A program made the position numbers and the translations under genes. From Sipunculus nudus (taxonomy: Eukaryota; Annelida; Sipuncula; Golfingiida; Sipunculidae), in assembly GCA_026874595.1 (NCBI GenBank), contig CM049314.1:57522300-57586299 (forward strand): a DNA stretch of 64,000 nt. Reading direction: 5' to 3'. Shown here piece after piece: positions 1 through 64,000 of this stretch. Positions within the stretch are counted from its first letter, which is position 1. Each line of letters begins with the position of its first letter. Below the pieces are notes generated by a model. That model saw nothing but the letters and a program-made list of their open reading frames with translations, did no database searches and was not told the DNA's origin.

Positions 1-358
1 TGACAGTTCTAATTATTACCATTTGGACCAAAGTTGATGAAGCTTCTCATAATACAACAAACTGGAAGGAATACAGTCGTGCAGGATACTCTGATGTTAT
101 GTATAATATATGCTTTATGTATCATTAATCTCAATATCTGGAGTAAAACTTTAAAGCGGATGCTTATGTTTCTTCTTATAATGTTCCACTACACCATAAA
201 GATAGATCGGTTTTGAAGTATTGAGTTGGTATCCCAAAAGTATGCCAGTTATTGTCTGGTATGTATCGCATGTGTTCCTTTGTTCAGTATGAGAAAAACA
301 TTTTTTGGAGACGTGTGATCGATGGCGCTCTTTGAATGTTATATTCTGAGGAACCTAC

Positions 359-664
359 ATATCTATTGACAATAACAAACATTGCCAATATAAATCCTAA
401 GATATCGAGACAGTAATATACGCCGTACAAATATATTTCCACAGGCATTCCTTTAACTGAAATGGCTGAAATGAGACTGGCGACCAAAGAGGCGGCTACA
501 GGGAACACCCCCCGTTTTCCTGTTTCTCATTAGGTATTACAAAGTGTTGTTTCCGCATTTATTTCGGATTGCATGGTAAATTCTATGACGGCGGTAATAG
601 CCAATGCTAAACCCAATACTAACCAGTCAACGCAGTGAAAGCCACGATGCCCATTCAAAGCCAT
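359..664 (-). pseudogene. SLC5-family sodium/solute cotransporter first exon, frameshifted copy 1
   Basis: Reading the minus strand from an ATG at 664 gives a first transmembrane segment (VDWLVLG, then an AI-AVI stretch). After frame breaks it gives the block FPVAASLVASLISAISVKG followed by MPVEIYLYG. This resembles the TM1-TM2 region of SLC5 transporters of the monocarboxylate/multivitamin type, which move small anions with sodium across the plasma membrane. A GTAGGT donor follows codon RY at 359. An extra G in the run at about 508-514 and a stop before the YLM motif break the frame. No other exon of the gene is recognised nearby, so this is a duplicated relic or a lone exon of a gene lying to the left. 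Family assignment is from motif memory. Confidence 0.6.
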
Positions 665-1143
665 TCTTAACCCTGTGAATAACCCACGCTCGACATATAC
701 TGACTGACAAAATCTAACATACCAGAGGCTATTGATGCATAGGTAGATAAAAAAGGCGAATATAAATGTTCGAGAATGGGAGCGAGGCGTATAATTAATG
801 ACAAGTATTCTAAAAACTGTCTTTACTCTGGTAAAATGTGTCTTGTTTCACACCTGCGTTACTTCCAGCTAGATCTAGATAAGTAAAAAGAATACTTTGG
901 TGATAGGTGTTTCACTCAGTTATGATTTATTGGTACATTTCTACAATTATTGCAACGAACTTGACTTTTGCAAACTGACCAAGGGCAGGTATGAATCGGA
1001 GAAAAAACCGTTCCTGAGCAACGCTTTTCAGCCAAGACAACATTATGAAGATTTAAGAGAGCTAGGTGGTAGAGTAAGCCAAAGACATAGCGATGCATGT
1101 AATGGATCTTTCTGATTATAGTAACTTATTATTAATATATATA

Positions 1144-2940
1144 CTAGCTGCTCCCGTAGAAAATTCACGGCCTTATCTGGTGCATATTTTTGTAATGAGC
1201 TGATAGGAACTAAACGACGCATATTTTAATCCCAGGTTTTTGCAGGAACTTTTGTCATGTGTTTCACTTTTACGATATAAAGATTAATTCTGCTGGAATT
1301 CTTCAGGAACACCCTTCCGCAAAATATCAACACAGAAAGAAAAATTATTCTATTCCAGAAATCACACAAAAATAATTTTTTTTCCGATAAACAACAAAGG
1401 TCCGACAGCTTCATAGCTCGGGAAATATCGTAGATATAACGATCGTATAAAGAAGCATTCTACCGTGAAATAACATGAAAGATGCTTTGTATTAGTTGAA
1501 GCTCAGGCGATATGGTAAAACACGATGTTTATTCAGCGTAGTAAGTTGAGGGTATAGTCTAAGGCATGTTAACAGACACATGCGTTATTTGTATACACAC
1601 GCATATTTCGTTGAAGTCTCTTGTACGCAAAAGGTATAGCTGCCAATTTGAAAAAGATAGGCCAAGAAAAATATATTCCAACAGTATTCAATTTTTTATT
1701 TATGTACTGTAAATTGTCATGGAATAAGCAGGTCTGATGCAAAACTGACAACTCTCCCAGATAAAAAGAAAGCAGGTTGATATATTTTGATGAAGGCATT
1801 TAGCATAGAAACCACTTCAGCCTTGGTTCGTTTCATTGACTTTCAGCAAATTAACGCAAAATGTAATGTACAGATTTTGCTAAAAATTTGTAGAGGGGTA
1901 GAGTAAAACTGCATCCGTAATCCATTACATTTTTGGAGGTAATCGGAATCACCATAATAATTTTTTTCTTCAGTGCCATAATCATAATTCCATAAAGGAA
2001 TAATTATAAGGGGCTATTTCTTTGTCCCCGAGTAGAAGCCGCCCATTCGTTTGCAGTTGTTCTGTCATTCGCCTGTTTCTAAACCATGACAATGTTTTAC
2101 ATAATACGTGCACATATGAACGAACGACTAATTAGTAGATCTCTAATTAGAGATTGAGGACCCTTAGACGTGTGTGCAATCCGCCGCCCTCCTCTCCTTT
2201 CCAGGTCATCCTTTTAAAACTTTTTTCAAACAACCCATAAACCCGCCGAACTAAAAAAAACAATGGTTATCATGGAAAGATACTTCTGAATGTATAAAAA
2301 TCAACATACCTGTAAACCTATTAAAGGGTGATCGTGTAAAGGGGCCACTCAACGGAAAAATGCTCCCTATAAAAAGATTCATGTGGACATGAGTTCCGCG
2401 CTTGAATTTAAAAACTTTACTTCCTTTTGACAGAGTATAATTCCTTAACAGGCGATATAATGGACATGGGGTCAGTAGGGATTACAGGTCGCCTCCAGAA
2501 AAAGCGTGACAGGCGACAAATGTTTTGCTGAACATTTGTGGAGGGTAAGGGTAAAGACATATCAATAGTCCATTTCATTTTGAGGTAATAAGAATCACCA
2601 CAATATATATTTTCTTATAAACCGTTATAACAGGACCATTCCTTTTTCCCCGTGTGGAAGCCACCCATTCGTATTTATTTATTCTGCCACGCGCAAGGTG
2701 ATCTCGTGTTACTAAGCATGGCAGTGTTCACTCATGAAACGCATACACGTGAACACATGAATGATATTAAAGAAGATTCTGATGGAGGTCTGTACGCCCT
2801 GACTAGAGATTCTAGTTTGTTATCAATTTAAAGATGTACTGGTGATATTTCTTCATGTTTCACCGTCCCTGCAGACAACGGATCTTAACAAATATATGTG
2901 ACCCCCCCCCCACCCGATTGATAATTAAGTTGTGGGGCTT
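1144..2940 (-). mobile_element. Hairpin-CTAG-ended interspersed repeat, copy 1 (Helitron-like)
   Basis: On the minus strand the element ends with a CCGTGGA/TCCACGG-type hairpin (one mismatch here), a six-base spacer GAGCAG, then CTAG followed by T. Helitrons end in a short hairpin plus CTRR and insert between A and T. Copies lie at 52776-54510 (same orientation) and 29780-30638 (opposite orientation). The copy at 30 kb has the same end but different flanks, which fixes this boundary. No Rep/helicase coding is visible. The 5' TC end is not identified and the far limit is approximate. An ORF of about 76 codons at 1569-1799 (minus) recurs in all three copies but matches nothing I know. Confidence 0.4.
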
Positions 2941-3360
2941 CTTTTAAAAAAAAAAAAACTTCATAAAACACATGACATGGTCGAACATTTGAAACCATGG
3001 TTATCATGGAAAGATATTTCTGAATGAATAAAAACAACATACCTGTAACCCATAAAAATTTGTCAAACGGTGGTCGTCACCTCACTGGACTCAGTGTTAA
3101 GTGTTGACCAAACTAAAAAGCCCTCGAATTGAAAGCAGAGTCATGTGGTCTTTGGATTAAACACCTTTTCTACCTTTTGAGAGAGACAATGGACTTGGGC
3201 GATCATTGGGGATTATGGTCGACCCGCGTGACCGCGCATTGCACGAAATGCCTTTTGGGCAGGACATGCGCTGTGGCCCCGGTCTTAACAGGCCAGTGAA
3301 AATCCCCGAGGCGCCTCCTGAAAAAGCGTCACAGGCGTGGAGGGCCTTGCAGCACAAAAG
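1890..3360. repeat. Internal diverged tandem duplication, about 0.7-kb period
   Basis: Two successive blocks share ordered landmarks. These are GAGGTAAT-GGAATCACCA (about 1937 and 2583), the phrase on accounting for CCCATTCGT (about 2042 and 2664), TGGTTATCATGGAAAGATA (2263 and 2998), and AAAAAGCGTGACAGGCG (2498 and about 3322). The spacing is roughly 650-820 bp. The same pair is present in the second segmental copy, so the tandem event is older. Most of the first block is absent from the 30-kb copy of the surrounding repeat. Confidence 0.6.
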
Positions 3361-3544
3361 AAACAGGGGCATCTAATGGGGAAATATGAAATTTATAAAT
3401 ATTTAGCTTAATAGGACAATCCCACAAAATAAAACAAACTTGTCCTAGAAGAGCACACCACCGATACGTCTGCCGAATTTGGAGAGTCAAATCAGAACGG
3501 TAGCAAGTAAACCGTGGTCTAGAAAAATCCGAACTCCGTATTAA

Positions 3545-3906
3545 TTATATAGGTAATACCTATTATTAAGGAATTTAGACCGGTATGTTATGCAGCGACT
3601 TTAGACCTGGGTGCTATGCACTGATTTTATACAAAACTATTATGTAGTGACTTTATACCAGACCTTTTACATCTGAGGCCAGATGAAGGATTATCGTACA
3701 TGTGGCTGCTATTATCACTGACACAGATCCGTAGCAGGATACGATGTCAGTAATGACGTATAACGTTAACAAGAGCTTACATTGCTGTTCAGTAATGGTT
3801 ATTAAACCATGTGTTCACAAACTTAATCATTAAATAACCACGATAATATGAAGTAATGCTCTACTACTTGACATGTATTGTACTTGGCGTGAACACAAAA
3901 CCTTCG
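3545..3906 (+). repeat. R-family repeat, truncated copy
   Basis: The block starting TAATACCTATTATTAAGGAA recurs at 9463-9900 and 55120-55572 in the same orientation. Its distal part recurs inverted at 6660-6880. This copy stops where the others continue into TTCCCACAAATATG and a (TA)n tract. It is non-coding. Confidence 0.75.
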
Positions 3907-4287
3907 TTTGCCTGACGTTGCACGTCAAACTAGTCAGAAAATTAGAATAGTAATGTGTGGAAATAACAACATCAAATATTTTTTAGGTGTAAGTCAAAGG
4001 CCGGTGGGACTAATAAACCCTCAGCGTTGAACACACAACATAGTTAAGTTTATTCAAAGCTACAGTTCGCCATGTCGGCACATTTACAAGTTATTTGCTA
4101 ACATATTCACCAACCTGGTGATAAGTTACTATAATCAGACAGATCAAGTACATGCATCGCTATGTGTTTGGCCTACTTATATTAGTTACGTATTATGTTA
4201 TCACTATTTAATTCTTCAGTGTACTCTTATGTGTATTTTAAATAGTATCCATTTAGTTGTTTTACAAATTGACAAGGAAAACATCAC

Positions 4288-4396
4288 CTGGATCTTCATG
4301 ACATGCCAGAGCAATGCCACCTTCCGACCTCTGTAACAAAAACACTCGTCAATCTGCCATTTCCAGCTTTCCTAAAATGTCCGGATTCCTCTCTTC
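4288..4396 (-). pseudogene. Cytokine-like exon 5b, broken inverted copy
   Basis: This is 109 nt long with the same splice sites as its partner at 19822-19930. Codon 16, Gly in the partner, is TGA here (bases 4349-4351), so the reading frame is closed. The rest of the exon is conserved. The expected terminal exon downstream (below 4150) is not found. Confidence 0.8.
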
Positions 4397-4564
4397 CTGT
4401 CAAGTACACATATATGAGCAGCCTTGATTATCTAGACTTTTACAGTTGTTTAAAAGTCTTCCTTTAGGGGTTACACATACAACCTACAATTTAAATGTGA
4501 TATCACATGCCATTTTTTCTACTAAATGAACTAAGACTATTGCATTATAGTAGTTTACCATCAA

Positions 4565-4566
<2 letters not shown>

Positions 4567-4627
<61 letters not shown>
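4567..4627. repeat. (TA)n microsatellite
   Basis: About 30 TA units. The same tract follows exon 4b in the other arm (19571-19621). Confidence 0.97.
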
Positions 4628-4628
<1 letters not shown>

Positions 4629-4775
4629 CAATATGCATGTAATACGTTTGATTGAATTGAGAAAGATTCTGAGTGAATAGCATATATCCTATAATTTGTG
4701 TAATCCGTTCAATATTATACATGGAAAAAAAGACGCGATAAAGGAGCGATAACAAAAACCAAAACCAATTCTTAC

Positions 4776-4918
4776 CTCTGTTACGATACCGGTATTCCTG
4801 AGCGAATCCTTAGAGACATTTGCCCGTATAACACGCCCACTAGCGACGTGATAAAGAACTACAGCTTGCCAGGTGCCGTCCCCAACCCGGTAGTCATAAT
4901 GATATATCTTGAAATTAT
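4776..4918 (-). pseudogene. Cytokine-like exon 4b, inverted copy
   Basis: Same length (143 nt), same acceptor (CTTTCAG) and same donor (GAG then GTAAG) as 19280-19422. The frame is open and encodes the IYHYDYRVGDGTWQAVVLYH motif. It is treated as part of a pseudogene because neighbouring exons carry stops and no 5' exons exist in this arm. Confidence 0.75.
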
Positions 4919-5410
4919 CTGAAAGATACATATAATGTTTTGCCCTTGAAACCAAGGGATTTTTTTCAGAGATTACTTGTCATTACTTAAAATGAATTTA
5001 CTTGATACAAATTATAAACATTTAGAAAGGTAATGAATGAATTGCACGGGTAGATGATGGGTTTTAGGGGATTTATATTGCTGCAATCCGCTATAGGTTA
5101 AAAGGCATTTTGAAACATTTAATAGGCCGAGAAGAGGGCAAGGAAATCCAATTAAATCCTCCCCCGAGTGTAAGGTCTATTTGTACTCCCAAGGCTGTGC
5201 CAAAACCTTATCGATATTATTAAAAGCTTATTATACATATGACTGCTGACTATTGTTATGAAGGAAATGCAACTTTACTGCAGGAACCTGTTGTAACCGG
5301 GGTTTTACTCAGGCACAGGAAAGTTTTAGCATACGAAATGCTCAACAACACAGATTACATTTCTAGCATACGAAAGAGTTCTTCTCCCACTAACACTTCA
5401 CGTAAACAAA

Positions 5411-5676
5411 TTATAAAGACACATCAAAAACTGTCAACAGACCAGATCCTTCTGACCAAATAACGAAATGGTAATTGCCTTCGCTGCTCGGGTTTTTGTC
5501 TTCAGCAACTAGCTTGTTTTCCCGGACATTTAGAACCAATGGCTGTCCGTTTCTCCCTGAACAGGTAAGTGTCGCCATCTCGCGACCGGAAACACCTATC
5601 ATCGGCCACACGTTAAACTAGTGCGAGAAATTTTCAACACAGATCCTATGCCTGCTGTCAAGAGTAATGAACGTGT
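5411..5676 (-). pseudogene. Cytokine-like exon 6, broken inverted copy
   Basis: 266 nt, identical in length to 18528-18793 and nearly identical in sequence. A TAG (bases 5618-5620, plus-strand CTA) replaces the Trp codon of the partner in the HWFN motif, which closes the frame early. The acceptor TTTTTGCAG is retained. Confidence 0.8.
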
Positions 5677-6007
5677 CTGCAAAAAGTTAATTTAAATAAT
5701 GATATAGGGACTATTTTCTGGTGCCCTCAAAAACTAGATTAAACATAAGGCTATCTTGTCATCACCCAGATACATTAACTGCTTGTATATTTCTCCAAAG
5801 CAGTTATATTTCCAAATACTATTATCTAATTACAAGTGTTTTACACATGTGTTGATGACCTTCATGTGGTTAATACATCTGCAATGTTACAGTTTATTGT
5901 GAAGTGACATTAATTTGTTGGTTAGCTGGTCAGATATTCTTTCCAATCCTAGTAGCTCAGCTGCATGGTAATCATTAATACCATTATATTGCATTATATG
6001 TACTCAC

Positions 6008-6093
6008 CGGGCCGGGCAACAAGTTCCAATTTGACGTCACTTCCGCTTCTTCTGAAGAAGTAGAGTAAATTCTTGGGCTGAACACTCCACGTT
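6008..6093 (-). pseudogene. Cytokine-like exon 5, inverted copy
   Basis: 86 nt with conserved acceptor (TGCATAG) and donor (GTGAGT), partner of 18115-18200. It keeps the phase 2 to phase 1 frame. One visible change gives Leu for Phe before the ELVARP motif. Confidence 0.7.
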
Positions 6094-6384
6094 CTATGCA
6101 AGTCGTGGCAACCGACTTTTACGGGAATACATTAAAACTACTCTCGACAGCCATTCATATATTACAAAAAAAGTGAAAAAAAAAACTTTTTCATGATGCT
6201 AAGTTATCTGAAGTTCGATTAATAACAATATATAGGTGTATTAAGATAGGTTAAGAAGAATGTTCACAGAGAGTTTATATTTTGAGGGAATAGCTAATTC
6301 GGAACAAATATGTCTCTGTTCCAAAGTGCACCTTTCAAAGTAATATCATTGATGCCAACTGTGGTATCGGTATTGGCCAACATA

Positions 6385-6388
6385 TTAA
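6385..6388. other. Empty TTAA target site matching the Kolobok-like insertion
   Basis: The minus-strand CATCTTAATATGTTGGCC corresponds to the two flanks at 12901-12908 and 17732-17747 joined with a single TTAA. It is a paralogous pre-insertion site. Confidence 0.85.
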
Positions 6389-6627
6389 GATGAATGGCGG
6401 GATCTAGGAACATGCTGTTACCGAATAAAGACTTACTTACACTTTGCATTACAAATTATACAGAAATTATCATCAAATTAAAGATCTATGAACGACCTAT
6501 AAAGACCTGAAACCTATAAACGTGTTTTGAATAATTCACATTTTGTCGCCTGAGTACGAATACTGTCCTGTCACATACTGCACAAGAATCGATAATGATC
6601 GATAATAATTGGACATCACTTCATAAT

Positions 6628-6628
<1 letters not shown>

Positions 6629-6663
<35 letters not shown>
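6629..6663. repeat. (TA)n microsatellite
   Basis: About 17 TA units at the end of the inverted arm and the start of an R-family copy. Confidence 0.95.
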
Positions 6664-6666
<3 letters not shown>

Positions 6667-6880
6667 TCTGCTCTCAATCAAACGCAAATACACAGTTTCG
6701 TATGCACACAACTGATATGATCTATATAAGGTTACTCAAAGCAAATCTGGTACATATTTGTGGGAAAAGAAGGTTTTGTGTTCACGCCAAGTACAATACA
6801 TGTCAAGTAGTAGAGCATTACTTCATATTATCGTGGTTATTTAATGATTAAGTTTGTGAACACATGGTTTAATGATTGAT
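6660..6880 (-). repeat. R-family repeat, inverted partial copy
   Basis: Reverse complement of the distal part of 9463-9900, from the GAGCAGAAT end next to the (TA)n tract to the AAACCATGTGTTCACAAAC block. Confidence 0.75.
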
Positions 6881-7256
6881 TGTGCAATCTATAAAACGAT
6901 GAATGAAGTGGTCCTTTGTGGCTCATCGGTCTTTTCCAGTGTTTTAACTGTCATTATTATTCAAATCATGACGCAGGATGACGTCCAATGGAAGGGCATC
7001 GCCTTTATCACTACCGTTTATTCTGATCAGATGACACATATATTATGTATATCCAATGAAGAAAGTCTTGATTTGTGTAAAACTAGTTGAGGTCACACAT
7101 TTCCAAGAGCCTATTCCATGCCGACTGAAGAGTATTTATAGCCCAGGCGGCGTTCGCAATTGGATTACAATTCAATTAATAAATTGAATGCTGATCGCAT
7201 GTTGTTGTCAGGGCACCATTTATTGTCATATATATTTTGCTAAGTGGAATATTACG

Positions 7257-7399
7257 CAACACCCTCTATAACTATATGGAATGGCAAACCTCGATCATAC
7301 ACTATTACTATGCTGATTAAAAAAACAACAACCTGCACCATGACCCAGTGGCATTCCGTTCAATTACATTCATGGAATTTTTCTGGGCAGTAGTTTTAG
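7257..7399 (+). repeat. 143-bp direct repeat, unit 1
   Basis: Nearly identical to 7879-8020, from CAACACCCTCTATAACTATA to TTTCTGGGCAGTAGTTTTAG, 622 bp apart. Unit 2 forms the end of a 127-codon open frame (7631-8014). Unit 1 has a stop in the same frame, which argues against strong coding constraint. The product resembles nothing I know. Confidence 0.85.
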
Positions 7400-7878
7400 C
7401 TATGTAATATGATATGTAATGAAATATCCAGTGTTCGGTGTGTTATGAATCTGAAACTTCCGGCGCAATACTTTCCTCTCTTCTTTTTTTACAATCACAG
7501 TTGTTTTAATGAAGACAGTTTAAGTAGAATTAAAACCTTATAGATTGTCTTAAATCTATGAATTGAAAAAAAAATAAATGATGGATAAAAATGAATCGAT
7601 TGCTGAAATATATGAAACGACTCATTTCAGATGTATGCTCTCATGATCATGAAAACATACTTGGAGCTGAAGAGTCTCATGTCAGGTAGGTGCTCTTATG
7701 ATTATGCTAATAGACATCTCAGACCCTACAAATATGTATGTCAATATGGGTTATATCAAGAGGTCTGGGATCTAAGAGGTCATTTCATGGTAAACAATTT
7801 AAAGTACGACCCTGACAGCTCTCAATGTGCAGCTTCTTCATCACCCAAATATTTGACCCGGGGCAATGGAATACTAGG

Positions 7879-8020
7879 CAACACCCTCTATAACTATATG
7901 GAATGGCAAACCTCGATCATACACTATTACTATGCTGTTAAAAAAACAACAACCTGGACCATGACCCAGTGGCATTCCGTTCACTTACATTCATGGAATT
8001 TTTCTGGGCAGTAGTTTTAG
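7879..8020 (+). repeat. 143-bp direct repeat, unit 2
   Basis: Second unit of the repeat at 7257-7399, differing at a few positions. Confidence 0.85.
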
Positions 8021-8084
8021 CCTGATGTTAGTCCGGGGTTGGTCCGGATCACAAAATACCAGAACTTGATGAAGAGGAAGAGAC

Positions 8085-8115
<31 letters not shown>

Positions 8116-8126
8116 ACACATACACA
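8085..8126. repeat. (CA)n microsatellite with TA continuation
   Basis: CA units interrupted by TACACACA, then a short TA run to about 8145. Confidence 0.95.
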
Positions 8127-8149
8127 TACATATATATATATATGTATAT

Positions 8150-9395
8150 GTATTTATGTATAAAGAATAAGTAGACAGGAGATACATTTCAATTTTCGGG
8201 CGTGGGTTACTCAGGGTTCCTCTGAATGGAGGGGGTATTTGTGGACATGGTGGTAATCTCAGAATATCACGTAGGAATTACACAGTAATTCTCTTTAAGT
8301 ATTGTCACATCTTGAAAGACCATGGACGTGCTCAAATTGTCTTAATAATAACAAGCTAATCATTAGGGGAAAAACACAATAATACATTTACCGTATGTAA
8401 AAGCAATGCACGATTTAAAGGCAATTGTAGTTTAACCATAAAAGTGTTTGATCGAAATAGAGAAAATGAAACTGATTGGGTTAATTTATGACGCTAGACA
8501 TGCCTCCATGAAGGTAGTTTTGCATGTGTGATGTTAATTATTTTGGGGAGCTTGAGATGACTCTTGTGATCTGTTGTTTCTGCTGTGAATATACCATCTA
8601 CAACGATAATTCTAAAAAGATACCAGAGTAAAAAATGTGTTTAGGTTTAAGAGTAAATATGGTTTGGTTCGGGGTGATAGATTAATTTTAAAACAAATAT
8701 ACTGATCCCTTGCAAGCAATATAATAGCATATTTATTTAGACGTTTGATCTAAGTGTTACAATTATGAATATTTAAAGTGATTATTACATGTCAAGATCA
8801 TTTGAACTTCTTAAAACACTGTTTATATTATAATTAACTGAATAAATTTCTCTATTATACAGATTTTGAAAACATCAAAGGCTGATAGATATATCTATAA
8901 ATATCGCTTATTGATTCTGCCAAAGGTGGTGGACCCGGGTTATAATCATACTGTTTCCTCACGTAATTTGTGGTTTGTAACGTGATTATGTATTTTCTGG
9001 TTTTCTATTCGACTAGTTACCTGATCTACCCCTAGAGGGAACATGAAGAAGAAATAGTTTAATTGAAAAAAATAAATGAATAAACCATTGGGAAAAAAAA
9101 AATGCAGATATACCCTGTGGTTACAGGAAGTGTGTTAGCTTAAATGACAATCCATCACTAATCTGATCGTGCGGGTGAGTTATTTTTGGAAACTGAACGC
9201 TGATTGGCACGCTGATGATATCCGGATGTTGCTACCACAGCTTGCCTCCGCACGGCTGTTAGAGCTGTCATTGAAAGCATCTGACGTCTATGTCAACAGC
9301 AAGGACTGTAAGTGTTAATATGAAATTTTGTTAATGGCTTCTTATTTGTTATCCATTTAATCATTTGTCATGATATATGATGTTCAATATATGAT

Positions 9396-9400
<5 letters not shown>
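8150..9400. other. No recognisable feature
   Basis: AT-rich intergenic DNA. No ORF, RNA gene or repeat that I could support. Confidence 0.5.

Positions 9401-9403
<3 letters not shown>

Positions 9404-9463
<60 letters not shown>
9404..9463. repeat. (TA)n microsatellite
   Basis: About 29 TA units immediately left of an R-family copy. Confidence 0.97.
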
Positions 9464-9465
<2 letters not shown>

Positions 9466-9900
9466 CCTGTTATTCAGGAATTTAGCCCGGTGTGTTATGC
9501 AGCGACTTTAGACCTTGGTTCTATGCACTGATTTTATACAAAACTAATATGTAGTGACGACTTTAAACCTGAGGCAAGATGAAGGATTATCGTACATGCG
9601 GCTTCTTGTACACTGACACAGACCCGTAGCAGGATGTCAGTAATGACGTATTACGTTTACAAGAGCTTACAGTGCTGTTCAGTAATGGTTATTTAATCAT
9701 GTGTTCACAAACTTAATCATTAAATAACCACGATAATATGAATTAATGCTTTAGTACTTGACATGTATTGTACTTGGCGTAATCAGATAAAGTTCTTTTC
9801 CCACAAATATGTACCAGATTTGCTTTGAGTTACTTATATAGATCATATCAGTTGTGTGCATACTTAACTGTGTATTTGCGTTTGACTGAGAGCAGAATTT
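9463..9900 (+). repeat. R-family repeat, full-looking copy flanked by (TA)n
   Basis: About 440 bp running from TAATACCTGTTATTCAGGAA to GAGCAGAATTT, with long (TA)n tracts at both ends. Copies at 3545, 6660 (inverted) and 55120. Non-coding; possibly a MITE that targets or generates TA tracts. No clear terminal inverted repeat is seen. Confidence 0.75.
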
Positions 9901-9906
9901 ATATAT

Positions 9907-9971
<65 letters not shown>
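9899..9971. repeat. (TA)n microsatellite
   Basis: About 36 TA units with one AA interruption. Confidence 0.97.
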
Positions 9972-9974
<3 letters not shown>

Positions 9975-10490
9975 GCATATAAAGGGCGATTTAGGAAAAT
10001 ACGTCCCGAACTTTAGGGGTCAATAATTTTATTAATACTGCATGTAAATTATTGATTGTAGGTGTGTGGAAAGTTTTCTATATTTGAGATATGTTTCTAA
10101 AATTTCATAGGTCCAAGTTTTCAATTTACAGATTAATGGAAGGAATAATTTTACATAACTGCATCAGTTTATAATATAGAAAATATTATATACAAAATAT
10201 TACGTTGTTAATACTGCTGTGCTTTACCTTCATGTAAATTTAAACGAGAGGCAGAGTGAACTCAACATATGCTATCGCGAAGCAATTTTGACTTCAGCTT
10301 TTAGATCTATCGGCCTAAGAAATATCCAAAATCCGCATTAAAGGGAAACTTCCCAGTATAACTAAGTCTTCACAAATTTTGCCTGTGAGGCTGTCTGCAT
10401 CGTAGTCAAACGCATCATAGGCTGCGTCCGACCCTGAAAATCCTTAAACCTTCACCTTTGCCATGTTACATGACCTCTGGGCCTGTAAGC
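9975..10490. other. Intergenic, upstream of the cytokine-like gene
   Basis: No coding signal. A TATATATTA box-like run lies at about 10491-10499, some 85 bp before the first ATG of the model. Its role is only inferred. Confidence 0.35.
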
Positions 10491-10581
10491 TCTATATATT
10501 ACGTGGCGTCTGAGGCAGACAGAGAGGTGAACTACACAACACATTCAATTTGGGAGGGTAAGCTGACTGTCGGCCAGAAAG

Positions 10582-10636
10582 ATGGATGTGTTCCCTGAAA
10601 TGTGTGACAAAGTCACGTGCATGTGCTACCTGGCAG
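10582..10636 (+). CDS. Cytokine-like gene exon 1
   Basis: ATG followed by 18 codons (MDVFPEMCDKVTCMCYLA) and a GTAGTA donor. It leaves one G that completes GAT with exon 2. Chosen because it is the nearest upstream ATG whose frame and phase fit exon 2. A more distal 5' exon is possible. Confidence 0.4.
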
Positions 10637-13600
10637 GTAGTATAAAAATAACTTATTCTTAATGATAAGTTATGACTTCAGCAATAATCATAACCCCATG
10701 CATATAAAACCTGAGATAAAGAAGGCTTATCAATAACATATTCTTATCAAATGGATACTCTCACTCTCATTTAATAGATAGTGCCACCAACAGGTAGTGG
10801 ACCTATCCTTAAAAAATCTGCAGCATCGCTTCTGATTCAAGGCTTTAACCTTTGGCCTTGTTCAGTTTCTTTTAATGCACATTAGCAGTTTTTTTTGTCA
10901 ACATCAAAAGATGGATTACAATCCTTCTACTGTTTTAGGTTTCTCAGTCAGATAATACCATTGCCAAGTGCTTCTGTACAGTGTTTGATCAAGCCGTTAC
11001 AACAAAAAATGCAAGTCTGTCGATCGGTTACTTCTGTGATTCATGGAGCCATGAAATGTGGGAAGGATTTTATCAAGAGCCCTGACGACGATGATGTTGA
11101 AATGATTGTGCCGACGGAGAAGTAATTTTCACTGATTCTGCGAAAATTTTTAATAAATATTTTATCTTGATTCGCACAATATTTAATGTTAGCGTAAAAA
11201 TCTGAAGCATATTTTTCACGTTTGTACTCTCGTACACATGCGTTTAAGAAAAAAATGAAACAAACGTGCAGCAAGTAACATTAGAATTCCTTTGTTATTG
11301 AAATTACTTATAAAAGATTTATAACGTTGTCATTGTTGTAAATTAAACAAAAAGGGAGAGAATATAGTTTAAGCATACGATCTTGAGATGTAAGGTAGTC
11401 CATGATTTAGATATTATTTCATACAAGTGTATTTAATATGTAATAAACAAACCTTTCAACTGCAGGATTGAAGCTCCACGTGATTGTTTGGAGAGGTACA
11501 CGGTGTATATGCAAGACAAGGAATCTCATCTTTACTGGGAAGCGGACGGCAATGGACAGATATTAATGACATCCCTCGACTTCGCAAACATTAAAAAGTG
11601 TGAGTAAACGGTATAATCAATTCTATAAAAAGCTAACTGTATATGAATTTTGACTTTCCTGAGAAATGGTAATATTATATGTCTTCAGATGTGACTGATT
11701 TACCCAATGTCTGTCCTCTTTCCTTTCAATAGAGCAGTTTCTGGGACCGATCCTTCCTCATTAAGATTAAATGACGAAAATGGGTAAACTTGTTTTAATA
11801 TTTCTTGTCCTGATTAAAATATTCACAAAACGTTTAACCCGTTGAGACCGATGTTCACTATATCAAATGGGTAAGTCAAATATATAGAAATTTTGAAACT
11901 GAAAATATAGCATTTTAAGCGAGTGTAGGAGTACACAATGATAGAGTGATAGTGTAAGCATAAGTTGCACTTACATTGCAACATATCATTAGTTGTCCAT
12001 ATTGTGAATTAATTATAATTAATGTAAAATAGTGTTCCGATAATCATCATAAACATTGGCATAACCATAATATGCGAATCCAACTTGTGTAATGGAATTT
12101 GCAACTTCTCATTTAAATGAGACGGTAAGAACTAGTTTTCAGTTGTTTTATAATGATTGTTTGTATGACACGATATCTAATGGAGCATTAATAGTTGGCA
12201 TCCGTTAGAAAGCACTGGAGGTGACTTCTTTGACTAACTTAATGACATTCTCGATCAATTTCACTTTCAAGGCATTTTTAATTTATACTATTGATACTAT
12301 GGTTGTTTATAAAAAGTGATAAACCTATTACGTGAACTACTGACTGAACGTCGTAATATTTCAGACCGTTTTCGGCTGTTTGTCTATCGTTACAACAAAG
12401 GTAAACATCCAGCAGTGGTGGTTATATCTACAACTGACGGGAGCAATCAGTATGTAGACATACCGAACTCACATCATAATCTTAAGTTAAAGGTAAGGCT
12501 GTCGCATTCTGTCCAAATAAACAGGTAAAAATATATGCTAAAAGATAATTTTTGGAGAGCAGTAGAATGCACCAAATTCGTACCTGGTCGTGACCAGTAA
12601 GTCGGAGATGTTTATTAAAATGTATCGACATACACCTATATTCTTTTCAATGGGTTCTTGTCACAATTATGAAGTGATGTCCAATCATTATCGATCATTA
12701 TCGATTCTTGAGCAGTATGTGACAGGAGATGTATGCGTACTAAGGCGACAAAATGTGAATTTTTCAAAACAGGTTTATAGGTTTAAGGTCTTTATAGGTC
12801 TTAATAGGTCTTTAATTTGATGATAATTTCTGTCATATTTGTAATGCAAAGTGTAAATAAGACCTTATTCGGTAACATCAGGTTCCTAGATCCCGCCATT
12901 AATCTTAAAGTCCAAGTCTCAGCACGGAGGTCGATTAGTGTCATATGCCCGATTTCTATGTATCAAAACACGATGTTATGTCCATTTAACATTAATCTAG
13001 CAATTGAATCAATTAATACGACAATTTGAAACTGGCGCGCCGAATACACTCCGGAAACTGCCGAAAGCCAAGGGGGAAACCGTGACGTCACGTGTGGAAG
13101 TCGTCTCACACAAGCATCATGGCGGTGATGCAAAGTAAACAATCCGATGAAACTTCCTATGCGTAAGTAACAACCAAGCGTCCACCGACTATGGTTCAAA
13201 ATAAGTTATTTCGGAAGTATGTCAGAAAGTGATTGTAGTGATGTAGAATTTGAAAATCCTTGAGATATTGAACCATTTCGATCTGAGCCATTGGCTCGAC
13301 GAGGCGAGATCGAAGGAGGGTGTACCGAGTCTGACAGTGACAGCCGTGTCAACAAAGAATCCGATGAACCGTCTCGGGCGTCTATGGGAGCAGGCACCAA
13401 TGACTGGTAATTATTTTATTTTACTCTTACACTGAGTACATCTCAAGTTTCTGTAATTGGGGCAGGTTGATTATTACACTGAAATAAATATCGCTCAACC
13501 AACGCATGTAGCACTGAATGATTTATATGACAGTCATAGGTTTTCCTGGAAAGATGGGTCCCAGCTAGCCCGTTCCTGTGATTTATAAAAATGCCATTAC

Positions 13601-16453
13601 TTATCAGTCAGTGGTCATATCTTGTTGATTTAAGAACCATATTGAATAAGATCCTGGAGCAAAAACCAATCTTGCAGTGTATTTATTATCTGAAAATCTT
13701 TATTTTGAAAAAATACTGATGTACCAAATATTAAAGTTGTCGTTTGACAAGTGACTAAATGTGAATTCTCAACCTGGATGCTATTAAAATTGTAAAATTA
13801 TTTTTACAATACTAATAATGATAACATTATAAAATTTATACTTTTTATTAAAAAATTAAATTTTCACTTTTATTTTTGCACATGTTACATGCACATATAT
13901 ATAATTATTAAATATTTAAAAAAGAATAATTTTGCAAATACTAGATATATACTAGTAATATTCAGGGGCGGATCCAGGATTTAGAAAAAGGGGGCATCTC
14001 CAGGATTTAGAAAAAAAGGGGGGGGGTCCAACCCAGGAGGACAAATGAAAACCCTAAAAAAATGGTCCTCAGGTCTGAAAAAGGGGGGGCCAGGCAGCAA
14101 TTTTAGGTCTGAAGCCTTTTAAAAAAACGTTGTTTCTGATGAAAAAGGGGGGGGGTCCGGACCCCCTGGTTCCGCTTCTGATATTTACAGATCTTTTATG
14201 CATTCCAATAGCCTTGCAAGGGTTATTGTTTTCACTCAATTCTCCGTGTGTGCAGGGGTGTCAATATAGGTAGGAGTGGGGGGGGGGGGGCAGGGATATA
14301 TATCCCCCACTCTTTTTGGCAAGAAGGAAAAGAATGGTCAGTGTAATCACCCCCCCCCCACCACCACACACACACTTTTCTGAGAATATATTAAATTTTA
14401 CAAATGAAATATATTAATTAATTGAATAGTAAACTTTTGTTCAATTTACGATCTTATATATGCCTTTTTTCTAACTTTGATTATCCTCCCATGCCTGTCA
14501 TCCCCCCTCCAACCTTGCGTATCATATCAACACCCTGCAAATCACCCCTCCCCCCATCCTTGAAGCCAGTGTGTGTGTGTGTGTGTGTGTGTGCAAGGTA
14601 TCTTAATAATTGCATTACAGATGTTATTGCAGTTTTACATATAGATCAGTTAAGTGAAAATCTCAGGTGATTTCATTTTGGTGTAAATTCAACTCTGGGG
14701 TTAATGGTTTATGGAGTTTTATAGCTTATTTGTTTACACCTAAGGACATATGTAACCAGATGAACCTATATATGGCCATCTTTGGAGTGTAGTCATGATG
14801 TCACTCCACATGCCAATCCCCTCAAAGGTGTCAGTAAATCTTCATACAGCAAGGCAGACCAAGTTTGTTGTTCATTGTGTTTATAGCCAAGGGCAGCTAT
14901 ATCCCAATGTCCAGGGGTGATTTTCAAAATAATCTGAGTGGAAAAAAAGTTCCCAGGAATAACACAGGTTAATTTACATTTCAGAACACTACCTCTGAAC
15001 ATAATCTTCCACTCAGGACATGCATCCCCAATCAGACACTTTTTAATTTTTCTTTAATCATCCTTTGAGATATTGACATTACTTATGATACACAGCATGA
15101 CTTTTTGTAGGAAATACAGATACACCACATTCAGGCAGCAGGTTTGATGGAACTGGGGATTCCTTGGAAGACACATCAGGATACCACTACCAGCATGTGC
15201 AGTGAAAAGGATTGAGCAGGCATTTATGTCACATGATGGGACATAACTTTATAAAGGGTTCAGATGCCCTAGATGGAACTGATGGGTGTTCATCCTTGAG
15301 CACATTGATGATATCTTAGTTGATAAGATGTAACAATGAACTTCATTATTTCAGTGCACAAGATCTTACACCACAATTATTAGAGCATATTAAATCAATT
15401 CTTGCAGTCAAATGCACACATATCCTGTATAATAGCAGTAATCAAGTTTTTACAATTACAAGATGCAGAAATGGAGCCTTCAAGTCCATGTGCACAATGT
15501 TGTGTTTGAGCTCAAGTTTACCAGCAGGCATCTGGCGAATATAAGTTTGATTCCGCCACTTCTTGTGCAGGTTACAGTTGTTGCATATCTCGCTTACCTG
15601 GACTGCTGTTCCTTAACAAGAATCACCCGATCGTGTGTACAAGATGTGCTGTTTGGACAGATGCTAAACAACTCCATCAGTTGTGAGTGGAATAAAATAA
15701 ATTTGGCACTTGATCTCGGTGTATTTCTTCATATAAGCTAATGCTTTTGGACCATAAAGGTCCTTAAATAGGGCCACGCAGTCAAAAATATCCTCAAATC
15801 CAAACCCTGATGCCATATTGGATATCACATTGGCCTGAAACTTATCACCCCAAATAACCTGAATGGGATCTATATTCAGAAAATTTCTAAAAGATTACTT
15901 AGATGAGGCATTAAGAGGTTCTTAAGGTACATGTATGTGCTTGGAAGCTGCATTGGATTTGGATTTATAGGAATGATGGATGGACCAAGGACTGATGGAC
16001 AGACATCAAGGCAATTATTCTTGAGCGGAGCCTGAATAAAGTCAGTCAGCATGAACAGATTGAATAAACTTATCTCATTTTCTTTACTTCATATTTATAT
16101 ACTGATATAAGAAAAATCTATAATAAATATCAAATTTATAAAGATTAAATATTTAACAATAAGTTCATTGAAGGATGAATCGGTATCATAATCTTCATCA
16201 TCAGAAGGGAAGTATTCATCATCTTTATAAACTGGTGGTGCTTCATCATCATCATCATCATTATCATCTGCTTCTTCTTCTTCACTGAAGATCTGCTATC
16301 TTCTGTATTTTGGCCGACCAGAGCTTCACCAATCAGTGAGCACTGGACACCAGCATTTTTTGTGGATACATTCACTGGGCAACCTGAATTTGAAACAATA
16401 TGCCATTTTCATTGATTTCCAGGACAACTGAAAGATAACTTTTTCATTTGTAA

Positions 16454-16525
<72 letters not shown>

Positions 16526-19500
16526 TAACATAACTTTTCATAAGATCTGTTCACACAATATTCATAGTATTTATGCTTTATTAAAATAAAATTGTGCATG
16601 TGAAATAATATAGGGTAAATAAGGCAAAACGTCACAACTGTAAGCATTAAATGATTATTTAAATCAGAGTGGCCACTGTAATTTGTTAACAAACAATGGG
16701 GGTTATGTACACACCCCTTGACGCACCCCTAATTTGCTGGCTGACTGCCAGGCGATTTGGCAGGAGTGGTGGGTGTTCACAGGTTTCCCTGGAACAAAAG
16801 GGCATAATCCCAGCTTAAAAAAATGCAACAACTTTGCACTAGGCCTCGGAGTAGATTAAGCACAAAAACCGTGTTTACATGGGCGATAATAAGATATATT
16901 CAAATCACGTAATAATTGCTCAAAATTTAAAATATATAAATAACTTTCCCTTTTAGCAGTCAATTTACTCACAGTTATCAGGTGGAGCCCTTTTCTTGTG
17001 ACCTAGCAGGCTTCACACCTTTTCCCAGCGAGTACCTCGGGCGCTTGGCGGCGTTATATTGTCCCGGCCCTTGACTGAAGTTGAAGCAAGGCTGGATCCA
17101 CTCTCAGTCGGCCTTGCAGCGGGTTCTTGTGGATTTATACTCGGAATTGCCCCTTGTATCAGATCTAGTTGTTTTCTTAAATATCCGGCTTACCATTGCT
17201 GATAGTTTTTAAAATCGTCAGGAATCCGGAATTGTGCCCCATACATGACACTGGAAAGTTTTGCAAGGAGTTCCCGACCTACAATCGGCTCGTCCCTGTC
17301 TGACAGGTCCCACTTTTTTTCCTTAAACGTACGTCTTTCGGCCAATTGTGGACGTTCACACTATCCTTGTTGGTATTATTGCATCCACTAAGAACATCTC
17401 GCTTCGTCATTTTGATACTGTGTAAGATCTACAGTGTTTGTCGAGGGGAAAAAACACGGCAGTCAAGGATGCAGACCGGCAAGACGCGGCATGTTGACCC
17501 ATGTGATGTTTACCCAGCGGTGCCACACGTGACGTCACTGAAGCCACGCCCACCGCGTATCACCGAGTGCACCTTTACACTCAGGAGCGTGATCACCGTG
17601 ATGTTTCACGGATAAAATGGAGCATAAATTCGATCTCGTTCAGCTTGAAACTGTGTTGTAAGCACTGTATTAACTTATTAAAAGGGTACATGACGCTTTT
17701 TTAACTTATAAAAGTGCATGAAACTTGGACTTTAATATTTTGGCCAATACCGAAACCACAGTTGGCATCAATGATATTACTTTGAAAGGTGCACTTTGGA
17801 AAAGAGACATATATGTTCCGAATAAGTTATTCCCTTCAAATATAAACTCTCTGTGAACATTCTTCTTAACCAATCTTAATACACCTATAAATTGTTATTA
17901 ATCGAACCTCAGATAACTTAGCATCCTGACAAAGTTTTTTTTTTGCTTTCTGTTGGTAATTTTTTAAATGATAATAAATTTCTATTAAATCTAATCAATC
18001 AATAAGACCTCGGCTAATGTTTTCAAAATAACAAAACATTGGTTATTATATGAATAGCTGTCGAGAGTAGTTTTAATGAATTCCCGTAAAGGTCGGTTGC
18101 CGCGACTTGCATAGAACGTGGAGTGTTCAACCCAAAAATTTACTCTACTTCTTCAGAAGAAGCGGAAGTGACGTCAAATTTGAACTTGTTGCCCGGCCCG
18201 GTGAGTACATATAATGCAGTATAATGGTATTATTGTTCACCATACAGCTAAGCCACTATGATTGAAGAGAATATCTGACCTGCTAACCAAAAAATTAATG
18301 TCATAATAATCTGTAACATTGCAAATGTGTTAACCACATGAAGGTCATCAACACATGTGTAAAACTCTTGTAATTAGATAATAGTATTTGGAAATATTAA
18401 CTGCTTTGGATAAATATACAAGCAGTTAATGTATCTGGGTTATGACAAGATAGCCTTATTTTTAATCTAGTTTTTGAGGGTACCAGAAAATAGTCCCTAT
18501 ATCATTATTTAAATTAACTTTTTGCAGACACGTTCATTACTCTTGACAGCAGGCATAGGATCTGTGTTAAAAATTTCCCGCACTGGTTTAACGTGTGGCC
18601 GATGATAGGTGTTTCCGGTCGCGAGATGGCGACACTTACCTGTTCAGGGAGAAACGGTCAGCCATTGGTTCTAAATGTCCGGGAAAACAAGCTAGTTGCT
18701 GAAGACAAAAACCCGAGCAGCGAAGGCAATTACCATTTCGTTATTTGGTCAGAAAGATCTGGTCTGTTGACAGTTTTTGATGTATCTTTATAATTTGCTT
18801 ACGTGAAGTGTTAGTGGGAGAAGAACTCCTTCGTATGCTAGAAATGTAATCTTTGTTGTTAAGCATTTCGTATGCTAAAACTTTCCTGTGCCTGAGTAAA
18901 ACCCCGGTTACAACAGGTTCCTGCAGTAAAGTTGCATTTCCTTCATAACAATAGTCAACAGACATATGTATAATAAGCTTTTAATAATATCGATAGGCAC
19001 AGCCTTGGAATTACATATAGACCTTACACTAGGGGGAGGATTTAGTTGGTTTCCTTGCCCCCTTCTCGGCCTATTAAATGTTTTAAAATGCCTTTTAAAC
19101 TATAGCGGATTGCAGCAATATAAATCCCCTAAAACCCATCATCTACCCGTGTAATATGACATTCATTACCTTTTTAAATGTATATAATTTTTATCAAGTA
19201 AATTCATTTTAAGTAATGACAAGTAATCTCTAAAAAAATCCCTTGGTTTCAAGGGCAAAACGTTATATGTATCTTTCAGATAACTTCCAGATATATCATT
19301 ATGACTACCGGGTTGGGGATGGCACCTGGCAAGCTGTAGTTCTTTATCACGTCGCTAGTGGGCGTGTTATACGGGCAAATGTCTTTACGTATTCGCTCAG
19401 GAATACCGGTATCGTAACAGAGGTAGGAATTGGTTTGGTTTTTGTTATCGCTCCTTTATCGCAAGTCTTTTTTTCCATGTATAATATTGAACGGATAACA

Positions 19501-19570
19501 CAAATTATAGGATATATGCTATTCACTCAGAATCTTTCTCAATTCAATCAAACGTATGACATGCATATTG

Positions 19571-19623
<53 letters not shown>

Positions 19624-20568
19624 GCTTCCTTGATGGTTAACTACTATAATGCAATAGTCTTAGACAATTCATTTTGGTAGAAAAAATGGCATGTGATATC
19701 ACATTTAAATTGTAGGTTGTATGTGTAACCCCTAAAGGTGGACACGTAAACAACTATTACAGTCTTGTTTCATTAAAACATTTAAGATAATCAAGGGTGC
19801 TCATATATGTGTACTTGGCAGGAAGAGAGTAATCCGGACGCTTTAGGAAAGCTTGAAATGGCAGATGGACGCGTGTTTTTGTTACAGAGGTCAGAAGATA
19901 GCATTACTCTGGCATGTCATGAAGATCCAGGTGATGTTTTCCTTGTCAAATTGTAAAACAACTAAATGGATATTATGTAAAATACAAATAAGAGTACACT
20001 GAAGAATTAAATAGTGATAACATATTGCGTAATAAATACACAACACTGAATTAGTTTTGTAAATTATTATTAAATCGATACTCAATATTTAGATAATAAA
20101 AATGTAAGATTGCAATAAAAGATAGAAAACACTGTTGGACATTGAAACTTTCAAGACATTTATATTAGTATTATTTTAGATTTTTTCAAGAGATATGTTC
20201 ATAAAAGCTCTTATTGAATATTTATTTCAGATATGTGGCTCGCCGTTCAATTGCAGTTACAGTCCGGCGTTCACCCGGTCATTGTGACATCAAGAACCTC
20301 ACGAAACCAAAAAGCTCACTTTCAATTTACAAAGCTTCAGAGATCCAAGAGTAAGAAAAAGCGAAGGTTTCTTCAAAGAAGACACTGTGTCAGAAGATCA
20401 CAACGTATGTATGGTCATGGCTCAGTTATAAACCCATCTATTCAGGATAAGGCGCCGGTACGGTCCCAGGATTTGTTAGAAAATGTCAAAATCTCACAAC
20501 AGCCGCAATGGTGTCATGGCTATTCCTCTTTAACTCCCCGCCGTGGGGCACTTTTAGTTCGGAGTTAA
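10582..20568 (+). CDS. Beta-trefoil cytokine-like gene (IL-1/FGF superfamily candidate), alternative 3' exon sets
   Basis: Shared exons are 10582-10636, 10911-11121 and 11466-11599. Form A adds 12365-12524, 18115-18200 and 18528-18793 (912 nt, 303 residues). Form B adds 19280-19422, 19822-19930 and 20231-20568 (990 nt, 329 residues). All introns are GT-AG, all phases agree, and both totals divide by three without internal stops. Both alternatives complete the same Tyr codon after exon 3. The protein has a Cys-rich N-terminus without a clear signal peptide and an acidic SPDDDDVEM stretch. A strand-rich region follows (YTVYMQDKESHLYW, then FRLFVYRYN or FQIYHYDYR). Form A has FELVARPDTFIT, close to the IL-1 signature region. 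Form B's SRNQKAHFQF end and basic tail look more FGF-like. Extracellular signalling is inference. The ATG and exon 1 are the weakest parts. A 4.8-kb transposon lies in intron 4 of form A. Confidence 0.55.
10911..11121 (+). CDS. Cytokine-like gene exon 2 (pro-region)
   Basis: The acceptor is a T-run followed by CATCAAAAG. The donor GTAATT after GAGAA is non-optimal but leaves AA, which with the first G of exon 3 restores the Lys codon. It encodes a basic/Cys-containing stretch and then the acidic KSPDDDDVEMIVPTEK segment, a plausible processing region before the trefoil. Cleavage is speculation. Confidence 0.5.
11466..11599 (+). CDS. Cytokine-like gene exon 3 (first trefoil strands)
   Basis: Acceptor ACTGCAG, donor GTGAGT, phase 2 to phase 1. 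It encodes IEAPRDCLERYTVYMQDKES and then a HLYWEADGNGQ hairpin, ending NIKK plus one T. It is the common donor exon for both alternative sets. No copy exists in the inverted arm at 4-6.6 kb. Confidence 0.6.
12365..12524 (+). CDS. Cytokine-like gene exon 4 (form A)
   Basis: Acceptor ATATTTCAG; starts AC, making TAC (Tyr) with exon 3. It encodes FRLFVYRYNKGKHPAVVVIS, the counterpart of FQIYHYDYRVGDGTWQAVVL in exon 4b. Two donors are possible. GTAAAA at 12525 gives phase 2 and fits exon 5. GTAAGG at 12493 is stronger but ends in phase 0 and fits no form A exon found. It could instead fit exon 5b at 19822, which starts in phase 0. Confidence 0.55.
12661..12908 (+). repeat. Left part of the plus inverted-duplicate arm
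   Basis: Reverse complement of 6385-6625, ending at the TTAA where the transposon is inserted. Non-coding intron sequence. Confidence 0.88.
12905..12908. repeat. TTAA target-site duplication, left
   Basis: Matches TTAA at 17732-17735. The paralogous locus has only one TTAA (6385-6388). Confidence 0.88.
13083..13097. promoter_or_regulatory. Sub-terminal TGACGTCACGTGTGG motif, left end
   Basis: A CRE-type palindrome (TGACGTCA) overlaps a CACGTG E-box about 175 bp inside the left end, upstream of the plus-strand ORF. The inverted counterpart lies at 17524-17537. Confidence 0.45.
13218..13412 (+). pseudogene. P2X7-ballast-like protein, N-terminal exon relic
   Basis: ATG followed by an acidic stretch (SESDCSDVEFENP, then a TGA) and EPFRSEPLARRGEIEGG, ending GAGTNDW at a GTAATT donor. 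Animal proteins with a P2X7 C-terminal-like domain often start with an EPYxFEPLA-type acidic N-terminus ending in a TDW motif before the zinc-binding part. One in-frame stop makes this copy dead. The assignment is from memory of the family. Confidence 0.5.
13963..14180. mobile_element. Small TIR element (hAT-like MITE) nested in the transposon
   Basis: 218 bp with imperfect ends CAGGGGCGGATCCAGG and, inverted, CAGAAGCGGAACCAGG. The interior is G-rich repeats of AAAAAGGGGG. Target duplication is unclear (AATATT against ATATTT). The CAGGGGCGG type of end is common in hAT MITEs. Confidence 0.6.
14566..14595. repeat. (GT)n microsatellite
   Basis: About 13 GT units. Confidence 0.95.
15108..15290 (+). 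pseudogene. P2X7-ballast-like domain exon relic
   Basis: After a TTTGTAG acceptor the frame reads RYTTFRQQV, stop, WNWGFLGRHIRIPLPACAVK, RIEQAF and later YKGF. The known domain pattern is YRxxAYRQ, W, LGRxxRxxxPSCxVxxIRxxFP, YxGF. In P2X7 receptors this domain forms the cytoplasmic zinc/nucleotide-binding ballast. Related proteins without a channel are scattered in invertebrate genomes. Two in-frame stops. Confidence 0.6.
15500..15735 (-). pseudogene. Kolobok-type transposase relic, middle part
   Basis: Minus-strand frames read KFILFHSQLMELFSICP and then THDRVILVKEQQS. After a frameshift they read ICNNCNLHKKWRNQTYIRQM and PAGKLEL. This follows the order typical of THAP/Kolobok-like transposases: a K(F/Y)IVFxxxLMxLFxxCP block, a C-x2-C block with a Trp, then a MPAGN-like block. 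It is broken by frameshift and stops. Catalytic residues downstream cannot be traced. Confidence 0.5.
16150..16375 (-). pseudogene. Kolobok-type transposase relic, acidic linker
   Basis: Minus strand after a TTCAG acceptor reads CPVNVSTKNAGVQCSLIGEA and then, one frame over, an EEEEADDNDDDDDDE acidic run and PPVYKDDEYFPSDDEDYDTD. A VGVQC-type motif and acidic linker precede the core in this transposase group. Much of the acidic run is a TCA-repeat microsatellite. Confidence 0.4.
16457..16524. repeat. (TA)n microsatellite
   Basis: About 34 TA units within the transposon. Confidence 0.97.
17310..17410 (-). pseudogene. THAP-like N-terminus relic of the transposase
   Basis: Minus-strand ATG at 17410 gives MTKRDVLSGCNNTNKDSVNV and HNWPKDVRLRKK, then an A-run frameshift into KWDLSDRDEP. 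The GC-N and H-x-(F/W)PKD-x-x-LRKKW spacing is THAP-like. The first Cys is replaced by Asp and the distal C-x2-H pair is not seen, so identity is tentative. Confidence 0.4.
17524..17537. promoter_or_regulatory. Sub-terminal CACACGTGACGTCA motif, right end
   Basis: Inverted counterpart of 13083-13097, upstream of the minus-strand ORF. Confidence 0.45.
17732..17735. repeat. TTAA target-site duplication, right
   Basis: See 12905-12908. Confidence 0.88.
18115..18200 (+). CDS. Cytokine-like gene exon 5 (form A)
   Basis: Acceptor TTGCATAG, donor GTGAGT. AG from exon 4 plus A gives Arg. Encodes TWSVQPKNLLYFFRRSGSDV and KFELVARP; the final G plus AC of exon 6 gives Asp. The FFRRSG and FELVxxP blocks resemble strands 8-10 of IL-1 proteins. 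Conserved in the inverted copy. Confidence 0.55.
18528..18793 (+). CDS. Cytokine-like gene exon 6, terminal (form A)
   Basis: Acceptor TTTTTGCAG, stop TAA at 18791-18793. Encodes TFITLDSRHRICVKNFPHWF, then MATLTCSGRNGQPLVLNV and GNYHFVIWSERSGLLTVFDV. The TLTC..GxPLVL..FVIWSE order again looks trefoil-like, as if a second partial module follows the first. The inverted copy has a TAG in the HWF motif. Confidence 0.55.
19280..19422 (+). CDS. Cytokine-like gene exon 4b (form B)
   Basis: Acceptor ATCTTTCAG; starts AT, giving TAT (Tyr) with exon 3. Phase 1 to 0, donor GTAGGA. Encodes FQIYHYDYRVGDGTWQAVVL and YHVASGRVIRANV. Similar to exon 4 in position, phase and sequence, so a likely duplicated, mutually exclusive exon or the start of a tandem paralogue. 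Confidence 0.6.
19571..19621. repeat. (TA)n microsatellite
   Basis: About 25 TA units in the intron after exon 4b. Confidence 0.97.
19822..19930 (+). CDS. Cytokine-like gene exon 5b (form B)
   Basis: Acceptor TACTTGGCAG, donor GTGATG, phase 0 to 1. Encodes EESNPDALGKLEMADGRVFL and LQRSEDSITLACHEDP. Codon 16 is GGA here but TGA in the inverted copy. Confidence 0.6.
20231..20568 (+). CDS. Cytokine-like gene exon 6b, terminal (form B)
   Basis: Acceptor TTATTTCAG, stop TAA at 20566-20568. Encodes DMWLAVQLQLQSGVHPVIVT, SRTSRNQKAHFQF, then a strongly basic run (KSKKKRRFLQRRH) and a low-complexity tail. WLAV, R-QKxHF and a basic tail recall the C-terminus of FGFs; basic tails bind heparan sulfate in that family. 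No copy in the inverted arm. Confidence 0.55.
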
Positions 20569-20599
20569 ACTAAGAACTATGAACCAAGAGTAGGACATT

Positions 20600-21400
20600 T
20601 ATAGCTACTGATATTCATTCAATTGTCCGACACCGAGAGCAAGAAACGTGTTTAAATTTTAAATGTCACTTAAAACTGATAACATTTATGAATGGAGGCA
20701 AAATTGCAATTGTTGCTGTAAAGCATAGCCCTTCACCACGAGGACATCCTTATAATTTTGTAGAATGTACGATTGTAATGGATCCGCCTTGATAATCGGA
20801 GACAAAGATAGTAAGACTATAAGATATTACTGAAAATTAATGATATCACCTAGAAAAGAAAAATGATTTAAAAAATTCGGAAATATGTCTAGACAACAGT
20901 TGGGCTGATTACGTTTTACTTGTTAGGAAATTCCCTTTTTTTAATTTTCGGACTATTACAACTACGTAACCAAGTTATTTAATTGGAATTGTGATGTGTG
21001 CTATTCGCTTCTCTGTTTATAAAATATGGTCACTCTGCTTACTTTTGGATATGATAATAAGCTCTTTAGCAAAAAATGACAAACAATAAAGTGGCGTTAG
21101 GTTGTCCCATTAATTACTTAAACTGGCAATTGTAAGTAAATACATACTGTCTGCCTTGTAAAAAAACAGCCAGGAAATAAGGGATGGACTTGTTTACTTA
21201 CAATATACGTGTTAGTACTGCTGTGGATGCCAATTATTCACAAGATTAGAAAAGATAAAAATGAAGTTTGTGAATATTATCTCCGTACACTAGGCTTTGA
21301 CCTTAGAACCAGGGTAAACTTTCATTGAAATGGCACTTTTACTGAATGGTCTGAAATTTTATCTTAAGAATTACTACTAGGTACCATAATGACAAACCCC
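20600..21400. other. No recognisable feature
   Basis: AT-rich intergenic DNA after the cytokine-like gene. The last part begins the LRR-bearing duplication. Confidence 0.5.
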
Positions 21401-21444
21401 TAAGTATTCAACATTTCACCTAAAAACAATCCCGTAGACGTCCT

Positions 21445-22320
21445 GTGCAAATGGAACTTTTCTTCTAGGACGGAACTTTTAGTCCTGACCGACACTAACA
21501 TCCGTGACGATGAAGCAAGCATTAAATGTTTGAAAGGCTTAAAGTGGCTCCTGATGTGTCACAATGAAATCAAGATAAGTTATTTTGAGGAATAAAACTG
21601 CTGCTTTTAATTGAGAGAACATTCCTTTAAATCCAGAGAACAATCCTTGAAGGCAAAACACTTTTGAATTTACGTGATCTGCATACCCTGATATATTTGA
21701 TATTGCGGAACAACCATATAAGTGAGTGTATTACGTCAGGTAGTACTGGTTGGATCCACGAGGTTCTGTATTTAGACTTGAGTTATAACCGCCTGGTCCT
21801 TCATCTGGATTTTGAATATTTTCCGAAAAATCATTCTGTTCTTCATAATCCGCTCTTTTGTGGCTTTAGAGTCAGATCATTAGAGAAAAGATTAAGCAGG
21901 CATGTATCAGCGGCCTGCAAAATACCACGAGAAAAGGCTAATGGCAAATCGGACATGTGTTCATATACGTTTCAAAATAAATTGAGAGCCAAAATACCGC
22001 TAAGGTGTGATCTACCTGAAAATGAACCATTAAATGAGTTATACAATCTGTATAACAACGGAACCATTGTGGTATTTGCCGTTATCGGTGGACCAGATAT
22101 TCAAATAAATATGACGACACCGGACAATAACTTAGATATTTATCAGCATCCCTTTTCGAAAAAGGTGTTTTTAATTGTCACTATACCAGGGTTAAATATT
22201 TATCAGCATCCCTTTTCGAAAAAGGTGTTTTTAATTGTCACTATACCAGGGTACCATGAAGACGAGTATATATGTTCTGAGCGGACTCAATTTAGCCGAG
22301 AAGAGGTGACCAGCAAGTGA
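21445..22320 (+). pseudogene. Leucine-rich-repeat protein gene, damaged copy
   Basis: The 218-codon open part (21664-22320) has LRR blocks YLILRNNHISECIT and EVLYLDLSYNRLV. A Cys-containing C-terminal flank (NPLFCGFRV, SAACKI) and a unique tail follow, ending REEVTSK, with no membrane segment. Upstream, 21445-21600 encodes degraded LRRs (LKGLKWLLM) with stops and a deletion compared with 58643-59227. The first Met of the open part comes from TTG, so there is no good start. A perfect 20-codon tandem duplication sits in the tail. LRRs mediate binding; the partner is unknown. It may still be a 3' exon of a live gene. Confidence 0.5.
22136..22252 (+). repeat. 60-bp in-frame tandem duplication in the LRR gene
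   Basis: Bases 22136-22192 and 22196-22252 are identical, a 60-bp period that repeats 20 codons (IYQHPFSKKVFLIVTIPG plus two). Identity suggests a recent event. Confidence 0.95.
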
Positions 22321-22329
22321 ACACATGGG

Positions 22330-23590
22330 ATTGATGCTTCTAGCTCATTTATCTCAAAGTTTAAAGAAGGGAGATTTAACGGCACCGACTGTCTGCAGGA
22401 GAAAATACTGCTCGGTATACTTTGATTAAGTGCCTTGTGAATATTGTGCCTCTGTGCAAAGGTTTTTTTTTTAAATAAAATCCTACAACAGAAAACTATG
22501 TCCAGTTAATAAGCCTGACCAATGCTTCAACAGTTATGAATATTTTGTAATAGTTGTCATGAGTCTGGCTGTATCATCTCCATGTATGTATGATATATGA
22601 TGGTGTTGTTTTCCCCGATATAAATGATCAGGCATGGAACACCAGAATCGTTTACCAGCAGTAGATCAAAAGGCACAACAGGACTCCAGGAAGTGATTCT
22701 GGTGTGGTTATTAAATGAAACCTTGGACACTGGAGGCAGTGAATGGCCTTATATGTTGGTTAATTAAGGAAGGTCTTCATAAATTCCAAGGAAAGTGTCA
22801 CATAATTTTTCATTTTTTTAGATACATTTGCAAAAATGGTCTCCCTAATTAAAGGATGTCCTGGTTGTTCTGTCTCTCTATAGTTAGATAGAGAGAAGGT
22901 TATTGACAATGTTGATCATTATCTTCATATTTCATTGCAGAGTGATTATGGTTTTAGTGGTGCGAAGATTTCTTTTGTTGAGAACGTTGTATAATCGTAT
23001 GTCAAATTATCATCTTTAACACAGAAATATATTTAAGCAAAACCTAATCCTATCCTGATTTAAGCGTACAAAAGACTCACTAATATTTAATTACAGTGTA
23101 ATTGGTGCGATGAATTACACAACATGTATATTTGTTTTGACTCGCGATATAGATCAGCTTTGTTGAACAAATTTAGTCTGTCTCCTTGAAGCTTCCATTT
23201 GTCCACACCTGGAAACAATGAGAGCAAGAGCGTTCCTGTATCGTGTAAGCTAGTTTGCCTGTCAATCAATGTCACAGATTATCGTGTATTTGTATTACAG
23301 TGAAAGGGTATGTCATGTGATGTCGGTATGTGTGACCTTTTCAGTTTAGTGTAAAGTAGATTCAATTTTTCTAATGCAACAACTCTTGAATATTTATGTA
23401 CACAAGAGCAGACATTTCATAGTCTCTTTATATACAATCAACAAACATGTATCAGGAAAGGTATCGGACGCGATTTTTTTATCTATGTTTGAGATAATGG
23501 CTTATCTTATGATAAGGATTAAGGTAATGAATTCAAGATACCTTAACGATATAAACACTATGCGTCAAGGGCGCTCATTTCCCTGGCGCT
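22330..23590. other. Intergenic, no gene seen
   Basis: Collinear in part with 59240-60500. No coding region supported. Confidence 0.5.
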
Positions 23591-23603
23591 AATTAAGTTA
23601 AAT

Positions 23604-23866
23604 GGCTTCTGTGGCTCAGGGGTAGAGCGCAGGAGGTCATGAGTTCGAATCTCAGTCGAGGCGGTGAGGTTTTTCACGGTTGGCCCCTACCCAGGGTAAG
23701 CGCTCTGCAGGCTTAATGGGAAGGCCGTGCCCCACTGCCGTGTATCACTCACATACGAGTGGACCTTTTGGGGGGTTCCTCGGTTTGATCACCCAGCAAT
23801 GGGGATAATTACACACCCAGGACCCGCAGGTGCGGGTTTCACCAGGACACAAAATAAGTAAACTGA
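23604..23866 (+). repeat. tRNA-derived SINE, copy A
   Basis: Starts with a tRNA-like head: A box TGGCTCAGGGG and B box GAGTTCGAATCTC. A body follows with CTACCCAGGGTAAGCGC, CTTTTGGGGGGTTCCTCG and CCCAGGACCCGCAGG. The reverse-oriented copy at 28880-29131 shares head and body. Confidence 0.85.
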
Positions 23867-24489
23867 TAGAAAGCGAGTGCTACCGCCCTGTAAAGTAGTC
23901 CCAAACGAAAATGGAAACTCTGCAGATGTACATACTTAGGTTTAGAATTAGATAAGTCAGCATTAAAAAATGAAGGCAGTTACCTCCACAAAAAAAATAA
24001 AATAATTAAGTGACACAATGGTTATTAATATAACCCTGTTTTAATCTTTTAATCTTTTCGGTCTTTATATAACAAATCGCATATTCTCTCTGGTCTTCGG
24101 ATGAAACAGACTGGCCACACATTATTTGCAATGCCCACATATTTCGGTTTATACTTTTGTATGGTTTTACACTGATACAGAATTGTAACGATTTAAACGC
24201 TCAAAAATATGATCATGATTATTGTCATTTGTTCGACAAATAAAAATGGAGAATGTGCGGTTATAGCTGAGCTTATCCAAAAATGATTAAAAGATATAAC
24301 AATGCATTTTGAAATATAGATGCCTATTCAGTAATGATTAAATATACTGTCATGTCAGAAAGATAATAAATTGACCCTGGTGCCTGCTCGATAGGAAGAA
24401 TATAGGCTCTGTTACGTTTGTCAAATAAACGTAACGACGATTTTTTTTATAACTTAAGTCACAAAGGTGTAAGTTTTACATTTTTATTT

Positions 24490-24606
24490 TGAAAAAGCTT
24501 TTGTACGGGTCCAGACTGAGCTGAGGCACAAATTTGCTCTCTGTATCCTGATCAAGTTCTAGATGATGGATCATTCCGGTATGTTTGACAGGGTGTGCCC
24601 ATGATT
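24490..24606 (-). pseudogene. Short coding-like segment paired with 61399-61623
   Basis: Minus strand reads GMIHHLELDQDTESKFVPQL and SLDPY, against VLDEDTETKLMPQLTLNQY in the partner copy. The changes are conservative, which suggests a former coding exon. Family not recognised. This copy diverges after 25 residues. Confidence 0.35.
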
Positions 24607-24800
24607 TCATATAATACAAGACCGCGGGAATTTGAAGTAATGAATAATTCATTATGTTGGTTGTTCATTCGGATATAACTGGACATTTTTAGAGGCACAA
24701 TTTTCAGACGACAGACTGGCTTTATTTTCACTCTGATTATTAATTACTCATCCCTAACAGTCACCTAAGTATGTCTACACTCCCTAAACATATATATATA

Positions 24801-24920
24801 CAGTGAAATCTCGCTAAAAGGACAACTGCTGGACCAGCCAAAGCGGTCATGTTAGCCGGATTGTCGTATTAGGATGAGGTTTTTATGGTCCAAAACGCGT
24901 CGTCTTTGCCGAGGTGGTCG
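24801..24920. mobile_element. Pogo/Tigger-like terminal fragment
   Basis: TA followed by CAGTGAAATCTCGCTAAAAG and GTTAGCCGGATTGTCGTATT, similar to the ends of pogo/Tigger elements. The matching other end was not found. A related piece lies near 61870-61900. Confidence 0.35.
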
Positions 24921-24950
24921 CGATTGTTGTGGGTCTTCTGACCAGATGTA

Positions 24951-24956
<6 letters not shown>

Positions 24957-24999
<43 letters not shown>
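24957..24999. repeat. (TA)n microsatellite
   Basis: About 21 TA units. Confidence 0.96.
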
Positions 25000-25001
<2 letters not shown>

Positions 25002-25009
25002 AAATATAT

Positions 25010-27280
25010 AAAGACTATTACAATGTCTAGATTCAGGTAAAAATATCTATTATAACCCCGTAAATCTGCTAGGTATGATATTGCGAGATATTTACATCTA
25101 AGGACCGTTTGGTCTTTATACAACCATGTTTATTCATGTTTGTACCAATTAACTGAAATAATTTCTCTATTATTTAGATGAGATAGCATTAAAAAGATGA
25201 TATCAACATCTATTAACATGCCTTTTTGACGAGGTTGAGCATATTTGTTACAATTCTTCCTTTCTGAACATGGAAATATATAAAAGATAAAGCTAGGTTT
25301 GATGTTATTTGATTCATGCCTTCCCACAGTTATCTTGTTTTAGTGAATCTAATTGCTCTATAGACCAATGCAAAGGGTGAATTTATTGAAGGGTCATTGT
25401 TGTCCCTCACAAAGCTGTGGATCTATATGTGTTGTCAGCCATAACTTTAAAACAAAAGGGCGACAATAAATTATTGTTAAAAAAATGAATCTGCGTATAA
25501 GAATTTGATTTTTGTTTCATTAGAGGGTCCAGGATAATGGAGTATATTGTCACACATATTATTTTAAAAGTCGATGCAACTGGCTGAACTCATACATACT
25601 TACACTAAAAAAAGACATGGGTTGAAAAAAAACCTATCAATATATTAAGAAAGAAGTAACGTACGTTCTCTGGAGAGGCGCTCCATTTGTACAAACACTG
25701 ATGATAAACAGAAATAAGCAGAGAGTCCGTTAACTGCACTACACTGGTATCTTATTTACACTTAGTCGTCCTGAATCCTGAAGAGACATGGAGCTCCTAT
25801 TACCAACAGTGCCCCGCTAGAGTAGACTTGTTTCCCATTCGTGATACAGGTCACGCACCACGCACAGACTTTTATTTCAGGGCGTAATCTTTCACAGCTG
25901 ATGCCTCCTGAAATCATCTAGTTGTAAGTGGCAAAATATGCATCCACACAGCAATATATACCTCTACAGTTACGCGTTACGTGGTCTGTTCCTGGAAGCG
26001 TTACAATAGGTAATAAAACGCCAGGTTACCAGTCCGTCGGGAAAATGCGATACTCGCTCTGAAGTTCGTTACAGGGAAACCACTTTGGCCTTCCTCAGGC
26101 ACAGATTATCATCGCTTTATAGACATCATAAGCTGTTTCAACTTATACACGCAGTCCTGCCCCTGGACTGCTGCATATATCGCAAGGCTATACCTAACCT
26201 GTACGCTGTTCGGGCCCTTCTTTCGAATATCGTTCTCCACACGTCTTATGTGTGCTTGCTGACGTCACAAATCCTGATCGTATTCTGGCCAGTCACCACT
26301 CTCAATTATGCCGACCGTCAATTACAAAATTAATTTTAAAATGGATACGCCCACAAGAAAAAAATTCCTGCAAAAACTAAACAGGTGCATTTCCTTTGAA
26401 ATCTACAAAAAACACTTTTACTATAGAGACCGCCAAATGGAATTAAACTGTACGAAAATTGATTTTAAACAAGACGCGCGCTCTCTAACCAGTGATCTCA
26501 CACTAAATTTCTGATCATGATACTCCATATAAATCTACAATAAATTATCAAAACAATCATCTGGACATATTTCCTACTAGAGTATGCAATACCACTCCCG
26601 AGTCACAGTCCTCAAGTGACACGTATAAACGACAGAATTCATAGCCCTGAAAAAGCGATTCTTAACAAGACGTTACACCTTGGATTGTCCCTTATACCTG
26701 CGGCAGTAAAGCTTCCGTTTCCATAAACCATCGCCTCGACAGTACAGGTTTAGCCTGACAAAGACCTCTATACTGCAACTGTGTTCACCCAGGGGTGTAT
26801 TTTCTTTAACATGTTACAGTTCGTGGAATACCAAACTGTAACAAGCCGTTCCGACTGATTGAACTTTATGTGTGTTTATGTATCTTTCGGTAGTTGGTAA
26901 TTTTCTGTTTAATCACAATTAAAACGACCTGAACACTGCAACAACATTCACCTAGGGTGAATCAGGTTTGATTTAACTCTGCATTACCTGTTACCTTACG
27001 AGATCACAGATGATTGCGATACCTGAAAATATGAGCACAAATGTATTTTTTTCTGAATAAAATAGCTAGTGTGATATTCAGAGTCTTTTAGGCTTATATA
27101 ATGAAAGTAATGTTCAATTAATTTTCCATCGTCATTTAAACTTTATACAAGTGTCTGTCAACCACTTCGCGCGTACTAAATGTGATTTATTTGAAAAAAT
27201 ATATATATTTTTTTAATATTAAGCGTGCATGCGTCAATACATGCTCCCGCAGCAGCAAAGGGATTTTGTTTATAGTGATA
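25010..27280. other. No recognisable feature
   Basis: About 2.3 kb without coding similarity or repeat that I can support. Confidence 0.5.
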
Positions 27281-27399
27281 TTCTTATCGGAATTTCTCAG
27301 CACGGGATGCCTCGGGACAATATAGAATGTGCTTCATATGGATATTGAAAAATATTCAGGGATGCACTGCTTAACAACTTAAGAAACACTACGAAATAC

Positions 27400-28510
27400 A
27401 TGGTAGTAGCATCATCAAGTAGAAAAAGTAAACACCTTTGCACAACTGGGACAACATCTGAATGATAGGATGAACTGGGCAGAACACATTGATTAAACAA
27501 TTAACAAGGCGAACAAAAAACTTGGTCTGATTTGGAAGCTAAAATGAGAGGTCCCACGCCACACAGTTGAAAACATTTACACGGCCTTCATGAGGCCAAA
27601 ACATGAATATGCATGCATACTGTACAATAACTGCACCAAAGAACAAAGTAATCGACCAGGAGATTCCAAAGAAGAGTGGCCATTGCCTGCACTGGGGCTT
27701 TCAACAGAACAAATACAGAGGTTCCCCTTGCAGAGTTAGGATGGCCGATCCTTGAGAAGAGAAGAAAATACGTCAGCCTTGTACATATGCATAAAATCAT
27801 TCATGGAGAAATACCACAGTATTTACAAAATCTCCTTCCACCAAGACATGGGTCGCAAAGTCGAAATACCAGCAGGAGAGAAGACAACTTTGCACCGATA
27901 CAAACAAACAAAGAGCCATACAACAAATCATACATACCAGCAACAATAAGACTCTGGAACCAACTCGAGGATCATATAAAAAAAAACTTTCCATACTGGG
28001 ACACTTAAAAAATGCATTAAAGCATGCATTATTCCCACTGAAAAAAATACATTACAGCACAGGCAAGGGATCAGCTGTAACAAATCATACGAGAATGAGA
28101 ATGGGACTCCGCCATCTACAATATCATTTATATCTACATCACATTACTGAAAACGGATATTGTATAAATAACTATTGTTATAATCAAAATGAAGACCCTG
28201 AACATTATTTTCTAAAATATCCGAAATACAGTGTTGAAAGGCAGAAGATGTTGAAAAACATCATACCTTACACGAGAAGACTCAACTTAAACATATTGAC
28301 ATAGATATTATACTAAATCATCCAGAGATTTACATTATATATACATTTTATTACACATCTTACATCACTTGCAGTAACACTTTTATATACAGACTGTTAC
28401 TCTACTATTGTACTAGTGCAAACCCTGACAAATGCCTTGCGCGCTTGGGTATGCATTTAAAAGATATGTATAAAAAAAGATACACTAATCCAATAAAGCC
28501 TTTGAATCTG
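27400..28510 (+). mobile_element. Non-LTR retrotransposon 3' end (RT C-terminal part and 3' UTR), dead
   Basis: Across three frames the strand encodes RMNWAEHID, KKLGLIWKLK, AFMRPKHEYACILYNN, then AIACTGAFNRTNTE, LGWPILEKRRKYVSLVHMHK, LLPPRHGSQSRNTSRR, TIRLWNQLED. A C-terminal block follows (MRMGLRHLQYHL, CINNYC, DPEHYFLKYPKYS). This is the thumb/C-terminal order of jockey/CR1-like LINE reverse transcriptases. Stops and frameshifts show it is inactive. The 3' UTR ends near ACTAATCCAATAAAGCC. Confidence 0.85.
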
Positions 28511-28879
28511 AATAATCTTCAGGTTTTCACAAGAAATTGTAGTCTTTGAAGGCGCCAATAAAATCATGTGGACACTCAAATATATATGCTCGCATGGTTA
28601 GGTTTGGATGGAGATGAAAATACACTCTCCTATAATGTCAGGTTTTCTGATACATGTTCTGTCAAATGCTAAACTTGGCTTTATGTTCTTCTCTGAAAGA
28701 CCTTCCTTATCAATTAACATCATTGTCTTGGGGGAGGGGAGGGGAGAGGTGGTGGATATAAATATGGCGAAGGAACAGTATAATTTATTTATTATATTTT
28801 TTTATGGAGGTTACAGCCTCCAATTTGTTATGCTTACTTAGATATTATAATGTTTATCTGCAGAGTTCCATTCGCGTTT

Positions 28880-29131
28880 CGAACTACGTGACAGGGGCTT
28901 ATGCTAGGTTATCCTGGTCTCAACCAGGCGCGGTGTACCACTCCTGCGGGTCCTGAGTGCGTCATCCCCACTGGTGGGTCATTACATCGAGGAACCCCAA
29001 AAGGCGCGCTCATGAAACATGACTGTGGGGGCAAAGTCCCCCCATTAAGCCGGAATGGCGCTCACCCTGGGTAGGTGCCGACTCCGGACTTTGAGTTCTG
29101 TGCTCTACCCCTTAGCCACAGAGGTACCAGT
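28880..29131 (-). repeat. tRNA-derived SINE, copy B
   Basis: Reverse complement begins CTCTGTGGCTAAGGGGTAGAGC and shares the body of copy A (23604). The B-box region is degraded. Confidence 0.85.
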
Positions 29132-29779
29132 ACTATCTGCCAAAATCAGACACTAGGCATTGAGTGGGGTTATATACTGTAGTTTAAATAATTTTATCAT
29201 TCTTACCCTGGTAACAAGGTATAGTTCACGATGAGAAAAAATGGCTTTAGAATATCCTTTTAGGCAATGTTTACGTTTGTGGAGCACGAGAAAGGTTGTG
29301 ATGGTGTTCTAGGTACAATCTTCAGACGGGGAGGCGGATAGTGGCAAAGTCGGAACTATGTTTTTTCCCATTTAATTGTCCCTGAAGTTCCTGTTTTAAA
29401 CGTATCTCTCAGTAGGTAATTAATGGTAGTACAAGATTGCACTGAAAGAAACAAATTGGACTTTTTTCACTGTATTAATATTTTATAGAATGAGATCCTA
29501 TGATTTGAAGGTTTATTCTGATATAAACTAATTCATCTAAAAAATCACTGGTCCTTCTTCCATTGACATTTCTGACATGTACCATGTCGAAGGAAAATCT
29601 GTTAAATTTTGATTTGAGCATTGTTCATAATTTTTTTCTTAAATCCGCCTGATGGAGGGTATATTTCTCCTAGCATATCCAGGTTAAATGTTATAAATAA
29701 GTCATTGGCCTTACCATGGAAAGATCAGGACGTGAGCCTTTGTAAGGCAAATATGGCGAATAAATATATTTATCTGGTT

Positions 29780-30638
29780 TGGGTTGTTTACATAGCCCCA
29801 CTACTTAATTATCATTCGGGTTGGGGATGGGGGTGGGGGGTTCACATTTATTCGTTAAGATCCATCGTCTGTAGGGACGGTGAAACATGAAAAAAAGTAT
29901 GACAAGTACATCTTAAATTGATAACAAACTAGAATTTGTAGTCGGGGCGTACACAACAAGGCTGAAATGGTTTCTTTGCTAAATGCTTTCATCGAAATAT
30001 ATCAGCCTGCTTTCTTTTTATCTGGGAGAATTGTCAATTTGGCATAAGACCTGCTTATTCAATGACAATTTACAGTACTTAAACCAAACATTTAATACTG
30101 TTGGTATATATTTTTCTTGGCCTATCTTTTTTACCTTGGCAGCTATACGTTTCGCGTACAAGAGTCTTAAACGACATATTCCTGTGTATGCAAATAACGC
30201 ATGTGTCTGTAAACATGCCTTAGACTATAACCCTGAACTGACTACACTGAAAAAACATCGTGTTTTACGATGTCGCCTTAGCTTTAACTAATACAAAGCA
30301 TCTTTCATATACCTTCACGGTAGAATGCTTTTTTATACAATTGTTATATCTACGATATTTCCCAAGCAATGAAGCTGTCGGACCTATGTTGTTTATCGGG
30401 AGAAAAATTGTTTTTTTTTGTGTGATTTCTGGAATAGAATAATTTTTCTTTCTATGTTGATATTTTTTTTTTTTGGGGGGGGGGAGGGTATTCCTGAAGA
30501 ATTTTAGCAGAAGTAATCTTTATATCATATATATGAAACACATGACAAAAGTTCCTGCAAAAACCGTCGTTTAATTCCTATCAGCTCATTACAAATATGC
30601 ATCAGACAGGGCCGTGGATTTTCCAGGGGAGCAGCTAG
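29780..30638 (+). mobile_element. Hairpin-CTAG-ended interspersed repeat, copy 3
   Basis: Reverse-complement match to 1144-2940 lacking about 950 bp internally (equivalent of 1830-2790). It ends CCGTGGATTTTCCAGGG, GAGCAGCTAG, here followed by G rather than T. It retains the ORF MLSSKYISLLSFYLGELS, extended to 102 codons (29983-30291). Confidence 0.6.
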
Positions 30639-30649
30639 GAATAATTATT

Positions 30650-32680
30650 ATTGTTATTAGTATTATTATTAATCTATCATGGAATGAGGAATTATTGCTG
30701 AAATATAAGATATAACCTATGACTCGATTATCGTCTGGTGACAGTTTCCTATTGCTTTTGCTTGTGCCAGCCTTGGCATACTCACCCTAAGTAACTGCAC
30801 GCGACACTTTAACTTATATTAGATACTTGATAATCCTGAAGAAAGTTAGACTGATCTTACTTACGATCTGTTGAAGAAACATGTTGTCAGTCGATACCTA
30901 TATTGAATAAGCCATGTGAATCCCATTGTTAAAAACAAAACATGACCCGCAGATTCATCCGTTGCTATCTATTAATTCATCAAGGCCGTCAAAATACAGT
31001 AAAATTATTGTAGATGGATAATCCATATGTTCAGCTATGTTCATCTATATGTTTATCCATAAGCTGTGGTTCTGGCACTAGTAACTCACTAGACATGAAC
31101 GTCCAGCTTCGGGTTTAAGATGTAATTTTATCATTTCTTTCCGTTGACATGTAATTTTTTCATAAATCTAAAACATTCATGATAAACTCGTGTTGTCTGT
31201 TACACTGGTACCTGCATTGCGTGCGCCACTTTCATTGCTTTAGATAAATCACAGTTAAATTAAACGTGTTTCGGTTAAAACCGCATTATCACGATACATT
31301 TAAGGTATCATGATGCATCACTGTAAAGTAACGCAAGGTATTTGTGGGGTAACGACAGCTCACGTGTAACGCTCTAGATCCTTCGCTGTACAGACTGGCT
31401 GCTGTAGTAAACCGGAGGAGTCCTCCTTATATGGGATTAATCCATGCAGTGTGCAAAGTAGTGTATGCACAAAAATACGGTTATCAAGTTGTACAAATGT
31501 ATAAGAAAGTTAATGTTTGTGAATTCATTAAAACTTAATGAACACAAGAGAAAATTTCCCCACTTTGGATCCCGCCATTGTATCTGATTTTACGGAAAAA
31601 CTTCAGTTAGAAATCTCGTAGTTAAAATTTTCTTCACTTAGTATGGAACGTTGAATATATTATCTGTGGAAGACCATGTATTACCATTTTTAAGTACATG
31701 CTACTTAACGCATGCCACTTTATTGTGTCCTGGTTACACTCTTCAGTTGGCATATACCCGAATTTTTTTAATAATGATTGTAAAATTTTAATATGCCAGG
31801 TTAAAGTGACGTATGTTACACAGATCTTTCATATTGTCCACATAGACCAACGGTTTCATTATATGTACCCTGAAACTTTGCTATGTAATGAAATAAACAG
31901 TATACATTCTTGTAATATATTTGGAGCTTCATGATATACTTCTAGCAACAATTAGTCAAAATCACCTTTCTTTGTACAATTACATTTGCTTTAAATAGTA
32001 TATTTTGTACTGTCTATTGTGTTATCTATCATTGTGATGAAATCATCTTCTTTTAATAGAGATATATTAAATTTCTGGAACGATGGCCTCTTGTCTCCGT
32101 GTTTATATGTATTGGGACGATAGTGCCTCTCTTATCAGTACATGGAAAATAATTTATTGAGCTGTTAATATCTTTATCCATATATGCTTCGTTAGCGAAA
32201 ACGTAGTCTGTTCTCCAGGCAGGAAAAGGATTACTCCGACTCCATGTAAAAGCGCTTTCATATCCATTCATTACACGCCATTATTAGCAGGGAATTTCGC
32301 ACCATGTCATTAAGAGGCCCTGTCCTCTGGTTTAAACTTCTCGTTCATTGTTATCTTTGCCTGATACAATGTCCAGAGAGTTTGCCATTACTGAATTAAA
32401 ATATCCTAACACTGGTATATAATCAGAGTCAGAGTCCTGAGATGCCATTGTATCCTGTATTCTACTGAAGAAAATGTACATTTTCTATATTTGCACAGGG
32501 CGCATATATATTAAATATTTCTCTCATCTGCCTATGTATCTTGTAAGCATGAGATATTAATTTTTTGTGTTTAATTTCGTTAATAATTGTGTTTCATTTT
32601 ATTTTGTTTTACCTCAAACAATGACAATTTAAACTTACAATTTTACAACTGAAGTCCACGTGTTAAACAGGTCCGTGCAA
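30650..32680. other. No recognisable feature
   Basis: AT-rich DNA. No coding region or repeat supported. Confidence 0.5.
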
Positions 32681-32689
32681 CTTCAAGGC

Positions 32690-33865
32690 AAAGTCCGTTG
32701 ACATTCCATACCAATAGGCAAAGTCAGAGAAACGAAGCGTCCCTCTGCTAGGCTGGCGAATCCTACATCACATTTCGTTTCTGTTCTTATATAATTAATG
32801 AAACTGGTAATGTTGACTTTAAGTCCAATAGCTGTAATCTGTCTTTTCAACCTGCAGGGACGTAAATTGTCCAGATGTTGTTGGCCTCCAGACACTTGTG
32901 GACTTTTTCTTTCTGGTTGGCCTAGGAAACATCACAAATCACCAGAGCTGTCTGTTCTGATTCCCCCGGCATTTAGCGTTGATGCGTGTTTACGGCACGA
33001 GGATTTCCTCGACATATTCCGCCATGGTGTCAAAAGTGCTCCAGTGATCGGGTGAGCATGTTACGTTTCAGTTAAAAGGGAATGGGCTGTAGGTAAACAT
33101 TGGATTGTTTTGCCGGCGTAGATGAGCTGGGGCGTTAAAATGCGCCCGATTTCGTCACGGACAAGAGGAGGGGGATCTGCCGTGTGCCATCTTCCCCGCT
33201 ATGGTCACCGCTATGCAGCCTTTCTGGTCAAAGTTGATGATAAGCTCTTCAGGAATATCGCCATCCTTTGTCGCCTTATCAATGCGCTGGAGGTACTCTG
33301 CCTTGATGGAGTCGAAATCGCTTGGTAGGTGTTTGACGTCCTTAGTTGCCTTCCGCTGAAGAAATCCCATACGGCGCAGCAGCGTGCGGGCCCAGCTCTT
33401 TGTGATGACAATCGGGCCTCCGTTACAAGCCAGTTGGGATGGATGTTGCTTGCGGACTATTCCATCTGCTGCGGCCATAACCATTCTCGATGTGACGGCA
33501 GAACCATTCTCACGACATGCATTGATGTAACGTTGCACTTTAACATTCAAGCATCCGAGCATCAAGGGTCATCCTCGCAGGCTGCGTTGAAGGGTAGTTG
33601 GCTAACTGTAGAGCTGTTTTTTTCACCTTGACGTAGCGGTCACGAATGCTGCGTACGGTAGTCTCTGACAGCCTTTCCCCCAATAATATATGAACATATT
33701 TTTCGTAGTTTTTGCCACACCGATCTCGACTGCAGACCGGACAATTTTGACTCTGTCACCGGCAGAGTAGTGTCCGTACTCACCACGACGACGCTTGCTG
33801 GTATGTGTGACAAACTCACTGGACTCGGCAGCGTTGTTTGCAGCCTCGAACAAGAGAGCATCCTC
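32690..33865 (-). pseudogene. Pogo-like DDE transposase relic
   Basis: Minus-strand pieces in order are SKRRRGEYGHYSAGDRVKIV, then VQRYINACRENGSAVTSRMV, WARTLLRRMGFLQRKATKDV, IPEELIINFDQKG (first catalytic Asp), GRILTPQLIYAGKT, and in another frame ALVICDVFLGQ (second Asp) and KVHKCLEANNIWTIYVPAG. This is the HTH-plus-DDE order of a pogo/CENP-B-type transposase family common in aquatic animals. Stops, frameshifts and a missing segment after FDQ make it dead. Terminal repeats not identified. Confidence 0.75.
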
Positions 33866-33869
33866 TTTT

Positions 33870-35320
33870 GTGTCGCAGTCCTGTGGATTTGGTAGGGTGG
33901 CGAACTTGGTCGACTGGCTTTGGTGATTTCAGCAAATTCAGGAGAGACATCGTAGGTTATCTTGCAGAGATTTAGGCTGTAAAGAAATGACGTAGTACAA
34001 AGATGAGGTGATCGAAGTATGACTGACCAGGGCTATCAGAGGGGTGTATTTATATTAAAAGGGCCGCGCAAGTAGTCTCTGGTACAAGTGATTGTGACAA
34101 AGCACACCGAAAAGAGCACATCCATGCAGTGACTGCAGGTGGGTTTCATAGTTGAGCTTCGTTTATTTTCATCGTTTTAATGTTGTGGGTTACTCGGGAT
34201 GCACGAGAGGTCCGATCAACAGTAAAGCACTGGACTTCCTTTGGGCTTCACTGGGTTTCTTCGACCTGTTTATCCATCCGTGCATAGCTTAGGGTGCATA
34301 TGTCTCTAACAAATTAATCACTAGGCCAAACACGGGATGAAAAGGTAGGTTTTGTGTTGGCGATATTATGAACTTAAAAGGAGCTGTCGACATAAAATCA
34401 TAATAATGTCATAAATATTTGAGGTACTTCTGATTAATTTACATCCTCATTCCTGTTATTCATTAACTGTTGTTATCAATTATTTATCGTAAAGTACAAT
34501 AAAAGAATAAGGAAACGATTAGCTTAGGAAGATAAATGGATTAGCGCCCATCACGGCTAATTAATCTCCGTATAGAAGGCACTGAGGGAGCATGCTCTCC
34601 TTGTTTGTACAACACTTATGATTGCGCGGGTAGCACATAGTGTAATCTGGTAATACGTAACTAAATTGAGTTACCGATGTATATGCCGATAATAAGCTCT
34701 TTTCTATAGTATGTACTTGAAGATTTATTAACCACAATTTATAAAAATTCCAGTCTCTTTCCGCGAAGTCAATTACCCCACGATATGCTTTTAGCAAAAA
34801 ACCACGAAATTTTTAGCTCAGGAAAATATCTGAATCTACAGTATATATATATATTATGATTCTCCTTATTATTTACTTTTGTTTATCAAATATACATATC
34901 TTCGTATTATTAAACGTTTATATATATATTACTTTTTGTACTATGTTTTTTTAATTTTTCAAATATTTACTACATTTCTTATTCTTGCCTTATGTATTTC
35001 TTATTGCCTTCCACGTTTCTCTTGTACAAATATATGTAAGTACATCACTCATCTCTCCATCATTCATGCTTTACTACCCTTAACTGCAACTACAATGTTG
35101 AGTTTATCCTCCTTTACATCCTTTTGTTTCTCTCTACCGGTACTCGCTGTCTGTTATACTTTTTTCCTTGTCACCTCTAACCTCATTGTATGCACATCTT
35201 TCTGTATTTTGGAAAGGTCGTTTGAAGACACTCCGTTCACTTCAACAGATCTCATCCGACCTTAGTCCGAACATAGTTCTCTGTTATTAATATTTTTCTT
35301 AATTCTTCTTCATAATAACA
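33870..35320. other. No recognisable feature
   Basis: AT-rich DNA. The 128-codon frame at 34879-35265 is Ser/Phe/Tyr-rich and does not look like a real protein. Confidence 0.5.
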
Positions 35321-35329
35321 TTGTTATTG

Positions 35330-38300
35330 CTTGCCGGAAATCTCCGATTTCGGCAAGTTGACTGGTCAGTCGCGGATGTCTGTTTGTCTGTATGTCTGTC
35401 TGTCTGTTTGTTGCTTGCCGGAAAACTTCGATTTCGGCAAACAGGTTAGCCGGTCGAGGATGTCTGTTTGTTTGTTTGTTCCCTCTCTTCAGGTGGCCAT
35501 TTTGCGGCAATCGCTTTCAAACTTACAAAGTCGATGGAAAATTTAAAATGACAGGAGCCTATTGTTTTTGGTCAATATAGGTCAATGGTCAAGGACATCA
35601 AAAGTATACAAAACGTTTCTTCCTCATATCTTTGTCACTATGAGTCGTATCTACTTCAACAGTAGCTCATTTTAATCGTCATTCAAAGGTCTGTCTTCTG
35701 TTGTGTAGCTGACTCAATTTGCGTTACCATGGTAACGTATTTTTGGGAAAAAGTGCTGATATTTGAAAAAAAGGGGTCAGTTTTAAAGCTACAAAGGTTA
35801 GTATTTTTTTTCATCAGGGAGCATACAAGTAGTGTTATTTGATTATATTACAAGTCTCGCAATATTTCGTGTAATATCTCGTCAAGCGAGATATTTCGAG
35901 ATATCACTTTATGATAGCCTAGAGTCCACATGTGTTCTGGAATCATTTTGAAACTGATATATCTTAAGTTTGACATAAATATCTAGAAAAGAATTTTGCA
36001 TTTTTTCCGGATATGGCTGCTAGTGGGCGCTGCACTTGAACCTCCTGAACATATCCCCAAAATTACAAACCTCAGTTACAGAAACTATAGCTTGGTTTCT
36101 TCATCTAGGTCTTCTACATAACCTGGGAAAGTCATCTGGTGTAAATTTTTTGTCACTTTGTCAGTATGTCTATCTGTTTGTCAGTTCTCCTTAAATTAGC
36201 CTGCTTGCTGGTTCTTCGCCTATATATCATTCTACAGGCCACAGTTTGGAAGGAATCCTTTTCAAAATGGTACATGTTATGTCTTTCACTAAAATCTCGA
36301 AACAAATTTTTCATTTTTCGAATATGGCCGCTAGTGGGCGCTGCACATGACTCTCCCAAACATATAAAATTTTTTTATCCATATCTCCATAATTATAATT
36401 CTCAATTACAGAAACTTTGGCTAATTTCTTCCTCCGGGTCTTCTTCATAAATTGGTTATTTCATCTTGTCTAGAGCTTGTGTCACCTTGTCAGTATGTCT
36501 GTCTGTTTGTCAGTTGTCCTCAAAGTCGCCTGCTTGCTGATTCTTACGTCTCACATATATCATTTTACAAGCCACAGTTTTGAAAGAATCCTTTTGAAAC
36601 TGTTATATCTTATGTCATACACTAATATCTCAAAAATACTTTTTCATTTTACCGATATGGCCTCTGGGGGGCGCTGAACACGACCCTAACGCTTATATCA
36701 TTATATTGGCCGTATCTCCAAAACTCAAAGCCTCAATTACATAAACTATAGCTTATTTTCTTCCTCCGATATAATCTGGTGTAGTCATTTGGACACAATC
36801 TTGAGTTACTTTTTCAGTGTGTCCGTCTGTTTGTCAGTTGTCTTCAAATTCGCCTGCTTGCTGGTTTTTGCGTGTCACATATACCATTGTACAGACCACA
36901 GTTTTACAGGAATCCTTTTGAAACTGGTACAACTGATGTCATACACTAATATCTCGACAGTGTTTTTTTTTTTTTAATTTTCGGGATATGGTTGCTAGGG
37001 GCGCTGCACTCGTACTACTGCAACATATCAGTGCTTGGCCTTTCCTCTAAAACTGTGAACTTTATCTGCACTAACTATAACTCATTTTGTTTCTATATAT
37101 CTTCCCCATATGTTTATCTAATCATATGTTAACTAAAATGTGCCAGTGTGTCAGGATGTTTTTTTCAGTTTGTGAGTTGTCAGCTTTGTATGCTTTCATG
37201 TTATTTTGTGTGATATATGTCATTCTAGAGTCCCTACTTCCTCGGCATTCACTCTGAATGTCACTCAATTGATGGAAAACCGACACTTTGTATCGTCTGT
37301 CCGTCTGTCAGTCATTTCAACTTCCGGCAAGCGTTCGACCTCTAGTCTACAGGTCGCAATTTTGCAGCAATCGCTTTCAAATTACACAGTTGATGAAAAA
37401 TCTAAAATGACAGGAGTCTGTTGTTTTTGGTCAATATAGGTCAAAGGTCAAGGTCAAGGTAAGCACAAGTTTGCAAAACGGTTTTTATTCATATCTTTGT
37501 CACCATTAGTCGCATCTACTTCAACTGTAGCTCATTTTAATCGTCATACCAAGGCCTTTCTTCTCGTGTGTAGCTGAGTCAAATTGGCCGCAACCATGGT
37601 TATGTATTTTCGGGTATTGTCATGATATTCGAAAATAAAGGTCTTATTTTTCTAACTTTGTCAGTTTTAAAGCTAGAGAGGCCTAGTTTTTTGCATCAGC
37701 TGGTATTCAATTGGTGTTATTTGATCATTTTAAACGTCTCGCAATATCTCGTACATTATCTCGCTCAACGAGATATTTAGAGATATCACTTAATGATAGA
37801 CTAGAGTCCACAATTATGCAGAAATCATTTTAAAACTGATATATCTTATGTCTGACATTAATATCTAGAAAAAGATTTTCCATTTTTCGGATATGGCTGT
37901 TAGGGGGCGCTGCACTTGAACTTCCCGAACATATCAATTTTTTGACATATCTCCAAAATTATATACCTCAGTTACAGAAACTATAGGTTGGTTTCTTCCT
38001 CTGGGTCTTCTCCATAACCTGAGAACATCATCTGATCTAAATCTTGTGTCAATTTGTCAGTATGTCTCTCTGTTTGTCAGTTGTCCTCAAATTCGCCTGC
38101 TGGCTGGTTTTCGCCTATATAGCATTCTACAGGCCACAGTTTTGAAGGAATTCTTTTGAAAATGGTACGTGTTATTACTTTCACTAAAATCTCGAAACAA
38201 GTTTTTCATTTTCCGAATATGGCCGCTAGGGGGTGCTGCACCTGACTCTCCCCAACATATCATTTTTTTGGCCGTATCTCCATAACTATAATTCTCAATT

Positions 38301-38900
38301 ACAGAAACTATGGCTTATCTTATTTCTCTTGTTCTTCCCCATGATCTGAGTAAGTCATGTGGTCTCATTCTTGTTTTACTTTGGTAGTTTGTCTGTCTGT
38401 TTGTCAGTTGTCCTGAAATTCGCCTGCTTGCTGATTCTTGTGTCTTACATAAAGCATTCTACAGGCCACAGTTTTAAAGGAATCCTTCTGAAAGTAGTAC
38501 ATGTTATGTCTTACACTAATATCTCAAAACAGATATTTCAATTTCCGAATATGGCCGCTAGAGGGCGCTGCACTTGACACTCCCCAACATATTACTTTTT
38601 TTGGCCATATCTTGGGCATATATTTTCTTCCTCTGAGTCTTATCCATAACCTGGTTAAGTCATCTGGTCTAAAGCTTGTGTCTCTTTGTCAGTATGTATG
38701 TCGGTTTGTCATTTGTTGTCAGCTATGTCTGCTTTCATGTTCTTTTGTGTTATATATGTCGTTCAACAGGCCTAAGTTTTCACCAGTCGCTCTGAAAGTC
38801 ACTCAATTGTTAGAAAACCGACAGGTTGTTCTGTCTGTCCGTCTGTTTGTCATTTCAACTTCCGGCAAGCGTTCGACCTATGGTCGTCTAGTTTTTTTTC
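35330..38900. repeat. Higher-order tandem array, ~310-330-bp units
   Basis: Seven units are marked by an ATATGGCCGCTAGGGGGCGC-like block near 36013, 36322, 36655, 36985, 37890, 38217 and 38548. Each is preceded by CTGTTTGTCAGTTGTCCTCAAAT, CTACAGGCCACAGTTTTGAA and a TATCTCCAAAATTA block. A different block (CTTCCGGCAAG, GGTCAATATAGGTCAA, GCGAGATATTTCGAGATATCACT) starts at about 35330 and 37320 and begins again at about 38860. It divides the array into super-units of about 2.0 and 1.5 kb. Non-coding. Confidence 0.88.
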
Positions 38901-39203
38901 ATTCAGCACTACAGTGTTTTTCCCATTATCTTCCTATCATTATCACTCCCTCGTCCCTCGTCTTTACACGTTTCTTTCCAAACTAACCTTTCCAAATCGA
39001 AAGATCTTAACCCCGATGTCACCCACGACTCTCACGGGAGAATCCGCCCCTCCCGTGTTACACAAAATAAGTACCTATAAAGTCCAATAAGGGTCGCTAC
39101 CGGTTCTTACAATGTCAACATTCCCAATGTGCTTTCACATGGGATTTCACTGACAATAGAGTTGACTACCCTACTTTTCGCTTGCTTGCAATTTGCCTTC
39201 GTG

Positions 39204-39275
39204 GCACAGTTGGTTACGCAGACGGCTTCTCGGCATACGGTCGGTGGTTCGAGTCTACTTCTGTCTTGATATCAT
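39204..39275 (+). repeat. tRNA-like head (SINE fragment or decayed tRNA)
   Basis: A-box TGGCACAGTTGG and B-box GGTTCGAGTCT at tRNA-like spacing. No clean cloverleaf with paired acceptor stem, so a tRNA-derived fragment is preferred to a gene. Confidence 0.5.
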
Positions 39276-39279
39276 TGCA

Positions 39280-40150
39280 CGTTATTCTCTATATACTAAT
39301 GATTCATGTCTCTATTTAATTCCAGATTAGCAGCTTCAGGATTACGCTAACAACGGTGATCGGGGAGTTTAGAAATGACATAGATATATACGTCTTTATC
39401 AAAATGTACGTTTGCCCCGAAAAAACTAAACCCAAGTTTTACTCTATCCCCATCAAATATATCGCCCTCTTTAGCTAGTTCCTTGAACCATGATGAAGCC
39501 CGAGTTCTATAGTCCCTCCCAAATCAGATATAACGTAACCTCATCACGCCAGGAAATCCCTTATATTTACACCAGTATGTCATTTAGGATCATTCTAGTG
39601 GCTCGGACATTTATTTTAAATAATATACATCCTTTTAATTTCAGTTTAGATTCATATTCAGATTAACCTTCAGCTGGATTTTCCCCAAGCCATAAGTTTT
39701 ACAATACACATATGAACTGTTAATATTTATATGAATTTACCTTACATATCACATCATCTTTTATTATGCGGGCATTAAGCAAAATGATAAAAAATCACAA
39801 ACAGGCATATCCAGTATTATAGTATTAATATATTTCCTTTAACAAATGACTTTTATACATTATGCAGTAATTCTGAATAAATCATTAATGATAAAAAGGA
39901 CACTCAGCTTCAAATTCAAGAGTCCCTTTGAATTTGAATAATGGAAGGTGATCAGGTGATTAACTTCCAGTACTATGTGTCAATGTGCGTGGTATCAATA
40001 ATTATGTGAGAAGCAGGAAACTCTTAAGTTTGTTAACAAAACATGACATGGCTTGAGTTGCAAGTTTCATACAGGAAACTCATTCAGTAGAAAAGAGATT
40101 CATTGTTTCAACAGACCATACTATCAATTTTTTTATTTTTTTTTCTTTAG
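39280..40150. other. No recognisable feature
   Basis: AT-rich DNA. It ends in a T-rich tract and CTTTAG that could be a splice acceptor for the following open frame. Confidence 0.45.
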
Positions 40151-40166
40151 GATGTCACTCAGATAA

Positions 40167-40607
40167 ATGCGTAGCGATGATATTCAGAGGACGACGTCAC
40201 CTCACGGTTGGTATGCCACAGGCGACATGGCCTCGAAGAACGACATTGGTCATATCAAGATCGAAGTCAGATATGTTGATATAATAAAACGGGCCACGAT
40301 AACGATATCTCCAGCAGAAGTTGAAAATATAATTTGTGAACATCCTGATATTTCTGCCATTCAAGCAATTGGCGTCCCCAGGGAACGACTAGGAGAAGAG
40401 CTTTACGCGTGCGTGATTCCGAAGCAGAGCAGCACGGTGAAGGAAGCAGACTTGTTGGATTGGTTTGCTGGAAGATTCGGAGATTCCAAAGTTGGACATT
40501 ACAGAGCCCCGAAGTATGTGGAAATATTTGAAGATTCTCCACGTCTCCCCACTGGAAAGATGTCGAGAAAAGAATTGAAAGCAAATGTTCTTGCTAGTTT
40601 TAAATGA
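40167..40607 (+). pseudogene. Acyl-CoA synthetase C-terminal fragment (truncated paralogue)
   Basis: 146 codons align with residues about 410-550 of the enzyme at 49299-50951. It keeps GWYATGD (A7) and GKMSRKEL (A10 with the acylation Lys). The A8 GRK motif of the paralogue has become EVRYVD. No N-terminal half, AMP-binding P-loop or promoter is found upstream. Similarity begins abruptly at TTSPHGW just after a TTTCTTTAG acceptor-like site. The frame is intact, so it may be a recent truncated copy or a last exon whose partners lie elsewhere. Confidence 0.65.
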
Positions 40608-40619
40608 AAATTGATTTCA

Positions 40620-43600
40620 TGTTGGGATCATGTGGATTCATCTTATACATATTAGTTTCTACATTTATGGCAAAAAAAAGTTATAATTTGTTTCCATGCA
40701 ATATTTTCCAGTGTGCCGTCAGAGATACAATGTATATCCTTTTTTTCCAAGAAATTCCCTTTCGTTAAAAAGAAATAGGTGTTCATAAATTTACATGATA
40801 TGAGCCCACTTTTTGATATACTGACGCAAAAGATAATTCAGAATCAGTTTTAGGTTTATTTCTTTTTGATTTTCAAATTTATGATTGAAATAGAAAAACG
40901 AACAAAAATAGATGTGAAAAAAAGGATCTATAACAAACATGTATTCATTGTTCCACTGCTTCAGCAGAGTTTGTAATAAAATATTTTCTGTCAAATGTCT
41001 GCTATTATAAAAAAATTATGAAGGCAGAGAGCTATAGCGGACCGCCTAAAATTGAATGAAAGTCATATGGGAAATTATAAAGATTGAACTGCCTAATTGA
41101 TATATGAAAATTGAATGAAAATCATAACACGTAGGCTAATGTTCCTATTCAAAATGTGCTGAGGTGGTGTAATCAAATTTGTATAAATATCTGCTTGCAT
41201 ATATACAGAGACTCACCATATGGCGTTTTAACCCTAGTCCCCATATTAGCTCATTTTGTTTAGGTGATATATACGTCAGCTAAATGACTCGTCACACGGA
41301 GGTGTGCCGCATTACATACGGCAGATCTAGGTGAACGTTGGTTTATCCTGTAAATTTGTTATTTTAATATACATCATCTTTGTTTGTAGCGTCACTAGAC
41401 AAAGGTCTCCTAAATAATGACAGTTGTTTCATTTAATTGGTGAACCAACGGTTGATATTATAATGCGCGTTTTTTCACATTATCTGAATATAATTGACAG
41501 GAAATTCAATTTCTTTGTTCCATCGGATCCTCCTCATGTTACTTTTTGGCGCATATTAAATAATTCATACAAGATAATGGAAATAATATTTAAACTTAAC
41601 TCAGCTTATTAGCCTACTGTACACTGAGATACCCTAAATGTAGCCTTTGCCCACATTTGAACAATGACAGAATGAAAACCGCGGATAATTAACCCCGCGA
41701 AACATGAAGCCAACCAGATTTTACATATTAACCTAAATTAATTACTGGATTAATGTTTTATTATAAGGCTAAATGATCTCTAATGATTCCTTTACGTGGT
41801 GCTACATGAAATAATGTCGTAGGAGAATGTTCCACTGATTATTAGCCAGGCTACCTAGATAAATATTCATATGTGATGCATGTGAACAGACTCCCTAACT
41901 AAAATGTTTCGGAATTATAACAAATACACAGGGAATATACATTTAAAGAAATGTGAAAAGAATGTTAGAAATTAAATATTATAAACAATACACAAAGGAA
42001 TTCTTATTTAAGAAACCAACCAATAGTCAACTATACAAAGGGTAGTTAGTTGATACTTACCGATGTTCTTATTGCTTCACTTCATAAAGACTAAGGAACA
42101 CATTTTTATGAATGTTTTATAAAAAAAAAATATGTATTTTCGAATTGTGGGTTGGATGAAATCAATTGGAGAGATAATGCCACCATTGCCCTTGAACACA
42201 GTTTTGTATGGAATATTTCCAATTAAGAATAACCCCTTAATAAATCAGGTGCTCCTTACATTTAAAATGTGTGTATATCAAAGTAGAAAAGAGTATAATC
42301 AGAAAAAAGTAATTTATTGTCACATTTTTAATGAGACTGAAATATATAGAGAAAATCGAAAATATAAAAACAAAACAGAAATATAAGATTACTACACATT
42401 TATTAAAAATCGGAAATTAAGGAAAAAATTATAACATACAGTAGCATTGTAGCTTTAGCATTGAAAGAAAAAGCAAGGAGAAAATGTATTCTGTTAAGAC
42501 CATTAGAATATATGTATATACTGCATATGCAAATAACAAGGATTGAAAATTTGAAGTATAATTGGAATAATATCCAGGCAGTATGCTTTGTATAAATTGT
42601 ATACATAGTATATGTTGTATTTGACGTGCTTGCTTACAATTATGTGTGAAATGTGTATTGTACAGTTTTTCGCAATGAAATTTATTATAAAAAATAAACA
42701 CTACACTACGTGGTTTTAAAATACTGAATGAATATTCATATCATGCAGCCGGGAATCTTGATTTCTTCGGGTACAATATTTGCGAATGGAAGCCAGCCTA
42801 CCTTAAGCACATGAATATACCTGGAGGTAAACATAAGCAATGAAGGAACAACTAAATGGCTTTAACAACGTACAAGATACTGGTAAATAAGCTTAGATAA
42901 TGCAACCAGGCATGTGTAGAAACACACTGTGCAGAACAGACAAAGTGCAATGGACCATAACGTGCAGCCCAGAGTTAGATTTGACACCAGGTCATTTTCT
43001 TGTACTCCTCAGGTAGTAGGGACAAAAAGGCTAATAGTCAAACGTAGGCTTACCGTGTCAATGATCATGCTCTATATGACGCTAAGCCACTCTTCCTAGC
43101 ATCATATTCTTGTATTTTATATCAGAGAACTTCATTAAAAAATTCTTTCCTTGACCCCGAGGTAACAATCGTAGTTAAAGTCCGGTGGTCGGTTTCATGT
43201 TCGTAGTGTTATAATTTTGCGTTTTCAATCTGTCCCGTGTTTCGCAGAGGTTCCATTTTCGCGATATCACCATAATAAAATCCTACACAAAGTTATCATT
43301 TATTGTGATTATATGAATTAATTTTATCGAATAATATGTGCGCAAATGGATAATAATTGGACGGGGACCCAAAGTACCATCAAACGAAATTGTTCATTAA
43401 TATCATACCATTTGAAAGATCTGATATAATTGAAATAGCAATCTGAACATACAAGGTGTATTAGTATTTTTCCTAAATGTCAATGACTTGACTTGCACGA
43501 TGGGGTCTCTTATTCAAGGTTTTAGTTTTGCGATAATTCGCCTTTCAAGATTATCGCTAATCTGAAACCCTCGCGAAATGAAGGCAACCGCAGTATTCTG

Positions 43601-44400
43601 ATACAAAAACGATTGTTTTTTTTAATGTAACCTTGGTAACAGTTTTCTTCCTGATTTGGTTACGCTCATGCGGCAGATCGATTCTAAATATATTCAAGTT
43701 TCTGCATCTACAGTTATGCAAAGAGGTTTAAATATGCTGTAACCTTTGTAGGCATGTTGATACAATTTAGCTGAATTAAGCTTTAGAATCATTTTCGGAA
43801 ATGTGAATTCAAAGCTAGAAATTCTTTTAGGAAAAAAAATGAATGGTGAGAGGCTGATGTCTCTATAATGTTATTGACTTGTCCTATGTGTATATATTAC
43901 TACAGATCTTGTATGTTACACTCACAACACCTGTTGGCGAAGACTGACGATAAGTGCCCAATACATCAACAAGCATCGGTCGCATTTCTCAAAGATAAAA
44001 AGTGAAAACAGCTCCCTTGTTCTTTAGGATAAGGTTGCTGACATGTCAATTCCCCTGTACCACAAAGTACAGTCAATAATGACTGTTACCAGTTGTGACG
44101 GATGTACCTCTCGGCTATTTGTTGCTATATTCTAGAGCTGTGTGCAGTAGTAAGGTACCCTATGGTCTTCTTAAATCACAATACTGAAAATAATGTCTTC
44201 AATTGAAACATAGTATTTTGCTACTTTAGATAGATGTATTTAATTTGATTTTCAAGGAGGGGAAATGCTGGGAAGTGTTTAAATACAAGAATGATCGCGA
44301 TCACCGATACAATTTATTACTTCATGTTAATAAAATTCATCCAGCACAGACGGTTGTTTGTTATGAAAACAAATGTTCATACCTAAGGTGTATTGAATAT
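40620..44400. other. No recognisable gene
   Basis: About 3.8 kb of AT-rich DNA without supported coding regions or repeats. Confidence 0.5.
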
Positions 44401-44404
44401 GTAC

Positions 44405-44535
44405 GTGTTACCTATCAGGTGTATGGGTATTTGTTGATATACTAATGCTTGTTTGGATGGGTGAGTTACCTATCAGGTGTATGGGTATTTGCTTATGTAC
44501 TAATGCCCATCTGGATGACTCAGTTACCTATCGCA
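44405..44535 (+). repeat. 59-bp tandem duplication
   Basis: GTTACCTATCAGGTGTATGG plus GTATTTG occurs at about 44406 and 44465, with a third partial GTTACCTATC at about 44523. Confidence 0.85.
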
Positions 44536-45149
44536 AAACAAACCGAATAGTTAATAATAAATTTAATACGAACATGTAGATCAAATAAACAGGCGATATG
44601 GATTCTATCATGAAAAAACTACCATTTTGTCATCTCTCTGTGTTTTCAATATATAAATCTACTAATATCTCTAGGATGTCAAATTGGTCTTGATGAATAT
44701 CAATATTTCCTGTTGGTGATTCATTGTTTGGGATAATATGGAGCAGAATCCTGATGAAGTTGCAGGCATTGGCGAAGAAATGTTCTCCCCGAGTCTTTTC
44801 TTTGTATCTGTATCTTTTCCTGTGAGCATATCCTTCACGAATCCAAACCAGGTGTGGTACCAAAACAATATACATCGGTCCCGTTTAATTGAATATCGTA
44901 TTTATCAACCGATTATATTCATTTATGCGGGCTAGTCAAATAAACGGGGTGTTAATATTCAAGGTTGTAGCCGTCAGTATAATACTGTGAATTGATATCG
45001 GATGGCTTTGTTGTTTCTCGTATTATTCAGAGGGTTCTGAATTATCTGTTTTGGAATTTTTCATTTAATGCTGTTTCAATTCATTAGTTTATATAGGTTA
45101 TTGATCACCTGTTAACATTTTTTATTGATAAAAACGATCTTATTGCCAA

Positions 45150-45580
45150 TGGCTGACAGCTTATCGATCACGTGAATATTTCAAATGTTGTCAAATGTTT
45201 AATACATTTCCTCAAGGATTCTGATTTATCATAAAACATTTCATTTGAAATAACTGTGCATTCACCTGTTCTTGTATATAATCAATAAAAAGCGGTACTA
45301 CAAAATGGCTGACAGCTTAGAGATCACGTGAATGTGTCAAAGGTCACGATGTTTAGCAAGATTCCTAAAAGATTTTGTTTTTTTATAACACATGTTGTCT
45401 TCTTTTTTAACTTTAAAAAAATTACTTTCTGTACGATTATCTGTTCGTGTGTGGTCTTAAAAAATTGTCGTTTCCGGAAAACATCATCCTACACCCAGAG
45501 ATCGTTTCTAATCAAAACCATTGTGAGTACGATCCTATCCAGTGTGCATACCGATCACGTGAATATGTCAAAGGTCAATA
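45150..45580 (+). promoter_or_regulatory. Repeated TCACGTGA plus AAAGGTCA module
   Basis: TCACGTGA (E-box palindrome) at 45168, 45324 and 45555. The last two are each followed, after exactly seven bases, by AAAGGTCA (a nuclear-receptor half-site of the NBRE type). The first has a decayed second half. The surrounding GGCTGACAGCTTA also repeats at copies 1 and 2. Function inferred only. Confidence 0.4.
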
Positions 45581-46365
45581 AGGTGAGAGGCCACATAAGA
45601 CCAGCAAAATACAGATTCGTACTTCGTATCAAGTATAAAAAAACAAACCGATACTGTTTCTCTTAGGGATTTTATTATGAATTTTAAAACATATTCACCG
45701 ATTGACCGTACAGGTAATACTCTCAAATAGAATACCATGGTTACAGCGTATCCCGTCTTTATAATGAAACCTACCCTGTGACAGTTTGTCCGGGGAGCAC
45801 GTGTAGAGTTAACGCATCAACACACATTTAATTAAGCAGGTAATCAAAGAGGAAAACCATTTGGGCTGGTGGCTCGAGTCATATCAAAGGCTTATTAGAA
45901 GAAAGAGGGGTCAATGGTCCATGAGGTAAGCCTTCAAACCTGTCGGGCGTGCAATATGAAAGGCTAAAAGCGCCCCGGGCGGTCATTAGTCCGTGAGGCC
46001 GTTGTCGCACATGAATATTCGGGATTGTCGTTCATGATGGACGGATTTTACTACACATTTACCCGATATATACATTTATCAGATATTCATAAAAACGGAG
46101 AATTTTATTAAGAAGACATAGGAACTGGTTTTGGTTTTTATTAATTTATACAATTAAACGAGATATACAATTATACAATATACAGTTAAGCAGGACCGAC
46201 TGTATATGATATTTGTGTGTTACAACACGGTAAAATACAATGCGAAGGCCCTGTTTAAGTACACAGACGTGTGTAGAAGCAGGAGACCTTGAAACAATAT
46301 AAAACACTCAGGAAGACGTGATATTATACATCATGTGGTATCATGACTCGAGCTCAGTGACAAAA

Positions 46366-46760
46366 AACTGCTCCGCTTTCAACCTGTCTGTGACGTACTG
46401 TGCATATACACACGGCCAAACCACCAAGTTACATGAATACATCTTAAGCAAGAACAACCGAATATAGCCTTCCTGAACGTGCTGTGGTAACGGATCCGCC
46501 GGACGGCACCTTCCTAATAAACAAAACAAGAAGAAATCTACGTAAGTTCTGCAGGAAATATATTGTATTAATAACATTACCTTATATTTCTCATGTGCTG
46601 CACGCTTCAATGTTTTCCTTCCCCTTATTACTTCCCGATGTGCCCATTATCATTCTGATTCAGTATCAGTTAAGCTGTCCCAACCTTTACCTTCTGAGTC
46701 AATACGATATTTCGAGCATTTGTATGTACATCTCTGCTTTATCTGAATGGAAATAATACA
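46366..46760 (+). repeat. 395-bp direct repeat, copy 1 (pairs with 58188-58590)
   Basis: Starts TGCTCCGCTTTCAACCTGTC and runs to TTATCTGAATGGAAATAATA with few differences. The second copy lies directly between a Penelope fragment and the LRR gene. Both copies hold a ~90-codon open frame (MVTDPPDGTFL-start) that I do not recognise. Confidence 0.9.
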
Positions 46761-46869
46761 AAAACCATCTTTATTTTTTAAACACTTTTCCTATTTTAAG
46801 AACTTTACATGGAGCAGGTTAGACGTTATCATGACACAAACTGTAACCGAAAACACCCAGATAGTTATA

Positions 46870-47851
46870 CCAAGGAGTTTACAGGGATGGAGTATCAAGT
46901 GAGAGTCTGGCCATGTCGGATGTTGCTGACGGGGGTCATAAAACTCGCTGCTCAATGGCACACAGAGATGCCGCTGATAAGCCCGGCGCTAATTGATTCA
47001 GCGCGAGAGACCACCCTTCGGCGTGACTTCGGAACAGCTCGTTAGTTCCCGGAGACCACCAATGTGAACTAACGCGAAATTTATCTCCGGTAGTACTTAA
47101 TATAAATATTTAAACAATCATAAGTTTGAACACCATATTTCCATATGTGTGGGAAACGTGTGTGAAGGTTTCGTTGCTAATGACGCCTGAGCTATAGCTT
47201 GGCTGCGGTACATATGGGCGATAATACGAGAACAACGCCGTCAGTGACAGAGCGGACAATGGCTCGCTGTTATCCATCAAAATGAAAGTCATCCGAGCAT
47301 AAGCTAAAATTTTTTTTTTATCGTCGGAATACTATAATACATGGCCAATTATTAATATAAGTCAGAAGTGTGGGAACTGATGGAATTTTTTATAATTCCG
47401 AAGTTATTCAGGGAAAGTAAGGTTTACACTTACCAGTCGTCCGTCATGAATCACGGCATAAGTTGATGTAGAGTGTCCGCATCTATCCAAAAATTGGTCA
47501 AGTGATTACTCAACACGAGACCTCTCTAGATATATTTGTTGCGCATAATTCTTGACAAAACAAACCATTTGCGCATTCATAATTCCGGTCAATGTTATTC
47601 CAGTGATTTACTGCTCAGTTACTGGATATATCGCTCTCCGCTTCAGCGAGCTACAGCGGACCGCAGAAGTAACATCTAGCAGGCTCGCTTTATCAAAGGC
47701 CGTGCCGCCGCTGCGCCTGACACCGCGGCACAATAGGCGTACAATAGAGTTAATGGGCTTATCATGTCTTAATTGCAATTAGCGCACGACTGACACTCGC
47801 GACCTGGCAGGGCTTCTGACAGTTGTTACTCCAGTCCTGTAAACTCCTTGG
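46870..47851. mobile_element. 982-bp TIR element with TTATA target duplication
   Basis: Left end CCAAGGAGTTTACAGGGATG, right end (inverted) CCAAGGAGTTTACAGGACTG. The inverted similarity continues through GGAGTA for about 28 bp. Flanks are TTATA at 46865-46869 and 47852-47856. Richer in GC than its surroundings. No transposase seen, so probably non-autonomous. Confidence 0.75.
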
Positions 47852-47869
47852 TTATACGAGGCACATATT

Positions 47870-49020
47870 GTGTACATTGGCCTTAAATTTTCTTATGTAA
47901 CATTCAGTGAGGACATCGGTAAATATGGTCTTGAAAACATGAAATTAGGTCACCCTGACCTTATTTTCTGCGAGCTATTGGAATAAGCATTATTTGAGCA
48001 CTCGGAAGTCAGATGCGTTCAATTTGTATCCCTGATACCAAGAATCTTCTAACGCAACATCCCGGGAAGTTCTGGGCAAATTTCCTTGGAAACTTGAAAT
48101 TAGGTCATGATAACCTATATTCTGCGCGCGCCTGGCCTAAAATATGATTTTAAGCACCTTGACAGCCCATCATTTCACAACTTGTATCTGTAAGCCGTGG
48201 AATCTTCTAACACGATTTCCATGTAGGTTTTTACAAATCTTCTCAGAAACCTGAACAAAGATCAAAGTAACCATTTTCTGTGAGCTGTGGTTGAAAACAT
48301 TAATTGCGGCGTCCAGGGAGTCAAATAGGGCAAACATTGTATCTGTTCGCTCTTGAATTTTTTTCTTTATTTTCGGGACGATCCTAGGAAAATCTCATTC
48401 GAAAGCTATAATTAGGTTATGTTGACCAATATGCTCCAAATTCATAAATTCGCCAAAGACATAAATTGGAGCAATTAGACAGCATACAATAGTTAACAGT
48501 TAGGTCGAGGTTCTGGACAAATGTTCTTGGAAACCTGAAACTAGGTTAAGGTAATCTATATTCAGCAAGCGACTAGTGATTTATATGATGATAAGCACCC
48601 AGACAGTTTCGCAGGGGAAACAAATTTCCTGTTAGACCTAGAACCTTGTAATATAATATCCATTGAGGTCGTTGGCAAGTCTCCTTTGGTTGTTTAATGT
48701 GACCTATATTCTGTAAGCTACGAGCAGAAAACCCAATTTTGAACACCCAGAAAGGCAGATCGACAATATTCGTAGCACTTCAAGTAGAAACTTATAACTT
48801 TACGTTTAGGGAGTTCCTGATAAAACCCTCTTGGGAACCTTATATATGGTAGCTGTTACCTATTTTTTAGGGACTTTGTTAAAGAATGTTATTTTGAGCA
48901 CTCTGGATGTCATTCTACCCATTATTCAAGGTTCCTCAGTAAATATTTTTCACCAGATCATCAATAATTAATACATGATTCATCTAAATGACAAATTAAG
49001 CAGAGCATCATGGCCCGTGG
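47870..49020. repeat. Diverged ~155-bp satellite, about seven units
   Basis: Each unit has a block like CTTGGAAACCTGAAATTAGG followed by TGACCTATATTCTGCGAGC, near 47930, 48086, 48241, 48395, 48528, 48682 and 48828. Another block, GAATCTTCTAACGC, precedes it. Units are old and heavily mutated. The array ends about 280 bp before the synthetase ATG. Confidence 0.75.
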
Positions 49021-49298
49021 GCCACTAGTTTAGATCGCAACACGTTATAATGCTTGAATCACCATTAGATCACTTCTTACAGCTTCTAACTTCCACCTTT
49101 CACAAGCAACCAATCAGTCATCGTAACAAAGTAGTGCTGGCCAAACCAAATTATGGTGATTGTAGATTTTTTCTAACCAATTTTAGCATTTCTGCATTCA
49201 GTTATAGTTTGAACGTAACTAATTAATCTTTATCTTTTACTTATTTTAAATGAATAGATTGTCATTGAATTTCCTTTTTTTCAGAGTGAGGATTAACA

Positions 49299-50951
49299 AT
49301 GAAGAAGAAAAGCTACACCAGTTGCCCATCATATTTTCCTTTAATCTACAAATCATGTCCTGAACTTTTAGAGGACCGATTTAGAGCAAATCCAGAGAAA
49401 GTAGCGATAAAGATATACAAGAAAAATTTGAAAGCAAGCACGCTCAGCTATGCAGAACTGTTCCAGTGGTCTCTGGAAGTTGCTGCGGCACTCCGACGAC
49501 TGATTCCTGATCTCAAATGTGGTGACAAGATTGGAATCATCGGATCTAACACCACCGATCTCCACCTGAGCATACATGCTATATTCTCACTGGGAGCCGT
49601 AGTGGTGCTCATTCCACAACATGCCAAAACTGGAAAGGAATTGCTTACTTTTCTACATACAACACATTGCAAGTGCTTGGTATTTCAGCAGGATGTTGTA
49701 GATAATTCAATTCTTGAGCCACTGCTAACACAAGGAATTAAACTTGTCGGTTATGGTGCAGGTACTGATAAAAAGAACCTAACAGGAATAAGCCTATTAG
49801 AGGAATCGCGAGAGACTTTGATTTCATCTGAAATAAACGAAACTAAGAAGATCAAGGACGAACTTCTTCCAGACTCGGCAGCTGCTGTGTTTTTTACATC
49901 AGGTAGCACTGGAATCCCAAAGGCGGTTATTTATTTGCATTTCCAGCTGATTAACAACGTCAGTGTTTACGGCAAACAGTTGTCATTGACTGAAAAAGAC
50001 ATCTTCTTCACCGACAGGGCCACCATCCACGTGGCTTCATTCTTTGCGTCACTGCGGTTCCTGGTGTCAGACCTATTATACGTTTCATTGGATACACATG
50101 TCACCAAAACCGATATTGAAACAATCCTTGCCATTGTGAAAAAAGAAAGGTGTACAGCAGCAATGTTATTTGGTTATTTGATCTTTGATATATTGAAAGT
50201 AGGAGAACGGGCAAAGCCATACCTTAATTCGTTACGGGTTCTCATCACAGGCGGTCAAACCTTGAACGTTCAGACTGCAATCAACATCCACCGGATCTTG
50301 CCAGATACACATTTTGCGAATGGATATGGGGCAACAGAGATCGGAACTGCTGCGGTCAACATGCAACCACTGGAAGACCAGGAATTGAGTTTCATCGGAC
50401 CACCGTTGCCAAACTATGAAATGAAAATTGTAGGAGATCATGGGGAGACTTTACCCTTAGGTGAGATCGGCGAACTTCATTTAAGAAGCCTTTTGATGGC
50501 TCTCGGGTACGTGCACGGAAAGGGTTGTCAGAATATGACGTCACCAGAGGGATGGTATGCCACCGGTGACATGGCTTCAATGAACGACAGTGGTCATATC
50601 AAGATTGTTGGCAGAAAGGTTGATTTTATAAAACGTGCCACGATAAAGATATTTCCTGCGGAGATTGAAAATATTATCTCTGAACATCCTGAAATCATCG
50701 GTGTACAGGTGATTGGCATCCCCGACCAACGACTGGGAGAAGAGCTTTATGCATGCGTGATCCTAAAGCAGGGCAGCACAATGAAGGAGGCGGATCTGTT
50801 GGAATGGTTTGCTGGAAAATTCAAAGATTCCAAAGTTGGTGATAACAGAGCACCTAAGTTTGTAGAAATATTTGAAGACTTTCCACGTCTTCCCTCTGGA
50901 AAGATTTCGAGAAAGGAACTGAAAGCAAAAGTCAATGGACGTTTTAACTGA
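49299..50951 (+). CDS. AMP-forming acyl-CoA synthetase (ACSF2-like)
   Basis: 550 residues in one uninterrupted exon. ANL-superfamily motifs in order are A3 VFFTSGSTGIPKAV (about 198-210), A5 NGYGATEIG (about 340-348), A7 GWYATGD (about 418-424), A8 GRKVDFIKRA (about 438) and A10 GKISRKEL (about 533, catalytic Lys). These enzymes activate a carboxylate with ATP to the adenylate and transfer it to CoA. Length and motifs fit acyl-CoA synthetase family member 2 and related invertebrate expansions. The substrate cannot be read from sequence. The usual RGGxN after A8 is replaced by RATIK, an odd change at the hinge. A TTTTTTTCAG acceptor 13-24 bp before the ATG suggests a 5' UTR intron. No clear targeting signal or C-terminal SKL. 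A truncated paralogue lies 9 kb upstream at 40167. Confidence 0.88.
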   Translation: MKKKSYTSCPSYFPLIYKSCPELLEDRFRANPEKVAIKIYKKNLKASTLSYAELFQWSLEVAAALRRLIPDLKCGDKIGIIGSNTTDLHLSIHAIFSLGAVVVLIPQHAKTGKELLTFLHTTHCKCLVFQQDVVDNSILEPLLTQGIKLVGYGAGTDKKNLTGISLLEESRETLISSEINETKKIKDELLPDSAAAVFFTSGSTGIPKAVIYLHFQLINNVSVYGKQLSLTEKDIFFTDRATIHVASFFASLRFLVSDLLYVSLDTHVTKTDIETILAIVKKERCTAAMLFGYLIFDILKVGERAKPYLNSLRVLITGGQTLNVQTAINIHRILPDTHFANGYGATEIGTAAVNMQPLEDQELSFIGPPLPNYEMKIVGDHGETLPLGEIGELHLRSLLMALGYVHGKGCQNMTSPEGWYATGDMASMNDSGHIKIVGRKVDFIKRATIKIFPAEIENIISEHPEIIGVQVIGIPDQRLGEELYACVILKQGSTMKEADLLEWFAGKFKDSKVGDNRAPKFVEIFEDFPRLPSGKISRKELKAKVNGRFN

Positions 50952-50959
50952 TTTTTTTT

Positions 50960-51290
50960 GGGTATTTTCGTGGATACCTGAATCAAGGGTTTTTTTTATT
51001 GATTTGTCTGTTGCATGTTTATAACATATTTTGAAATTTATAAGAAAAAAAATGATTCTGTTTAAATGAAACAGGTGTAATCGTTTATGTTATATTGCAT
51101 ACACCTAAATGACAAACTAAATCATCTGTTATTTTATATAATCTGACAAATGCGTAGTTTCTGTATTTGCCTTTACAAAATGGATACAATTTTTGCTGAA
51201 TAAGTGTAAAGAAGGCAAATTGTGTTTGCACAAATTGATAATTATATAATTCTCATATCAAAAACGCATTATATCAAGGATACGTTATCT
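50960..51290. other. 3' flank of the synthetase gene
   Basis: T-rich and AT-rich DNA. No canonical AATAAA clearly assigned. Confidence 0.3.
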
Positions 51291-51292
51291 AA

Positions 51293-51625
51293 ACAGATTA
51301 GATAGGTACTCGGTACTTTAAGCGTATATTGAATTCCCTTATCGTTTACTTAGCAAAAAGGAGAAATAAGATACAAAAATATTATATATGTTCTGAAAAT
51401 ATAATTTATTTGATCTATTTTATCAAAACTGGATTTGTTCAGCTCTAGGATTTAGAGACAGATTAGATAGGTATTCGATACTTTAAGCGTATACTGAGTT
51501 ACCTTATCGGTTACATAACAAAAGGAGAAATACGATACAAATCATATAGATGTTCTTAAGATAAAATTTGATTTATTTTATATTATACCAATAAATTAAT
51601 TACACTTGATTTGTTCAGCTCTAGG
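51293..51625 (+). repeat. ~167-bp tandem duplication
   Basis: Two units share ACAGATTAGATAGGTA-TCG, TACTTTAAGCGTATA and AAAGGAGAAATA(A/C)GATACAAA. They abut the second segmental copy. Confidence 0.8.
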
Positions 51626-51989
51626 ATTAAGAGACAGTTCTGATTATTACCATATAGACCAAAGTTGATGAAGCTTCTCATAATACAACAAACTGGAAGG
51701 AATACAGTCGGGCAGGATACTCTGATGTAATGTATAATATATGCTTTATGTATCATTAATCTCAATAACTGGAGTAAAACTTTAAAGCGGAAGCTTATGT
51801 TTCTTCTTATAATGTTCTACTACACCATAAAGATAGATCGGTTTTGAAGTATTGAGTTGGTATCCCAAAAGTATGCCAATTATTGTCTGGTATGTATCGC
51901 ATGTGTTCCTTTGTTCAGTATGAGAAAAACATTTTTTGGAGACGAGTGATCGATGGCGCTCTTTGAATGTTATATTCTGAGGAACCTAC

Positions 51990-52294
51990 ATATCTATTGG
52001 CAATAACAAACATTGCCAATATAAATCCTAAGATATCGAGACAGTAATATACGCCGTACAAATATATTTCCACAGGCATTCCTTTAACTGAAATGGCTGA
52101 AATGAGACTGGCGACCAAAGAGGCGGCTACAGGGAACACCCCCGTTTTCCTGTTTCCCATTAGGTATTACGAAGTGTTGTTTCCGGATTTATTTCGGATT
52201 ACATGGTAAATTCTATGACGGCGCTAATAGCCAATGCTGAACCCAATACTAACCAGTCAACGCAGTGAAAGCCACGATGCTCATTCCAAGCCAT
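51990..52294 (-). pseudogene. SLC5-family first exon, copy 2
   Basis: Minus-strand ATG at 52294 gives MAWNEHRGFHCVDWLVLGSA and LAISAVI, then a frame break. It resumes as YLMGNRKTGVFPVAASLVAS, LISAISVKGMPVEIYLYG and a second hydrophobic segment, ending RY at a GTAGGT donor. Compared with copy 1 it lacks the extra G, so the TM2 region is in frame from YLMG. The break between TM1 and TM2, and a TAA just before YLM, remain. The shared lesion suggests the exon was damaged before duplication, or that an intron or start is misread here. Confidence 0.6.
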
Positions 52295-52775
52295 TCTTAA
52301 CCCTGTGAATAACTCACGCTCGACAAATACTGACTGACAAAATCTAACATACCAGAGGCTATTGATGCATAGGTAGATACAAAAGGCGAATATTAATGTT
52401 CGAGAATGGGAGCGAGGCGTGTAATTAATGACGAGTATTCTAAAAACTGTCTTTACTCTGGTAAAATGTGTCTTGTTTCACACATGCGTTACTTGCATCT
52501 AGATCGAGATCAGTAAAAAGAATACTTTGGTGATAGGTGTTTCACTCAGTTATGATTTATTGCCACACTTGTACTATTATTGCAAGGAACTTGACTTTTG
52601 CAAACTGAGCATGGGCAGGTATGAATCAGAGAAAAAAAATCGTTCCTGAGCAACGCTTTTCAGCCAAGACAACATTATGAAGATTTAAGAGAGCTAGGTG
52701 ATAGAATAAGCCAAAGACATAGCGATGCATGTAATGGATCTTTCTGATTATAGTAACTTAATATCAATATATATA

Positions 52776-54510
52776 CTAGCTGCTCCCGTGGAAAATCCAC
52801 GGCCTTATCTGGTGCATATTTTGGTAATGAGCTGATAGGAACTAAACGACGCATATTTTAATCCCAGGGTTTTTGCAGGAACTTTTGTCATGTGTTTCAT
52901 ATATATGATATAAAGATTACTTCTGCTAGAATTCCCCAGGAATACCCTCAACATAGGTCCCACAGCTTCATAGCTCGGGAAATATCGTAGATATAACGAT
53001 CGTATAAAGAAGCATTCTACCGTGAAATTACATGAAAGATGCTTTGTATTAGTTGAAGCTCAGGCGATATGGTAAAACACGATGTTTATTCAGCGTAGTA
53101 AGTTGAGGGTATAGTCTAAGGCATGTTAACAGACACATGCGTTATTTGTATACACACGCATATTTAGTTGAAGTCTCTTGTACGCAAAACGTATAGCTGC
53201 CAATGTGAAAAAGATAGGCCAAGAAAAATATATTCCAACAGTATTCAGTTTTTTATTTATGTACTGTAAATTGTCATGGAATAAGCAGGTCTGATGCAAA
53301 ACTGACAACTCTCCCAGATAAAAAGAAAGCAGGTTGATATATTTTGATGAAAGCATTTAGGAAAGAAATCACTTCAGCCTTGGTTCGTTGCATTGACTTT
53401 CAGCAAATTAACGCAAAATGTAATGTACAGATTTTGCTAAAAATTTGTAGAGGGGTAAAGTAAAACTGCATCCGTAATCCATTACATTTTGGAGGTAATC
53501 GGAATCACCATAATAATTTTTTTCTTCATTGCCATAATCATAATTCCACAAAGGAATAATTATAAGGGGCTATTCCTTTGTCCCCGAGTAGAAGCCGCCC
53601 ACTCGTTTGCAGTTGTTCTGTCACTCGCCTGTTTCTAAACCATGACAATGTTTTACATAATACGTGCATATATGAACGAACGACTAATTAGTAGATCTCT
53701 AATTAGAGATTGAGGACCCTTAGACGTGTGTGCAATCCGCCGCCCTCCCCCCCTTTCCAGGTCATCCTTTTAAAACTTTTTTCAAACAACCCATAAACCC
53801 GCCGAACTAATGAAACCATGGTTATCATGGAAAGATACTTCTGAATGTATAAAAATCAACATACCTGTAAACCTATTAAAGGGTGATCGTGTAAAGGGTC
53901 CACTCAACGGAAAAATGCTCCCTATAAAAAGATTCATGTGGACATGAGTTCCGCGCTTGAATTTAAAAACTTTACTTCCTTTTGACAGAGTAAAATTCCT
54001 TAACAGGCGATATAATGGACATGGGGTTCAGTAGGGATTACAGGTCGCCTCCAGAAAAAGCGTGACAGGCGAAAAATGTTTTGCTGAACATTTGTGGAGG
54101 GTAAGGGTAAAGACATATCAATAGTCCATTTCATTTTGAGGTAATAAGAATCACCACAATATATATTTTCTTATAAACCATTATAACAGGACCATTCCTT
54201 CTTCCCCGTCTGGAAGCCACCCATTCGTATTTATTTATTCTGCCACGCGCAAGGTGATCTCGTGTTACTAAGCATGGCAGTGTTCACACATGAAACGGAT
54301 ACACGTGAACACATGATTGATATTAAAGGAGATTCTGATGGAGGTCTGTACGCCCTGACTACAGATTCTAGTTTGTTATCAATTTAAAGATGTACTGGTG
54401 ATATTTCTTCATGTCATGTTTCACCGTCCCTGCAGACAACGGATCTCAATAAATATATGTGACCCCCCCCCCCCACCCGATTGATATTTAAGTTGTGGGG
54501 CTTCTTTTAA
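52776..54510 (-). mobile_element. Hairpin-CTAG-ended repeat, copy 2
   Basis: The minus-strand 3' end has a perfect seven-base-pair hairpin CCGTGGATTTTCCACGG, then GAGCAGCTAG followed by T. The 76-codon frame at 53126-53356 is retained. Confidence 0.45.
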
Positions 54511-55119
54511 AAAAATAAAACTTCATAAAACACATGACATGGTCGAACTTTTGAAACCATGGTTATCATGGAAAGATATATCTGAATGAATTAAAATCAA
54601 CATACCTGTAACCCATAAAAATTTGTCAAACGGTGGTCATCACATCACTGGACTCAGTGCCAAGTGTTGACCAAACTGAAAAGCCCTCGCATTGAAAGCG
54701 GAGTCATGTGGTCTTTGGATTAAACACCTTTTCTACCTTTTGAGAGAGACAATAGACTTGGGCAATCAATGGGGATTATGGTCGACCCGCGTGACCGCGC
54801 ATTGCACGAAATGCCTTTTGGGCAGGCATGCGCTCTGGCCCCGGTCTTAACAGGCCAGTGAAAATTCCCGAGGCGCCTCCTGAAAAAGCGTCACAGGCGT
54901 GGAGGGCTTTGCAGCACAAAAGAAACAGGGACACCTAATGGGGAAATATTAAAATTATTAAATATTCAGCTTAACAGGACATAATCCCACAAAATAAAAC
55001 AAACTTGTCCTAGAAGAGCACACCACCGATACGTCTGCCGAATTTGGAGTCAAATCAGAACGGAAACAAGTAAACCGTGGTCATAAAAATCCGAACTCCG
55101 TATTAATTATATAGATAAT

Positions 55120-55569
55120 ACCTATTATTAAGGAATTTAGACCGGCATGTTATGCAGTGACTTTAGACCTGGGTGCTGTGCACTGATTTTATACAAAACT
55201 ATTATGTAGTGACTTTATACCAGACCTTTTACATCTGAGGCCAGATGAAGGATTATCGTACATGTGGCTGCTATTATCACTGACACAGATCCGTAGCAGG
55301 ATACGATGTCAGTAATGACGTATAACGTTAACAAGAGCTTACATTGCTGTTCAGTAATGGTTATTAAACCATGTGTCCACAGACTTAATCATTAAATAAC
55401 CACGATTATATGAAGTAATGCTCTACTACTTGACATGTATTGTATGTGACATGTGAACAAAAAACCTTCTTTTCCCACAAATATGTACCAGATTTGCTTT
55501 GAGTTACCTTATATAGATCATATCAGTTGTGTGCAAACGAAACTGTCTATTTGCGTTTGATTGAGAGCA

Positions 55570-55572
<3 letters not shown>
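55120..55572 (+). repeat. R-family repeat copy ending in (TA)n
   Basis: Full-length match to 9463-9900, ending GAGCAGAATATATATA. Confidence 0.78.

Positions 55573-55617
<45 letters not shown>
55572..55617. repeat. (TA)n microsatellite
   Basis: About 22 TA units. Confidence 0.96.
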
Positions 55618-55619
<2 letters not shown>

Positions 55620-56345
55620 GGCGATTTAAGGAAATACAAGTCATTAGGTAAAGGTGTGATGGCTTTATCGGTAAGACTTTGTCATTAAGTCTGTAAATTA
55701 TAGTTTGTCATTAAGAGATTTGCCTTTTCTCAATCTGTGCTTTGATGTTTGTGTAAACCCCAAGTTACTCTGAATTTTCCTCATAGACTCATGTTTATAC
55801 GCATTGTCCTCGCGAGAAAGAACGTTATCTTCAGTGTAATTCTTGTTCGCCTTAGTTCTTGCAGTCCGTAGCTTGCCGATCAACAGAAACTGTTCTTTTA
55901 AAACGATTGATGACCCTATTCACATAACGTAGAAAACAGTCTTTCCCTGAAAAAGCTGTTACAATGAGTGCCCCTCCCCTCGCCCTCCACGAAAGAACAC
56001 TTGATCAATTCCTTATCAGCAGAGCTAAAATCAGATCTGTGCACAGTAAGGAATCGAACTCAACAGAAAGAATGTTATTTTGATTTTGCCATGAAAAGAA
56101 TACAACTAGTCATCCTCGAGGATAATAAAAATCACACCTGTACCGAATGTCCTGTAGTCAGATGACACTTAGCACTGACTGCCGGGTATATCATGCAGTA
56201 CCCAGCGATCGATATCACAAAAGTTATTCTTGCTGTAAATCAATAAATTGAACTCCTAGACCAATGACATTTACAGACATATTTAAAAAATAAATAAATT
56301 GTTATATGCAATAACATTAATCACCTTAAAAAAGTAATAAAAAAT
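55620..56345. other. No recognisable gene
   Basis: Short open frames on both strands, none recognised. PLE- or retroelement-like wording (for example RTARTKANKNYTEDN on minus) is too weak to assign. Confidence 0.4.
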
Positions 56346-56346
56346 C

Positions 56347-56348
<2 letters not shown>

Positions 56349-56399
<51 letters not shown>
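56349..56399. repeat. (TA)n microsatellite
   Basis: About 25 TA units. Confidence 0.96.
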
Positions 56400-56402
<3 letters not shown>

Positions 56403-56802
56403 GGTTTCAGAAAAGCGGAATGAAGCGTCTGTGATGCTCAAAATGTAACTCGGAAGCTCGGATCTGGGTGTTTAAGCGGAAGCGCTAATTTCTGGCTGTT
56501 GGAGTGAGAGGATCAAAGTTGGCCTTTTAGCAGTCACTGACCATTGCCGATTACCTCAGGAAATTGCCTCATTAATTGTATAACCACCTGGCTGAGAACT
56601 GAGTTTTAGATTTCACTCTAATCAAATTATCATAAAATGACACAATATTTAATCATGCAATGGTATGAAAATGACGAAAAATAAAAAAAAAAACACGAAT
56701 TTACACACTGCACACACATATCGCCTGCCAGGTCGAAAGGCACTAGACGCAGTACAATTTTGGCCTGAACGCCCAGGACTCTTCACCTTTTCCTTCCTAC
56801 TG

Positions 56803-56804
<2 letters not shown>

Positions 56805-56863
<59 letters not shown>
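56805..56863. repeat. (TA)n microsatellite
   Basis: About 29 TA units. Confidence 0.96.
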
Positions 56864-56867
<4 letters not shown>

Positions 56868-57529
56868 CAAATACAAATCCACTCTGAAATATTTTAAAAC
56901 CTAGCATTCCTACTAATATTCAGCGTGACCCCATCAATCCCCCCCAAACGAGGATCCGCTGGGCAGACTTACCTGTTCAGATAGTTCTTCTCTCACTGCT
57001 TTGCTGTGTTGAGGGACTAGCGTTACCACTACAGCATGGTGAGTTTACTGAGTGGATTCCACTTGGTATGAGTATAGTATGGTATATTTAAATTGCCTTA
57101 TATATTGTATATTTGCCTTGTATATTGTGTATCTTCATAGTATATGTGTATTTAAATCATATGTATACTACTGATATGTTCACTGCTTCCAAGACCCTAT
57201 TACAAATCAGTTTAATATGCTCATTGAGCATCCTGGTATATCTTTGTATTATATATAAACATTAAAACAACAAATAACCTCTTTGCCCTGTTATGTTCCA
57301 GTATCGCACGTGTACCCCGAACAATACTATTGTGCCCCCGAGGACAATAGGATCAGTGTCAGTCTTTCACATGTCCCCCCCCCCCGCCCCGTATCGCACA
57401 AAGCATAATCTCGTAATCTCGAAAGTTCTCGGCTTTTCGAACCACGCCTTAGCTTCATTATAACCACATTCACCTGATGATCAGGTTGCATCCCGTGAAA
57501 CAGAATTTACAGTGTTGTTTTCTTCAGAG

Positions 57530-57530
<1 letters not shown>

Positions 57531-57572
<42 letters not shown>
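57531..57572. repeat. (TA)n microsatellite
   Basis: About 20 TA units at the 3' end of the minus-strand Penelope fragment. Confidence 0.95.
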
Positions 57573-57574
<2 letters not shown>

Positions 57575-57863
57575 GACTTAAACACGCTAACTTGTGTTCG
57601 ACAGTTCTGTTTCGTAAGGGCCCCAACGGGCCCTCATTCGTCAGGAACACTGAGTGGTCTTGTGGGGGCTCCTTATACTTGATCCAGGGGATTTGTATTT
57701 GATCAGCAGGTGCTTTGACCTGTGCCTGCATGTCGCTGCAATCAATTTCGTTTCTTTTGTTGAGAGTGCATAATAGGGGGCGATGAATAATAAAGTACTT
57801 TTCTTCCAATCTTGCCCATAAGAGGGTAACTGTTTTATAAAATGTCACTGTAGACACAAACAA
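57575..57863 (-). mobile_element. Penelope-like element 3' fragment, minus strand
   Basis: Minus strand encodes LEEKYFIIHRPLLCTLNKRN, EIDC, and a C-terminal tail with SVFLTNEGPLGPLRNRTVEH, ending at (TA)n. The LNKRNE motif ends the GIY-YIG endonuclease region of Penelope-like elements. It lies head to head with 57903-58187. Confidence 0.7.
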
Positions 57864-57902
57864 TCTTGCCCATTAGAGGGTAACTGTTTAACAACAAACA
57901 TT

Positions 57903-58187
57903 GTGTACCAAGCCACCGTAACACGTCTAGACAATCTGAGACAAGAAACCTACATCGGCCTAACAGAAAACACATTCAAAACACGCTACACGGCCCACAA
58001 ATCTAGCTTCAAGAACGAGAAGAGACAAAATTCCACCACACTAAGCGAATACATTTGGAAAATAAGGGACTTATATGTGCAATATACCATACAATGGAAG
58101 ATAATCAACAAAGCCAGAGCGTACTCAACATCATCTAAATCATGTAACCTTTGTTTGGAAGAAAATTACTTTATTATTTATCGCCCC
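57903..58187 (+). mobile_element. Penelope-like element GIY-YIG endonuclease fragment, plus strand
   Basis: Encodes YQATVTRLDNLRQETYIGLT, ENTFKTRYTAHKSSFKNEKR, LSEYIWKI, and SCNLCLEENYFIIYRP, the usual GIY-YIG/CCHH-type order (YIGLT, R, H, F, N-T-LS-YIW, C-x2-C). It is joined abruptly at 58188 to the 395-bp repeat. No reverse transcriptase part. Confidence 0.75.
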
Positions 58188-58590
58188 CATGCTCCGCTTT
58201 CAACCTGTCTGCGACGTACTGTGCATATACACACTGCCAAACCACCAAGTTACATGAACACATCTTAAGCAAGAACAACCGAATATAGCCTTCCTTAACG
58301 TGCTGTGGTAACGGATCCGCCGGACGGCACCTTCCTAACAAACAAAAAAAGAAGAATTCTACGTAAGTTCTGCAGGAAATATATTGTATTAATAGTATTA
58401 CCTTATATTTCTCATGTGCTGCACGCTTCAATGTTTTCCTTCCCCTTATTACCTCACGATGTGCCCATTATCATTCTGATTCAGTATCAGTTAAGCTGTC
58501 ACGACCTTTACCTTCTGAGTCATTACGATATTTCAAGCATTTTATGTACATCTCTGCTTTATCTGAATGGAAATAATACAAAGACAATTA
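58188..58590 (+). repeat. 395-bp direct repeat, copy 2
   Basis: Partner of 46366-46760. Confidence 0.9.
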
Positions 58591-58642
58591 ATGCAGTAAC
58601 TCGTTATACGGGGTTTTCTCGCGAATTAAACCCTGATGCCAA

Positions 58643-59227
58643 GTGGCTTTGGCCTTAGAACCGAGGTCGCTTTGTCACAGAAAGGACATTTCTCTTGGCC
58701 CTACTGGAAACAGATCACAGGATAAACCGATTCGTAACGTTATGATAAACCAACGAGTACTGAACTTTTCACATTACAACCTTTCCGCTCACGGCCTGTG
58801 GAAATGGAACTTCTCTTCAGAGATTGAAGAATTAGACCTGACCGGCACTAACATCAGTGACGATGAAGCAAACTTTCAATATTTGAAAGGCTTAAAGTGG
58901 CTCCTGATTGGTCAAAACGATATTTCCGAAATCAAGGAGAACTCACTTCGTGGATTAAAACATCTGCAAGGCCTGAATGCAGAGAACAGCTTCCTGGAAA
59001 CAATCAACTTTTCACATTTCCGTGATCTGCACGCCCTGAGATATCTGATATTGCGTAAAAACCGGATCACTGAGTGCGTTACATCAGAAGGTGCGGGTTG
59101 GATGGACCAACTTTTGTTTTTAGACTTGAACGTCCTTTTTTGTAGAAATAAAGTATTTTTTTCAAATGTATGTTTAGGAGTGGTGCAGAGGGAACCCTTT
59201 CCTCTTCATCATACCTGTTCAAAGTAA
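58643..59227 (+). pseudogene. Leucine-rich-repeat protein gene, 3'-truncated copy
   Basis: 194-codon frame. From about residue 35 it has LRR units: MINQRVLNFSHYNLS, EELDLTGTNISDDE, LKGLKWLLIGQNDISEIKEN, SLRGLKHLQGLNAENSFLE, LHALRYLILRKNRITECVTS and LLFLDLN. Similarity to 21664-22320 then stops abruptly at LDLN/LDLS, and the rest (VLFCRNKVFF) is unrelated. So the N-terminal LRRs are intact here while the C-terminal half is lost, the reverse of the other copy. No signal peptide at the ORF start. A GTCCTT site at the break is a poor donor. Confidence 0.55.
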
Positions 59228-59239
59228 CTCAGGTTTGAT

Positions 59240-61390
59240 TCCTGCTTGTGCATTCTAGTACTTTTAGGAATTTGATCTGGTGACAAAAACGATGTAGGAG
59301 TAAGGAAGTACGAAAGTTAAACTGCCGACTCTATATAACAGTAGAATATGATAATTTTTGCATAGGTTTCCTGGCGGATATTTTATGGGCATAAATGTTA
59401 CTACCATTTCATATTTACATAACATAGAAATCTTACTTATTGTTTGGATTATCGCACCAGTTAATATTATTCTGCAACCGTTTTCATAATGTTCGTTCTG
59501 TTATATTGTTTTATGTATATCCTTATTATTTTTCTTGAATGACACATTTTTTACTTGTGTACAGATAATAAGATAATGTTTGAATGCATGCGTCTGATTT
59601 ATTAATGTATGTAATAAAATATCTTGGTGTACATTTCCATCTATATATGATATATGAATGTTGATCAGGCCTTATGGACACTAAATTCCAGAGTGTCCTC
59701 TTTCTCTCTTATTCTCTCTCTCTCAATAGATAAATAGACATAGAGTTATAAAGATACATTGAGTGAATAAAGAAATATTCTGTTTTACATAAATGGTATT
59801 TCTATCATATTTTAGTTGTGTATGTTAGTCTAAAAGATGCAAATATACATGAAAACAATAAAAATTTGACTTTATTATCGCCGTTACCCTAAATATGTGC
59901 ACCTTTTGTGATTCCTTTATTCATGAGCTATGTCCGTGTTAAATTTATTCTTGTATTTGTAAAATAGGTTTATACTGTTAGATCTTCCTAAGAGGCTTGT
60001 AGTTAATGATATTTTTATTCAGTCAACAAAGGCTGTGAAGGTGCGTTCTTTCAAATTTATAATCATTTATCTTAAAAATATAAATCTATCAAATTGTGTT
60101 GGGCAGTTCTGTACAAAGCAGTAACAGTAAGATTATATCACTTTGGTGACTGTTGCGAACATAAAAAAAAATATGTTCAATCCTTCATTTTGCAATGATA
60201 AGTTCAACACATTCACAACGAAGTCCCTAAAGTCAACCTAAATCTTTCAGCTTTAAACCAAGCCTGAACTGCTGAGGAACATGATCTTACAGTCAAATGA
60301 TATACTTGCGGCTTGAAAGGCTTATGATTTCAGCTGTGAAACGTCAATTTATATTCCAAACAGAATGATTGGAAAGACTTATTTTCTTTTCAAGACGCAT
60401 ATTAAATATTTAGTGTATATTTGTCAACAAGAACTCAACCAATATTAACAAAGAATGCCCCGTTCACGCTGCAGCAAAAGGGCGTAACTTGAAGGGAATT
60501 GCCTTATAATATTAAATTCATGGTACCAAAATTTATTTTTATCCTGGACACACATTGACTTTAAATGCCAATTACATATCCAAAACATAAGTGAAAATAT
60601 AGATATTACATGAAATATCCATATGTACCCCTTATATACAACCAACGGACTCAAAGAAGGCTAGATATAGAGGTAAATATTATATAATAAATCACATATT
60701 GATCCTGGCCTTCGAATGAAACAAATTGGCAACAGCCGATTTATAATTTATGTCCATATATATTTATTAATGCTTATGCATGGTTTTGAAGTGACAATGA
60801 CGATTTGTTCCTGTTAAAACGCCAAAAAAAAAAAATGATGTAACCATGACTATTGTAAATTGTTGGACAAACAAATGTAAATGTGAGGTTATAGGTTACC
60901 GAGGTTATAGCTACCTACTTAAGAATGATTATGTGATAATATGCAACTGACAGGTCAGAAACATAATTATTCGGTCACGGTATGTGATCGATATGGAGAA
61001 AGTTGAAAGTACATTTGTTACATAAACATAACTACAATGCTTTTTAATAAGCACTTGCAGTTTGGTCACAAAGGTTAAGTCGAACTGTGGAAAGATAAAA
61101 ACTTATTCACGAGTTAATTAAATATATCATAAACGCTTGACTGCAGGCCATATCGCATTTGTATTTCAAATGAATTGAAGGATATTTAGATATCTATTGG
61201 AAACTAACAATTCATGTAAAATATTTATCTGCTTTGCCATCACACATCTTCAAAGAAGTGTACTACGTCCAAACTCTTCATTTCTAACACGAACCTTCCG
61301 CCTCCTGAATACAAATTTCATGTGATTTCATGATATGACATTATTGGGAACAACCTTACCCCGCCTTTGTTCTCACGTTTATTGATTCCA
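59240..61390. other. No recognisable gene
   Basis: AT-rich DNA, partly collinear with 22.3-24.4 kb. A CT-rich microsatellite lies near 59696-59728. Confidence 0.5.
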
Positions 61391-61398
61391 ATTAGACA

Positions 61399-61623
61399 TC
61401 ACTCTCTATAGTTACAGGCGCAGCTTGCGAATATCTGTTCATCCCGATCTGGATGTGGAACCGGATACATTTTGGACTGTTTGTCTGGATCCAGATCCTG
61501 ATGCCCGGTCATTTTAATATACATCAATAGATATGGATCTCCTCGGTACTGGTTCAGAGTGAGCTGAGGCATTAATTTGGTCTCTGTATCCTCATCCAGA
61601 ACTAGATGATGGATCATTCCGGT
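61399..61623 (-). CDS. Unrecognised coding-like exon
   Basis: Minus-strand frame GMIHHLVLDEDTETKLMPQL, TLNQYRGDPYLLMYIKMTGH and QDLDPDKQSKMYPVPHPDRD, ending SCACNYRE and TGA. The first 25 residues are conserved, with conservative changes, in the duplicated segment at 24490-24606. No family recognised. It lies opposite to and about 2.2 kb beyond the LRR fragment, as in the other copy. No clear acceptor or start. Confidence 0.35.
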   Translation of the reverse strand, partial: TGMIHHLVLDEDTETKLMPQLTLNQYRGDPYLLMYIKMTGHQDLDPDKQSKMYPVPHPDRDEQIFASCACNYRE

Positions 61624-62507
61624 ATGTGTGACATGGTGTGTCCATGGGTTCTTGTATTATACAAGACTGCGGAAATTTAAAGTAACGAATAATTTATTAT
61701 GTTGGTTGTTCATTTGGATAAAACCGGCCTTTCTCAGAAGCACGATTATCATACCAAAGAGTAGCTGTTTTTCACTCTGCTTATTAGATTCACATTCCCA
61801 CTACTCATCCAAGTAAGCCTACCCCAATATTTATCAACACCGTGAATTTCGGTAGCTCACAACGTATTGTCGGATTGTCGTATTAGCATGAGGTTTTTAT
61901 GATGATTCACAGTAATCCGAACACACCAAAACTGGAGTCGTCTTTAGGTCGTCTTTTCGGGTAAAAATATAGGATTTAGGTTAAATTGGAATGACTCGGG
62001 TGCTATAAATTAATTGCTTACATATTCACATAGCCCTTTTTGGCAATGCCATCATCTTTTTGACAATTTCCTGGTATTTATGGTTTTATCCAATTATTAT
62101 AATTATGAAAGTTAAAGAGGTAATTACGCATAATGATCATTTGGTTCTTGATACAACCATGTGTTGAGACTAATTATCTGTGCTAATCTCACCATTATTA
62201 GCGTAGATAAAAGCTGAGAAAAAAACACATCTAAAAAAACTGTTATATTCACAGAACGATTTTGTTAACATGGCCGGATCATACTGTTTACAACCAGCAA
62301 GTATAAAGAAAATAAACATATGTGCCATATGCAAGTACATGCATTCCCATCTGTATGTTTGTTCACAACATAACCCAGGCAGATATGGACGAAATCATTT
62401 GAAATTTGTGATGAACCAATAAACCAATGACCCCAATGGCATTTTGAGAGTAAGTGTAAAATCTAGGATTATTTTGAGTTAATAAATATGTCATAAGTTT
62501 GCAAATG

Positions 62508-62510
<3 letters not shown>

Positions 62511-62560
<50 letters not shown>
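62511..62560. repeat. (TA)n microsatellite
   Basis: About 25 TA units. Confidence 0.96.
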
Positions 62561-62562
<2 letters not shown>

Positions 62563-62599
62563 GTTTTGAATCTTAAGTATAAATATATATGGATATGGT

Positions 62600-63110
62600 C
62601 ATAACATGTTCATATCTATGAGATATATGATCAGGGCAAACGTACATTGGATATATGTGATTATACTTGCGCATGTCAAAATTACGAATTTATGTAAGTG
62701 AGACACGCTCGTATTTTGTTTAAATAATTGCCTGTTATGCCAATGATGAAAAGAACACCATAAAAAACAATTACCGATGAAACATTCTGAGGCAGAACAA
62801 AATAGGATGAAAAAATATAAAGAGACATGTCTGGGATTTTTTTTCACGTGTGCTTTGTCTGTGAATCAAAAGCTATCACTTAGGTTAGTTATCTGGTCTC
62901 TCGCTAGAGGGCGCATCACTCATCTTTAAACAGCATAAAAATAAATTCGGAGATAAATCAAAGAACAGAAAAAAAACTTAACAGAACTAAAATCTGGATA
63001 TAAACCACTGATGTAGGAAGAGTGTTATATTGAATGATAAGTTACTATTAACTCTCTGTGCTTGAGAAATAGCTGGAAGCGGAATCTATATGTTACACAA
63101 ATATCCTAGT
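62600..63110. other. No recognisable feature
   Basis: AT-rich DNA. Confidence 0.45.
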
Positions 63111-63126
63111 GGATATTAAGCCGGGG

Positions 63127-63195
63127 TTACACTACACGACAATCGCTTGTCACTCACAATTTTCAGCATTTCTGTGAGACTGTCGTGTAGTGTAA
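63127..63195. repeat. Long hairpin: perfect 15-bp inverted repeat
   Basis: TTACACTACACGACA (63127-63141) and TGTCGTGTAGTGTAA (63181-63195) flank an inner CTCACA/TGTGAG pair. A further TCGCGTGTCGCAACA stretch follows. It resembles the ends of MITE-like elements but no partner end was found. Confidence 0.85.
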
Positions 63196-63459
63196 ACAGC
63201 ATTTTTCAGCGATAATCGCGTGTCGCAACAAATTATCGGCCTACAAAAAAAGTCTGATGACATGTCAAACTTTTTTCCTTACGATTATCGTTGGCTCGTG
63301 GAGAGTAAACAGAATTACGGCATTCGCAAGGGCGGGTCTTGTGGTTCATCCAATAGGACAAAGCCTCTCAGGTCATGTGGCACTTGTATAAATCAAATCA
63401 CTGGGAATGCTAAGTGAAAATCCTTTAATAGTCAATTTTAGATCCAAGGATTCCTTGAA

Positions 63460-63462
<3 letters not shown>

Positions 63463-63525
<63 letters not shown>

Positions 63526-63672
63526 AATATATATATATATCTATATATATATATTAACATATATATATATATATCGATATATATATGTGTGTGTGTGTGA
63601 TAGTGTGTTAGAGTAGAAATAAAATTTGAAATAGACTATATAATTAACATATATAAATAGATAAATATTCTT

Positions 63673-63726
<54 letters not shown>

Positions 63727-63770
63727 TATATACATAAACACACATATATACATAAACATAGTTTGTAAAT
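63463..63770. repeat. Compound microsatellite cluster (CT)n, (TA)n, (GT)n
   Basis: (CT)n at about 63463-63502, (TA)n tracts from 63503 to about 63587, (GT)n to about 63599, and (TA)n at 63675-63730. The rest of the window is low-complexity AT DNA. Confidence 0.95.
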
Positions 63771-64000
63771 ATATATTATAAAATTAATAAATAGTAATTA
63801 CATGTATTATTAAGTATATATACATATTAATTATATATAGTCTATATTTATATAGAAGTGCTATATTTTTTTACATAAGTAGATGCATTTGCTTGCTTTT
63901 GTATATATAATACATATATTTATATAAAATGTTTATATTGTATATTAATAAAGATATATATTTATATATACACTAATATATAAAAAATACTGGTGATATA

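Follow-up and report, generated by a model that had tools for sequence, protein, structure and literature searches.

The window analysed here, a stretch of 64,000 nucleotides, holds a gene whose principal form (form A) probably encodes an IL-1-like β-trefoil cytokine in a non-vertebrate animal; from the sequence comparisons below we place this reading, with its predicted fold and function, at roughly 70%. The IL-1 reading of form A is well supported although unproven, and an FGF reading is not supported. Three upstream exons are followed by two sets of three 3′ exons, A and B:

10586..10636, plus strand: exon 1, uncertain, one of many open combinations and part of the 858-nt and 945-nt models; alternative start at 10582
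10952..11121, plus strand: exon 2, pro-region with an Asp-rich stretch, a single open frame with AG/GT borders; an alternative acceptor gives 10911-11121
11466..11599, plus strand: exon 3, predicted first strands of the trefoil domain, ending in phase 1
12365..12492, plus strand: exon 4 of set A, 128 nt, phase 1 to 0
18092..18200, plus strand: exon 5a of set A, 109 nt, phase 0 to 1, containing NLLYFFRRSGSDVKFELVARP
18528..18793, plus strand: exon 6a of set A, predicted last strands, C-terminal extension and stop
19280..19422, plus strand: exon 4b of set B, 143 nt, phase 1 to 0, resembling exon 4
19822..19930, plus strand: exon 5b of set B, 109 nt, phase 0 to 1
20231..20568, plus strand: exon 6b of set B, basic tail and stop

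With the preferred N-terminal splice, exons 1-3 joined to 4-5a-6a make form A (858 nt, 285 aa) and joined to 4b-5b-6b make form B (945 nt, 314 aa). Both are open to the final stop, with GT/AG intron borders in each modelled form. Neither exon 1 nor the beginning of exon 2 is unambiguous, since many combinations are open. An earlier note on this DNA gave assembled lengths of 912 and 990 nt; the latter is recovered for form B with a start at 10582 and exon 2 from 10911, whereas the same start gives 903 nt, not 912, for form A. Its description of the central junction is borne out: the last base of exon 3, at 11599, is a T left over in phase 1, and both exon 4 (from 12365) and exon 4b (from 19280), each after AG, rebuild a Tyr codon, exon 3 being phase-compatible with either downstream triplet. 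Further on, exons 6a and 6b each start by completing an Asp codon. The note also held that so much open frame is unlikely by chance. At the local stop frequency of 0.0553 the stop-free probabilities are indeed small (7.5e-5 for 4+5a+6a and 1.5e-5 for 4b+5b+6b), but they are optimistic because the exons were selected as open. Stronger evidence than openness comes from the middle exons 5a and 5b, both exactly 109 nt with equal phases, and from an IL-1 similarity that crosses form A's three junctions. Judged from these features the exons of both sets are real, and they would be spliced as modelled. By eye, the pro-region is acidic and a signal peptide is not evident.

The similarity of form A to IL-1 emerges from an unbiased search. 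When its 202-aa core (exon 3 onward) is compared by phmmer with 177,635 distinct PDB sequences, six matches are obtained at E ≤ 10, of which the top three are IL-1 alpha chains (E 0.011, 0.012 and 0.013) and the remainder unrelated proteins (E 0.077, 0.19 and 0.95). The alignment with IL-1 alpha is colinear over about 100 residues, spans exons 3, 4, 5a and 6a, and sets NLLYFFRRSGSDVKFELVARPDTFI of form A opposite a 25-residue IL-1 alpha segment. In Smith-Waterman comparisons of the core, 0 of 2000 shuffles do as well against IL-1 alpha, 16 against IL-33, 51 against IL-1Ra and 107 against IL-36Ra; the corresponding counts are 424 for IL-1 beta, 637 for IL-18, 761 for FGF1 and 1454 for FGF2. By this pairwise measure three or four of the six IL-1 sequences exceed the background, whereas two fail to. 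The HMM built from all six (IL-1 alpha, IL-1 beta, IL-1Ra, IL-36Ra, IL-18 and IL-33) gives form A 22.8 bits, a score reached by none of 2000 shuffles (best 6.2 bits) and equivalent to E 0.00065 when scaled to PDB size; exons 4-5a-6a without exon 3 still score 19.2 bits. Comparison of form A with IL-1 by hhalign yields a score of 34.8, where the best of 300 shuffles attains 21.8; the probability is only 64-72%, and the alignment covers the trefoil strands. Of the three columns where Phe is invariant in the six IL-1 sequences, the first two are Phe in form A as well and the third is Trp.

Could an unrelated, fast-evolving gene simply happen to resemble IL-1 alpha? The profile check proposed in the earlier note would fit that explanation, as Pfam IL1 gives no match at E ≤ 10 to the forms, whole or trimmed, under HMMER filters that drop most matches above about 0.1. 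A protein search with residues 119-285 of form A returns no relative at E ≤ 10 from 73 candidates. One family member also makes the largest single contribution: in leave-one-out runs with a 145-aa core, form A falls to 6.6 bits without IL-1 alpha, compared with 24.4 without IL-1 beta, 14.2 without IL-1Ra, 21.8 without IL-36Ra, 20.7 without IL-18 and 18.0 without IL-33. In each of these six runs, however, 0 of 1000 shuffles are as good as form A; as a yardstick, held-out IL-18 and IL-33 themselves score 20.1 and 8.4 bits. Chance similarity is improbable, given the agreement among the intron phases, the PDB search, the leave-one-out runs and the tests by shuffling and by profile comparison.

A different explanation is that form A is a diverged FGF or other β-trefoil protein, sharing with IL-1 only the common trefoil superfamily. 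FGF2 obtains 14.7 bits on the full IL-1 HMM, so that superfamily relatives can reach such scores, and it outscores form A in the leave-one-out runs that omit IL-1 alpha (12.2 versus 6.6 bits) and IL-1Ra (15.5 versus 14.2); the model therefore partly measures the IL-1/FGF superfamily. Introns of phases 1 and 0 in similar positions also follow from the exon sizes of FGF1. Yet neither FGF1 nor FGF2 matches form A, either pairwise or by an FGF1/FGF2 HMM, whose real score is equalled by 806 of 2000 shuffles, and the six PDB matches at E ≤ 10 include, IL-1 alpha apart, neither an FGF nor any other trefoil protein. Exon 4, at 128 nt, is moreover nearer in length to its IL-1 counterpart (137 nt in pacu) than to the FGF exon (104 nt). 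This explanation appears improbable, and an IL-1-like ligand is the preferred reading of form A.

The earlier note had singled out a block of form A near the vertebrate IL-1 signature. Compared with the broadened signature [FCL]-x-S-[ASLV]-x2-[PSK]-x2-[FYLIV]-[LIV]-[SCAT]-T-x7-[LIVMK], as it stands in an excerpt of PMC7687281, this block (FELVARPDTFITLDSRHRICV) agrees at seven of nine fixed positions, the Ser and Thr being different. The resemblance is weak by itself, as 145 of 5000 shuffles of form A match at least seven of the nine positions somewhere. Form B agrees at five of nine at the corresponding site, so the full signature of that excerpt is found in neither form. Among the conserved IL-1 motifs named in an excerpt of a 2025 article, F-F and FES-PG-WF (PMC12108812), form A keeps the F, E, P and last F of the second, but not its S, G and W.

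Gene structure points towards IL-1. Excerpts on turtle IL-1 beta (PMC4880838) give coding intron phases of II, 0, I, I and 0 and place the twelve strands in the last three exons, or in the last four according to a figure legend. For pacu IL-1 beta, the excerpted account (PMC7687281) lists exons of 74, 34, 73, 181, 168, 137 and 541 nt, a 5′ UTR of 76 nt and a signature that occupies residues 231-251; these values imply that the 137-nt exon runs from phase 1 to 0, and the signature's first Phe is the 34th residue of the next exon. The counterpart in form A is the 128-nt exon with phases 1 and 0, followed by an exon whose 30th residue is the Phe; in form B a 143-nt exon has the same phases and a Leu is the 30th residue of the exon that follows. 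Introns of phase 1 and then 0 within the trefoil region are thus found here as in the genes of both excerpts (PMC4880838; PMC7687281). Relative to those IL-1 beta genes, the present gene departs in having phase 2, not 1, before exon 3 and an extra intron after exon 5a, at the signature Pro.

Beyond the predicted trefoil, the second half of exon 6a (18605-18790) is faintly like IL-1 strands 5-10, as if it were a partial second trefoil; the last 62 residues of form A score 3.1 bits on the IL-1 HMM, and 3 of 2000 shuffles do as well.

The locus has been rearranged at least by an insertion and a duplication, located as follows:

12909..17731, no strand assigned: 4.8-kb insertion in the intron between exons 4 and 5a, with TTAA on both flanks and ends AGTCCAAGT...ACTTGGACT, piggyBac-like
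4178..6631, minus strand: inverted, decayed partial copy, with 5a at 6116-6008, 6a at 5676-5411 (stop), 4b at 4918-4776 and 5b at 4396-4288 (stop)

The insertion has 9-bp inverted ends and no long open frame (the longest among those listed is 103 codons), and it is missing from the inverted copy. That copy is 92-93% identical in three blocks, lacks exons 4 and 6b, and carries stops in 6a and 5b. It contains 5a-6a-4b-5b, and this order therefore predates the duplication. Divergence between the two copies gives no significant indication of exon constraint (exons 95.9% identical, the rest 94.3%, p 0.19).

Several other features lie in the window. A 3.9-kb stretch at 2-3909 is repeated 50 kb away (51633-55473) at 95-96% identity, and contains fragments like a sodium:solute symporter, with a Pfam SSF match (E 0.0007) that falls short of the family's cut-off. 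Positions 40184-40585 and 49299-50948 hold an AMP-binding (acyl-CoA ligase-like) gene, which has one exon and encodes 550 aa, and the C-terminal part of another copy, with 81% DNA identity between them; the best database match of the ligase is a Nematostella protein at 29% identity, which is not informative on taxon. Diverged direct repeats, 75-81% identical, occur in several copies at 35486-38612. A leucine-rich-repeat receptor fragment is found at 58637-59227 (Pfam LRR_8, E 1.5e-15), and a 229-codon open frame adjoining the IL-1-like gene (21631-22320) is LRR-like by eye, with no Pfam match.

The IL-1 likeness put forward in the earlier note stands for form A, through the PDB search, shuffles, profiles, intron phases and exon length, whereas form B gives only a weak signal. 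Its score on the IL-1 HMM is reached by 41 of 2000 shuffles and is not convincing; PDB searches with it return neither FGF nor IL-1 but just a pair of glutathione transferases with E close to 1, and a protein search yields no relative at E ≤ 10 from 900 candidates. The FGF-like end that had been ascribed to form B is not supported: no FGF is among its PDB matches, its pairwise scores with FGF1 and FGF2 fall within the shuffle range, as do those of form A, and its score on the FGF1/FGF2 HMM is equalled by 255 of 2000 shuffles. An FGF identity of form B was accordingly rejected.

How, then, do the two exon sets relate? The proteins of exons 4 and 4b are similar (shuffle fraction 0.009), while those of 5a and 5b and of 6a and 6b are not similar above chance (0.32 and 0.33). 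The phases and layout fit the earlier proposal of interchangeable 3′ exon sets, in which set B would be spliced to exons 1-3. Set B probably arose by duplication of exons 4-6 and would most simply be an alternative 3′ end of the gene (exon 3 to 4b), or perhaps a relic; an exon 3-4b splice would produce a second ligand that shares its N-terminus with the first. It is not far short of an even bet, however, that part of the gene was duplicated in tandem and that set B is what is left of this duplicate, with no first exons of its own, such that only form A works and there is no alternative splicing. The weak IL-1 similarity of form B, the dissimilarity of the 5a/5b and 6a/6b proteins and a locus that has already yielded one decayed copy would all suit such a remnant. 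On the other hand, 4b, 5b and 6b together form 195 open codons, their borders and phases are compatible with exon 3, and tblastn finds no second exon 2 or exon 3 within the window, which leaves exon 3 as the sole upstream partner seen.

The invertebrate origin supposed in the earlier note is likely from CpG content. The observed/expected CpG ratio is 0.78 (2-kb quartiles 0.74 and 0.85), compared with values near 0.2 in mammals and near 0.5-0.6 in bony fish, and a jawed vertebrate is therefore unlikely. Excerpts of two 2022 articles (PMC9020223 and PMC9382457) credit invertebrates with IL-1R-like genes but describe IL-1 genes as missing from them; one of the two adds jawless vertebrates to the groups that lack IL-1, and the former also mentions IL-1-like activities in invertebrates. 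No invertebrate IL-1 gene in print is among the literature matches listed, which are a minority of all matches in a literature with few papers from subscription journals.

By analogy with IL-1, the processing, receptor and function of form A may be envisaged as follows. An acidic pro-region (exons 1-2) would precede a trefoil domain built from exons 3, 4, 5a and the start of 6a, which is then extended by about 60 residues. Immune or barrier cells would produce the precursor, which would have no signal peptide and would leave the cell upon damage or after cleavage near the Asp-rich stretch, to signal via a TIR-domain receptor of IL-1R or Toll type. A bolder proposal, and an unlikely one at present, is that the gene is a true invertebrate IL-1 orthologue whose two alternatively spliced 3′ sets swap most of the trefoil to give two ligands, for example an agonist and an antagonist. 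Were it a true orthologue, IL-1 would predate the vertebrates and pair with the IL-1R-like receptors known from invertebrates. A non-vertebrate gene with IL-1 likeness and IL-1 intron phases would push the origin of the ligand far back, and would open the "receptor before ligand" puzzle to direct test.

Among known systems, the FGF family would be expected to have the same superfamily fold, and FGF1 the phases 1 and 0 noted above, but neither form A nor form B matches FGF1 or FGF2 above shuffles. Invertebrate IL-1-like activities (PMC9020223, excerpt) and IL-1 alpha-like staining in annelids (PMC9756803, excerpt) suggest IL-1-type function outside vertebrates; in the excerpts, however, these are activities and antibody signals without a gene, whereas here there is a gene without a tested activity. 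The closest system is the IL-1 family itself, and within it IL-1 alpha, with IL-33 and IL-1Ra also near. Form A differs from this family in lying outside the jawed vertebrates by base composition, in its extra phase-1 intron at the signature Pro and its phase 2 before exon 3, in lacking the Ser, Gly and Trp of FES-PG-WF, and in having a C-terminal extension and a second 3′ exon set. It resembles the family in sequence across the trefoil region, where the Phe-rich block and the F-E....P..F of the FES-PG-WF block are among the similar parts, in its in-domain intron phases of 1 and 0 and similar exon length, and in a pro-region that stands in front of the domain with, by eye, no evident signal peptide.
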